Assembly: GCA_916048095.2 (NCBI GenBank)
Contig: OU696589.1
Location: forward strand, 7,703,683-7,767,682
Source of the DNA: Sacculina carcini
Taxonomy: Eukaryota > Arthropoda > Thecostraca > Sacculinidae
Direction: 5' to 3'
DNA length: 64,000 nucleotides
Shown: one piece after another, positions 1 to 64,000 of the stretch
How positions within the stretch are numbered: the first letter of the stretch is position 1
Layout of the letters: each line of letters opens with the position of its first letter
Made by a program: the position numbers and the translations under genes
The notes under the pieces: model-generated
Database searches by the model: none
The model's input: only the letters and a program-made list of their open reading frames with translations
Told to the model about the DNA's origin: nothing

Positions 1-2
1 TC

Positions 3-650
3 AAGATCGGTGACATCCGTCAGCGTATCCGAGTCCGCCCCTACGTGTCTAACCCGATGCGGTGCTACAGGTGCCAACGTTTCGGACATACGAGCTCCCG
101 CTGTAACCGTGCTGAGATCTGCGGACGCTGCTCATCAGAACGGCTCACCGCTGTTGATTGCGACAATTGCAGGAGCAGCGGTCATGCGTCCTCGTCGCGT
201 GACTGCCCGGAATGGCTAAAAGAAAAAGAAATTCTGGCTATTCGCGCTGCCAGTTTCGGCGAGGCGCGTGCTGTATATCGCAGCTCGCATCCATCAGGCC
301 CGTCCTATGTCGGCGTAGTCACGAAGTCGGCTCAGCCGCCACAGTCTGTCGACTCGTTTCTGGAGAAGCTGACTGTTGGAGACTTCTTGAAGCTGTCGGG
401 ACGAATGGGCTTGAAGCTGGTCGTACCTGAGGCTGACAAACATGAGCATGAACCAACACCGGTTGATCGGCGGTCTGAGGGGACTGCCGTGCCGCGGTCG
501 CCAGCGGCCGCACCCCAGCGGTCCCAGGCGTCCGCGACCCAGCGGTCCCAGGCGTCCGCGACCCAGCGGCCCCAGACGGCCGCAACCCAGCGGCTCAAGG
601 TGGCCGCTCCCCAGCAGCCTGAAAAGGCTGTGTATTGGACCGAGTTTTAA
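3..650 (+). pseudogene. I-type LINE ORF1 (gag-like) fragment, truncated and fused to ORF2 sequence
   Basis: The frame is open from the window edge. It encodes a CCHC knuckle (CYRCQRFGHTSSRC) followed by a second Cys-rich stretch and a Pro/Gln/Ala-rich tail with QRSQASAT-type repeats. This is the nucleic-acid-binding ORF1 protein type of I-superclade non-LTR retrotransposons. Compared with the copy ending at 6838, it lacks five residues inside the second zinc-binding stretch (EYFCV) and three near residue 80 (RRC). It then breaks off after the Pro-rich repeats and runs into the ORF2 start, ending at an unnatural stop at 648-650. It is a dead fragment, and the same rearranged copy occurs at 31849-32622. 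Confidence 0.8.
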
Positions 651-757
651 TGATTTATTGCATATTTTACACTCCCGACAACCATCGATTTTAGCAATAC
701 AGGAGATTAAGCTTTTAACTTATTCGTATTTTAGTATTCAGGATTTTAATGTCTTTA
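631..757 (+). pseudogene. I-type LINE ORF2 start fragment (endonuclease N terminus)
   Basis: It matches the start of ORF2 at about 6991-7114 and encodes the beginning of an APE-type endonuclease (…DLLHILHSRQPSILAIQE…). It is informative because the codon that is TAG at 7042-7044 in the longer copies is TCG (Ser) here, which identifies the TAG as a nonsense mutation. The fragment stops at a (TTA)n tract. Confidence 0.7.
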
Positions 758-1002
758 TTATTATTATTAATTTCAGGCAAATCCAGTAGCATGGGAAGAG
801 TGCAAGCACTATTACCACCCTAAGGTGGCCCCATGTACCGGAAGCGCCCAAAAGATTCAGAGAGAAAGAGAGTTCGAAGAGAAAAAAGTCTAGAAAGAGA
901 GTTGGAAAGAAAATAATAAATAAATAACAATAAATAATAAACCATCATCCGATAACAATCCATAATGTCACTCCGCCCACGTTCCTCAATAAATAATAAC
1001 AA
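758..1002 (+). repeat. Shared repeat module with (TTA)n start, no gene
   Basis: A (TTA)n tract is followed by AGGCAAATCCAGTAGCATGG, a segment holding ACCCTAAGGTGGCCCCATGT, then purine-rich and AATAAATAA-rich sequence. The same module occurs at about 27793-28038, 32730-32974 and 62332-62583, and in part at 57289-57447. It always lies immediately before the 30-bp minisatellite. No coding capacity is seen. It is probably a 3' end or flank of an old retroelement and has served as a recombination site between units. Confidence 0.6.
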
Positions 1003-1600
1003 TCAACAATAAATATGTGATTCAGTAAATAACAGCCATAAATAAATAAGAATAAATATTAATAAATAAGTAATAAATAACAATCAAGAACAATACATAT
1101 GATTCAATAAGAAACATCCAACAATAAATATAAATATGATTCAATAAGTAACAACAACACAAATAAATATGATTCAATAAACAATAACACCAATAAATAT
1201 GATTCAATAAACAACAACAACAATAAATATGATTCAATAAACAGCAACAAGAATAAGCAACAGCAACAATAATAAATATGATTCAATAAACAACAACAAC
1301 AATAAATATGATTCAATAAACAGCAACAACAATAAATATGATTCAATAAACAGCAACAACAATAAATATGATTCAATAAACAGCAACAACAATAAATATG
1401 ATTCAATAAACAACAACAGCCAACACTGAGTAAAAGTATAATTTAATAAATAACAACAACCAATAATAAATCGTAATACATAGAGAGTAAAATAGGAATA
1501 AATATAAATAAATAGAAAATAAATAACAATAAGCATGAATAAATAACAATAAGCATGAATAAATAACAATAAATATGAATAAATATACAATTAATAAGAC
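1003..1600. repeat. AT-rich minisatellite, ~30-bp period
   Basis: Tandem copies of AATAAATATGATTCAATAAA plus a CARCAACAAC spacer run from about 1130 to 1425. They are flanked by degenerate AATAACAATAAG repeats to 1590. On the minus strand the array directly follows the stop of the CR1/L2-like LINE at 1608, so it is either the expanded 3' tail of that LINE or the satellite it inserted into. The copy at 62584-63140 has one 30-bp unit fewer. Confidence 0.8.
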
Positions 1601-1607
1601 TCAACAG

Positions 1608-4600
1608 TCAATTCCGCTCTTTCAGTAGCATTTCATTTACTTTGGCCTTGAATTTGTTCAAATTGTTCTGCGAGAAAGCCTCCTCCTTCAACGTGTTCCA
1701 AGTAGACACAGTGGCCGGAAGAAAGCAACGTTGGAATTGTTTTGTACGACAACGAATTGGAGCCATGCACTGGGGATGCTGTTTGGATGTAAACCGTGTG
1801 CTTCTTGCTGCCACGAAATCATCAGGAATTGACTTGCTCATCGGATGATGGTCGTTGTGCTTGATCTTGTACAGCATGCACACGCTGCTGACCTTTCGAC
1901 GATGGCAAAGATCACCAAGAACCAAGTCACCACAGAGGAACTTGGAAGTTCTAACAACTCTGTTGATGAGATTGAGTTGACAATCCGCAGCAGAAGACCA
2001 CACAGGGGCGCAGTACTCCAGAATTGGCAAAATGAAACAGCGAAAACAAGTTTTTGAGATTGTGCTGCTACCGAACATCCGATATGCCTTTCTTATAATT
2101 CCCAGTTTCCGCGATGCCGAACAAACTAGCTTCCGAATGTGACTCTCAAACGTCAGCTTTGAGTCTACATGTACTCCCAATATTTTGAGCTCATCACACA
2201 CGTTGAGTTGGGCGTCATTTATGAGGATAGCTCCATGTGAAGGCTGAACGGTACGTGACCTAGAAACCAACAAGCATTTAGATTTCGAAGTGTTCAGCAT
2301 CATATTCCACCTCTCACACCACTTCAGGACGCTGCTGAGATCGTCGTTGACCGTTTGACGCACCTGTGGTCTGTCCGAAGGAGATGAAATTACAGCCATC
2401 AAGGTGATATCATCAGCATATCCATATACAGGGTTGCGTGTGGTTGTGTACAGGTCAGCGGTGTAAATGTTGAACAAAATAGGACCCAACACACTTCCCT
2501 GCGGGACACCGGACACAATGCTCTGCCAGCCACTGTATGCTCCATCGATGGCAACACGTTGTACGCGATTGGATAGAAATTGATGCAAAACACTTAGCAA
2601 ACGGCCGCCGACTCCAATGTTTCTCAGTTTTTGCAACAAGCCCTGGTGGCTCACACGGTCAAATGCTGCCGAGAAATCCAACTGCACAATCCAGGCTTCA
2701 CTGCCTTTGTCTAGCACTTGCTGGAGCTCATGCGTGATAGTAAGCAGAGCGTCAGTCGTGCTGAGTTTTTTGCGGTATGCAAATTGGTTTTCCGACGGCA
2801 GATTGTTGCTCTCCAGGTACTTGGACAGTCTGGAAGATATCAAGTGCTCGAATATTTTGGACATAATCGGCGTAATTGATATTGGCCGGTAGTTTGCAAC
2901 ATCAGCTGAATTGGTTCCTTTTGGTATGGGCGTGATATTCGCAACCCGCGAACATGATGGAAACGAACCAGTCTTCATCAAGCGCCTGAAAAGAGCACTG
3001 AGCTTCGGAGCTAGAGTATCTGCCGTGTTCTTGAAAAATAGCGGAAACATATTCAGAGGGTCTGTTCCTCCGTGGGCATCAAGGTCTTTCATGAGATTCG
3101 CCACTTCTTTTGATCGGAAGGCAATGCCTTTGATTTTCGGGGCGAGGACAGATGAATCGTCAGACGGAATGGACCCTTGACATTGCTTGGTATCGAAGTA
3201 ATCCATAAGCAACTCTGCCTTCTCTGTTGGGTTGATTTTGAGCTCACCGTTCGCTGAAAATAAAGGAGGGACAGACAGGTCATGTCCAAACACTGGCGAT
3301 TTCAACGTTGACCACCATTTGTGGGTGTCATTGGCAGATGTTAGCTTTTCAGCAAGTTTCTTTGAGTGACGTGTTTCTGCTTCTGAATACACATGCTCAG
3401 CATGCCGTCTGGCCTCAGTGTAGACATTCCATGAATCGGCTGAGCGTGATTGGAGCCACTTGTGGTAAGCCTCCTGCTTGGATTCACGTGCGCTGCGACA
3501 TTCGTTGGTGAACCAGGCTTTGTCATCAGAGCGAAAACGTAGTTTTTCAGTAGGCACTCTCCTTGAGATGACATCGGTAATGTATTTGTTCAATGCATCG
3601 ATGGGGCATTCCTTCTGCTGCAGATTTGAAACTTTAATTGCTTTCAATTCATCATTCACCTTCACCCAGTCAACATTGTTCTTCATGTGCACGAGCCTTG
3701 AAATCGTGTAAGGAGAAACTTTCTGTCTCAATGTCAGCTTCACGGACAGCGACGAGTGATCTGAACTTCCTATTGGAGCTTCCACGTTTACACTCACGAT
3801 ATCTGAGACGTCTGTCATAACCAAGTCCAAACAGTTTCCCGCTTGATGTGTGGGACCGGACACCATTTGGGAGCAGCCAAAAATGTTGCAGAAATCATAT
3901 GATGCTCTACCATGAGCGTCTGTAGGAGATGTCGACAAGAGCCACTCACGGTGATGGGCGTTCATGTCCCCCACAAATACAAACGCTGACTTGGTGTCCT
4001 TCTCCTGAATTGTTGACATGGCTGACAAGATACATTCGTAGATAGAGTCGTTACTGTCTGGATTTCGGTAGGCTCCAAAGATGTAAAAATTCATCAAGGC
4101 GGTGTTGACACGCAGCAGCATAACTTCATGACAAGTGCAGTCGTGCGCTGTAATTCACGTTGCTGAAAAGCCTTTGCGTACGTACACTGCCATGCCACGC
4201 CGCCTGTTTTTTGAGTCACGTTTGATTAGCAATGGCTTACTGAAACCTGGCATCAAGGGCTCAGATTGGTCCCGATAATCGGACACACGCGTTTCGGCAC
4301 AGATAACGATGTCCTTGGAGCGACTGGCTGCTGTCAAATCTCTGATGTGCTTATACAAGCCCCTGATGTTGGCGAAAAGTATATTTGAAAATCGTTTTTG
4401 TGGTCGAGCGGGACCGGGATTCATTTCAACATCGCCACACATCATCAGCAGAAACGACAAATCCACGGTGTGAGAAGGCACACACACAACGCAAAGCAGA
4501 CATACAAATAAACACATAATGCACGACGCATGCGAGCACAAAAACACAACACATAACACATACATACGAAATGTCACAACAAAATACAAGCATACAACAC

Positions 4601-4916
4601 ACACAATACAAAGCAAACATACACACAAATACACACACAACAAGAAAAACACTAGAAAACACATGTGAGAACAATTTATTGAGAGCTCATTGTTAAACAC
4701 ATATCGCAAGGCAAAATGTCCAATGGGCGACCACAAAGACAGAGTATGAGAGAAACACAGAATTAGTTGGCACCTCAGTGCGAGGAAAGAGCTGGGCGCT
4801 GACGGAAAACGGGAAAACCGGCCGTTAGCCGTCGGGGCGGGGCTACAATTTTCGGCCCGCCTCATCAACAAAACAGACATGAGACAGAAAATAATACATA
4901 TATCCATGAACAGCAC
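1608..4916 (-). pseudogene. LINE ORF2: 2A-like leader, APE endonuclease, reverse transcriptase, one in-frame stop
   Basis: Residues 1-253 (4916-4158) contain a very hydrophobic Cys/Val/Leu-rich stretch, a 2A-like motif (GDVEMNPGP) and the start of an APE-type endonuclease (ANIRGL, ICAETR). A TGA at 4155-4157 then interrupts the frame, and reading continues in the same frame to 1608 with the rest of the endonuclease (GDMNAHHREW, CLDLVMTD, GSSDHSSL) and an RT carrying NYRPISI, QLDFSAAFD, SGVPQGSVLGP and the catalytic YADD. The RT is otherwise intact. The same stop is present in the other full copy (36127-36129), so it predates the duplication. Without readthrough the RT part would need internal initiation. 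Confidence 0.85.
4410..4436 (-). other. 2A-like ribosome-skipping motif GDVEMNPGP
   Basis: Nine codons match the 2A core consensus D(V/I)ExNPGP. The motif lies after a hydrophobic segment and just before the endonuclease. 2A-like motifs at this position are known in APE-type non-LTR retrotransposons, where they separate a leader peptide from the enzyme part by ribosome skipping. Activity here is inferred, not shown. Confidence 0.8.
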
Positions 4917-5390
4917 TTATATTTATAGACAAAGTTAAATTAAATAATATACAAACTGAACTGAAAAGTGACGAAAAAGAATGTGATGAGATAATTCAGC
5001 AGGAAGATTGCAAAGCAACTATGGCTGCGAACCCTGATTCTCAATCACATTCATAAACAAAATATATAAATTGAAACAAAAGAAAGATTAATTGACTTAA
5101 ACAGTCTTAAAAGTAAATGAATGAGCTCGCAAGAAGAAAATATCCGCCTTTAAAAAGGCAAATATTATCAATGAACAAAACGAGTAATGAAAAATCTAAA
5201 TAACGCTAAATCAAATATAATAATAAAACAACTGAAATATAACTCAGGGAACACTCAGCGTTAGCAGAAAGCAGGATCTGTCGTCGGTGAGCGTCAGCGA
5301 AGCGTAGACAGCCGGGCGCGAACGAGCGACGGAAAACACGTGCACACTCAGCGAGGGTTAGTCAGAGACTGAAATATATATTTAGATATT

Positions 5391-5677
5391 TAGATATGAT
5401 AATCCCAGCTCGACTATAGCCCATGGCGGGGTTATGCTGGCTGTTCGCACCAGTGTACCCTGTCGCCGCCTGCATATTCAGTCAGATTTGCAGGTGGTTG
5501 CGGTTCGGTGCTATCTCGGTGGTAGGGAGGTGAGTGTGTGCTCATTGTTCCTGCCGCCTGGTCGCCCGTTCCCAAGGGCTGACGTTCGAGTTTTTAATCA
5601 GTTCACTTTCACCCCCTTTGTATGTGTTAGGCGATTTTAATGCTCACAGCCCTTTTTGGGGTTGTGATGCATATTGT
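5391..5677 (+). pseudogene. I-type LINE endonuclease fragment fused to gag
   Basis: It matches 7110-7393 of the longer element and encodes part of the APE endonuclease (LAVRTSVPCRR, VLGDFNAHSPFWG). A one-base insertion near 5586 shifts the frame relative to the longer copy. The fragment ends at about 5677, where gag sequence begins. The frame happens to stay open across the join, giving an endonuclease-gag fusion from 5534. Confidence 0.75.
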
Positions 5678-6838
5678 GATGCGCTAGAGGGTGTCGATGA
5701 TGAGGAGATTTGCGACGGATTGGCATCACAGGGTGTCATCCGCGTGGAGCGCATCGTCCGACGGCGTGAGGGTAGCGAGGTGCCAACGCACTTCTTCTTC
5801 CTCACGTTTGACGGTGCTGATCTCCCGGACGACATCAAGATCGGTGACATACGTCAGCGTATCCGAGTCCGCCCCTACGTGTCTAACCCGATGCGGTGCT
5901 ACAGGTGCCAACGTTTCGGACATAGGAGCTCCCGCTGTAACCGTGCTGAGATCTGCGGACGCTGCTCATCAGAACGGCTCACCGCTGCTGATTGCGACAA
6001 TGAGTATTTCTGCGTCAATTGCAGGAGCAGCGGTCATGCGTCCTCGTCGCGTGACTGCCCGGAATGGCTGAAAGAAGAAGAAATTCTGGCTATTCGCGCT
6101 GCCCGGCGCTGCAGTTTCGGCGAGGCGCGTGCTGTATATCGCAGCTCGCATCCATCAGGCCCGTCCTATGTCGGCGTAGTCACGAAGTCGGCTCAGCCGC
6201 CACAGTCTGTCGACTCGTTTCTGGAGAAGCTGACTGTTGGAGACTTCTTGAAGCTATCGGGACGAATGGGATTGAAGCTGGTCGTACCTGAGGCTGACAA
6301 ACATGAGCATGAACCAACACCGGTTGATCGGCGGTCTGAGGGGACTACCGTGCCGCAGTCGCCAACGGCCGCACCCCAGCGGTCCCAGGCGTCCGCGACC
6401 CAGCGGCCCCAGACGGCCGCTCCCCAGCAGCCTGAAAAGGCTGCTGAACGGCGACCTGAGCGGGTCGCCGATCGGCCGGTCAACCGGCCGACGGACCGTG
6501 CTGGCAAATCGGCAGCGATGCCATTCAGTCAGGGCGGCAAAAAACCGGCCGCTCAGCAGGCTTCCAAGCCAGCAGAGCGGACGACTCCGAGCCGGAGGAA
6601 ATCCGGAGACTGGACGGTGGTTCAACACAAGAGCCGCCGTTCAGTCAAGTCAGCCTCGCCGAGGAGTGACCGGCGAGCATCTCCCGGTCACAAAGAGAGA
6701 GCGGTGCCTGCTTCTCCGCGCTCGGCGGCTGCTAGCGCACCCCCTTCCGCACACGACGAGCGACTCCCACCACTGCCATGGATGTGTAGAGTACCTCTAA
6801 GCGGAAGATCTCGGCCTCTTCAAGTGGGTTCCACATGA
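5534..6838 (+). pseudogene. I-type LINE ORF1 (gag-like), N terminus replaced by endonuclease sequence
   Basis: The open frame is 434 aa. Residues 1-48 derive from the endonuclease fragment upstream. Residues 52 onward are gag: a conserved region (GLASQGVIRVERIVRRREGS), a CCHC knuckle (CYRCQRFGHRSSRC), two further Cys-rich motifs (CGRCSSERLTAADC and CVNCRSSGHASSSRDC), then a long Pro/Arg/Ser-rich basic tail. The protein would bind element RNA in an RNP. The native N terminus (RRM-like region, seen at 31302-31778) is lost. Of the copies here this one has the most complete zinc-finger region. Confidence 0.8.
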
Positions 6839-9800
6839 CGCGGAGAGAGGATGATCGGCCAAGCGATGCGATTAGGTACCTGTGCTACCTGGTTTTTAGT
6901 GTATATGTGCCTTTCTAACGGGAGTATTTATTTGTATTTTATTGTATTATATTTATTTTTATGTCCATTTTACAATGGAATATTAGAGGTATTAGACCGA
7001 ATTTTAATGATTTACTGCATATTTTACACTCCCGACAACCATAGATTTTAGCAATACAGGAGACTAAGCTTTTAACTTATTCGTATTTTAGTATTCAGGA
7101 TTTTAATGTCTTTAGATATGATAATCCCAGCTCGACTATAGCCCATGGCGGGGTTATGCTGGCTGTTCGCACCAGTGTACCCTGTCGCCGCCTGCATATT
7201 CAGTCAGATTTGCAGGTGGTTGCGGCTCGGTGCTGTCTCGGTGGTAGGGAGGTGAGTGTGTGCTCATTGTACCTGCCGCCTGGTCGCCCGTTCCCAAGGG
7301 CTGATGTCGAGTTATTAATCAGTTCACTTTCACCCCCTTTGTATGTGTTAGGCGATTTTAATGCTCACAGCCTTTTTTGGGGTTGTGATGCATATTGTAG
7401 CCGTGGTTATATCATGGAGGATATTTTAAATGTTTTAGACATAGGTATTTTAAACACAGGCACATATACGCATTGCGCCATGCCATCGGAAAGCATGTCC
7501 GCTCTGGACCTCAGTCTGTGCAGTCCCAGTCTGCAGGCATCCACGAGCTGGACCGTTGAGAACAGTCTGTATGGAAGTGACCACTTCCCTATATGGATCT
7601 GTCTCAATGAGGTACCTAGGTTTGAAACACGACCACCGAGATGGAATTTCAAACAAGCTGATTGGGTCCGCTATGATTGCTTGACACTGGAAGCCATGAG
7701 CAACCCCACACTTCGACCCAGCGTCGAAGATTTTACTGAAGCCATTGTCACCTGTGCCGAACAGAGCATTCCGCGTACGGCATCGCGTCCCCGGCGGCGT
7801 CCTGTTCCTTGGTGGACAGCCGCGTGTTCTGTGGCGTTGCGAGAGCGACGTCGTTGCTGGGGTCGCTTCCGGCGCAACAGCACGGTGGCAAACATGCTTT
7901 GCTTTCGCCATGCTCGCTCACAAGCTCAATGGACCTTTCGTGAGGCGAAGCGGGCCTCGTGGGTGTCCTATGTGTCCAGCATTAATCGGGACTGTCCAAT
8001 ATCCACCATATGGGACCGTATAAAGCGCATCTCTGGGAAGTACCGTCCCACTCCACTGCCTTCTCTGAAGATCAGTGGCGTGGACGTGATAAATCCGGAG
8101 CATGTTGCTGACGAAATTGGCCGATATTTAGCGGAGCGCTGTCGTGCAAACGTAGGCGACCCTGATTTTGCGGCGATCAAACAGCAGTGCGAGAGATCAC
8201 CCGTTGATTTCTCCACCAACTGTCAGCTACCAATCAACAGCGATTTTTCTGTATCTGAGCTGAGAACAGCCTTGCGATCGCTTCGCGATGTGGCTGAAGG
8301 CCCTGATGAGGTTCACAACCTCATGCTGAAACGTCTGTCGCCCGCAGTGCTGTCCACCTTGCTGCAGGTCTTCAATGATCTGTGGAATGGTGGTCAGTTT
8401 CCAGCCTCCTGGCGACGGGCAATTGTGATACCCATCACGAAACAGGGCAAATCGGGCGATCACCCGTCTGACTATCGCCCGATATCGCTGACCTCCAGTC
8501 TCTGCAAACTGTTTGTGAAAATGATTTGCAGACGGCTGGTATGGTTTCTGGAACGCGGTTGGCTGTTAAATGATGCTCAGTGCGGATTTCGCCAGGGTCG
8601 CTCAACTTTAGACCACCTGGTGACCATCGACTCTCGCTACGTGAAAGTTTCACGCCAGGTCACCACGTCGGGGCGATATTCTTTGACATCTAAAAGGCAT
8701 ATGTCACCACATGGCGACATGGAATTCTTCGCAAACTGCATCGCTGTGGTGTTAGAGGCAACATGGAGAGGTTCGTACACAATTTCCTTTTGCACCGCAC
8801 ATTCAGTGTGCGTGTGGGGAACTCCCTGTCTCGTCCGATTGATCAGGCAGAAGGCGTTCCACAGGGTAGTGTGCTCAGCGTGGCACTTTTTGCCATAATG
8901 ATCAACGACATTGACAATCATTTGCCTCCCTCGATTGGACGGTCTCTCTCTGTGGACGACTTCGCCGTATGGTGTTCTTCCCGCAGCACTGCTGCTGTCC
9001 ATTCGTCAACTGTAGCTGGCGGTGAATAAGATAAAGACTTGGGGAACGCGTAACGGCTTCCGCTTCTCGACGTCCAAAACGGTCGGTGTACACTTCTGCC
9101 GCCGTCGAGGTGCCTGCCCTGACATGGAAGTGAAATTGTACGGCAGTGCTGTCTCATTCCAACGCACGGTTCGGTTTTTAGGGGTCACGCTGGACTCGCG
9201 CTTGACCTACAAAGACCATATTTCACAGCTGAGAACCACATGTCTAAAGGCACTGAATGTGCTGAAAACTGTTTCCCACATGCGGTATGGAGCAGATCGA
9301 CAGTCTCTTCTCCTTCTGTACCACTCGTTAGTCAGGTCGCGTCTCGATTACGCAAGCATCGTATATGATCTGGCTTCGCAGTCAGCAAAAAGTCGTTTGA
9401 ATGTCGTACACCACGCAGGGATACGCATTGCCACTGGCGCGTTTCGCACGTCGCCAATCGTCAGCCTCCTTGTTGAGGCTGATGAGGCTCCGCTGGCGCT
9501 CCGTCGTCAAGAGCTGGGCATGCGTTATTCTTGCATGCTGGCAAGCACCCATGAAAACCCCGCGTATGACGTGGTATCTTCCCAGCATGTGCCTGAGCAG
9601 CAGCACCTTCCAGGACCTCAGTGTTCTGTGCTGTTTTGCAGCAAAATGAGGGCACTGCTGGAGTCATGCGGGATGGGTGCTAACGACGTCCTCAGACAAG
9701 AATACACGGCGGAGTCACCCTGGAAGTTGGTCACACCCGAGGTCGACGTCTCGCTAGCAGCTCTGCCGAAACACCGTACAGTGCCCAGTGTGCTTCGCTC

Positions 9801-10845
9801 AAACACACTGGAGCGAATTCATTCTTAAGGACAGTATACTGCCGTGTACACTGATGGATCTAAGTCGGTCATTGGTGTGGGTTGTGCGTTTGTAAGTGGA
9901 GGTACGTGCCGCTCGAGCACGCTGCCACCGAGCGCTTCTATTTAATCGGCTGAACTTAACGCTATCCTGCTGGCCCTGGTTTTTATTCGCTCATCTTCAT
10001 TTTCATTGTTTTTAGTTTTATCCGACTCCCTTAGTGCTTTAAATTCATTGTCGTCATTCTCCTTACATCCTCTTATACAGAGCATTTTTTTCTCTCTTGA
10101 CATCATCCACTACCAGGACAAGCGTGTAAAGTTCTGCTGGATTCCGGCCCATATTGGTATTTTGGGCAACGAGCGAGCTGACAGAGCCGCAAAAAGAGCT
10201 GCTGAACGAGACTTTTATTCATTTTATTTTAACTTTCCCATTCCGTATTCGGACTTTTATCCTATTATACATCTTTTTTTCCGTTCTCGCTGGCAGCTCT
10301 CCTGGGACGAATGTGGTACTAACAAACTGAAAGCAATGAAGCCAGAAATCGGACATTGGATGTGCTCTTGTCGCCGGAAGAGGTCCGAGGAAGTTGCGCT
10401 CTGTCGTCTGTATGTGGGTCACACGTACGACACGCATCGCCATCTTCTACTCGGACAACCTGAACCCATTACGTGCAGCGCATGTAATGCACGTCTCTCC
10501 GTGCAGCACATCCTGGTGGAATGTCCAGCATTCTCAGAGGCGCGTCAACGTTTTCTTGGATTCGTTCGGACTACTGACGAGGTTCTTGGACAGGAGCAAT
10601 CGGCGGTCATTGACGGCCGCATTTATAAATTGTTACGGCTTTTGCCTTTTAAAATTATTTATTTATTTTTATTCTTCTAATTTTCATATTCATATCACTC
10701 ACCCTCACGCATATTTATTTCATCGCTCCATTACGTCCATTACGTTCATATGCATAGTTTTTGTTTAATTTAGACAGACTGGGGGGTGCCATATGGTCCT
10801 AGAGGCCGGTGCACCCCAAAAACTCAATAAACAAACAAACAATCA
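5678..10845 (+). mobile_element. I-type non-LTR retrotransposon (gag, EN, RT, RNase H), 5'-truncated and dead
   Basis: Plus-strand LINE with a CCHC gag ORF1, an ORF2 with endonuclease, RT and a C-terminal RNase H, and a 3' end with CAATAAACAAACAAACAA at about 10826-10843. Presence of RNase H points to the I superclade (I, LOA, R1, Outcast or similar) rather than Jockey proper. The gag N terminus and 5' UTR are missing here but are preserved at 31070-31778. It carries several nonsense and frameshift mutations. Confidence 0.8.
6961..10680 (+). pseudogene. I-type LINE ORF2: endonuclease, RT, RNase H, zinc knuckle; multiple breaks
   Basis: It starts at ATG 6961 (MSILQWNIRGIRPN), the usual beginning of an APE endonuclease. 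The order is endonuclease (GDFNAHS, ALDLSLCS, YGSDHFPIW) to about 7620, RT fingers/palm (ADYRPISL-type SDYRPISLTSSLCK; CGFRQGRST), motif A (AIFFDI), motif B (GVPQGSVLS), a YxDD-type box reading SVDDF, RNase H (YTDGSK, SAELNAI, LSDSLSAL, GNERADRAAK) and a C-terminal Cys/His finger (CSACNARLSVQHILVEC). Breaks: TAG at 7042-7044; a one-base frameshift near 8637; TAA at 8691-8693 directly after the motif A Asp; return to the first frame near 9022; TAA at 9826-9828 and 9943-9945. Not functional. Confidence 0.85.
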
Positions 10846-11582
10846 TCTCTTCAATTCGAATAATAGCGATGAAAAATTCAATAAACTCAGTTGTTACATA
10901 AAAGTGAATGCCAAGAGGTCATTAGAAACAAAAATAAATTTATTTGAATTGATAATAACACGCATTTGTTCTTCTGTCCGACATTTGGAATTCAACTTGG
11001 CAACTCTTCCATTCCCCACCAGTGATACATCTTGCATAGATTTAGAACCACTGCCGTATCGCTCATATTATCGCACGCGGCAACCACTGATAATAGAAAT
11101 TATAAATGTGTTGAGGGTTGTAGGAATTTTTGCTTTCAATAATTCAATTTTCATCGTCCATCAATCATAGTGATATATGATTGGCTTAAACCGCGACCAG
11201 CCAATTCTACGAAGCCGGTTGATGAGCTGCAATAATGAAAAAACGTTGAATATTTGTTTGAATGTATTGAATTGCACCCAATATGTGTACAAGGTTTATA
11301 TAGTACACATGGGGACAATTGTGTTGTCCATGTAGTTGTATTTTTGTTCATGTAGCTACGTGTACATTGTGGGTGCATGTTGATATGTCGTGGCGGTGTT
11401 GGTGACCTAGATGGTGATGGTAATTAGGAATGTTCTGGTCATTATGATTTGGATGATGGCGAACATAATATGGATAATGATGGTGGTAATATCCTTACAA
11501 GCAAGCAACCCGCCCACACACAGTCAACCGCGACGACAAGAGAACAGCGTATGCCGGTTGGTGGTAACACGCGGTGCTCGAG
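10846..11582. other. Region between the LINE and the kinase gene; no recognised gene
   Basis: AT-rich sequence. An open frame at 10793-11170 (125 aa, plus) begins inside the LINE 3' end and shows no motif I recognise. Composition and lack of a credible start argue against a gene, although the frame is kept in unit 2 (42356-42733), as expected for a recent duplicate. From about 11400 GATGATGG-like triplets appear, related to the repeats of the adjacent ORF. Any 3' UTR or poly(A) signal of the kinase gene should lie here. Confidence 0.5.
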
Positions 11583-11649
11583 CTACATCATCAACGGGTT
11601 CACATAATTGAAGCCGTCAAACTGTCTCTGGTCGATTTGTTCGACAGAC
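11583..11649 (-). pseudogene. Out-of-frame remnant of a further aPKC C-terminal tail
   Basis: Read in another frame from the ORF ending at 11600, this stretch encodes [19 protein letters not shown] followed by TAG at 11583-11585. That is the aPKC tail motif seen after every kinase repeat. It implies that the array once ended with a proper tail and lost a kinase unit in a way that shifted the frame. The same remnant is present in unit 2 (about 43147-43213). Confidence 0.7.
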
Positions 11650-14600
11650 ATGATGATGATGATAATGGAGATGGGAGTCGTGCAGATGGTGGGGATGATG
11701 GCGGTGATAGCGATATTAGCAACGGGTTGACATAATCAAAACCGTCAAATTGGCTCTGGTCAATTTTTTCAATGGTGCTTGTGTTGTCGGGTGTTAGCCG
11801 CGCCGGCTCGTCTGTGAAGAGGGACGGAAAGTTGGCCAGATCACGTTCGGTCTTGACGCGTGGCTTGTACGGCGGCTTCACTTGCTTCCGCACCAAAAGC
11901 TGCCAGTCAACACTGTTGAAAAACTCATGCCCAACGATGTCTTTGAAGCCGGTGTTCGGATGACAGCCCAGTCGCTCTATCGGGTTCTTTTTTAGAAGAC
12001 CTCTCAGGATTTTGCGCGCATTCGCCGACAAAGAGGGCGGAATGCGGATGGTCTTTTCGAGAATTATCCGATACAGATGGTTCTTGGTTTTCTCATTGGG
12101 TTCTTTAGAATGATGGCCAATCTCGAACGGAATGCGATTAGTGAGCATCTCAAACATGAGCACGCCCAGCGACCACCAATCAACACTGAAGTTATATTTC
12201 TTGCCAAGCAATATCTCCGGCGCGATGTAGTGGGGTGTGCCGCAGAAGGTGGACGTTGTTTTACCTGGTCGCATTCCTTCCTTGCAAAGGCCGTAGTCGA
12301 TAAGTTTAATATGTCCCTCGTGGTCGATCAGCACATTTTCCAGCTTCAGATCACGATGGATAATGCCGTTATCATGCAGAAAATTAAGCGCCAGGCACAG
12401 CTCCGCCGAGTAGAACTTGACGTGCTCCTCCGGTAGTTTGCCGTGACGCTCCATATGATTCATGAGGTCGCCACCGCGCACAAACTGAATCACGAAGAAC
12501 AGCCGACTGGGACTTTGGAAGCACGAGTGCAGTCCCACCAGGAACGGGTGGTTGAACGCCATCTTAAACACGTGTGTCTCTGTCTGCACGCGGCCGATAT
12601 CCTTGGTATTCTTGATCAGCTTCTTCTTGATCGCCTTCATGGCGTAGACGCGCCGAGTGCGTCGTAACTCCACCATCATCACTTTGCCGAATCCGCCGCG
12701 TCCAATCACGCGGATCAGATCAAAATCGGCCAGCGAATACTGATTTGGGAGAATGGCCGCGGCCCCAGCAGGAACCAGGTCCACACTGGCCGTTTTAGTA
12801 ATGGTAGGGACGACGACGAGAGCCGGCTCAACCGCGTCAACTCCAACTTTGGCCGGTATCTTCATCGACTTAGTGGTGGTGTTGGTGTGGAGTTTACCGT
12901 TGGTTGGGTCACAGCGCAGATGCTTCTGTGCCACTGGTTTGCCAGTGTGCTTTCCCTTCAATAACTTGTTACGCGAAACAAGACTCAATGTAGGGTGACG
13001 AGCAAACGGCGACGGTTGTAGCGGAGATGAATGTCGTGATGGTGATGATAAGGGAGATGGGAGTCGTGCATATGGTGGGGATGATGACGGTGATAGCGAT
13101 ATTAGCAACGGGTTGACATAATCAAAACCGTCAAATTGGCTCTGGTCGATTTTATCAATGGTGCTTGTGTTGTCGGGTGTAAGCCGCGCCGGCTCGTCTG
13201 TGAAGAGGGACGGAAAGTTGGCCAGATCACGTTCGGTCTTGACGCGTGGCATATACGGCGGCTTCACTTGCTTCCGCACCAAAAGCTGCCAGTCAACACT
13301 GTTGAAGAACTCATGCCCAACGATGTCTTTGAATCCGGTGTTCGGATGGTAGCCCAGTCGCTCTATCGGGTTCTTTTTTAGAAGACCTCTCAGGATTTTG
13401 CGCGCATTCGCCGACAAAGAGGGCGGAATGCGGATGGTCTTCTCGAGAATTATCCGATACAGATGGTTCTTGGTTTTCTCATTGGGTGCTTTAGAATGAT
13501 GGCCAATCTCGAACGGAATGCGATTAGTGAGCATCTCAAACATGAGCACGCCCAGCGACCACCAATCAACACTGAAGTTATATTTCTTGCCAAGCAATAT
13601 CTCCGGCGCGATGTAGTGGGGTGTGCCGCAGAAGGTGGACGTTGTTTTGCCTGGTCGCATTCCTTCCTTGCAAAGGCCGTAGTCGATAAGTTTAATATGT
13701 CCCTCGTGGTCGATCAGCACATTTTCCAGCTTCAGATCACGATGGATAATGCCGTTATCATGCAGAAAATTAAGCGCCAGGCACAGCTCCGCCGAGTAGA
13801 ACTTGACGTGCTCCTCCGGTAGTTTGCCGTGACGCTCCATATGATTCATGAGGTCGCCACCGCGCACAAACTGAATCACGAAGAACAGCCGACTGGGACT
13901 TTGGAAGCACGAGTGCAGTCCCACCAGGAACGGGTGGTTGAACGCCATCTTAAACACGTGTGTCTCTGTCTGCACGCGGCCGATATCCTTGGTATTCTTG
14001 ATCAGCTTCTTCTTGATCGCCTTCATGGCGTAGACGCGCCGAGTGCGTCGTAACTCCACCATCATCACTTTGCCGAATCCGCCGCGTCCAATCACGCGGA
14101 TCAGATCAAAATCGGCCAGCGAATACTGATTTGGGAGAATGGCCGCGGCCCCAGCAGGAACCAGGTCCACACTGGCCGTTTTAGTAATGGTAGGGACGAC
14201 GACGAGAGCCGGCTCAACCGCGTCAACTCCAACTTTGGCCGGTATCTTCATCGACTTAGTGGTGGTGTTGGTGTGGAGTTTACCGTTGGTTGGGTCACAG
14301 CGCAGATGCTTCTGTGCCACTGGTTTGCCAGTGTGCTTTCCCTTCAATAACTTGTTACGCGAAACAAGACTCAATGTAGGGTGACGAGCAAACGGCGACG
14401 GTTGTAGCGGAGATGAATGTCGTGATGGTGATGATAAGGGAGATGGGAGTCGTGCATATGGTGGGGATGATGACGGTGATAGCGATATTAGCAACGGGTT
14501 GACATAATCAAAACCGTCAAATTGGCTCTGGTCGATTTTATCAATGGTGCTTGTGTTGTCGGGTGTAAGCCGCGCCGGCTCGTCTGTGAAGAGGGACGGA

Positions 14601-17600
14601 AAGTTGGCCAGATCACGTTCGGTCTTGACGCGTGGCATATACGGCGGCTTCACTTGCTTCCGCACCAAAAGCTGCCAGTCAACACTGTTGAAGAACTCAT
14701 GCCCAACGATGTCTTTGAATCCGGTGTTCGGATGGTAGCCCAGTCGCTCTATCGGGTTCTTTTTTAGAAGACCTCTCAGGATTTTGCGCGCATTCGCCGA
14801 CAAAGAGGGCGGAATGCGGATGGTCTTCTCGAGAATTATCCGATACAGATGGTTCTTGGTTTTCTCATTGGGTGCTTTAGAATGATGGCCAATCTCGAAC
14901 GGAATGCGATTAGTGAGCATCTCAAACATGAGCACGCCCAGCGACCACCAATCAACACTGAAGTTATATTTCTTGCCAAGCAATATCTCCGGCGCGATGT
15001 AGTGGGGTGTGCCGCAGAAGGTGGACGTTGTTTTGCCTGGTCGCATTCCTTCCTTGCAAAGGCCGTAGTCGATAAGTTTAATATGTCCCTCGTGGTCGAT
15101 CAGCACATTTTCCAGCTTCAGATCACGATGGATAATGCCGTTATCATGCAGAAAATTAAGCGCCAGGCACAGCTCCGCCGAGTAGAACTTGACGTGCTCC
15201 TCCGGTAGTTTGCCGTGACGCTCCATATGATTCATGAGGTCGCCGCCGCGCACAAACTGAATCACGAAGAACAGCCGACTGGGACTTTGGAAGCACGAGT
15301 GCAGTCCCACCAGGAACGGGTGGTTGAACGCCATCTTGAACACGTGTGTCTCGGTCTGCACGCAGCCGATATCCTTGGCATTCTTGATCAGCTTCTTCTT
15401 GATCGCCTTCATGGCGTAGAGGCGCCGAGTGCGTCGTAACTCCACCATCATCACTTTGCCGAATCCTCCGCGTCCAATCACGCGGATCAGATCAAAATCG
15501 GCCAGCGAATACTGATTTGGGAGAATGGCCGCGGCCCCAGCAGGAACCAGGTCCACACTGGCCGTTTTAGTTATGGTAGGGACGACGACGAGAGCCGGCT
15601 CAACCGCGCCAACTCCAACTTTGGCCGGTATCTTCATCGACTTAGTGGTGGTATTGGTGTGGAGTTTACCGTTGGTTGGGTCACAGCGCAGATGCTTCTG
15701 CGCCACTGGCTTGCCAGTGTGCTTTCCCTTCAATAACTTGTTACGCGAAACAAGACTCAATGTAGGGTGACGAGCAAACGGCGACGGTTGTAGCGGAGAT
15801 GAATGTCGTGATGGTGATGATAAGGGAGATGGGAGTCGTGCATATGGTGGGGATGATGACGGTGATAGCGATATTAGCAACGGGTTGACATAATCAAAAC
15901 CGTCAAATTGGCTCTGGTCGATTTTATCAATGGTGCTTGTGTTGTCGGGTGTAAGCCGCGCCGGCTCGTCTGTGAAGAGGGACGGAAAGTTGGCCAGATC
16001 ACGTTCGGTCTTGACGCGTGGCATATACGGCGGCTTCACTTGCTTCCGCACCAAAAGCTGCCAGTCAACACTGTTGAAGAACTCATGCCCAACGATGTCT
16101 TTGAATCCGGTGTTCGGATGGTAGCCCAGTCGCTCTATCGGGTTCTTTTTTAGAAGACCTCTCAGGATTTTGCGCGCATTCGCCGACAAAGAGGGCGGAA
16201 TGCGGATGGTCTTCTCGAGAATTATCCGATACAGATGGTTCTTGGTTTTCTCATTGGGTGCTTTAGAATGATGGCCAATCTCGAACGGAATGCGATTAGT
16301 GAGCATCTCAAACATGAGCACGCCCAGCGACCACCAATCAACACTGAAGTTATATTTCTTGCCAAGCAATATCTCCGGCGCGATGTAGTGGGGTGTGCCG
16401 CAGAAGGTGGACGTTGTTTTGCCTGGTCGCATTCCTTCCTTGCAAAGGCCGTAGTCGATAAGTTTAATATGTCCCTCGTGGTCGATCAGCACATTTTCCA
16501 GCTTCAGATCACGATGGATAATGCCGTTATCATGCAGAAAATTAAGCGCCAGGCACAGCTCCGCCGAGTAGAACTTGACGTGCTCCTCCGGTAGTTTGCC
16601 GTGACGCTCCATATGATTCATGAGGTCGCCGCCGCGCACAAACTGAATCACGAAGAACAGCCGACTGGGACTTTGGAAGCACGAGTGCAGTCCCACCAGG
16701 AACGGGTGGTTGAACGCCATCTTGAACACGTGTGTCTCGGTCTGCACGCAGCCGATATCCTTGGCATTCTTGATCAGCTTCTTCTTGATCGCCTTCATGG
16801 CGTAGAGGCGCCGAGTGCGTCGTAACTCCACCATCATCACTTTGCCGAATCCTCCGCGTCCAATCACGCGGATCAGATCAAAATCGGCCAGCGAATACTG
16901 ATTTGGGAGAATGGCCGCAGCCCCAGCAGGAACCAGGTCCACACTGGCCGTTTTAGTTATGGTAGGGACGACGACTAGAGCCGGCTCCACCGCGACAACT
17001 CCAACTTTGGCCGGTATCTTCATCGACTTAGTGGTGGTGTTGGTGTGGAGTTTACCGTTGGTTGGGTCACAGCGCAGATGCTTCTGCGCCACTGGCTTGC
17101 CAGTGTGCTTTCCCTTCAATAACTTGTTACGCGAAACAAGACTCAATGTAGGGTGACGAGCAAACGGCGACGGTTGTAGCGGAGATGAATGTCGTGATGG
17201 TGATGATAATGGAGATGTGAGTCGGGCAGATGGTGGGGTTGATGGCGGTGATAGCGATATTAGCAACGGGTTGACATAATCAAAACCGTCAAATTGGCTC
17301 TGGTCGATTTTTTCAATGGTGCTTGTGTTGTCGGGTGTTAGCCGCGCCGGCTTGTCTGTGAAGAGGGACGTAAAGTTGGCCAGACCACGTGTGGCCGCGT
17401 CTGTCGCCTCGGTCGCGGTCCCAACAGGAACCAGGTCCACACTGACCGTCCCTTTGCTGGTGGGGGCGACCACGAGAGCCGGCTCCACTGCGTCAACACC
17501 AACATTGCCCGACTTAGTGGTGGTGTCGGTGTGGGGTTTACCGTTGGTTGAGTCAGAGCGCAGATGCATCTGTGCGGCTAGCTTTCCGCTAGCTGTGCCG

Positions 17601-18067
17601 CTATTGCGCTTTCTCTTCAATAACTTCTTAAGCGTACCGTGACGAAGAAATCGCCACGGCTTAAGTAGCGGAGATGATGGCGATGATGATACTGGTGATG
17701 ATGGTGGCGATAGTGTGACCGCTTCCATCGACTCGGTCGCTGTCCCAGCAGGAACCCGGTCCACACTGATTGTCCCTTTGCTGGTGGGGACGACCACGAG
17801 AAGCTTCTCCACCGCGTCAACGCCAACATTGCCCGACATCTTCATCGACTTAGTATTGGTGTCGTTGTGGAGTTCACCATTGGTTGAGTCAGAGCTCAGA
17901 TGTGTCTGCGCCACTATCTTGCCTGTGCGTTTTCTCTTCAATAACTTATTACGCGAAACAAGACTAAAGGTAGCGTGACGAATATATCGCGTCGGTGCAA
18001 GTAGCGGAGATGATGGTGGTGATGTTGACGATTGTGGTGATAATGGTGATGATGATGATTGTTGTGG

Positions 18068-18099
<32 letters not shown>

Positions 18100-19801
18100 G
18101 TGGTGATGATGATGATGATGATGATTGTGGTGATAATGGTGATGATAATGATTGTGGTGATGATAATGATGATGATGATGATTGTGGTGACGATGGTGAT
18201 GATAGTCGTGGTAATTGTTGTGGTGATGGTGACGGTAGGGTCTGAACGTCCTCGGTTTGCACGCATTTGGACTGCAGCATACCCAGCGAGACTCTGCTCA
18301 AATCATGTAAATCTCTCCCGCATCCAAAATCTGGAGGCCCTGCATCATTTTTTGTGTCGGTCGACCTGCGCGTGCCGCAGCGTGACCGGTGAACTTCATC
18401 TGCCTCGCCGGTGACGTTGAGGAGAATCCGGGACCCTCGACATGTCAGATATGTAGTGGAACAGTACCGCATCTGTTCCGCTGTCCAAACATGCCCACGG
18501 TTCTTCAGCTGGAGGACCTGTGGCGACGCCCGGTCGAGATGGCCGGTCCGCTGGTCGCCTGGCAGCATCGGCTTGGCTGGTCCGAGGAAGGGCTGCGGGT
18601 CTCCTCGGTACACAACAACTGATGGGAGGGTCGACGACGATGGTGATGGTGGTGGTAGTGGTGAAGGTGATGGTAGTGGTTGTGGTTGTGGTAGTAATGA
18701 TAGTGATTGTGATGATGGCGGTGGTATTATCAAATCACTGGACATTGACAGTGAGACGTCACTTTTTACACAAACCACTTTATCGGCTGCATTTCTGCTC
18801 TTTCTACCGATATCGTTGTTCGTAGATTTCCTAACGTCTTCGTTGGCTTGATGTTTGTTCATTACACTGTCTGGACATATGATTTCTATCAGATCTGCCT
18901 TTAACATTTCACTGGAGAGCATTACTGTTCTGCTTATTGGCTGTATGTCACACTGACGGCTAGATATTCCGATATCCTCACAAACATCCCAGTTGAGTAT
19001 CCGAGGAATATCAGAATAATCGATGTATGGTGATCGAGGTCCAGGCTCATGGAAATTCGTGACTAGTTTGCTTAACTGACCAATCTCACGCGTGCTGATA
19101 TCCATGTAGCGAACTTCTTGAATTGCTGCGCTGACATACGGGTTGATTTTGGCCAGCTTTTTCAAAATGCCCATAATGGTGGTTGCAGTGGCCTCTTGCT
19201 GGATAAAGTCCACGCAACGTACCAGTACCAGGGTATTATCCCGATCCAGCACAATTTTGCTGAGTGTTTGCCTCTCGCTGACTATTGCTTTGAGGCAGAG
19301 TACACATTCGTTTAACACCTGTTGTGCATTGGCCATCCGAGTGGTCTTTTTGGTGTTTGATGTTTTGAAGATCTGCATAAAGCAGTTTTGAACGGCTGTT
19401 TTCTCTTTTTGGTCAACGCGTTCTTTGGCCGACAGTACAATATTCATGTAGTCGAGCAGAAAAATGACCCCTTGTTGCTGCTGTACAAACTCTAATTGCC
19501 ACCATCTGGTGTACATACGTAGCGAAATCTCCAAATCCTTAAGCAGAGTGGTATGCTTGCCACACATGGCGAGAACTTTGCTGGGCTTCTGGGTGATCAT
19601 TTTCGCCGAGTAGATCTTGATATAGCGCACATAGTACGCGGGACACTGGCGGATGGTCTTCCTCCAGTTGGAAAGCATGCTCCACTTTGAAGAGATGTTG
19701 TAGTGGACACATAGCTTTGCTGCCTCTTCGGTAACACCGATCCAGGCTAGGTGTTTGATGAATGCTTCATCAATATCGCTTTTGCTGTGCATTGCTTGCA
19801 T
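11600..19801 (-). CDS. Giant chimeric protein: FMNL-type formin GBD/FH3 domain fused to four tandem atypical-PKC kinase domains
   Basis: One uninterrupted 2733-aa frame without introns. The start ATG at 19799-19801 has A at -3 (ACCATGC) and an in-frame TGA 18 nt upstream. Residues about 8-260 resemble the Rho-GTPase-binding/FH3 armadillo region of formin-like (FMNL) proteins (KDLEISLR, the YYVRYIKIY block, [11 protein letters not shown]). No FH1/FH2 follows. Residues about 355-390 are Pro/Ser-rich and 520-600 Ser/Pro-rich, from a (TCA)n-type expansion. Two linker-only repeats follow, then kinase domains at about 969-1309, 1431-1771, 1893-2233 and 2355-2695, each 462 aa apart. Each has [28 protein letters not shown] (typical of aPKC), the PDK1-type loop [11 protein letters not shown], a turn motif (RLTPDN) and an acidic aPKC hydrophobic motif ([11 protein letters not shown]). 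All catalytic residues are present, so each domain should phosphorylate Ser/Thr. The fusion suggests a multivalent kinase scaffold recruited by a Rho-type GTPase, which is inference. The C-terminal linker ends in a frame different from a residual C-tail (see 11583-11649). Confidence 0.85.
11715..17258 (-). repeat. Four tandem 1386-bp coding repeats (linker, aPKC kinase, C-tail)
   Basis: Kinase-plus-tail segments lie at 11715-12739, 13101-14125, 14487-15511 and 15873-16897, exactly 1386 bp (462 codons) apart. The intervening linkers encode Ser/Pro-rich sequence and a conserved block beginning [18 protein letters not shown]. The repeats differ by only a few substitutions (for example VGVV, VGVG and VGVD in the linker; ERLGY or ERLGC in the kinase), which indicates recent amplification or homogenisation by unequal exchange. 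Period divisible by three keeps the frame open. Confidence 0.95.
18000..18240 (-). repeat. (GAT/ATC)n trinucleotide expansion coding a Ser/Pro-rich run
   Basis: Nearly pure GATGATGATTGTGGTGAT-type sequence on the plus strand reads as [11 protein letters not shown] on the coding strand. It lies between the formin-like domain and the linker repeats. Smaller related tracts lie at 18640-18735 and at each kinase linker, so slippage of this motif probably drives linker length. Confidence 0.85.
18386..18622 (+). pseudogene. 2A-like motif plus CxxC frame antisense to the kinase gene; LINE N-terminal relic
   Basis: The plus-strand frame opens after a TGA at 18383-18385 and encodes GDVEENPGP at 18410-18436, an exact match to the 2A core, followed by [11 protein letters not shown] 2A core followed closely by a CxxC-type finger is the arrangement at the N terminus of several CR1/L2-clade LINE proteins. 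The frame closes at 18620-18622 with no endonuclease. It lies opposite codons about 455-464 of the giant ORF (the [14 protein letters not shown] segment), so the kinase gene appears to have absorbed antisense retroelement sequence. Not expected to be expressed itself. Confidence 0.55.
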
Positions 19802-20885
19802 GGTGTCTTCAGGTATTCACCTTCGACGCTAGATCAAAATTGACAGTGAGTGAAAACGATGATTCACTACCGCAATTCAGTTCGGGAATGACTGCGTCAA
19901 CCACAACCACTATACTCTTAATCTCGTAAATATTATTCCCGATGAAAACTCGTGGAAAACAGGTATTGGGCACTTGAGGTTAAAATAATTCGGTCAAAAT
20001 AATGATATAAAAATGTTTGTTTCACAGTTTTCAGGAGAACATATTACTCACAAAACTCAGATTTTGCTGTTTTTTAATTCATCCAAAAAACTATTTATTT
20101 CGTAAAAATATTCCCAATGAAAACTCGTGAAAAATAACTAATGGACACTTGCGGTTAGAACAATTCGGGCAAAATTAATCATATACAGAAATGTTTGTTT
20201 CAAAGTTTTTGTTGAGTATATAAATCTATATTTTACTCACAAAAACCAATTTTTTTTTATGTTTTATGTTAAAGACAATTTCTTTGCCATTCATAAAAAA
20301 ATATATCGAAGATAAACGTCGAAATGGACTGAACTGCTTCATATTGTGATAGCCGTAATACTTTATGATCATCTCATCGATTGAAATATCCCTGGTAAAA
20401 CCCCCAATGCCAACCTCAACCTAGAAGAATGTGAACCGTAACCTCATTGACAGCGAGGTCAAGGTCGTCCAGGAAGGACACAGCCTTGTTCATAGTTAGA
20501 TCACATTGTGCAGACATCATATTGAATAATAAGACATTTGAAATACATCCACTATACACGGTGTACCCTACGGCGCTCTCCGGCAGTGATCTATTTTTAG
20601 ATCACCATGAAAATCCTGGAAAATCAAAGTAAGTTTTGTATTCGTATTTCATCATGTATAATGGACTTTTATTTACGAACATGATCTAATTTCAATGAGT
20701 CAACTTCATTAATTTTATCGTGGCCGATTAATGTGTTAAACTCAGCCATATGTTTATGACCTCTACGATAGTCTTGTGTAATTTGTCATCCAGGTTTTAA
20801 GGAAAAACCGTACTTTTTATATCTTTTGCTTCCTGATTTTATGAGCTTGTCACCTTACCACCTTCTTTTTTCTTGCCTTATCAAT
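19802..20885. other. AT-rich upstream region of the kinase gene; no gene seen
   Basis: This is the 5' side of the giant ORF and should hold its promoter, but I find no convincing TATA box, initiator or splice site. There is an internal near-repeat: about 19940-20045 and 20100-20215 both hold ATTCCCRATGAAAACTCGTG followed by similar TTGTTTCA blocks, which suggests an old local duplication. Short open frames such as 20447-20632 carry no recognisable motif. The unit 2 copy has a 27-bp insertion made of AATTTTCGTGAA-like imperfect repeats. Confidence 0.5.
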
Positions 20886-20959
20886 CCTGTATGTGTATGT
20901 GTGTGTGTGTGTGTGTACTCACATAGTTGTACTCACATAGTTGTTCTACAGGATATGAG

Positions 20960-23900
20960 CTAAGCTCGTGCTGTCCCGTCTCTTTTCCATAATTTATCTA
21001 ACATAGTTTTGAAGGAACTTAAATTTCTAGCTTCAAATATTTTGCTGTCTAATTGGTTCCACTGATCTACGCTCCTAAACGGGAAACTATACTTTTTTAC
21101 ATATTTTCGACAACGTGTTTTCCTCAGTTTTTTTGAGTGTCCTCTACGCACATTTCCTTGAAAAACTAATCCGATGTCGTCTGTGTTGACCGTGTCATTC
21201 ATGCATCTATATATGTTTATTAAATCACCTCTTTCCCTCCTCTCATCAAGCCTGGGTAATTCAATTTTCCTCAATCTGTCCTCGTAAGACATGTTTTTCA
21301 AGTTTGGTACCAATTTTGTGGCTAGTCTTTGAATCTTTTCTATTTTTTTTATATGTCTCACTTCATGTGGAGACCAAACTACAGCTGCATATTCGATCTT
21401 TGGCCTAATTAGAGCTATCATGATTTTTTGAACATATTCTCATCCATGTAGTTGAATACTCCTCTCGTTTTTGAAATAAGTGCATACGACTTGGCGAAAA
21501 GGTCATCAATGTGCGCCTGCGGTGACAGATCATTCTGGATAATCACACCAAGATCTCGTTCCTTGTCCACCTCTCGCAGCGTGACGCATCCCAGTGCATA
21601 GTCCACAGATGGTCTCTTCCCGCTTTTGCCAAATTTCATGACATGACACTTTGTTTCGTTGAGGCTCATTAACCATTTTTGACACCATTCTTGAAGCTTG
21701 TCGATGTCACATTGCAATTGTTCACAGTCTCTCTTACTCGTTATGACTCTCATCAATTTGGCATCGTCGGCAAAAAGGTGAACGGTGCTGTCCAGATCGT
21801 TCGTTATATCATTGATATATATCAGAAACATTATTGGTCCGAGCACAGAGCCTTGTGGCACCCCACTTTTCACCCGCTTCCACGAAGAAGCCGCTCCCCT
21901 CACAGTTGTACTCATTTTTCTATCGGTCAAGTAATGTTCCATCCATTTCAATAGTGGTCCTTGTATTCCTCCACAATACTCCAGTTTCCACAGAAGCCTC
22001 CTGAATGGGACCTTGTCGAAAGCTTTGCACAAGTCCAAGTATATGCAGTCCACCCACTTGTCCCTCTCCTGTACAACATCAATAATTTTGTTGTAAAAGA
22101 ATAAAAGACTCGACACACATGATCTTGATTGTCTAAATCCGTATTGTGCATTTGACAAAACCTTTTCTCTCTCCAGGTGTTTTACCCACTGGTCCTTGAT
22201 GATTTTTTCACACACTTTACATATCACGCTGGTCAGTGATATAGGCCTGTAGTTGGATGATTCCTCTTTCGAGCCCTTCTTGTGAATTGGAACAATGCTC
22301 GAACATTGCCATTGTGAAGGAACTTCACCCAGGTGCAAGCTAGTACATATGACGTCATACAATGGCTCCGTCAACTCTTCCCTGCATTCCCTGATAATGC
22401 TCCCCTCAATTCCGTCTGGTCCAACCGATTTCCCATTCTTTAACTTCGACAGTCTCTCAATCAGATCTTTCTTAGATAAACACACATCTCCCATAGGCCT
22501 ACATTTCGGCAAGATTCGACTTCCATCAAAGGGACTTTCATCAGTGAACACCATGTGAAATTTATAATTCATAATTTCGCAGATTTTCTCTGGTTCAGTA
22601 ATGGTCTCGCCTTCATGTTGAATTCTTTCGATGCCCACGTAATTTTTCATCTTTCCGTTGACATACTTGTAGAACATCTTCGGTTCTTTTTCACATTTTT
22701 CAACTATACTTTTTTCATAATTCATTGTTTCTTCTCGTCTTATTTTCACGTAATTGTTTCTGGCTCTTTTGTACTCTTTCCAGTGCTCATAAGTATTTCT
22801 CTTTCGCAATATGTTCCATGCTTTTTCTTTGTCCTCTCTTGCTTTTTCACATCTTTTGTTGAACCAAACATTTTTCTTGGTGTATGATCTTTTTATTCGT
22901 GGAACATATCTTTCAACACCGAGCTTGTACACGTCAACAAAATGATCAAATTTTTGTTGAACATCCGTCATTGTCAACATAGCGGTCCAGTCGACCTCAT
23001 CAAAGTATCTCTTAAGCTGTTTTATGTTGGCTTTGTCATAGTTCAGTTTATCACCGTAGTATTTACGGGTACCTTTTGCAGGTTTTCCATACTCTAAAAC
23101 TGCCTCTATCAGCACATGGTCGCTTTTGCCAATTGGACTCTTATACGTCAACGATTTTATTATGTCCATTTCATCAGTGAAAACCAAATCTAGTTTTGAT
23201 GGCCCGTCTGAAACCCTGAATCGAGTATTCTCTTGAACCCACTGATTCCTGTAATTTTTCATCATCAGTGTCATAAGTCTTGAATTCCATGAGTTCGGTG
23301 ATCCGTTTGCGTTCCAATTTTGCCAGTCAACTTCCTTACAGTTAAAATCTCCTACAATTGTTAAGTTTTTGTACTTGTTCATCAGATAGCATAGTTCATT
23401 CAGAGTATCATTGAGCATTTCTTCAAACTCGTTCAGCTTCCATGAACTACTTCTTGGCGACACATAAACCGCCATGAAGTGTTTCACACTGTCCAAGAGT
23501 TTTATCTCTAACATTATTAATTCCGCCTTCATTCCAATATACACCGCTTTTGCATTAATATCGTCTCTTGTCAACACCATCACTCCCCCTCCCGCTTTTT
23601 TATTTCTATCCCTTCTGTATATGTTATACCTGCTATGAACCAAGCCTTGAACTACAATATCTTCTTTGAGTTTTGTTTCTACTCTAGCAACAATGTCAGG
23701 GTTTTTTCCACACAGGTATTCATTGAGCTCGATTCTACTCGACATATACCCGTCGATGTTTGTGTACATTAAGCTTGTGTGTGCCTTTCTGTCTGTTCCT
23801 TCGCATCCGTTGCTGCCATACGATACCATTTCTTGATTTTTCCGTGTACCAACTTCCAATGAAACTCCTTTTTCTCTTCCTCCGTCAGTTTCTCGTTTTT

Positions 23901-24006
23901 TTCTTTCATTAGTTGGACCTTTTCCTTGATTAATGCTCTTTCTTCCTGCGTGGAGTCTGGTTTGATCCAAACCTTGCTGTATTCGGCATGGTCTTTCAGC
24001 TTCCAT
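20960..24006 (-). pseudogene. CR1-like ORF2: APE endonuclease and reverse transcriptase, one frameshift
   Basis: Residues 1-862 (24006-21418) hold an endonuclease from about residue 75 (YTNIDGYMSS, VETKLKE, VGDFNCKEVDW, KLDLVFTDE, GKSDHVLIE) and an RT (GPDGIEGSII, NYRPISLTSVICK, YLDLCKAFDKVP, SGVPQGSVLGP, LFADDAKLM, RDLGVII). The frame closes at 21418 at a run of six A, and the C-terminal part continues from 21421 to 20960 in the -1 frame (RPKIEYAAVVWSP). One missing A in the run explains this. Unit 2 has the same shift, so it predates the duplication. It overlaps ORF1 by about 237 nt. Confidence 0.85.
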
Positions 24007-24455
24007 GTGTTGTTCAACACTTCGTCAGCTGCTTCCTTTGACCTGTACTTGATTCTCATGGGTCGCGAGTTTTTAGCGTCGTATTTTCCAATTCGATGCA
24101 TATCTATCATATCATCTTCCTTCACTTCTACATCTAAAGCACTTAGCAACTTTTTCGCCCTTCCTCTTTCCTTTTCCTCCCTCTTGGATTTCGAGGCGAT
24201 AGTTTCTTCTTCAATGCCAAATATTATGACATTTTTATCTTTTTCAACCATTTGTTTCACCATCTGCCTCTTCTTATTCAACACTTGAACACAAGCCCTC
24301 TCCATCTCGGCCTGTTTATTTTTTTGCTGCTCTTCCATGACATGTTCTAAATCATGCACTCTTACTTCATGACTCTTCTTCCATCCTTTTTGCTCAACTT
24401 CAATTTTTTTCAGGTCCTCTACTTGTCTTTTGCCATTTTCTTCGATGTTACTCAA

Positions 24456-24825
24456 TGTAGTTCTGGGTTTTCGTTGTGTGTGGGCTTATGCTTCTTGTGT
24501 TTGCTGGCGTGGTGCTTTGCGCATTGTGTATGTATGTTTGTGTGCGAGTGTGTGTGCATGTGCATGTATTGCAGCGAGGAGTGTGCAAGATTGCAAGTGT
24601 CGAGTGTCGAGTGTCGTTGTGGCATTGGTTTGCTCTGCATGTGTATGTGAGTGTGTGTGCGCGTATGCAATGGTGTCCTTGTATTGTCCTCTGAGTTCGT
24701 GGAGGGAGTCGTGTGCGGGCGTGCTCGCTGTGCGGTGTTGTCTTGTAGGCGCGCGTGGGACGTCGCTTTCCCACGCGCGCCTGTCTTTTAATATATCTTT
24801 TTCAGTTTTGTTTTGTCAAGTTACA
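24456..24825 (+). repeat. 5' LTR of the TRIM-like element
   Basis: 370 bp, TGTA…TACA ends, preceded by target duplication CTCAA (24451-24455). It holds GT-rich sequence and a palindromic block GCGCGTGGGA…TCCCACGCGC near 24749-24780. Confidence 0.88.
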
Positions 24826-25585
24826 AGCTATTTCGGCTTTTACAGTTGCTTTATTTTATTGTGGTTTTTATGGTAGTCTTCGGATTAGTGTAGTTTTTGT
24901 TGTTGAATGGAATGAATCTGACGCGCAATGACTTCAGCAGCGGCGGTGGTACTGTCCCTTAGGCATCAGTGGCAAAGCGGAAGACAGAGGTGGTGTTCGG
25001 CGGCGTGGCAAGAGGGTGTACAGGGGGACGGCAGTGGAGCATGGTGCCGGCAAAGAGGCAGCCGGGGAGCTGCGCCGAAGTTGCTCGCCGTCCCGCCTGC
25101 GTTGGTGCTGGCTACGTCGCAGAACAGTCGGGGGAAGCTGATGGTGCTCAAGGAGGCGAAGAGCTGCTGAAGCGGCAGGAGGCGTAGTGACCCGGAAGGC
25201 AAGGCGGCATTTGTGGAAGGTGGATTACGGCCGGCTGCGACAGGGTGCTGAAGAGCACAGGTGACGGCGGGAGCACGGTGGGTGCTGGGGCCGAGGTGTT
25301 GTGCCCTGTCGCGGCGGCCGGTGATGGAGAAGACGACAGGTTGCGGCGGAGCACTGAAGAGCACGGGCGAGGCGGGAGCGCGGGGGACGCTGGGGCCTGA
25401 CGTGTTGTGCTTCGCCGTAGCCAGGTGCGTGTTTCTGGTGGAGCCGTCGAGCTGGATGGGCGGGCCGGAGCGGATTTTGTGTGGTTGTTGTTTCTTTGTA
25501 TATCTCCGTGATTGTGTTCGCTTTTTATTTTTTGTTGCTGTGTTGGCGTTTTTTATATGTTTGTTTCTTAAGAAACAGGGGGAGG

Positions 25586-25955
25586 TGTAGTTCTGGGTTT
25601 TCGTTGTGTGTGGGCTTATGCTTCTTGTGTTTGCTGGCGTGGTGCTTTGCGCATTGTGTATGTATGTTTGTGTGCGAGTGTGTGTGCATGTGCATGTATT
25701 GCAGCGAGGAGTGTGCAAGATTGCAAGTGTCGAGTGTCGAGTGTCGTTGTGGCATTGGTTTGCTCTGCATGTGTATGTGAGTGTGTGTGCGCGTATGCAA
25801 TGGTGTCCTTGTATTGTCCTCTGAGTTCGTGGAGGGAGTCGTGTGCGGGCGTGCTCGCTGTGCGGTTTTGTCTTGTAGGCGCGCGTGGGACGTCGCTTTC
25901 CCACGCGCGCCTGTCTTTTAATATATCTTTTTCAGTTTTGTTTTGTCAAGTTACA
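25586..25955 (+). repeat. 3' LTR of the TRIM-like element
   Basis: 370 bp, directly preceded by a polypurine tract and followed by target duplication CTCAA (25956-25960). It differs from the 5' LTR at one base noticed by eye, so insertion is recent. Confidence 0.88.
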
Positions 25956-26340
25956 CTCAACCTCTTTTTTAGATCTACGTTCTCATTTGTCAATGATGTC
26001 GTCTGCTCCCTCAAGCATTTGTTTTCTTCAATAATATCCTCATTGATTTGTCGAACATTTGCCAACTCTTTTTCCAATAGTTCTGTCATCTGTTCTTTCA
26101 ATTGTCTCTTTTCTTCTTCAATCGTGCCTTGGTTTAAACGCACTTGTTCCAACTCACTCTCGAGTGATCCCATAGTTTCCTTCAGTTGGTGGAATTGTTC
26201 TCGCAGTTCATCGATTTTCGACGTATTTTTCTCAACGCTCGACTCATAGGTCTCACCCTTCTCCTCTCTCAGTTTTGGGCCTTTCCCTGACATTGTTTCT
26301 ACTGAGACAGGACAGCACTCACCTCACCCTGAACCCCGAG

Positions 26341-26698
26341 AACACCCGAATTGACGTTTGAGGCAATCAATGAAGACTGTTCACAGCTCACTCACTGGTT
26401 CACTCACTTTCTCTATCTCACGCACGCACACAGACACACACACTCACACACACACACCCACACACACACGCGCCATCACACACCCACGCTCACACACACA
26501 CGCTCACACACACACACGCGCCATCACACACCCACGCTCACACACACAGTTTGACAAACGGACAACCGTTCGCAGCAATGTGTACACACCAAACACTCAA
26601 ACACCAAACACTCAAACACGCGTCACGAAATCAGACAGGATCAGCTCAAACACAACCGCACTCGCTCACGACAAATCACAGACTGAATCACAGACAGA

Positions 26699-26700
<2 letters not shown>
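26341..26700. repeat. CA-rich region upstream of the CR1-like LINE; no gene
   Basis: Clustered ACACACAC tracts and a short tandem repeat around CGCGCCATCACACACCCACG (about 26468-26548), then direct repeats of ACCAAACACTCAA near 26587-26617. It may include the LINE 5' UTR. No coding signal. Confidence 0.6.

Positions 26701-26778
<78 letters not shown>
26701..26778. repeat. (GT)n microsatellite
   Basis: About 78 bp of pure GT, adjoining the (TAA)n tail of the next LINE fragment. The unit 2 equivalent (61239-61321) is slightly longer. Confidence 0.97.
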
Positions 26779-26782
<4 letters not shown>

Positions 26783-27449
26783 ATAATAATAATAATAATA
26801 ATAATTGCGTTTATTGCAATCGCCCGTAATGCGCTTTTCATTGCAATTTCATCCACACTTCACGCACACTCTCATTCACTCATGGATACATATATACACT
26901 TTCATACAGCGACATGCATATATACAGGTATACATAGAATTAAACATTGAATTAAAGATTGAACTAAACATTGAACTAAGCAGACACACACACATACACA
27001 CATGCGAACATACTTTCATTCAGATATATGTGATAACATCAACTTGGCCGCATCGTAGTTGAGTCGTTTTCGTGCTGCATCAGTGCGCATTCTCGGCAAT
27101 GCCAGTCGTCTAGTTGGGCGCAGATTTATGTCGTGCTGATTGGCCTGTTCAAACGTACCGTAAAGAGCGGACGGTTTTTTCGTGGTCATTATTGTTCGAA
27201 TGAGTCTTCTTCTGCTGTTTGTTATGAGGTCATCGACCGTTGGTAGGCAGAGTTGGCGGTAGGCTGAAGATATGTGGTCGTATTTTCGTTTTTTGCTCAG
27301 AACTCTCGCACAAAAATTGAGAATTATTTGGATGCGTTGTTTTTGGGTGATGCCAGTTGTGCCATAGACGGAAATGCAGTATGATAGTATGGATATGATG
27401 AATGCATTAATGATGTGTCTGTGTGTGTATTCTGGTAACGACGCTAGTG

Positions 27450-27450
<1 letters not shown>
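26779..27450 (-). mobile_element. 5'-truncated 3' end of a fourth LINE with (ATT)n tail
   Basis: On the minus strand an RT C-terminal coding remnant (27450-27016) is followed by about 210 bp of 3' UTR ending TGCAATAAACGCAATTATT and (ATT)n at 26805-26779. Trinucleotide tails of this kind are typical of L2/CR1-type LINEs. The 5' end is cut by a (GT)n tract. Second copy at 61322-61994. Confidence 0.75.
27016..27450 (-). pseudogene. LINE reverse transcriptase C-terminal fragment
   Basis: The 145-codon open frame has no start and ends at TGA 27016-27018. The translation contains NAFIISILSYCISVYG, followed by a block with RIQIILNFCARVLS, the conserved region after the RT thumb of CR1/L2-like elements where helices pack before the C terminus. 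No catalytic motif remains. It was too short of a start codon to be called by simple ORF scans. Copy at 61560-61994. Confidence 0.75.

Positions 27451-27451
<1 letters not shown>

Positions 27452-27496
<45 letters not shown>
27452..27496. repeat. (GT)n microsatellite
   Basis: About 45 bp of GT that truncates the LINE fragment on its left. Repeated at 61996-62040. Confidence 0.95.
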
Positions 27497-27497
<1 letters not shown>

Positions 27498-27792
27498 TAG
27501 GTGTACGTGTCTCCCTCTCTCTCTGAAAATTTTCTTGTCTACACTTTAAACTAAATTTTAAATTTTAAAAATTGAACCAAAAACAAATATAGCGGTGAAA
27601 AGACAAAATGAACCCTTGAAAATGCGAAAATTTGGGTCAATATTCTGCAGACTACTCCTCCTAAACCAGCAATGGTACAACTATACAAATTATACCACTG
27701 TGTAGAAAATTGTCTGTCTTACTCAACAAACTATAATTCATACCCAAAAATTGAATATAAAACATGTAAAATGGAACAAAATCAATTATTAT
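27497..27792. other. AT-rich spacer, no feature recognised
   Basis: Low-complexity A/T-rich DNA between a microsatellite and the shared module. The only open frame (27672 onward) lacks any motif. It ends in (TTA)n leading to ATTACAG, which resembles a splice acceptor but has no supporting exon. Confidence 0.5.
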
Positions 27793-28038
27793 TATTATTA
27801 TTATTAATTACAGGCAAATCCAGTAGCATGGGAAGAGTGCAAGCACTATTACCACCCTAAGGTGGCCCCATGTACCGGAAGTGCCCAAAAGATTCAGAGA
27901 GAAAGAGAGTTCGAAGAGAAAAAAGTCTAGAAAGAGAGTTGGAAAGAAAATAATAAATAAATAACAATAAATAATAAACCATCATCCGATAACAATCCAT
28001 AATGTCACTCCGCCCACGTTCCTCAATAAATAATAACA
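27793..28038 (+). repeat. Second copy of the shared repeat module
   Basis: Near-identical to 758-1002, including AGGCAAATCCAGTAGCATGG and the GAAAGAGAGTTCGAAGAG tract. As at 1003, a minisatellite follows. Homologous exchange between these two copies explains the switch seen at 62583. Confidence 0.75.
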
Positions 28039-28690
28039 ATCAGCAATAAATATGTGATTAAGTAAATAACAGCCATTAGTAAATAAGAATAAATATTAAT
28101 AAATAAGTAATAAATAACAATCAAGAACAATACATATGATTCAATAAGAAACATCCAACAATAAATATTAATATGATTCAATAAGTAACAACAACACAAA
28201 TAAATTGTATTGTATTGTATTGTATTTCAAAACGACACAGTAAACATATAATAACACCAAACAACATATTTTCATGTGTCGGGGGAAGCCATAAAGGCTT
28301 ATATCCCTTGAAAAAAGCAAGAACAAATAAAATAAAAGAAGAAAATGAAAAAAACATATATATACAGTTTAGTTCAGTTGGAAATGTACAGTGGCAAGTA
28401 ATAGACGCGTTGCTTGCTGTACCTTAAATTTACAGTTCAGCAAGAGCTCAGTTTCATAATGAGATCATAAGAAGATCGGCAATCTATGATTCTATGAAAT
28501 CTAAATATTCTAAATAAATAATAATCTAAATATTAAAGATGATTCTATGAAATCTAAATATGATTCAATAAACAATAACACCAATAAATATGATTCAATA
28601 TACAACAACAACAATAAATATGATTCAATAAACAGCAACAACAATAAATATGATTCAATAAACAACAACAGCCAACACTGAGTAAAAGTT
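28039..28690. repeat. Minisatellite (same 30-bp family) interrupted by a LINE 3' tail
   Basis: AATAAATATGATTCAATAAA-type repeats as at 1003-1600, shorter here and split at 28206-28554 by a retroelement tail. The array ends at CACTGAGTAAAAGT, where the match to the first array (about 1436) stops. Confidence 0.75.
28206..28554 (-). mobile_element. Truncated LINE 3' tail inserted in the minisatellite
   Basis: On the minus strand the insert ends with a hairpin-like AAGCCTTTATGGCTT and (ATACA)n. It is flanked by a 5-bp duplication TAAAT at 28201-28205 and 28555-28559, and the uninterrupted array at about 1164 carries only one TAAAT there. This is the mark of target-primed reverse transcription of a severely 5'-truncated copy. 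No coding part is left. Copy at 57615-57963. Confidence 0.8.
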
Positions 28691-28756
28691 CTACATTCAA
28701 TCTACATTCAAAATATTATTCAAACTCCACGCGTCCGATTTTCTATACTATTTTCT

Positions 28757-29487
28757 CTACACTTGCGACAGGACACTCTTGAGTGCGTCGAATGCTTCCT
28801 CAGCAGCCTGCGTCCACTCCAGCGGCACATTCTTTGGCTGTTTTCGGAGTACCTCGGTCAGTGGAAACGCGATATCCGAGAAATGTGGCACCATCCTTCG
28901 GTAAAATCCGATCATGCCCAAGAATCTGCGCAGACCGGCGATGTCATTTGGGCGCTGCAACTCAGCAATTGCTGACACACGTTCACGCGGAGGGCCGATA
29001 CCGTTGGCGCTGATCTCGTGGCCGAGGAACTGAACACAGTCGCAAAAAAACTGGCATTTTTCCAACGCCAGCCGGAGGCGGTGCTGCTGAAGCACATCAA
29101 ACACAGCGGCGAGGTCGGCTGCGTGTTGTTTGGCGTTGTCAGAAAAAATCAAAACGTCGTCCAGGTACACGAATGCGCACGTTAGATGACGAAATGCATT
29201 ATCCATGAAGCGCTGAAATGTCGCCCCGCTGTTTCTCAAACCGAGCGGCATATAAACGTACTCGTACAGCCCGAACGGAGTAGTCACCGCGGTTTACGGA
29301 ATGTCACGCTCCGCCATTGGAACGTTATAATAGGCTTTCACCAGGTCTATTTTGCTAAACACGGACTTGCCGTGTATTCTCGAAGACACATCATATATGT
29401 GAGGCAGCGGGTACCGATTCGGAATCGTGCGAGCGTTCAACGGCCGATAATCACCGGTGACACGCCACTCCGTTCGGGCTGTACGAG
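28757..29487 (-). pseudogene. Ty3/Gypsy pol fragment (reverse transcriptase)
   Basis: Reading on the minus strand from about 29487: EWRVTGDYRPLNARTIPN, SKIDLVKAYYNVP, a TAA at about 29297 in place of an expected sense codon, then TTPFGLYEYVYMPLGL, ATFQRFMD, the catalytic YLDDVLIF, FLGHEIS, and the start of the RT/RNase H connection (LRRFLGMIGFYRRMVP). The frame ends at 28757 without RNase H or integrase. It belongs to a different Gypsy lineage from the element at 52167. No LTRs are recognisable nearby. Copy at 58166-58896. Confidence 0.85.
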
Positions 29488-30002
29488 TTGCTTACACTTG
29501 CTTACACACAGACATTACACGCACATACACGCATACGCCACAAAATGTTTAACCCTAATTTTGATATATCTTCTAAAAAATATTTTCAACAAACCAATAT
29601 AAAATATTTAGCCCCAATATATGGTTAAAGGTTAAATGCCTAAGTGGCAGCTGCTACACGGGAAGAAGCCGAAGCTTATAAACACACAGGCGTGCCCCGT
29701 GCAGCTCGCTGTCACCGCAGAACCGACCCTCTCCACGCTATGGCGCCACAAGGACGTAAGACGTATTAGAGAGGGCCACCTCCCCAGAATGCATGGCACA
29801 ACTCATGACTGATATCTGGTACCATTTACTGCTGGGTTTACAGGGGCTGTGGGATTGTAGAATTCGCCCAATGAAATTCTGCTCCGCCGGGTTATAAATA
29901 TTTACTTCATCCGCCTATGATTCTCGCTGCTGCGAAATCAACATCAGAGTTTATGTGCAAAGCGCATGACGTATTCGCTAGGGCGCTAGCGTTCAGGACA
30001 AA
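29488..30002. other. Region without recognised gene
   Basis: It begins with ACACACATACACGCAT-type sequence, then a moderately GC-rich stretch (29640-29930) with no long open frame. The GC-rich stretch might be remaining LTR or leader of the Gypsy fragment (it contains GGGTTATAAATATT near 29889), but no second copy inside the unit proves it. Confidence 0.4.
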
Positions 30003-30702
30003 ATCTAGCTAAAAATATAAAATAAAAACATTCATATTTAGACTTTTCTATTGGTTAATAGTTGTTATGGGTTTACTTTTTTCTATGTAAAATTGTATTT
30101 GTTTTCTTTTATGAATTAAATATTTATTTTATTTATATAATATTTGTTACGCACAACGGGCGGGTTTCAATGCTAGATGGTGATGTTAAGTTATAAATAT
30201 ATTTTGGAAACATTATGATGAAAAAGTTTGGTCATTTTTCATTGTTTCGTGTCTGAGTTCTGAATTATTCAGCACGACGGGCAGGTTTAAATATTAGGCG
30301 GTTTAAGCAAACTATTTTGTCAAAATAAATATAAAAATATAGAAATTTATACTTTTTATGGGTTTACTCTTTTCTTTTTTAATTCATATTCCATTTGTCT
30401 TATGAATTGAATACAAATTTAATAGTATGAATTGTTCCGCACGACGGGCGGGTTTACTTGCTAGAATTTCATCGTTTGTTACGTGTTTGTGTTCTGAATT
30501 ATTCCGCACGACGGGCAGGTTCATATATGAGGCGTATCGAGGGATATTTTGTCCAGATAAAATGAAAATATTCACATTTAGACATTTCTATTGGTTAGCA
30601 TATTTACAGGTTAAATTTTTTGCTTTTAAATTTGTATTCATTTTATTTTATAGATTGAATATGAATTACATGTTATGAACTGTTCCGCACGACGGGCGGG
30701 TT

Positions 30703-30775
<73 letters not shown>

Positions 30776-31040
30776 AATTCTCTGTCTGTCTGTGTGTGTA
30801 TGTATGCTTGAATATGAGGTTAAAATAACTGGGCGGGCTCAATGATATAGATCAGTGGTTTCAAACGTAAAAGAAGCGATGGATCATTTTTTGAAATATG
30901 TCCCGCAGACAGCAACTATAGACAATAAAACGTTCAATTTCACCGTGTAGAATGCATTCTTATACAAAACTAACGGATTTGTCTTCAAGATCCAGAACGG
31001 ATCGACACGATCCACAACGGGCGGGTTTATATGCTAGACA
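30003..31040. repeat. AT-rich tandem/dispersed repeat array with GACGGGCGGGTTT core
   Basis: A GC-rich core (CGCACGACGGGCGGGTTTA and variants with GGCAGG) recurs at about 30151, 30272, 30439, 30507, 30683 and 31013, often followed after a few bases by GCTAG. Between cores lie alternating related AT-rich blocks: one with CATATTTAGACTTTTCTATTGG, one with GTTCTGAATTATTC. The pattern looks like two interleaved monomers repeated about three times. Core plus GCTAG resembles Helitron-like 3' ends, but this is weak. Copy at 59412-60446. Confidence 0.65.
30705..30770. repeat. (TA)n microsatellite
   Basis: About 66 bp of TA directly after a GGGCGGGTTTAAA core. The unit 2 copy (60114-60173) is a few bases shorter. 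Confidence 0.95.
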
Positions 31041-31069
31041 TTCAGGTTAGGTTACGTCAAGAAATGATC

Positions 31070-31829
31070 ACTAACTAGGGGTTGAGTTTGTGTCGGATTG
31101 AGTTTGTGTGTGAGGTACGCTCGGTGCAGTGTCCGCCGTTTGCAGTGGGGCTGCAGTTGCTGGGTCCAGATGGACCGGTGGGGGTCACTGGTCCGGGCCC
31201 GGTGCTGTAGCTCCCGCGGACTCGTACCGGGCGGAGCTCGCAGCGAGCTCAGGGGTATTTCGGTGCCCGTATAGCGCGCACCACCACTGGCGTGGCATCC
31301 CATGCTGGATCTGCCCGTCCCCCCAGTAGGGCCCCGTGCAGAGGTGGGTGGTCGTGTGCGCAGAGACAAACAAACATTTAATGCGTCGAAACCTTCAACC
31401 ATCCCAACTGCTGGTCGTCCATCGGGCGATCGGCCACGGCCGCCGAAAGGTGGTCGTACATTGAGACACGACCAGGACGACACTCGTGCTGTTCCCACTC
31501 CGATGGTGTTGGTGTTTGCCAGCACCGACGAGAAGACGAAGCTGTCATCGTTGAACCCGTTCCGACGTCTGGATGGATTCAGGAACATCGGAGACGTGCC
31601 TCTCGAAGCCAGCCGGCAGAGAGATGGTTCGTTGATGGTGAAATACGGCACTGAGACGGCAGCAGCCCGCGCGATAAAGGCAACCACTTTTCGTTATCGC
31701 GTGGTTACGGGCGAAAACAAGCGTTGGGAGAGCACCCCCATCTCGGTGTGTGCGCACTCGACATTGAACCACGCCAGAGGTTCAAGGTTCAATTGTTCTG
31801 TTCTGTCGTGCGCTAGAGGGTGTCGATGA
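31070..31829 (+). mobile_element. I-type LINE 5' UTR and ORF1 N-terminal part
   Basis: After CACTAACTAGGGGTTGAG (about 31070) comes a GC-rich leader, then an ORF from ATG 31302 (MLDLPVPPVGPRAEV). Residues about 65-150 form a conserved block with SSLNPFRRLDGFRNIGDV and GSLMVKYGTETAAARAI that reads as an RRM-like fold. This is the gag N terminus that is missing from the copy at 5678. About 40 bp (31780-31818) of unrelated sequence follow, shifting the frame, so ORF1 is broken before the zinc knuckles. Confidence 0.7.
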
Positions 31830-32622
31830 TGAGGAGATTTGCGACGGATTGGCATCACAGGGTGTCATCCGCGTGGAGCGCATCGTCCGACGGCGTGAGG
31901 GTAGCGAGGTGCCAACGCACTTTTTCTTCCTCACGTTTGACGGTGCTGATCTGCCGGACGACATCAAGATCGGTGACATCCGTCAGCGTATCCGAGTCCG
32001 CCCCTACGTGTCTAACCCGATGCGGTGCTACAGGTGCCAACGTTTCGGACATACGAGCTCCCGCTGTAACCGTGCTGAGATCTGCGGACGCTGCTCATCA
32101 GAACGGCTCACCGCTGTTGATTGCGACAATTGCAGGAGCAGCGGTCATGCGTCCTCGTCGCGTGACTGCCCGGAATGGCTAAAAGAAAAAGAAATTCTGG
32201 CTATTCGCGCTGCCCGGCGCTGCAGTTTCGGCGAGGCGCGTGCTGTATATCGCAGCTCGCATCCATCAGGCCCGTCCTATGTCGGCGTAGTCACGAAGTC
32301 GGCTCAGCCGCCACAGTCTGTCGACTCGTTTCTGGAGAAGCTGACTGTTGGAGACTTCTTGAAGCTGTCGGGACGAATGGGCTTGAAGCTGGTCGTACCT
32401 GAGGCTGACAAAGATGAGCATGAACCAACACCGGTTGATCGGCGGTCTGAGGGGACTGCCGTGCCGCGGTCGCCAGCGGCCGCACCCCAGCGGTCCCAGG
32501 CGTCCGCGACCCAGCGGTCCCAGGCGTCCGCGACCCAGCGGCCCCAGACGGCCGCAACCCAGCGGCTCAAGGTGGCCGCTCCCCAGCAGCCTGAAAAGGC
32601 TGTGTATTGGACCGAGTTTTAA
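31830..32622 (+). pseudogene. I-type LINE ORF1 C-terminal part, second copy
   Basis: The frame is equivalent to 3-650 but complete on its left: GVIRVERIVRRREGS, the CYRCQRFGHTSSRC knuckle, the second motif lacking EYFCV, and a Pro/Gln/Ala-rich tail ending at the same artificial ORF2 fusion. Unlike the first copy it keeps the RRC residues (9 bp present). Confidence 0.75.
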
Positions 32623-33572
32623 TGATTTATTGCATATTTTACACTCCCGACAACCATCGATTTTAGCAATACAGGAGATTAAGCTTTTAACTTATTCGTA
32701 TTTTAGTATTCAGGATTTTAATGTCTTTATTATTATTATTAATTTCAGGCAAATCCAGTAGCATGGGAAGAGTGCAAGCACTATTACCACCCTAAGGTGG
32801 CCCCATGTACCGGAAGCGCCCAAAAGATTCAGAGAGAAAGAGAGTTCGAAGAGAAAAAAGTCTAGAAAGAGAGTTGGAAAGAAAATAATAAATAAATAAC
32901 AATAAATAATAAACCATCATCCGATAACAATCCATAATGTCACTCCGCCCACGTTCCTCAATAAATAATAACAATCAACAATAAATATGTGATTCAGTAA
33001 AGAACAGCCATAAATAAATAAGAATATATATTAATAAATAAGTAATAAATAACAATCAAGAACAATACATATGATTCAATAAGAAACATCCAACAATAAA
33101 TATAAATATGATTCAATAAGTAACAACAACACAAATAAATATGATTCAATAAACAATAACACCAATAAATATGATTCAATAAACAACAACAACAATAAAT
33201 ATGATTCAATAAACAGCAACAAGAATAAGCAACAGCAACAATAATAAATATGATTCAATAAACAACAACAACAATAAATATGATTCAATAAACAGCAACA
33301 ACAATAAATATGATTCAATAAACAGCAACAACAATAAATATGATTCAATAAACAGCAACAACAATAAATATGATTCAATAAACAACAACAGCCAACACTG
33401 AGTAAAAGTATAATTTAATAAATAACAACAACCAATAATAAATCGTAATACATAGAGAGTAAAATAGGAATAAATATAAATAAATAGAAAATAAATAACA
33501 ATAAGCATGAATAAATAACAATAAGCATGAATAAATAACAATAAATATGAATAAATATACAATTAATAAGAC
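32603..33572. repeat. ORF2-start fragment, shared module and minisatellite, unit 2 copies
   Basis: 32603-32729 equals 631-757 (TCG retained at the TAG site). 32730-32974 equals the shared module. 32975-33572 equals the 30-bp minisatellite, with single-base differences such as AAGAACAGCC for AAATAACAGCC near 33000. Confidence 0.85.
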
Positions 33573-33579
33573 TCAACAG

Positions 33580-36500
33580 TCAATTCCGCTCTTTCAGTAG
33601 CATTTCATTTACTTTGGCCTTGAATTTGTTCAAATTGTTCTGCGAGAAAGCCTCCTCCTTCAACGTGTTCCAAGTAGACACAGTGGCCGGAAGAAAGCAA
33701 CGTTGGAATTGTTTTGTACGACAACGAATTGGAGCCATGCACTGGGGATGCTGTTTGGATGTAAACCGTGTGCTTCTTGCTGCCACGAAATCATCAGGAA
33801 TTGACTTGCTCATCGGATGATGGTCGTTGTGCTTGATCTTGTACAGCATGCACACGCTGCTGACCTTTCGACGATGGCAAAGATCACCAAGAACCAAGTC
33901 ACCACAGAGGAACTTGGAAGTTCTAACAACTCTGTTGATGAGATTGAGTTGACAATCCGCAGCAGAAGACCACACAGGGGCGCAGTACTCCAGAATTGGC
34001 AAAATGAAACAGCGAAAACAAGTTTTTGAGATTGTGCTGCTACCGAACATCCGATATGCCTTTCTTATAATTCCCAGTTTCCGCGATGCCGAACAAACTA
34101 GCTTCCGAATGTGACTCTCAAACGTCAGCTTTGAGTCTACATGTACTCCCAATATTTTGAGCTCATCACACACGTTGAGTTGGGCGTCATTTATGAGGAT
34201 AGCTCCATGTGAAGGCTGAACGGTACGTGACCTAGAAACCAACAAGCATTTAGATTTCGAAGTGTTCAGCATCATATTCCACCTCTCACACCACTTCAGG
34301 ACGCTGCTGAGATCGTCGTTGACCGTTTGACGCACCTGTGGTCTGTCCGAAGGAGATGAAATTACAGCCATCAAGGTGATATCATCAGCATATCCATATA
34401 CAGGGTTGCGTGTGGTTGTGTACAGGTCAGCGGTGTAAATGTTGAACAAAATAGGACCCAACACACTTCCCTGCGGGACACCGGACACAATGCTCTGCCA
34501 GCCACTGTATGCTCCATCGATGGCAACACGTTGTACGCGATTGGATAGAAATTGATGCAAAACACTTAGCAAACGGCCGCCGACTCCAATGTTTCTCAGT
34601 TTTTGCAACAAGCCCTGGTGGCTCACACGGTCAAATGCTGCCGAGAAATCCAACTGCACAATCCAGGCTTCACTGCCTTTGTCTAGCACTTGCTGGAGCT
34701 CATGCGTGATAGTAAGCAGAGCGTCAGTCGTGCTGAGTTTTTTGCGGTATGCAAATTGGTTTTCCGACGGCAGATTGTTGCTCTCCAGGTACTTGGACAG
34801 TCTGGAAGATATCAAGTGCTCGAATATTTTGGACATAATCGGCGTAATTGATATTGGCCGGTAGTTTGCAACATCAGCTGAATTGGTTCCTTTTGGTATG
34901 GGCGTGATATTCGCAACCCGCGAACATGATGGAAACGAACCAGTCTTCATCAAGCGCCTGAAAAGAGCACTGAGCTTCGGAGCTAGAGTATCTGCCGTGT
35001 TCTTGAAAAATAGCGGAAACATATTCAGAGGGTCTGTTCCTCCGTGGGCATCAAGGTCTTTCATGAGATTCGCCACTTCTTTTGATCGGAAGGCAATGCC
35101 TTTGATTTTCGGGGCGAGGACAGATGAATCGTCAGACGGAATGGACCCTTGACATTGCTTGGTATCGAAGTAATCCATAAGCAACTCTGCCTTCTCTGTT
35201 GGGTTGATTTTGAGCTCACCGTTCGCTGAAAATAAAGGAGGGACAGACAGGTCATGTCCAAACACTGGCGATTTCAACGTTGACCACCATTTGTGGGTGT
35301 CATTGGCAGATGTTAGCTTTTCAGCAAGTTTCTTTGAGTGACGTGTTTCTGCTTCTGAATACACATGCTCAGCATGCCGTCTGGCCTCAGTGTAGACATT
35401 CCATGAATCGGCTGAGCGTGATTGGAGCCACTTGTGGTAAGCCTCCTGCTTGGATTCACGTGCGCTGCGACATTCGTTGGTGAACCAGGCTTTGTCATCA
35501 GAGCGAAAACGTAGTTTTTCAGTAGGCACTCTCCTTGAGATGACATCGGTAATGTATTTGTTCAATGCATCGATGGGGCATTCCTTCTGCTGCAGATTTG
35601 AAACTTTAATTGCTTTCAATTCATCATTCACCTTCACCCAGTCAACATTGTTCTTCATGTGCACGAGCCTTGAAATCGTGTAAGGAGAAACTTTCTGTCT
35701 CAATGTCAGCTTCACGGACAGCGACGAGTGATCTGAACTTCCTATTGGAGCTTCCACGTTTACACTCACGATATCTGAGACGTCTGTCATAACCAAGTCC
35801 AAACAGTTTCCCGCTTGATGTGTGGGACCGGACACCATTTGGGAGCAGCCAAAAATGTTGCAGAAATCATATGATGCTCTACCATGAGCGTCTGTAGGAG
35901 ATGTCGACAAGAGCCACTCACGGTGATGGGCGTTCATGTCCCCCACAAATACAAACGCTGACTTGGTGTCCTTCTCCTGAATTGTTGACATGGCTGACAA
36001 GATACATTCGTAGATAGAGTCGTTACTGTCTGGATTTCGGTAGGCTCCAAAGATGTAAAAATTCATCAAGGCGGTGTTGACACGCAGCAGCATAACTTCA
36101 TGACAAGTGCAGTCGTGCGCTGTAATTCACGTTGCTGAAAAGCCTTTGCGTACGTACACTGCCATGCCACGCCGCCTGTTTTTTGAGTCACGTTTGATTA
36201 GCAATGGCTTACTGAAACCTGGCATCAAGGGCTCAGATTGGTCCCGATAATCGGACACACGCGTTTCGGCACAGATAACGATGTCCTTGGAGCGACTGGC
36301 TGCTGTCAAATCTCTGATGTGCTTATACAAGCCCCTGATGTTGGCGAAAAGTATATTTGAAAATCGTTTTTGTGGTCGAGCGGGACCGGGATTCATTTCA
36401 ACATCGCCACACATCATCAGCAGAAACGACAAATCCACGGTGTGAGAAGGCACACACACAACGCAAAGCAGACATACAAATAAACACATAATGCACGACG

Positions 36501-36888
36501 CATGCGAGCACAAAAACACAACACATAACACATACATACGAAATGTCACAACAAAATACAAGCATACAACACACACAATACAAAGCAAACATACACACAA
36601 ATACACACACAACAAGAAAAACACTAGAAAACACATGTGAGAACAATTTATTGAGAGCTCATTGTTAAACACATATCGCAAGGCAAAATGTCCAATGGGC
36701 GACCACAAAGACAGAGTATGAGAGAAACACAGAATTAGTTGGCACCTCAGTGCGAGGAAAGAGCTGGGCGCTGACGGAAAACGGGAAAACCGGCCGTTAG
36801 CCGTCGGGGCGGGGCTACAATTTTCGGCCCGCCTCATCAACAAAACAGACATGAGACAGAAAATAATACATATATCCATGAACAGCAC
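33580..36888 (-). pseudogene. CR1/L2-like LINE ORF2 with 2A-like leader, unit 2 copy
   Basis: Same 2A-like leader, endonuclease and RT as 1608-4916, with the same in-frame TGA (36127-36129). I found no amino-acid difference, which argues for a very recent duplication or an assembly duplicate. The GC-rich presumed 5' UTR extends to about 37352. Confidence 0.85.
36382..36408 (-). other. 2A-like motif GDVEMNPGP, unit 2 copy
   Basis: Identical codons to 4410-4436 in the duplicate LINE. Confidence 0.8.
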
Positions 36889-37362
36889 TTATATTTATAG
36901 ACAAAGTTAAATTAAATAATATACAAACTGAACTGAAAAGTGACGAAAAAGAATGTGATGAGATAATTCAGCAGGAAGATTGCAAAGCAACTATGGCTGC
37001 GAACCCTGATTCTCAATCACATTCATAAACAAAATATATAAATTGAAACAAAAGAAAGATTAATTGACTTAAACAGTCTTAAAAGTAAATGAATGAGCTC
37101 GCAAGAAGAAAATATCCGCCTTTAAAAAGGCAAATATTATCAATGAACAAAACGAGTAATGAAAAATCTAAATAACGCTAAATCAAATATAATAATAAAA
37201 CAACTGAAATATAACTCAGGGAACACTCAGCGTTAGCAGAAAGCAGGATCTGTCGTCGGTGAGCGTCAGCGAAGCGTAGACAGCCGGGCGCGAACGAGCG
37301 ACGGAAAACACGTGCACACTCAGCGAGGGTTAGTCAGAGACTGAAATATATATTTAGATATT

Positions 37363-40300
37363 TAGATATGATAATCCCAGCTCGACTATAGCCCATGGCG
37401 GGGTTATGCTGGCTGTTCGCACCAGTGTACCCTGTCGCCGCCTGCATATTCAGTCAGATTTGCAGGTGGTTGCGGTTCGGTGCTATCTCGGTGGTAGGGA
37501 GGTGAGTGTGTGCTCATTGTTCCTGCCGCCTGGTCGCCCGTTCCCAAGGGCTGACGTTCGAGTTTTTAATCAGTTCACTTTCACCCCCTTTGTATGTGTT
37601 AGGCGATTTTAATGCTCACAGCCCTTTTTGGGGTTGTGATGCATATTGTGATGCGCTAGAGGGTGTCGATGATGAGGAGATTTGCGACGGATTGGCATCA
37701 CAGGGTGTCATCCGCGTGGAGCGCATCGTCCGACGGCGTGAGGGTAGCGAGGTGCCAACGCACTTCTTCTTCCTCACGTTTGACGGTGCTGATCTCCCGG
37801 ACGACATCAAGATCGGTGACATACGTCAGCGTATCCGAGTCCGCCCCTACGTGTCTAACCCGATGCGGTGCTACAGGTGCCAACGTTTCGGACATAGGAG
37901 CTCCCGCTGTAACCGTGCTGAGATCTGCGGACGCTGCTCATCAGAACGGCTCACCGCTGCTGATTGCGACAATGAGTATTTCTGCGTCAATTGCAGGAGC
38001 AGCGGTCATGCGTCCTCGTCGCGTGACTGCCCGGAATGGCTGAAAGAAGAAGAAATTCTGGCTATTCGCGCTGCCCGGCGCTGCAGTTTCGGCGAGGCGC
38101 GTGCTGTATATCGCAGCTCGCATCCATCAGGCCCGTCCTATGTCGGCGTAGTCACGAAGTCGGCTCAGCCGCCACAGTCTGTCGACTCGTTTCTGGAGAA
38201 GCTGACTGTTGGAGACTTCTTGAAGCTATCGGGACGAATGGGATTGAAGCTGGTCGTACCTGAGGCTGACAAACATGAGCATGAACCAACACCGGTTGAT
38301 CGGCGGTCTGAGGGGACTACCGTGCCGCAGTCGCCAACGGCCGCACCCCAGCGGTCCCAGGCGTCCGCGACCCAGCGGCCCCAGACGGCCGCTCCCCAGC
38401 AGCCTGAAAAGGCTGCTGAACGGCGACCTGAGCGGGTCGCCGATCGGCCGGTCAACCGGCCGACGGACCGTGCTGGCAAATCGGCAGCGATGCCATTCAG
38501 TCAGGGCGGCAAAAAACCGGCCGCTCAGCAGGCTTCAATGGAATATTAGAGGTATTAGACCGAATTTTAATGATTTACTGCATATTTTACACTCCCGACA
38601 ACCATAGATTTTAGCAATACAGGAGACTAAGCTTTTAACTTATTCGTATTTTAGTATTCAGGATTTTAATGTCTTTAGATATGATAATCCCAGCTCGACT
38701 ATAGCCCATGGCGGGGTTATGCTGGCTGTTCGCACCAGTGTACCCTGTCGCCGCCTGCATATTCAGTCAGATTTGCAGGTGGTTGCGGCTCGGTGCTGTC
38801 TCGGTGGTAGGGAGGTGAGTGTGTGCTCATTGTACCTGCCGCCTGGTCGCCCGTTCCCAAGGGCTGATGTCGAGTTATTAATCAGTTCACTTTCACCCCC
38901 TTTGTATGTGTTAGGCGATTTTAATGCTCACAGCCTTTTTTGGGGTTGTGATGCATATTGTAGCCGTGGTTATATCATGGAGGATATTTTAAATGTTTTA
39001 GACATAGGTATTTTAAACACAGGCACATATACGCATTGCGCCATGCCATCGGAAAGCATGTCCGCTCTGGACCTCAGTCTGTGCAGTCCCAGTCTGCAGG
39101 CATCCACGAGCTGGACCGTTGAGAACAGTCTGTATGGAAGTGACCACTTCCCTATATGGATCTGTCTCAATGAGGTACCTAGGTTTGAAACACGACCACC
39201 GAGATGGAATTTCAAACAAGCTGATTGGGTCCGCTATGATTGCTTGACACTGGAAGCCATGAGCAACCCCACACTTCGACCCAGCGTCGAAGATTTTACT
39301 GAAGCCATTGTCACCTGTGCCGAACAGAGCATTCCGCGTACGGCATCGCGTCCCCGGCGGCGTCCTGTTCCTTGGTGGACAGCCGCGTGTTCTGTGGCGT
39401 TGCGAGAGCGACGTCGTTGCTGGGGTCGCTTCCGGCGCAACAGCACGGTGGCAAACATGCTTTGCTTTCGCCATGCTCGCTCACAAGCTCAATGGACCTT
39501 TCGTGAGGCGAAGCGGGCCTCGTGGGTGTCCTATGTGTCCAGCATTAATCGGGACTGTCCAATATCCACCATATGGGACCGTATAAAGCGCATCTCTGGG
39601 AAGTACCGTCCCACTCCACTGCCTTCTCTGAAGATCAGTGGCGTGGACGTGATAAATCCGGAGCATGTTGCTGACGAAATTGGCCGATATTTAGCGGAGC
39701 GCTGTCGTGCAAACGTAGGCGACCCTGATTTTGCGGCGATCAAACAGCAGTGCGAGAGATCACCCGTTGATTTCTCCACCAACTGTCAGCTACCAATCAA
39801 CAGCGATTTTTCTGTATCTGAGCTGAGAACAGCCTTGCGATCGCTTCGCGATGTGGCTGAAGGCCCTGATGAGGTTCACAACCTCATGCTGAAACGTCTG
39901 TCGCCCGCAGTGCTGTCCACCTTGCTGCAGGTCTTCAATGATCTGTGGAATGGTGGTCAGTTTCCAGCCTCCTGGCGACGGGCAATTGTGATACCCATCA
40001 CGAAACAGGGCAAATCGGGCGATCACCCGTCTGACTATCGCCCGATATCGCTGACCTCCAGTCTCTGCAAACTGTTTGTGAAAATGATTTGCAGACGGCT
40101 GGTATGGTTTCTGGAACGCGGTTGGCTGTTAAATGATGCTCAGTGCGGATTTCGCCAGGGTCGCTCAACTTTAGACCACCTGGTGACCATCGACTCTCGC
40201 TACGTGAAAGTTTCACGCCAGGTCACCACGTCGGGGCGATATTCTTTGACATCTAAAAGGCATATGTCACCACATGGCGACATGGAATTCTTCGCAAACT

Positions 40301-42408
40301 GCATCGCTGTGGTGTTAGAGGCAACATGGAGAGGTTCGTACACAATTTCCTTTTGCACCGCACATTCAGTGTGCGTGTGGGGAACTCCCTGTCTCGTCCG
40401 ATTGATCAGGCAGAAGGCGTTCCACAGGGTAGTGTGCTCAGCGTGGCACTTTTTGCCATAATGATCAACGACATTGACAATCATTTGCCTCCCTCGATTG
40501 GACGGTCTCTCTCTGTGGACGACTTCGCCGTATGGTGTTCTTCCCGCAGCACTGCTGCTGTCCATTCGTCAACTGTAGCTGGCGGTGAATAAGATAGAGA
40601 CTTGGGGAACGCGTAACGGCTTCCGCTTCTCGACGTCCAAAACGGTCGGTGTACACTTCTGCCGCCGTCGAGGTGCCTGCCCTGACATGGAAGTGAAATT
40701 GTACGGCAGTGCTGTCTCATTCCAACGCACGGTTCGGTTTTTAGGGGTCACGCTGGACTCGCGCTTGACCTACAAAGACCATATTTCACAGCTGAGAACC
40801 ACATGTCTAAAGGCACTGAATGTGCTGAAAACTGTTTCCCACATGCGGTATGGAGCAGATCGACAGTCTCTTCTCCTTCTGTACCACTCGTTAGTCAGGT
40901 CGCGTCTCGATTACGCAAGCATCGTATATGATCTGGCTTCGCAGTCAGCAAAAAGTCGTTTGAATGTCGTACACCACGCAGGGATACGCATTGCCACTGG
41001 CGCGTTTCGCACGTCGCCAATCGTCAGCCTCCTTGTTGAGGCTGATGAGGCTCCGCTGGCGCTCCGTCGTCAAGAGCTGGGCATGCGTTATTCTTGCATG
41101 CTGGCAAGCACCCATGAAAACCCCGCGTATGACGTGGTATCTTCCCAGCATGTGCCTGAGCAGCAGCACCTTCCAGGACCTCAGTGTTCTGTGCTGTTTT
41201 GCAGCAAAATGAGGGCACTGCTGGAGTCATGCGGGATGGGTGCTAACGACGTCCTCAGACAAGAATACACGGCGGAGTCACCCTGGAAGTTGGTCACACC
41301 CGAGGTCGACGTCTCGCTAGCAGCTCTGCCGAAACACCGTACAGTGCCCAGTGTGATTCGCTCAAACACACTGGAGCGAATTCATTCTTAAGGACAGTAT
41401 ACTGCCGTGTACACTGATAGATCTAAGTCGGTCATTGGTGTGGGTTGTGCGTTTGTAAGTGGAGGTACGTGCCGCTCGAGCACGCTGCCACCGAGCGCTT
41501 CTATTTAATCGGCTGAACTTAACGCTATCCTGCTGGCCCTGGTTTTTATTCGCTCATCTTCATTTTCATTGTTTTTAGTTTTATCCGACTCCCTTAGTGC
41601 TTTAAATTCATTGTCGTCATTCTCCTTACATCCTCTTATACAGAGCATTTTTTTCTCTCTTGACATCATCCACTACCAGGACAAGCGTGTAAAGTTCTGC
41701 TGGATTCCGGCCCATATTGGTATTTTGGGCAACGAGCGAGCTGACAGAGCCGCAAAAAGAGCTGCTGAACGAGACTTTTATTCATTTTATTTTAACTTTC
41801 CCATTCCGTATTCGGACTTTTATCCTATTATACATCTTTTTTTCCGTTCTCGCTGGCAGCTCTCCTGGGACGAATGTGGTACTAACAAACTGAAAGCAAT
41901 GAAGCCAGAAATCGGACATTGGATGTGCTCTTGTCGCCGGAAGAGGTCCGAGGAAGTTGCGCTCTGTCGTCTGTATGTGGGTCACACGTACGACACGCAT
42001 CGCCATCTTCTACTCGGACAACCTGAACCCATTACGTGCAGCGCATGTAATGCACGTCTCTCCGTGCAGCACATCCTGGTGGAATGTCCAGCATTCTCAG
42101 AGGCGCGTCAACGTTTTCTTGGATCCGTTCGGACTACTGACGAGGTTCTTGGACAGGAGCAATCGGCGGTCATTGACGGCCGCATTTATAAATTGTTACG
42201 GCTTTTGCCTTTTAAAATTATTTATTTATTTTTATTCTTCTAATTTTCATATTCATATCACTCACCCTCACGCATATTTATTTCATCGCTCCATTACGTC
42301 CATTACGTTCATATGCATAGTTTTTGTTTAATTTAGACAGACTGGGGGGTGCCATATGGTCCTAGAGGCCGGTGCACCCCAAAAACTCAATAAACAAACA
42401 AACAATCA
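37363..42408 (+). mobile_element. I-type LINE with endonuclease-gag fusion, unit 2 copy, 409-bp deletion
   Basis: 37363-37649 is the endonuclease fragment. gag then runs in frame to 38549 but is cut short: bases equivalent to 6565-6973 are deleted at 38536/38537, so the basic gag tail, the intergenic gap and the ORF2 ATG are gone and gag ends MEY-stop in ORF2 sequence. The rest of ORF2 (38537-42243) carries the same stops and frameshift as unit 1, plus a Gly-to-Arg change in the RNase H YTDGSK motif (near 41418). The 3' tail ends near 42408. Confidence 0.8.
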
Positions 42409-43146
42409 TCTCTTCAATTCGAATAATAGCGATGAAAAATTCAATAAACTCAGTTGTTACATAAAAGTGAATGCCAAGAGGTCATTAGAAACAAAAATAA
42501 ATTTATTTGAATTGATAATAACACGCATTTGTTCTTCTGTCCGACATTTGGAATTCAACTTGGCAACTCTTCCATTCCCCACCAGTGATACATCTTGCAT
42601 AGATTTAGAACCACTGCCGTATCGCTCATATTATCGCACGCGACAACCACTGATAATAGAAATTATAAATGTGTTGAGGGTTGTAGGAATTTTTGCTTTC
42701 AATAATTCAATTTTCATCGTCCATCAATCATAGTGATATATGATTGGCTTAAACCGCGACCAGCCAATTCTACGAAGCCGGTTGATGAGCTGCAATAATG
42801 AAAAAACGTTGAATATTTGTTTGAATGTATTGAATTGCACCCAATATGTGTACAAGGTTTATATAGTACACATGGGGACAATTGTGTTGTCCATGTAGTT
42901 GTATTTTTGTTCATGTAGCTACGTGTACATTGTGGGTGCATGTTGATGTTGTCGTGGCGGTGTTGGTGACCTAGATGGTGATGGTAATTAGGAATGTTCT
43001 GGTCATTATGATTTGGATGATGGCGAACATAATATGGATAATGATGGTGGTAATATCCTTACAAGCAAGCAACCCGCCCACACACAGTCAACCGCGACGA
43101 CAAGAGAACAGCGTATGCCGGTTGGTGGTAACACGCGGTGCTCGAG
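42409..43146. other. Region between LINE and kinase gene, unit 2 copy; no gene recognised
   Basis: Parallels 10846-11582 with scattered single-base differences (for example near 42645 and 42947). The 125-aa open frame is conserved here but remains unrecognised. Confidence 0.45.
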
Positions 43147-43163
43147 CTACATCATCAACGGGT

Positions 43164-46100
43164 TCACATAATTGAAGCCGTCAAACTGTCTCTGGTCGAT
43201 TTGTTCGACAGACATGATGATGATGATAATGGAGATGGGAGTCGTGCAGATGGTGGGGATGATGGCGGTGATAGCGATATTAGCAACGGGTTGACATAAT
43301 CAAAACCGTCAAATTGGCTCTGGTCAATTTTTTCAATGGTGCTTGTGTTGTCGGGTGTAAGCCGCGCCGGCTCGTCTGTGAAGAGGGACGGAAAGTTGGC
43401 CAGATCACGTTCGGTCTTGACGCGTGGCTTGTACGGCGGCTTCACTTGCTTCCGCACCAAAAGCTGCCAGTCAACACTGTTGAAAAACTCATGCCCAACG
43501 ATGTCTTTGAAGCCGGTGTTCGGATGACAGCCCAGTCGCTCTATCGGGTTCTTTTTTAGAAGACCTCTCAGGATTTTGCGCGCATTCGCCGACAAAGAGG
43601 GCGGAATGCGGATGGTCTTTTCGAGAATTATCCGATACAGATGGTTCTTGGTTTTCTCATTGGGTGCTTTAGAATGATGGCCAATCTCGAACGGAATGCG
43701 ATTAGTGAGCATCTCAAACATGAGCACGCCCAGCGACCACCAATCAACACTGAAGTTATATTTCTTGCCAAGCAATATCTCCGGCGCGATGTAGTGGGGT
43801 GTGCCGCAGAAGGTGGACGTTGTTTTGCCTGGTCGCATTCCTTCCTTGCAAAGGCCGTAGTCGATAAGTTTAATATGTCCCTCGTGGTCGATCAGCACAT
43901 TTTCCAGCTTCAGATCACGATGGATAATGCCGTTATCATGCAGAAAATTAAGCGCCAGGCACAGCTCCGCCGAGTAGAACTTGACGTGCTCCTCCGGTAG
44001 TTTGCCGTGACGCTCCATATGATTCATGAGGTCGCCGCCGCGCACAAACTGAATCACGAAGAACAGCCGACTGGGACTTTGGAAGCACGAGTGCAGTCCC
44101 ACCAGGAACGGGTGGTTGAAAGCCATCTTAAACACGTGTGTCTCTGTCTGCACGCGGCCGATATCCTTGGTATTCTTGATCAGCTTCTTCTTGATCGCCT
44201 TCATGGCGTAGACGCGCCGAGTGCGTCGTAACTCCACCATCATCACTTTGCCGAATCCGCCGCGTCCAATCACGCGGATCAGATCAAAATCGGCCAGCGA
44301 ATACTGATTTGGGAGAATGGCCGCGGCCCCAGCAGGAACCAGGTCCACACTGGCCGTTTTAGTAATGGTAGGGACGACGACGAGAGCCGGCTCAACCGCG
44401 TCAACTCCAACTTTGGCCGGTATCTTCATCGACTTAGTGGTGGTGTTGGTGTGGAGTTTACCGTTGGTTGGGTCACAGCGCAGATGCTTCTGTGCCACTG
44501 GTTTGCCAGTGTGCTTTCCCTTCAATAACTTGTTACGCGAAACAAGACTCAATGTAGGGTGACGAGCAAACGGCGACGGTTGTAGCGGAGATGAATGTCG
44601 TGATGGTGATGATAAGGGAGATGGGAGTCGTGCATATGGTGGGGATGATGACGGTGATAGCGATATTAGCAACGGGTTGACATAATCAAAACCGTCAAAT
44701 TGGCTCTGGTCGATTTTATCAATGGTGCTTGTGTTGTCGGGTGTAAGCCGCGCCGGCTCGTCTGTGAAGAGGGACGGAAAGTTGGCCAGATCACGTTCGG
44801 TCTTGACGCGTGGCATGTACGGCGGCTTCACTTGCTTCCGCACCAAAAGCTGCCAGTCAACACTATTGAAGAACTCATGCCCAACGATGTCTTTGAAGCC
44901 GGTGTTCGGATGGCAGCCCAGTCGCTCTATCGGGTTCTTTTCTAGAAGACCTCTCAGGATTTTGCGCGCATTCGCCGACAAAGAGGGCGGAATGCGGATG
45001 GTCTTCTCAAGAATTATCCGATACAGATGGTTCTTGGTTTTCTCATTGGGTGCTTTAGAATGATGGCCAATTTCGAACGGAATGCGATTAGTGAGCATCT
45101 CAAACATGAGCACGCCCAGCGACCACCAATCAACACTGAAGTTATATTTCTTGCCAAGCAATATCTCCGGCGCGATGTAGTGGGGTGTGCCGCAGAAGGT
45201 GGACGTTGTTTTGCCTGGTCGCATTCCTTCCTTGCAAAGGCCGTAGTCGATAAGCTTAATATGTCCCTCGTGGTCGATCAGCACATTTTCCAGCTTCAGA
45301 TCACGATGGATAATGCCGTTATCATGCAGAAAATTAAGCGCCAGGCACAGCTCCGCCGAGTAGAACTTGACGTGCTCCTCCGGTAGTTTGCCGTGACGCT
45401 CCATATGATTCATGAGGTCGCCGCCGCGCACAAACTGAATCACGAAGAACAGCCGACTGGGACTTTGGAAGCACGAGTGCAGTCCCACCAGGAACGGGTG
45501 GTTGAACGCCATCTTGAACACGTGTGTCTCGGTCTGCACGCAGCCGATATCCTTGGCATTCTTGATCAGCTTCTTCTTGATCGCCTTCATGGCGTAGAGG
45601 CGCCGAGTGCGTCGTAACTCCACCATCATCACTTTGCCGAATCCTCCGCGTCCAATCACGCGGATCAGATCAAAATCGGCCAGCGAATACTGATTTGGGA
45701 GAATGGCCGCGGCCCCAGCAGGAACCAGGTCCACACTGGCCGTTTTAGTTATGGTAGGGACGACGACGAGAGCCGGCTCAACCGCGCCAACTCCAACTTT
45801 GGCCGGTATCTTCATCGACTTAGTGGTGGTATTGGTGTGGAGTTTACCGTTGGTTGGGTCACAGCGCAGATGCTTCTGCGCCACTGGCTTGCCAGTGTGC
45901 TTTCTCTTCAATAACTTGTTACGCGAAACAAGACTCAATGTAGGGTGACGAGCAAACGGCGACGGTTGTAGCGGAGATGAATGTCGTGATGGTGATGATA
46001 AGGGAGATGGGAGTCGTGCATATGGTGGGGATGATGACGGTGATAGCGATATTAGCAACGGGTTGACATAATCAAAACCGTCAAATTGGCTCTGGTCGAT

Positions 46101-48245
46101 TTTATCAATGGTGCTTGTGTTGTCGGGTGTAAGCCGCGCCGGCTCGTCTGTGAAGAGGGACGGAAAGTTGGCCAGATCACGTCCGGTCTTGACGCGTGGC
46201 ATGTACGGCGGCTTCACTTGCTTCCGCACCAAAAGCTGCCAGTCAACACTGTTGAAGAACACATGCCCAACGATGTCTTTGAATCCGGTGTTCGGATGGT
46301 AGCCCAGTCGCTCTATCGGGTTCTTTTTTAGAAGACCTCTCAGGATTTTGCGCGCATTCGCCGACAAAGAGGGCGGAATGCGGATGGTCTTCTCGAGAAT
46401 TATCCGATACAGATGGTTCTTGGTTTTCTCATTGGGTGCTTTAGAATGATGGCCAATCTCGAACGGAATGCGATTAGTGAGCATCTCAAACATGAGCACG
46501 CCCAGCGACCACCAATCAACACTGAAGTTATATTTATTGCCAAGCAATATCTCCGGCGCGATGTAGTGGGGTGTGCCGCAGAAGGTGGACGTTGTTTTGC
46601 CTGGTCGCATTCCTTCCTTGCAAAGGCCGTAGTCGATAAGTTTAATATGTCCCTCGTGGTCGATCAGCACATTTTCCAGCTTCAGATCACGATGGATAAT
46701 GCCGTTATCATGCAGAAAATTAAGCGCCAGGCACAGCTCCGCCGAGTAGAACTTGACGTGCTCCTCCGGTAGTTTGCCGTGACGCTCCATATGATTCATG
46801 AGGTCGCCGCCGCGCACAAACTGAATCACGAAGAACAGCCGACTGGGACTTTGGAAGCACGAGTGCAGTCCCACCAGGAACGGGTGGTTGAACGCCATCT
46901 TGAACACGTGTGTCTCGGTCTGCACGCAGCCGATATCCTTGGCATTCTTGATCAGCTTCTTCTTGATCGCCTTCATGGCGTAGAGGCGCCGAGTGCGTCG
47001 TAACTCCACCATCATCACTTTGCCGAATCCTCCGCGTCCAATCACGCGGATCAGATCAAAATCGGCCAGCGAATACTGATTTGGGAGAATGGCCGCAGCC
47101 CCAGCAGGAACCAGGTCCACACTGGCCGTTTTAGTTATGGTAGGGACGACGACTAGAGCCGGCTCCACCGCGACAACTCCAACTTTGGCCGGTATCTTCA
47201 TCGACTTAGTGGTGGTGTTGGTGTGGAGTTTACCGTTGGTTGGGTCACAGCGCAGATGCTTCTGCGCCACTGGCTTGCCAGTGTGCTTTCCCTTCAATAA
47301 CTTGTTACGCGAAACAAGACTCAATGTAGGGTGACGAGGAAACGGCGACGGTTGTAGCGGAGATGAATGTCGTGATGGTGATGATAATGGAGATGTGAGT
47401 CGGGCAGATGGTGGGGATGATGGCGGTGATAGCGATATTAGCAACGGGTTGACATAATCAAAACCGTCAAATTGGCTCTGGTCGATTTTTTCAATGGTGC
47501 TTGTGTTGTCGGGTGTTAGCCGCGCCGGCTTGTCTGTGAAGAGGGACGTAAAGTTGGCCAGACCACGTGTGGCCGCGTCTGTCGCCTCGGTCGCGGTCCC
47601 AACAGGAACCAGGTCCACACTGACCGTCCCTTTGCTGGTGGGGGCGACCACGAGAGCCGGCTCCACTGCGTCAACACCAACATTGCCCGACTTAGTGGTG
47701 GTGTCGGTGTGGGGTTTACCGTTGGTTGAGTCAGAGCGCAGATGCATCTGTGCGGCTAGCTTTCCGCTAGCTGTGCCGCTATTGCGCTTTCTCTTCAATA
47801 ACTTCTTAAGCGTACCGTGACGAAGAAATCGCCACGGCTTAAGTAGCGGAGATGATGGCGATGATGATACTGGTGATGATGGTGGCGATAGTGTGACCGC
47901 TTCCATCGACTCGGTCGCTGTCCCAGCAGGAACCCGGTCCACACTGATTGTCCCTTTGCTGGTGGGGACGACCACGAGAACCTTCTCCACCGCGTCAACG
48001 CCAACATTGCCCGACATCTTCATCGACTTAGTATTGGTGTCGTTGTGGAGTTCACCATTGGTTGAGTCAGAGCTCAGATGTGTCTGCGCCACTATCTTGC
48101 CTGTGCGTTTTCTCTTCAATAACTTATTACGCGAAACAAGACTAAACGTAGCGTGACGAATATATCGCGTCGGTGCAAGTAGCGGAGATGATGGTGGTGA
48201 TGTTGACGATTGTGGTGATAATGGTGATGATGATGATTGTTGTGG

Positions 48246-48277
<32 letters not shown>

Positions 48278-49979
48278 GTGGTGATGATGATGATGATGAT
48301 GATTGTGGTGATAATGGTGATGATAATGATTGTGGTGATGATAATGATGATGATGATGATTGTGGTGACGATGGTGATGATAGTCGTGGTAATTGTTGTG
48401 GTGATGGTGACGGTAGGGTCTGAACGTCCTCGGTTTGCACGCATTTGGACTGCAGCATACCCAGCGAGACTCTGCTCAAATCATGTAAATCTCTCCCGCA
48501 TCCAAAATCTGGAGGCCCTGCATCATTTTTTGTGTCGGTCGACCTGCGCGTGCCGGAGCGTGACCGGTGAACTTCATCTGCCTCGCCGGTGACGTTGAGG
48601 AGAATCCGGGACCCTCGACATGTCAGATATGTAGTGGAACAGTACCGCATCTGTTCCGCTGTCCAAACATGCCCACGGTTCTTCAGCTGGAGGACCTGTG
48701 GCGACGCCCGGTCGAGATGGCCGGTCCGCTGGTCGCCTGGCAGCATCGGCTTGGCTGGTCCGAGGAAGGGCTGCGGGTCTCCTCGGTACACAACAACTGA
48801 TGGGAGGGTCGACGACGATGGTGATGGTGGTGGTAGTGGTGAAGGTGATGGTAGTGGTTGTGGTTGTGGTAGTAATGATAGTGATTGTGATGATGGCGGT
48901 GGTATTATCAAATCACTGGACATTGACAGTGAGACGTCACTTTTTACACAAACCACTTTATCGGCTGCATTTCTGCTCTTTCTACCGATATCGTTGTTCG
49001 TAGATTTCCTAACGTCTTCGTTGGCTTGATGTTTGTTCATTACACTGTCTGGACATATGATTTCTATCAGATCTGCCTTTAACATTTCACTGGAGAGCAT
49101 TACTGTTCTGCTTATTGGCTGTATGTCACACTGACGGCTAGATATTCCGATATCCTCACAAACATCCCAGTTGAGTATCCGAGGAATATCAGAATAATCG
49201 ATGTATGGTGATCGAGGTCCAGGCTCATGGAAATTCGTGACTAGTTTGCTTAACTGACCAATCTCACGCGTGCTGATATCCATGTAGCGAACTTCTTGAA
49301 TTGCTGCGCTGACATACGGGTTGATTTTGGCCAGCTTTTTCAAAATGCCCATAATGGTGGTTGCAGTGGCCTCTTGCTGGATAAAGTCCACGCAACGTAC
49401 CAGTACCAGGGTATTATCCCGATCCAGCACAATTTTGCTGAGTGTTTGCCTCTCGCTGACTATTGCTTTGAGGCAGAGTACACATTCGTTTAACACCTGT
49501 TGTGCATTGGCCATCCGAGTGGTCTTTTTGGTGTTTGATGTTTTGAAGATCTGCATAAAGCAGTTTTGAACGGCTGTTTTCTCTTTTTGGTCAACGCGTT
49601 CTTTGGCCGACAGTACAATATTCATGTAGTCGAGCAGAAAAATGACCCCTTGTTGCTGCTGTACAAACTCTAATTGCCACCATCTGGTGTACATACGTAG
49701 CGAAATCTCCAAATCCTTAAGCAGAGTGGTATGCTTGCCACACATGGCGAGAACTTTGCTGGGCTTCTGGGTGATCATTTTCGCCGAGTAGATCTTGATA
49801 TAGCGCACATAGTACGCGGGACACTGGCGGATGGTCTTCCTCCAGTTGGAAAGCATGCTCCACTTTGAAGAGATGTTGTAGTGGACACATAGCTTTGCTG
49901 CCTCTTCGGTAACACCGATCCAGGCTAGGTGTTTGATGAATGCTTCATCAATATCGCTTTTGCTGTGCATTGCTTGCAT
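43164..49979 (-). CDS. Giant FMNL-GBD/FH3 - atypical PKC chimera, unit 2 copy with three kinase domains
   Basis: 2271-aa uninterrupted frame with the same start and N-terminal formin-like region. Kinase domains lie at about residues 969-1309, 1431-1771 and 1893-2233 (47075-46051, 45689-44665, 44303-43279). Exactly one 462-aa repeat is missing relative to the other copy: the linker series reads VGVV, VGVG, VGVD instead of VGVV, VGVG, VGVD, VGVD. Substitutions confined to this copy include LLGNKYN and HVFFNSV in the first kinase and LLEKNP in the second. The ATP-binding Lys, HRD, DYG and APE motifs are intact in all three. That the frame stays open over 6.8 kb in both copies suggests either selection or very recent origin. 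Confidence 0.85.
48178..48418 (-). repeat. (GAT/ATC)n expansion in the kinase gene, unit 2 copy
   Basis: Same triplet tract as 18000-18240, apparently the same length, coding the Ser/Pro-rich run. Confidence 0.8.
48564..48800 (+). pseudogene. Antisense 2A-like/CxxC LINE relic, unit 2 copy
   Basis: GDVEENPGP is at 48588-48614, again opposite the giant ORF. It is identical to unit 1 over the motif; one base differs just upstream (GCCGGAGCG versus GCCGCAGCG). Confidence 0.5.
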
Positions 49980-51090
49980 GGTGTCTTCAGGTATTCACCT
50001 TCGACGCTAGATCAAAATTGACAGTGAGTGAAAACGATGATTCACTACCGCAATTCAGTTCGGGAATGACTGCGTCAACCACAACCACTATACTCTTAAT
50101 CTCGTAAATATTATTCCCGATGAAAACTCGTGGAAAACAGGTATTGGGCACTTGAGGTTAAAATAATTCGGTCAAAATAATGATATAAAAATGTTTGTTT
50201 CACAGTTTTCAGGAGAACATATTACTCACAAAACTCAGATTTGGCTGTTTTTTAATTCATCCAAAAAACTATTTATTTCGTAAAAATATTCCCAATGAAA
50301 ATTTTCGTGAATTCGAAAATTTGAAAAATTCGTGAAAAATAACTAATGGACACTTGCGGTTAGAACAATTCGGGCAAAATTAATCATATACAGAAATGTT
50401 TGTTTCAAAGTTTTTGTTGAGTATATAAATCTATATTTTACTCACAAAAACCATTTTTTTTTGCTGTTTTATGTTAAAGACAATTTCTTTGCCATTCATA
50501 GAAAAATATATCGAAGATAAACGTCGAAATGGACTGAACTGCTTCATATTGTGATAGCCGTAATACTTTATGATCATCTCATCGATTGAAATATCCCTGG
50601 TAAAACCCCCAATGCCAACCTCAACCTAGAAGAATGTGAACCGTAACCTCATTGACAGCGAGGTCAAGGTCGTCCAGGAAGGACACAGCCTTGTTCATAG
50701 TTAGATCACATTGTGCAGACATCATATTGAATAATAAGACATTTGAAATACATCCACTATACACGGTGTACCCTACGGCGCTCTCCGGCAGTGATCTATT
50801 TTTAGATCACCATGAAAATCCTGGAAAATCACAGTAAGTTTTGTATTCGTATTTCATCATGTATAATGGACTTTTATTTACGAACATGATCTAATTTCAA
50901 TGAGTCAACTTCATTAATTTTATCGTGGCCGATTAATGTGTTAAACTCAGCCATATGTTTATGACCTCTACGATAGTCTTGTGTAATTTGTCATCCAGGT
51001 TTTAAGGAAAAACCGTACTTTTTATATCTTTTGCTTCCTGATTTTATGAGCTTGTCACCTTACCACCTTCTTTTTTCTTGCCTTATCAAT
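49980..51090. other. Upstream region of the kinase gene, unit 2 copy; no gene seen
   Basis: Parallels 19802-20885. A 27-bp insertion near 50301-50330 contains imperfect repeats of TTCGTGAA and AATTTGAAAAATT. Confidence 0.45.
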
Positions 51091-52166
51091 CCTGTATGTG
51101 TATGTGTGTGTGTGTGTGTGTACTCACATAGTTGTACTCACATAGTTGTTCTACAGGATATGAGCTAAGCTCGTGCTGTCCCGTCTCTTTTCCATAATTT
51201 ATCTAACATAGTTTTGAAGGAACTTAAATTTCTAGCTTCAAATATTTTGCTGTCTAATTGGTTCCACTGATCTACGCTCCTAAACGGGAAACTATACTTT
51301 TTTACATCTTTTCGACAACGTGTTTTCCTCAGTTTTTTTTAGTGTCCTCTACGCACATTTCCTTGAAAAACTAATCCGATGTCGTCTGTGTTGACCGTGT
51401 CATTCATGCATCTATATATGTTTATTAAATCACCTCTTTCCCTCCTCTCATCAAGCCTGGGTAATTCAATTTTCCTCAATCTGTCCTCGTAAGACATGTT
51501 TTTCAAGTTTGGTACCAATTTTGTGGCTAGTCTTTGAATCTTTTCTATTTTTTTTATATGTCTCACTTCATGTGGAGACCAAACTACAGCTGCGTATTCG
51601 ATCTTTGGCCTAATTAGAGCTATCATGATTTTTTGAACATATTCTCATCCATGTAGTTGAATACTCCTCTCGTTTTTGAAATAAGTGCATACGACTTGGC
51701 GAAAAGGTCATCAATGTGCGCCTGCGGTGACAGATCATTCTGGATAATCACACCAAGATCTCGTTCCTTGTCCACCTCTCGCAGCGTGACGCATCCCAGT
51801 GCATAGTCCACAGATGGTCTCTTCCCGCTTTTGCCAAATTTCATGACATGACACTTTGTTTCGTTGAGGCTCATTAACCATTTTTGACACCATTCTTGAA
51901 GCTTGTCGATGTCACATTGCAATTGTTCACAGTCTCTCTTACTCGTTATGACTCTCATCAATTTGGCATCGTCGGCAAAAAGGTGAACGGTGCTGTCCAG
52001 ATCGTTCGTTATATCATTGATATATATCAGAAACATTATTGGTCCGAGCACAGAGCCTTGTGGCACCCCACTTTTCACCCGCTTCCACGAAGAAGCCGCT
52101 CCCCTCACAGTTGTACTCATTTTTCTATCGGTCAAGTAATGTTCCATCCATTTCAATAGTGGTCCT
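51091..52166 (-). pseudogene. CR1-like LINE 3' part, unit 2 copy
   Basis: RT C-terminal part of the element described at 20960-24006. It shares the frameshift at the A-run (51623-51626) and has a private nonsense mutation (TCA to TAA near 51339) that cuts the C-terminal 58 residues. It is interrupted at 52166 by the Gypsy element. Confidence 0.8.
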
Positions 52167-52505
52167 TGTCATGAAACTCAACGAGCCTGAACGTAAGGCT
52201 TTATTAAACTCAAAATTCACGACATATCTGTGAACGATCAAATCATACATTTAAGCATCATACATCATACACAACAATTAACGCATCAAATTTACAAAAT
52301 ATAAGAGAGCGGATGCTCAACTTGTAACAGCAATGTTCATTGAGCACAACACGTATTTAGTTACATATTATAAACGAGACTATACGAAAACATACCGAAA
52401 ACAACCCTTAGCAAATAACAAACACTTCGAGTGGAAAATACATCGCCGCATTTCTCTCAGAGGGAAACCAGTCACTAGCAATAGCAAGGATGCCAGATCA
52501 TAACA
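52167..52505 (-). repeat. 3' LTR of the Gypsy-type element
   Basis: 339 bp, identical to 56175-56513 as far as read. Preceded (in element sense) by a polypurine tract and followed by target duplication GTCCT. Confidence 0.93.
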
Positions 52506-52525
52506 CTCTCCCCATGTAATAAAAA

Positions 52526-55411
52526 TTAATGCTGGTATTTCCTGTTCAAGACGACACGTCGTCCTGATCGAGATCTTGGCGGTAAGAACTTCAACGCGGT
52601 CTCCGTGTCGGCGTCATCAGCGGGTGAGTCTTCAGAAGTACCGAGGTTGACGGCACCTTCACTATCTGGGTCGCAAGTTGTTCTCGAAGAGTCTTCAGCG
52701 CCAGCCACGGACTCTGGATTGAGTGTCCGAGGAGAGATGTCAACGTTGGCGTTTTCGGCCGAAGTGGCATTTGATTCATCATATGACTTATCACTGAAAG
52801 CCGGAAGTGGTGCGAGGTCATCGGTAGACACGGAAGATTCCCGTCCGTCAGAGTGGCGGATTCTAGCGACTTTCGGGCTAGACGATAGTATTTCCACCGG
52901 CTCTACAAGAGCGTCAGACTTGCTGGTACGGACGAACTTCCTGAGCAATGCAGGCCCTCCAGCCAACCAGGTGGGCATAGAATATCCGGTTCCAGATCGA
53001 CGCATAAAGTTGAAGAAGCGATTGTGCGGAGTGGTGTTTGTTGAAGTACATAGCAGCGAGCGCACCGAGTGCAGAGCAATATCCAGCACTTCTTGCCATT
53101 GTGTTTCATTCAGCTGTCGCGACCTGAGTGCCAGACGTATGGATCTCCACAGGCAGCCGTTCATTCTCTCACATTGGCCGTTTCCTATAGGATGATACGG
53201 CGAGGAGTGCGACATAGTTACACCGTTGTGATACAGGAAATGCTTGAGATCAGAAGACACGAATTGTGCACCTCTATCGCTGTGAATTGTTTCAGGACAT
53301 CCTACCAAGGTGAAGAGACTAGTCAAACACGTAATCACCGTTTGAGAAGTCATGTCTGCACAGGCGAACGCAAACGGGAATCTAGAATACTCGTCGACGA
53401 TAACTAGGAGATAGCGATTACCATTTGTTGATGGTTTGGGTCCGACGAAATCGATGGCCAAACGTTGCATCGGACGGCCAGCATGTATGAGCGTACCAGG
53501 AGGAGATTTGTGAAACCTAGGCTTCAGCTCAGCGCACGTTCTGCAATCGCGACAGACTTTCTTGACGTCTTCAGTTGAGAATGGGAGGTTCTTCTCCTTC
53601 ACGAAATGATTCAACCGGGCGACACCGGGATGGCAGAGCGCAACGTGAATATCCGATAAGGATGACGTCAGCGTGAGAGAACATGCTCTCGATAGAGCAT
53701 CAGCAGGTGCGTTAAATTCTCCAGGACGGTATTCTATATCATAACAGTAACTGGAAAGTTCAAGCCTCCAACGCATCAATTTATCATTTTTCACCTTGGA
53801 GAGGCATTTGCTGTTGAAAATGAAAGATACGGCTTGTTGGTCCGTGACGATAGTGAATTTTCGTCCCGTAAGCAGGTCTTGCCATTTCCTGATGGATTCG
53901 ATTACCGCTGCAGCCTCACGTTCGATCGTTGACTGAGAACGTTCCGAGCGATTTAATGTCCTAGAGAAGAAGGCAACTGGTCTTCCTTCTTGAGAGAGGG
54001 TTGCAGCCAGAGCCGAGCCAGAGGCGTCAGTCTCGATTCTGAAAGGAGAGTCATCCTTGATGGCGCACAGTGAGGCCGAGCAGATGTCATCCTTCAGTTT
54101 TTCAAAAGCCCGCCGGGCTTCAATCGTCAAAGGAAATGATGACGTATTCAGAAGAGGGCTGATTTGCGATGAAAAATTTGGAATCCAGACAGAGTAGTAC
54201 GAGAAAAGCCCCAGACAGCGTTTCAGGGACTTTTTACACTGAGGAAATGGCAGACTCTTGAGAGGTTCAAGTCTTTCCGGGTCTGGTCTTACAGTTCCAT
54301 TCTCGATTTGATGACCCAGGTATTTGAGACATCGGACGTTGAATTCGCACTTATCTTGGTTGAGCTGGAGGCCCATTCCTTTGGCAACCTTCGTGAATGC
54401 CTCCACACGCTGATTCAACTCTTTTTCATTATCAGCACCGATCACAATGTCGTCGATATACAGATGAGCACCCTTTATGTTGTTTCTACGTATTAGGTCG
54501 GTCAAAACGCGCTGAAAAACCGCCACAGAGTTTGTCAATCCAAACGGAAGTCTTGTGAACTCAAATAGTTCTCCAAGAGCCTCGAATGCTGTATACTTCC
54601 TGTCACCTTCACGAATAGGGCATTGGTAGTACGCCGATTTCATATCCATTTTGGAAAACACCTTATATTGTGTGAGACTATGAATGATGTTGGAAATTTT
54701 CGGAAGTGGAAAGGCGTCCAGTTCGGTGAATTTATTGATTGTGGATGAATAGTCAATCACCATTCGCTTTTTGTGTCGTTCATTATGAGTGACCACGATC
54801 TGGGCTCTCCACGGTGAGTTCGACTTTTTGATGATGCCATCCTTCAGCAGCTTTCGAACTTCGTTCTTGATGAATTCTCGATCAGAAGAAGAGTAGTAGC
54901 GGCTTCTTGTGCAGATAGGTCGGCAGTCTTCAGTAAGATTGGAGAAGAGGGCAGGTGGATCGATATTCATTTGTGCCACTCCACATACTTGCAAAGTCGG
55001 ATTATTTCCTCCGAATTTGAACTCGACCGTGCGATGGAGTCTCATGAAAGTTTGGCCGAGTATCATCGGTACACACAGATCAGGCATAATTGTCAGGCGA
55101 ACGTTGCGATACACGTTTCCTTCGACCGATATGTCCACTAGACAGTACCCTCCAGTACGGCTCATCAGTTGAGACGACGCCATATACACGGTCTCGCTTG
55201 ATTTGAGAATTCTCAGATGCAACTTTTTTGCGATCTCTGGTCGAATGAAGTTATCCGTGCTGCCACTGTCTACCATAGCCTTGAATTGACTGCGATCAAT
55301 TTCCACAGAAAGCATGGGATATTTAGGAGAATCGAATGGCCGCGTAGCAGCGATACTCAGTGCAGCGTTTGTTCTCACGGGGTTACTTCTCGAGGAAGAT
55401 GATTTACACAC
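52526..55411 (-). CDS. Gypsy-type pol: protease, reverse transcriptase, RNase H, integrase
   Basis: 961 codons, intact. An aspartic protease (VDSGSTDNFI, residues 47-56) is followed by an RT with KRMVIDYSSTINKFT, SKMDMKSAYYQ, LPFGLTNS and the catalytic YIDD (residues 318-321), RNase H (IETDASGSALAA, STIEREAAAVIES, TDQQAV) and an integrase with an HHCC finger (CHPGVARLNH, CRDCRTC), the DDE core (AIDFVGP, HSDRGAQF, GQCERMNG) and a C-terminal chromatin/DNA-binding region (ARIRHSDGRESSVSTDDLAP). No start codon is needed: the frame opens inside the gag overlap, so pol is probably made by a -1 frameshift as Gag-Pol. Every catalytic motif is intact, suggesting recent activity. Confidence 0.9.
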   Translation of the reverse strand: MCKSSSSRSNPVRTNAALSIAATRPFDSPKYPMLSVEIDRSQFKAMVDSGSTDNFIRPEIAKKLHLRILKSSETVYMASSQLMSRTGGYCLVDISVEGNVYRNVRLTIMPDLCVPMILGQTFMRLHRTVEFKFGGNNPTLQVCGVAQMNIDPPALFSNLTEDCRPICTRSRYYSSSDREFIKNEVRKLLKDGIIKKSNSPWRAQIVVTHNERHKKRMVIDYSSTINKFTELDAFPLPKISNIIHSLTQYKVFSKMDMKSAYYQCPIREGDRKYTAFEALGELFEFTRLPFGLTNSVAVFQRVLTDLIRRNNIKGAHLYIDDIVIGADNEKELNQRVEAFTKVAKGMGLQLNQDKCEFNVRCLKYLGHQIENGTVRPDPERLEPLKSLPFPQCKKSLKRCLGLFSYYSVWIPNFSSQISPLLNTSSFPLTIEARRAFEKLKDDICSASLCAIKDDSPFRIETDASGSALAATLSQEGRPVAFFSRTLNRSERSQSTIEREAAAVIESIRKWQDLLTGRKFTIVTDQQAVSFIFNSKCLSKVKNDKLMRWRLELSSYCYDIEYRPGEFNAPADALSRACSLTLTSSLSDIHVALCHPGVARLNHFVKEKNLPFSTEDVKKVCRDCRTCAELKPRFHKSPPGTLIHAGRPMQRLAIDFVGPKPSTNGNRYLLVIVDEYSRFPFAFACADMTSQTVITCLTSLFTLVGCPETIHSDRGAQFVSSDLKHFLYHNGVTMSHSSPYHPIGNGQCERMNGCLWRSIRLALRSRQLNETQWQEVLDIALHSVRSLLCTSTNTTPHNRFFNFMRRSGTGYSMPTWLAGGPALLRKFVRTSKSDALVEPVEILSSSPKVARIRHSDGRESSVSTDDLAPLPAFSDKSYDESNATSAENANVDISPRTLNPESVAGAEDSSRTTCDPDSEGAVNLGTSEDSPADDADTETALKFLPPRSRSGRRVVLNRKYQH

Positions 55412-56137
55412 TACGGCAAAATGCCCTTTTTACCGCAGTTCCTGCACAGTGAATCTTTGGCAGGGCACCTCCATCGCGGATGAGGTGGTTTCCCGCAGAA
55501 CTGGCAAGTTGTTGACGTTTTGCGCATAGCAGAACATTCTGCATCTGAGTCCGGAGACGCCGCTTCTATAGGAGTGACCTCCGCAACTGCTGCATACGCA
55601 GGACGATAAGCAGCGGCGTTCATCTGAGCCATTTCTAGGCTGCGTGCAGTGGCCACTGCCGACTCCAATGTCAGATCAGATTTTTCTAGCAGTCGCTGAC
55701 GGATCTCGTCCGACGCCAGGCCAGATATAAATGCGTCACGAATCGCCTGGTTCGAATGTTCAAGTGCATTCACGGCGCCGAACTGACAATCCTTTGCAAG
55801 ACCTTTCAAAGATTGCAGAAACGAATCAATTTTTTCTCCTGTAGATTGTTTTTTTGGTGGCCAGCAGATGCCTTGCAAACACCGTGTTTTTGGGTTTGAC
55901 GTAAGTCGATTTCAACACGCTGATTGCTTCCTCATATGTTACACAATCGGAGATGAGAGAGTACACATTCGGTGAAATATAATTGATGAGAATGCTGAGT
56001 TTGTTCAGAGGAGTGTCTGGATGCATCGCAGAGAGAGATGAGATACAGTTGTTCAACGTTATATGCCAATGCGTCCACTGCTCCGCGGTGGTCTCGTCAT
56101 TGCCCTCGAAACGCAAAGGTTTCAAAAGATTTTCCAT
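55411..56137 (-). pseudogene. Gypsy-type gag with a homopolymer frameshift
   Basis: It starts at ATG 56135-56137 (MENLLKPLRFEGND). The N-terminal part is a capsid-like domain of the Gypsy/retrotransposon gag type (QWTHWHITLNN, LLATKK). A run of seven A at 55855-55849 shifts the frame after residue about 96; downstream the frame read from about 55878 continues as capsid (FLQSLKGLAKDC, AFISGLASDEIRQ, LTLESAVATAR) and a CCHC knuckle (CQFCGKPPHPRWRC), followed by the first half of a second knuckle at the gag/pol overlap. One base in a homopolymer separates the halves, so a sequencing error or a young mutation are both possible. Confidence 0.8.
55414..55432 (-). promoter_or_regulatory. Candidate -1 frameshift site between gag and pol
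   Basis: The gag frame ends at TAG 55411-55413, and the pol frame opens after TAA 55430-55432. The overlap contains AAAAAGGG (55431-55424). A -1 shift there completes the His and last Cys of a second CCHC knuckle and leads directly into pol. Position and register support recoding; no downstream structure was tested. Confidence 0.6.
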
Positions 56138-56156
56138 GATGGAACCAGCGTTGATT

Positions 56157-56173
56157 ATTTTGAGTTTAATAAA
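56157..56173 (-). promoter_or_regulatory. Putative self-priming primer-binding site
   Basis: Seventeen nt starting one base beyond the 5' LTR are the exact reverse complement of 56208-56224 inside the LTR, with a 34-nt spacer. Tf1/sushi-type elements prime reverse transcription by folding the RNA 5' end onto this position instead of using a tRNA. No tRNA-like TGG-starting site lies at the LTR edge. Function is inferred from position and complementarity. Confidence 0.65.
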
Positions 56174-56174
56174 T

Positions 56175-56513
56175 TGTCATGAAACTCAACGAGCCTGAAC
56201 GTAAGGCTTTATTAAACTCAAAATTCACGACATATCTGTGAACGATCAAATCATACATTTAAGCATCATACATCATACACAACAATTAACGCATCAAATT
56301 TACAAAATATAAGAGAGCGGATGCTCAACTTGTAACAGCAATGTTCATTGAGCACAACACGTATTTAGTTACATATTATAAACGAGACTATACGAAAACA
56401 TACCGAAAACAACCCTTAGCAAATAACAAACACTTCGAGTGGAAAATACATCGCCGCATTTCTCTCAGAGGGAAACCAGTCACTAGCAATAGCAAGGATG
56501 CCAGATCATAACA
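56175..56513 (-). repeat. 5' LTR of the Gypsy-type element
   Basis: 339 bp. In element sense it contains AATAAA within the arm 56224-56208, and that 17-nt arm is complementary to the segment just outside the LTR. Confidence 0.93.
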
Positions 56514-57288
56514 GTCCTTGTATTCCTCCACAATACTCCAGTTTCCACAGAAGCCTCCTGAATGGGACCTTGTCGAAAGCTTTGCACAAGTCCAAGTATA
56601 TGCAGTCCACCCACTTGTCCCTCTCCTGTACAACATCAATAATTTTGTTGTAAAAGAATAAAAGACTCGACACACATGATCTTGATTGTCTAAATCCGTA
56701 TTGTGCATTTGACAAAACCTTTTCTCTCTCCAGGTGTTTTACCCACTGGTCCTTGATGATTTTTTCACACACTTTACATATCACGCTGGTCAGTGATATA
56801 GGCCTGTAGTTGGATGATTCCTCTTTCGAGCCCTTCTTGTGAATTGGAACAATGCTCGAACATTGCCATTGTGAAGGAACTTCACCCAGGTGCAAGCTAG
56901 TACATATGACGTCATACAATGGCTCCGTCAACTCTTCCCTGCATTCCCTGATAATGCTCCCCTCAATTCCGTCTGGTCCAACCGATTTCCCATTCTTTAA
57001 CTTCGACAGTCTCTCAATCAGATCTTTCTTAGATAAACACACATCTCCCACAGGCCTACATTTCGGCAAGATTCGACTTCCATCAAAGGGACTTTCATCA
57101 GTGAACACCATGTGAAATTTATAATTCATAATTTCGCAGATTTTCTCTGGTTCAGTAATGGTCTCGCCTTCATGTTGAATTCTTTCGATGCCCACGTAAT
57201 TTTTCATCTTTCCGTTGACATACTTGTAGAACATCTTCGGTTCTTTTTCACATTTTTCAACTATTCTTTTTTCATAATTCATTGTTTC
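56514..57288 (-). pseudogene. CR1-like LINE ORF2 central part, beyond the Gypsy insertion
   Basis: It continues the LINE of 51091-52166: region before the RT and RT fingers/palm (GPDGIEGSII, NYRPISLTSVICK, YLDLCKAFDKVP). The 5' half of the element is missing, because at 57288/57289 the sequence jumps to the shared module. Confidence 0.8.
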
Positions 57289-58099
57289 AGTGCCCAAAAG
57301 ATTCAGAGAGAAAGAGAGTTCGAAGAGAAAAAAGTCTAGAAAGAGAGTTGGAAAGAAAATAATAAATAAATAACAATAAATAATAAACCATCATCCGATA
57401 ACAATCCATAATGTCACTCCGCCCACGTTCCTCAATAAATAATAACAATCAGCAATAAATATGTGATTAAGTAAATAACAGCCATTAGTAAATAATAATA
57501 AATATTAATAAATAAGTAATAAATAACAATCAAGAACAATACATATGATTCAATAAGAAACATCCAACAATAAATATTAATATGATTCAATAAGTAACAA
57601 CAACACAAATAAATTGTATTGTATTGTATTGTATTTCAAAACGACACAGTAAACATATAATAACACCAAACAACATATTTTCATGTGTCGGGGGAAGCCA
57701 TAAAGGCTTATATCCCTTGAAAAAAGCAAGAACAAATAAAATAAAAGAAGAAAATGAAAAAAACATATATATACAGTTTAGTTCAGTTGGAAATGTACAG
57801 TGGCAAGTAATAGACGCGTTGCTTGCTGTACCTTAAATTTACAGTTCAGCAAGAGCTCATTTTCATAATGAGATCATAAGAAGATCGGCAATCTATGATT
57901 CTATGAAATCTAAATATTCTAAATAAATAATAATCTAAATATTAAAGATGATTCTATGAAATCTAAATATGATTCAATAAACAATAACACCAATAAATAT
58001 GATTCAATATACAACAACAACAATAAATATGATTCAATAAACAGCAACAACAATAAATATGATTCAATAAACAACAACAGCCAACACTGAGTAAAAGTT
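57289..58099. repeat. Partial shared module, minisatellite and LINE tail, second copy
   Basis: Parallels 27880-28690 at offset 29409, including the LINE 3' tail insertion (57615-57963) with its TAAAT duplications. Confidence 0.8.
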
Positions 58100-58165
58100 C
58101 TACATTCAATCTACATTCAAAATATTATTCAAACTCCACGCGTCCGATTTTCTATACTATTTTCT

Positions 58166-58896
58166 CTACACTTGCGACAGGACACTCTTGAGTGCGTCGA
58201 ATGCTTCCTCAGCAGCCTGCGTCCACTCCAGCGGCACATTCTTTGGCTGTTTTCGGAGTACCTCGGTCAGTGGAAACGCGATATCCGAGAAATGTGGCAC
58301 CATCCTTCGGTAAAATCCGATCATGCCCAAGAATCTGCGCAGACCGGCGATGTCATTTGGGCGCTGCAACTCAGCAATTGCTGACACACGTTCACGCGGA
58401 GGGCCGATACCGTTGGCGCTGATCTCGTGGCCGAGGAACTGAACACAGTCGCAAAAAAACTGGCATTTTTCCAACGCCAGCCGGAGGCGGTGCTGCTGAA
58501 GCACATCAAACACAGCGGCGAGGTCGGCTGCGTGTTGTTTGGCGTTGTCAGAAAAAATCAAAACGTCGTCCAGGTACACGAATGCGCACGTTAGATGACG
58601 AAATGCATTATCCATGAAGCGCTGAAATGTCGCCCCGCTGTTTCTCAAACCGAGCGGCATATAAACGTACTCGTACAGCCCGAACGGAGTAGTCACCGCG
58701 GTTTACGGAATGTCACGCTCCGCCATTGGAACGTTATAATAGGCTTTCACCAGGTCTATTTTGCTAAACACGGACTTGCCGTGTATTCTCGAAGACACAT
58801 CATATATGTGAGGCAGCGGGTACCGATTCGGAATCGTGCGAGCGTTCAACGGCCGATAATCACCGGTGACACGCCACTCCGTTCGGGCTGTACGAG
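58166..58896 (-). pseudogene. Ty3/Gypsy RT fragment, second copy
   Basis: Same sequence and same in-frame stop as 28757-29487, with YLDDVLIF and FLGHEIS. Confidence 0.85.
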
Positions 58897-60111
58897 TTGC
58901 TTACACTTGCTTACACACAGACATTACACGCACATACACGCATACGCCACAAAATGTTTAACCCTAATTTTGATATATCTTCTAAAAAATATTTTCAACA
59001 AACCAATATAAAATATTTAGCCCCAATATATGGTTAAAGGTTAAATGCCTAAGTGGCAGCTGCTACACGGGAAGAAGCCGAAGCTTATAAACACACAGGC
59101 GTGCCCCGTGCAGCTCGCTGTCACCGCAGAACCGACCCTCTCCACGCTATGGCGCCACAAGGACGTAAGACGTATTAGAGAGGGCCACCTCCCCAGAATG
59201 CATGGCACAACTCATGACTGATATCTGGTACCATTTACTGCTGGGTTTACAGGGGCTGTGGGATTGTAGAATTCGCCCAATGAAATTCTGCTCCGCCGGG
59301 TTATAAATATTTACTTCATCCGCCTATGATTCTCGCTGCTGCGAAATCAACATCAGAGTTTATGTGCAAAGCGCATGACGTATTCGCTAGGGCGCTAGCG
59401 TTCAGGACAAAATCTAGCTAAAAATATAAAATAAAAACATTCATATTTAGACTTTTCTATTGGTTAATAGTTGTTATGGGTTTACTTTTTTCTATGTAAA
59501 ATTGTATTTGTTTTCTTTTATGAATTAAATATTTATTTTATTTATATAATATTTGTTACGCACAACGGGCGGGTTTCAATGCTAGATGGTGATGTTAAGT
59601 TATAAATATATTTTGGAAACATTATGATGAAAAAGTTTGGTCATTTTTCATTGTTTCGTGTCTGAGTTCTGAATTATTCAGCACGACGGGCAGGTTTAAA
59701 TATTAGGCGGTTTAAGCAAACTATTTTGTCAAAATAAATATAAAAATATAGAAATTTATACTTTTTATGGGTTTACTCTTTTCTTTTTTAATTCATATTC
59801 CATTTGTCTTATGAATTGAATACAAATTTAATAGTATGAATTGTTCCGCACGACGGGCGGGTTTACTTGCTAGAATTTCATCGTTTGTTACGTGTTTGTG
59901 TTCTGAATTATTCCGCACGACGGGCAGGTTCATATATGAGGCGTATCGAGGGATATTTTGTCCAGATAAAATGAAAATATTCACATTTAGACATTTCTAT
60001 TGGTTAGCATATTTACAGGTTAAATTTTTTGCTTTTAAATTTGTATTCATTTTATTTTATAGATTGAATATGAATTACATGTTATGAACTGTTCCGCACG
60101 ACGGGCGGGTT

Positions 60112-60178
<67 letters not shown>

Positions 60179-60446
60179 AATTCTCTGTCTGTCTGTGTGT
60201 GTATGTATGCTTGAATATGAGGTTAAAATAACTGGGCGGGCTCAATGATATAGATCAGTGGTTTCAAACGTAAAAGAAGCGATGGATCATTTTTTGAAAT
60301 ATGTCCCGCAGACAGCAACTATAGACAATAAAACGTTCAATTTCACCGTGTAGAATGCATTCTTATACAAAACTAACGGATTTGTCTTCAAGATCCAGAA
60401 CGGATCGACACGATCCACAACGGGCGGGTTTATATGCTAGACATTC
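58897..60446. repeat. Gene-less region and GACGGGCGGGTTT repeat array, second copy
   Basis: 58897-59411 parallels the unrecognised region 29488-30002. 59412-60446 parallels the repeat array, with a (TA)n tract at 60114-60173. Confidence 0.7.
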
Positions 60447-60475
60447 AGGTTAGGTTACGTCAAGAAATGATCACT

Positions 60476-61182
60476 AACTAGGGGTTGAGTTTGTGTCGGA
60501 TTGAGTTTGTGTGTGAGGTACGCTCGGTGCAGTGTCCGCCGTTTGCAGTGGGGCTGCAGTTGCTGGGTCCAGATGGACCGGTGGGGGTCACTGGTCCGGG
60601 CCCGGTGCTGTAGCTCCCGCGGACTCGTACCGGGCGGAGCTCGCAGCGAGCTCAGGGGTATTTCGGTGCCCGTATAGCGCGCACCACCACTGGCGTGGCA
60701 TCCCATGCTGGATCTGCCCGTCCCCCCAGTAGGGCCCCGTGCAGAGGTGGGTGGTCATGTGCGCAGAGACAAACAAACATTTAATGCGTCGAAACCTTCA
60801 ACCATCCCAACTGCTGGTCGTCCATCGGGCGATCGGCCACGGCCGCCGAAAGGTGGTCGTACATTGAGACACGACCAGGACGACACTCGTGCTGTTCCCA
60901 CTCCGATGGTGTTGGTGTTTGCCAGCACCGACGAGAAGACGAAGCTGTCATCGTTGAACCCGTTCCGACGTCTGGATGGATTCAGGAACATCGGAGACGT
61001 GCCTCTCGAAGCCAGCCGGCAGAGAGATGGTTCGTTGATGGTGAAATACGGCACTGAGACGGCAGCAGCCCGCGCGATAAAGGCAACCACTTTTCGTTAT
61101 CGCGTGGTTACGGGCGAAAACAAGCGTTGGGAGAGCACCCCCATCTCGGTGTGTGCGCACTCGACATTGAACCACGCCAGAG
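60476..61182 (+). pseudogene. I-type LINE 5' UTR and ORF1 N terminus, second copy, fused to a CA/GT tract
   Basis: Parallels 31073-31779 with ATG at 60705 and the same RRM-like block. At 61182/61183 it jumps into the CA-rich sequence equivalent to 26645, so the open frame continues meaninglessly through (GT)n to 61373. Confidence 0.8.
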
Positions 61183-61236
61183 CTCAAACACAACCGCACT
61201 CGCTCACGACAAATCACAGACTGAATCACAGACAGA

Positions 61237-61238
<2 letters not shown>

Positions 61239-61326
<88 letters not shown>

Positions 61327-61993
61327 ATAATAATAATAATAATAATAATTGCGTTTATTGCAATCGCCCGTAATGCGCTTTTCATTGCAATTTCATCCAC
61401 ACTTCACGCACACTCTCATTCACTCATGGATACATATATACACTTTCATACAGCGACATGCATATATACAGGTATACATAGAATTAAACATTGAATTAAA
61501 GATTGAACTAAACATTGAACTAAGCAGACACACACACATACACACATGCGAACATACTTTCATTCAGATATATGTGATAACATCAACTTGGCCGCATCGT
61601 AGTTGAGTCGTTTTCGTGCTGCATCAGTGCGCATTCTCGGCAATGCCAGTCGTCTAGTTGGGCGCAGATTTATGTCGTGCTGATTGGCCTGTTCAAACGT
61701 ACCGTAAAGAGCGGACGGTTTTTTCGTGGTCATTATTGTTCGAATGAGTCTTCTTCTGCTGTTTGTTATGAGGTCATCGACCGTTGGTAGGCAGAGTTGG
61801 CGGTAGGCTGAAGATATGTGGTCGTATTTTCGTTTTTTGCTCAGAACTCTCGCACAAAAATTGAGAATTATTTGGATGCGTTGTTTTTGGGTGATGCCAG
61901 TTGTGCCATAGACGGAAATGCAGTATGATAGTATGGATATGATGAATGCATTAATGATGTGTCTGTGTGTGTATTCTGGTAACGACGCTAGTG

Positions 61994-62041
<48 letters not shown>

Positions 62042-62337
62042 TAGGTGTACGTGTCTCCCTCTCTCTCTGAAAATTTTCTTGTCTACACTTTAAACTAAAT
62101 TTTAAATTTTAAAAATTGAACCAAAAACAAATATAGCGGTGAAAAGACAAAATGAACCCTTGAAAATGCGAAAATTTGGGTCAATATTCTGCAGACTACT
62201 CCTCCTAAACCAGCAATGGTACAACTATACAAATTATACCACTGTGTAGAAAATTGTCTGTCTTACTCAACAAACTATAATTCATACCCAAAAATTGAAT
62301 ATAAAACATGTAAAATGGAACAAAATCAATTATTATT
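61239..62337 (-). mobile_element. LINE 3' end with flanking microsatellites, second copy
   Basis: Parallels 26701-27792: (GT)n 61239-61321, (TAA)n, RT C-terminal remnant 61560-61994 on the minus strand, (GT)n 61996-62040, then AT-rich spacer. Confidence 0.75.
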
Positions 62338-63140
62338 ATTATTATTATTAATTACAGGCAAATCCAGTAGCATGGGAAGAGTGCAAGCACTATTACCACC
62401 CTAAGGTGGCCCCATGTACCGGAAGTGCCCAAAAGATTCAGAGAGAAAGAGAGTTCGAAGAGAAAAAAGTCTAGAAAGAGAGTTGGAAAGAAAATAATAA
62501 ATAAATAACAATAAATAATAAACCATCATCCGATAGCAATCCATAATGTCACTCCGCCCACGTTCCTCAATAAATAATAACAATCAACAATAAATATGTG
62601 ATTCAGTAAATAACAGCCATAAATAAATAAGAATAAATATTAATAAATAAGTAATAAATAACAATCAAGAACAATACATATGATTCAATAAGAAACATCC
62701 AACAATAAATATAAATATGATTCAATAAGTAACAACAACACAAATAAATATGATTCAATAAACAATAACACCAATAAATATGATTCAATAAACAACAACA
62801 ACAATAAATATGATTCAATAAACAGCAACAAGAATAAGCAACAGCAACAAGAATAAATATGATTCAATAAACAACAACAACAATAAATATGATTCAATAA
62901 ACAGCAACAACAATAAATATGATTCAATAAACAGCAACAACAATAAATATGATTCAATAAACAACAACAGCCAACACTGAGTAAAAGTATAATTTAATAA
63001 ATAACAACAACCAATAATAAATCGTAATAAATAGAGAGTAAAATAGGAATAAATATAAATAAATAGAAAATAAATAACAATAAGCATGAATAAATAACAA
63101 TAAGCATGAATAAATAACAATAAATATGAATAAATATACA
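62338..63140. repeat. Shared module and minisatellite at the start of a third unit
   Basis: 62338-62583 follows the 27793-28038 version. From about 62584 it follows the 1003 version (TATGTGATTCAG rather than TATGTGATTAAG), so the switch lies within the homologous module. The 30-bp array is one unit shorter than at 1003-1600. Confidence 0.8.
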
Positions 63141-63158
63141 ATTAATAAGACTCAACAG

Positions 63159-63398
63159 TCAATTCCGCTCTTTCAGTAGCATTTCATTTACTTTGGCCTT
63201 GAATTTGTTCAAATTGTTCTGCGAGAAAGCCTCCTCCTTCAACGTGTTCCAAGTAGACACAGTGGCCGGAAGAAAGCAACGTTGGAATTGTTTTGTACGA
63301 CAACGAATTGGAGCCATGCACTGGGGATGCTGTTTGGATGTAAACCGTGTGCTTCTTGCTGCCACGAAATCATCAGGAATTGACTTGCTCATCGGATG
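63159..63398 (-). pseudogene. CR1/L2-like LINE 3' coding fragment, third copy
   Basis: The last 80 or so codons of the LINE ORF (STWNTLKEEAFSQNNLNKF…), identical to 1608-1847. Cut at 63398 by a jump to gag sequence. Confidence 0.8.
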
Positions 63399-64000
63399 TT
63401 GATCGGCGGTCTGAGGGGACTACCGTGCCGCAGTCGCCAACGGCCGCACCCCAGCGGTCCCAGGCGTCCGCGACCCAGCGGCCCCAGACGGCCGCTCCCC
63501 AGCAGCCTGAAAAGGCTGCTGAACGGCGACCTGAGCGGGTCGCCGATCGGCCGGTCAACCGGCCGACGGACCGTGCTGGCAAATCGGCAGCGATGCCATT
63601 CAGTCAGGGCGGCAAAAAACCGGCCGCTCAGCAGGCTTCCAAGCCAGCATAGCGGACGACTCCGAGCCGGAGGAAATCCGGAGACTGGACGGTGGTTCAA
63701 CACAAGAGCCGCCGTTCAGTCAAGTCAGCCTCGCCGAGGAGTGACCGGCGAGCATCTCCCGGTCACAAAGAGAGAGCGGTGCCTGCTTCTCCGCGCTCGG
63801 CGGCTGCTAGCGCACCCCCTTCCGCACACGACGAGCGACTCCCACCACTGCCATGGAGGTGTAGAGTACCTCTAAGCGGAAGATCTCGGCCTCTTCAAGT
63901 GGGTTCCACATGACGCGGAGAGAGGATGATCGGCCAAGCGATGCGATTAGGTACTTGTGCTACCTGGTTTTTAGTGTATATGTGCCTTTCTAACGGGAGT
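63399..64000 (+). pseudogene. I-type LINE ORF1 C-terminal tail, third copy
   Basis: Parallels 6324-6924: Pro/Arg-rich and Ser-rich gag tail. A private nonsense mutation (CAGAGCGG to CATAGCGG at about 63649) interrupts it. It continues past the gag stop to the window edge. Confidence 0.75.

Follow-up and report, generated by a model that had tools for sequence, protein, structure and literature searches.

The window, by which we mean the whole 64-kb stretch of DNA analysed, carries two copies of a gene in which a formin-type head is joined to a series of aPKC catalytic domains. Copy A is one open frame of 2733 codons without interruption at 11600–19801 on the minus strand; an in-frame TGA starts 18 bases upstream of its ATG, and the protein begins MQAMHSK. 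Its four kinases are arranged as 1386-bp tandem units C-terminal to the head. Copy B lies 32 kb from copy A, is ~99% identical to it and differs by one kinase unit. The features, in window coordinates, are as follows.

11600..19801, minus strand: gene copy A, a single frame of 2733 aa with a formin GBD/FH3 head, hinge repeats and four aPKC kinases
19802..19940, minus strand: 5′ flank of copy A, aligning with that of family members on other contigs, one of them FH2-bearing
19007..19801, minus strand: FMNL-type GBD/FH3 (armadillo) head, residues 1–265 (Drf_GBD at 5–216, FMNL1/FMNL2 in PDB, family alignment)
17402..17956, minus strand: two kinase-less hinge repeats, residues ~616–800 (identity to the native aPKC C1–kinase hinge)
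17267..17431, minus strand: isolated aPKC C-terminal tail ahead of kinase 1 (Pkinase_C matches, tail motif positions)
15911..16879, minus strand: aPKC kinase 1 and tail (Pfam, PDB match, motif positions)
14525..15493, minus strand: aPKC kinase 2 and tail (Pfam, motif positions)
13139..14107, minus strand: aPKC kinase 3 and tail (Pfam, motif positions)
11753..12721, minus strand: aPKC kinase 4 and tail (Pfam, motif positions)
11583..11651, minus strand: former aPKC C-terminal tail that ends at a stop of its own; it follows a TCA run and is no longer in the frame of the gene
43164..49979, minus strand: gene copy B, same head, three kinases, 2271 aa
1..21964, no strand: duplicated segment with copy A, the main pieces of which align to 31964–52169 at 99.2–99.8%
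31964..52169, no strand: duplicated segment with copy B, from its alignment to the copy A segment

In copy A, the two kinase-less repeats match the C1–kinase hinge of the native aPKC at 52% identity over 84 columns and 49% over 79, and five Pkinase_C stretches accompany the four kinases. The old C-terminal tail is in frame in the copies read on contig C20. None of the seven window kinase units contains a stop or frameshift; units A1 and B1 differ by five non-synonymous changes and one synonymous change (dN/dS 1.57). An Rfam scan of the 64-kb window gave no match.

The original prediction read the N terminus as an FMNL-type GBD/FH3 region, and the profile searches agree with it in the main. Searched alone, the N terminus of copy A matched Drf_GBD at 33.2 bits (Pfam cut-off 30.1, E 4.9e-8); in the whole protein the same domain scored 25.4 bits, below the cut-off, and a separate Drf_FH3 match was absent from the Pfam search of copy A. 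FMNL2 (7.6e-9) and FMNL1 (1.9e-7) were the sole PDB matches up to E 10, and an FMNL1/2 profile gave the real head 29.3 bits against a top score of 7.9 among 200 shuffles. By its sequence, then, the head is an FMNL formin GBD/FH3, for which GTPase binding is predicted. It is 21% identical to human FMNL2 (63/295 aligned) and keeps 4 of the 12 basic membrane-patch residues of FMNL2; an N-terminal MGxxxS myristoylation motif is absent from the start of copy A. Among five FMNL2 residues named for Cdc42 contacts, E111 is kept in the alignment and D219, H222, R261 and E360 are not, the C-terminal part, where E360 lies, aligning poorly. The proposed recruitment by a GTPase, not necessarily Cdc42, is plausible. 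Single-sequence modelling of the head gave no usable structure (pLDDT 34.5).

As predicted, the kinases are aPKC catalytic domains, four of them within a single frame. Pfam places four Pkinase stretches with Pkinase_C tails in copy A (E 1.2e-277), and the top PDB matches are to PKC iota at 460 bits, with the next PKC group at 298 bits, which supports the aPKC subfamily. The catalytic domain and tail show 74% identity to the native aPKC of this genome; from the hinge through the kinase and tail the identity is 70.6% over 425 columns, and the inter-kinase 'linker' is the C1–kinase hinge of the native protein. PB1, C1 and FH2, all said to be missing, are absent from the Pfam listing of both window proteins at E up to 1. 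Alignment with native aPKC shows that C1 is reduced to its final residues, next to the hinge.

Both parents are present as ordinary genes in the assembly searched (264 Mb, probably of an arthropod in view of its TTAGG repeats): an intron-split FMNL gene on C20 with 61–77% identity to human FMNL2, and an aPKC gene with PB1, C1 and kinase on C8. The window gene belongs to a large family whose members differ in payload. Three head queries across the assembly gave 121, 147 and 130 matches, and 133 of the 147 obtained with one of these queries lack internal stops. Among 35 head-bearing frames read, the payload is aPKC kinases in 21, formin FH2 in 3, an Ulp1/SENP-like protease in 4, and a PI-PLC-X-like domain in 1, with no recognised payload in the other 6. 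Judged by eye, L045 and L046 are short and contain little apart from the head; L042 has two heads and no recognised payload. The head–aPKC architecture is open in five more copies on C24, C19, C6 and C31 (2244–2282 aa, window copy B among them) and in five of the six C20 copies examined (2525–2892 aa), a count that leaves out two further C20 head loci; the remaining C20 copy has an in-frame TAG within the head. Because the same architecture is open in further copies, an isolated assembly error does not account for the head–kinase join. The original picture of a single protein therefore stands as to architecture and gives way as to singularity, since payloads differ across the family, some relatives carry FH2 and loci differ in their number of kinases, from 1 to 4. 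Broken members and members with altered motifs also occur. In the literature searched, mostly papers free of subscription, we recognised no description of a formin head joined to an aPKC array, in line with the claim that the architecture is undescribed.

Whereas the FMNL parent is intron-split, the family heads lie in intronless copies. The FH2 of one FH2-bearing member is FMNL-type (FMNL3 126 bits, DIAPH1 74). In the tree, 15 aPKC rows fall on one side of a branch and an FH2 member adjoins them (100/100); support for the aPKC rows as a single clade is 81/54. The 5′ flank and head were kept while the payload changed, and since the flank is common to the copies, their later spread looks like DNA duplication. 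Kinase retroposition was rejected as the sole explanation, because the native aPKC carries C1, hinge, kinase and tail in a single frame.

Purifying selection acts in most comparisons: dN/dS is mostly 0.2–0.6, with a few recent pairs at 0.8 or above. Between the kinases and native aPKC it is 0.17–0.25 (15 units), and between members it is 0.22–0.58 for heads and payloads (22 comparisons) and 0.22–0.30 for the C48 (Ulp1/SENP-like protease) payloads (4 comparisons). Of 28 variable kinase sites, 11 change the amino acid against 20.3 expected, a value as low in 0 of 3000 simulations. Residues 261–530 are weakly constrained (0.62–0.83), some head pairs in the window gene's branch give 0.53–0.80, and in the C20 copies the values are 0.56–0.84 for pairs of kinase 1 and 1.16 for one pair of kinase 2; all these values rest on few changes. 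By pattern, 38 of 44 kinase units have intact catalytic motifs, and many of these units lie in near-identical copies; some units have DYH in place of DYG or altered activation loops.

Together, these results make it probable that the window gene is functional and belongs to a lineage-specific family that arose from an FMNL founder copy by payload swap, giving a GTPase-addressed aPKC array. We suggest that the founder was an FMNL formin copy without introns, and that in several descendants the FH1–FH2 part was exchanged for other enzymes with the 5′ flank and GTPase-binding head retained. In the window branch the native aPKC gene would have supplied the replacement, its hinge–kinase–tail part, and unequal crossing-over would then have brought this to 1–4 units. 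If the protein is expressed, as we infer, its head could dock on an active Rho-family GTPase or formin partner at the cortex and so concentrate an array of presumably active aPKC catalytic domains without PB1 (no Par-6 docking) or C1. The outcome would be multisite phosphorylation of cortical substrates, addressed by the GTPase and independent of Par-6.

The family could instead work by titration, the head competing with FMNL for its GTPase or the kinase units binding aPKC substrates or partners, with catalysis secondary. The frames with little past the head and the two-headed L042, the DYH units and changed activation loops, and the precedent of Multiple Wing Hairs, described in the available part of PMC5047451 as a natural formin head without FH2, all fit such a decoy. 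Multiple Wing Hairs itself differs from this family in that the same part of that source gives it neither an enzyme payload nor a large family with swapped payloads. We regard a decoy role as unlikely: all tested catalytic motifs are kept in most kinase units, changes are mainly synonymous and the C48 payloads are constrained, and catalytic motifs that purifying selection has preserved point to a function as enzymes. A sequence multiplied by transposons or a virus without cellular function would explain the LINE and Gypsy-type frames flanking the window genes, the lack of introns and the many near-identical copies. It is very improbable given the selection, mostly purifying, on head, kinase and C48 payload, and given that both parents belong to the cellular genes of the assembly. 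A scan of 10 window ORFs gave a Pfam match for 7, all of transposon type, and none for 3, and no viral gene was recognised among them; short exact-peptide or tblastn searches found no relatives in viral contigs, phages or prokaryote genomes. An endogenous nimavirus or other virus as the source was rejected on these Pfam matches and the lack of viral hits, and PMC10871703, in the part available, shows no such gene. An assembly artefact or pseudogene, which a 99% identical pair 32 kb apart with one kinase unit of difference might suggest, is hardly credible in view of diverged full-length copies of the same architecture on other contigs and seven of seven uninterrupted window kinase units.

A more speculative proposal is that the proteins are parasite effectors in host cells, whose head would address GTPases of the host while an arms race drove the payload swaps. 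High copy number, tandem arrays and varied payloads speak for it, as does a rhizocephalan 298 Mb draft genome in which, according to the part of PMC9582164 available, the two most strikingly expanded families involve protein-kinase genes. However, no N-terminal signal peptide is evident by eye, and Scr-like and abd-A-like homeoboxes were found in our assembly, whereas the same part of PMC9582164 reports Scr and abd-A missing; we consider the proposal rather doubtful. On account of these homeoboxes, Sacculina carcini was not accepted as the established source. A broader version, tentative and on balance improbable, is a modular arsenal in one animal, well over a hundred loci combining a GTPase-homing FMNL-derived head with interchangeable payloads (actin nucleator, aPKC arrays, SUMO-protease-like, PI-PLC-like) that would reprogram target cells, perhaps host cells, at the level of cortex, polarity and signalling.

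Returning to the GTPase-addressed kinase array that we favour, the family resembles FMNL formins (FMNL1–3, Drosophila Frl) in its GBD/FH3 armadillo head and in having a member with an FMNL-type FH2. Unlike them, the window proteins lack FH2 and a myristoylation motif, are encoded in a single frame and have a head distant from human FMNL2. With aPKC (PKC iota/zeta) they share the catalytic domain, DYG, activation loop, turn motif, acidic FDGFDYVNP tail and hinge, but a formin head stands in place of PB1 and C1, and family proteins have 1–4 catalytic domains each. The Rho-effector kinases PKN, ROCK, MRCK and PAK each combine a Rho-GTPase-binding part with one kinase; the layout is similar, whereas their GTPase-binding domains are unrelated. 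The family may thus represent a natural domain-grafting experiment, with a putative Rho-GTPase address tag placed on polarity, SUMO and lipid signalling enzymes while sister genes retain the original FH2. It lends itself to asking how a scaffold head might redirect a kinase when Par-6 is not involved, if output depends on the number of kinase copies, and for what reason a single genome maintains so many head genes under selection; were the source a parasite, the family would be a candidate effector system. SENP/Ulp1 SUMO proteases and PI-PLC-X proteins are matched by the C-terminal payloads of sister branches, here formin-headed; the PI-PLC-X-like match is the weaker, with a Pfam E of 0.079 (below the cut-off), a PDB E of 2.8e-4 and two histidine motifs by eye.

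The reading frame of the window gene proved genuine (2733 codons, 0 stops), and the domain content read from it was borne out by profile and structure-database searches. Searched alone, the N terminus matched the formin domain Drf_GBD at E 4.9e-8, above the curated cut-off (E 1.2e-5, below the cut-off, in the whole window protein; Pfam), and its PDB matches up to E 10 were FMNL2 and FMNL1 only. Four protein-kinase stretches (Pfam, E 1.2e-277) with Pkinase_C tails follow, repeating with a period of 1386 bp; the original prediction had called them atypical PKC, in agreement with a best PDB match to PKC iota (460 bits, versus 298 bits for the next PKC group). It had also described PB1, C1 and FH2 as missing, and Pfam listed none of them in the two window proteins. 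The main pieces of a duplication in the window are 99.2–99.8% identical, and the features are arranged as follows.

1608–4121, 7156–8898, 21418–24006 and 52526–55411: transposon-type frames on the flanks of the genes, one of Gypsy-type pol and the others of LINE-type endonuclease/reverse transcriptase
11600–19801, minus strand: window gene (copy A)
19929–20000 and 20104–20175: 72-bp direct repeat (82%) 5′ of the gene
33580–36093: duplicate of the 1608–4121 frame, classed from that frame
43164–49979, minus strand: copy B, 2271 aa, three kinases, inside the duplication

The window gene is a member of a family, not a lone gene. Across the assembly (264 Mb, 43 contigs), a search with the whole protein recovered copies on contigs C24 (which holds the window, at 7703683–7767682), C19, C6, C31 and C20. 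Match counts from the genome searches are lower bounds: at least 121 for the window head (193 candidates, 121 scored), at least 147 for the head of a distant member (184 candidates, 147 scored; 133 of the 147 without an internal stop, counted from the listing) and at least 123 for the kinase (123 of 499 candidates scored, all 123 matching), native aPKC on C8 included. Head matches do not equal genes, as some frames carry two heads and some genes are fragmented. Human FMNL2 as an outside query gave at least 130 matches (153 candidates). Three of these are exons of the genome's regular FMNL gene (C20:8.159–8.180 Mb; 61, 67 and 77% identity), and a fourth lies on C21, ~20 kb from pieces of a different formin's FH2; the remainder coincide with the family, as far as the listings were compared by eye. 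Four gene copies, window included, lie at C24 7.686–7.779 Mb, at most 100 kb from the contig end, one with a TAG in the head. Matches to seven tandem units of TTAGG, an arthropod-type telomere repeat, number 9340 and 10013 (overlapping) on the two strands of the assembly, with 0 for the backward control, which points to a probable arthropod source; the final 2 kb of C24 showed no three TTAGG units in tandem. Such arrays also occur away from contig ends (on C1, among the matches listed).

Across 35 head-bearing members read, including both window copies and several near-copies, the head is joined to aPKC kinase in 21, FH2 in 3, a Ulp1/SENP-like C48 protease in 4 and a PI-PLC-X-like domain in 1; no payload was recognised in 6 (4 scanned with Pfam, 2 judged by eye). 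L008, L009 and the C20 copy at 3.38 Mb, with heads incomplete or broken, were left out. Pfam found kinase plus Drf_GBD, the latter sometimes below cut-off, in both copies of the window and in four more members, the remaining kinase members being assigned by sequence and motif. Each aPKC member holds one to four units, counting truncated or partly degenerate ones (for example, L007, L043 and L044). FH2 was identified by Pfam in two members (E 3.3e-52 and 7.8e-44), and the third was assigned from genome and PDB searches. Pfam likewise found C48 in three members (E 3.2e-15 to 8.4e-13; PDB match to SENP1, 2.5e-7), the fourth being assigned from a genome search. Genome-wide, 11 of 18 C48 matches lie in frames of 631–759 codons with a co-located head match. 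The PI-PLC-X-like payload is a putative assignment on weaker evidence (Pfam 0.079, PDB 2.8e-4); its branch has three head loci with 98–100% head identity, one of them read. L042:137–4123, on C9, combines a pair of formin heads in a single frame with a long tail rich in S/P/Q/R and no recognised payload; in L043:2–3169, a single kinase with an altered activation loop is preceded by two aborted starts of a kinase.

Both parents, FMNL and aPKC, were found in the genome. Because the FMNL gene on C20 is split into exons spread over >20 kb, whereas head and FH2 share one frame in FH2-bearing members, an intronless copy of FMNL is the simplest founder; one member has an FH2 that is nearest FMNL3 (126 bits versus 74 for DIAPH1). 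In native aPKC, PB1 occupies one frame, and C1, hinge, kinase and tail lie in another, of 505 codons. Identity to human PKC iota is 81% for the native kinase and 63% for that of the window, and the window gene and native aPKC share 70.6% identity over 425 columns from hinge through kinase and tail. The inter-kinase 'linker' of the window gene is the native aPKC hinge, last C1 residues included, and lone hinge copies are extra hinge repeats (two in the window gene, more in the C20 copies). The old aPKC tail persists 3′ of the window gene's stop, where it follows a TCA run and is out of frame; the C20 copies read have it in frame as the end of the protein.

A head tree was built from 25 family rows and human FMNL2, omitting near-copies L002, L003, L007 and one C20 copy, partial L041, and L042–L046, which were fetched later. 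The 15 aPKC rows form one side of a branch (support 81/54), adjoined by an FH2 member (100/100). The four C48 rows group together (97/94), and L034 joins the PLC member and a second FH2 member in a further group (87/92, drawn open); branch lengths exceed 1.5 for the outgroup and for two members that lack a payload. By eye, ~95–150 bp of 5′ flank is common to the window gene, nine kinase members on other contigs and FH2 member L024, and aligns weakly with the PLC member. Tree and common flank together indicate that flank and head were retained while the 3′ payload was swapped. Later spread of the family looks like DNA duplication.

The seven kinase units of copies A and B contain no stops or frameshifts. 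Amino-acid-changing sites account for 11 of their 28 variable kinase-plus-tail sites, against 20.3 under a neutral expectation at an equal transition share (none of 3000 simulations fell that low), and for 7 of 15 in the hinge part, against 10.9 (p 0.029). Within the window, dN/dS was 0.08–0.35 in 20 of 21 pairwise unit comparisons, the exception being the first units of the two copies (1.57; 5 non-synonymous, 1 synonymous). From divergence order and mosaic sites, we infer unequal crossing-over plus conversion among units. Between family members, dN/dS was 0.24–0.57 for heads (12 comparisons), 0.29–0.58 for kinases (6) and 0.22–0.30 for C48 (4), and 0.17–0.25 for 15 kinase units against native aPKC. 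Comparing the window branch with the C20 copies gave 0.20–0.57 for the head and 0.62–0.83 for residues 261–530. Some pairs of recent copies with few changes are higher, reaching 0.80 for heads, 0.84 for C20 kinase 1 and, in one pair, 1.16 for C20 kinase 2.

A pattern test on 19 kinase frames picked up 44 units in 18 of them, near-copies included, and judged the kinase motifs (G-loop, YAMK, HRD, DYG, activation loop and APE) intact in 38; it failed to detect L029 and gave a wrong verdict on at least L031. In the head, the FMNL core is retained. The available part of PMC4432619 names E111, D219, H222, R261 and E360 of FMNL2 for Cdc42 contacts; of these, E111 alone is kept, with D219, H222 and R261 replaced by Q, N and A and the alignment unreliable at E360. 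Four of 12 basic membrane-patch residues are kept, and the window protein's N terminus has no myristoylation motif. Together, these features suggest a kinase array addressed to some GTPase or formin partner. Par-6 docking of aPKC goes through PB1 and, with PB1 lost, docking by this route should be lost.

Rho-effector kinases, with GTPase-binding domains of other kinds, are functional analogues, and by analogy the window protein may work like one of them. As one defining feature of each is absent, we class it as neither formin nor aPKC. MWH, as described in the available text of PMC5047451, resembles it in having a formin head without FH2 but carries no enzyme. Drosophila Frl/FMNL has a lamellocyte role downstream of Cdc42 and Rac2, according to the accessible portion of PMC13395357. 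In the part available of a paper on a draft rhizocephalan genome (PMC9582164), the two most strikingly expanded families involve protein-kinase genes, at most a pointer to the source; the Hox evidence of the present assembly disagrees with that part. Homeoboxes named by eye as Ubx-, Antp-, Scr-, Dfd- and ftz-like lie on C25, and one named likewise as abd-A-like lies on C16, a contig separate from the other Hox genes. At this abd-A-like locus (L056, C16:677811), the frame exits the homeobox after WFQ.
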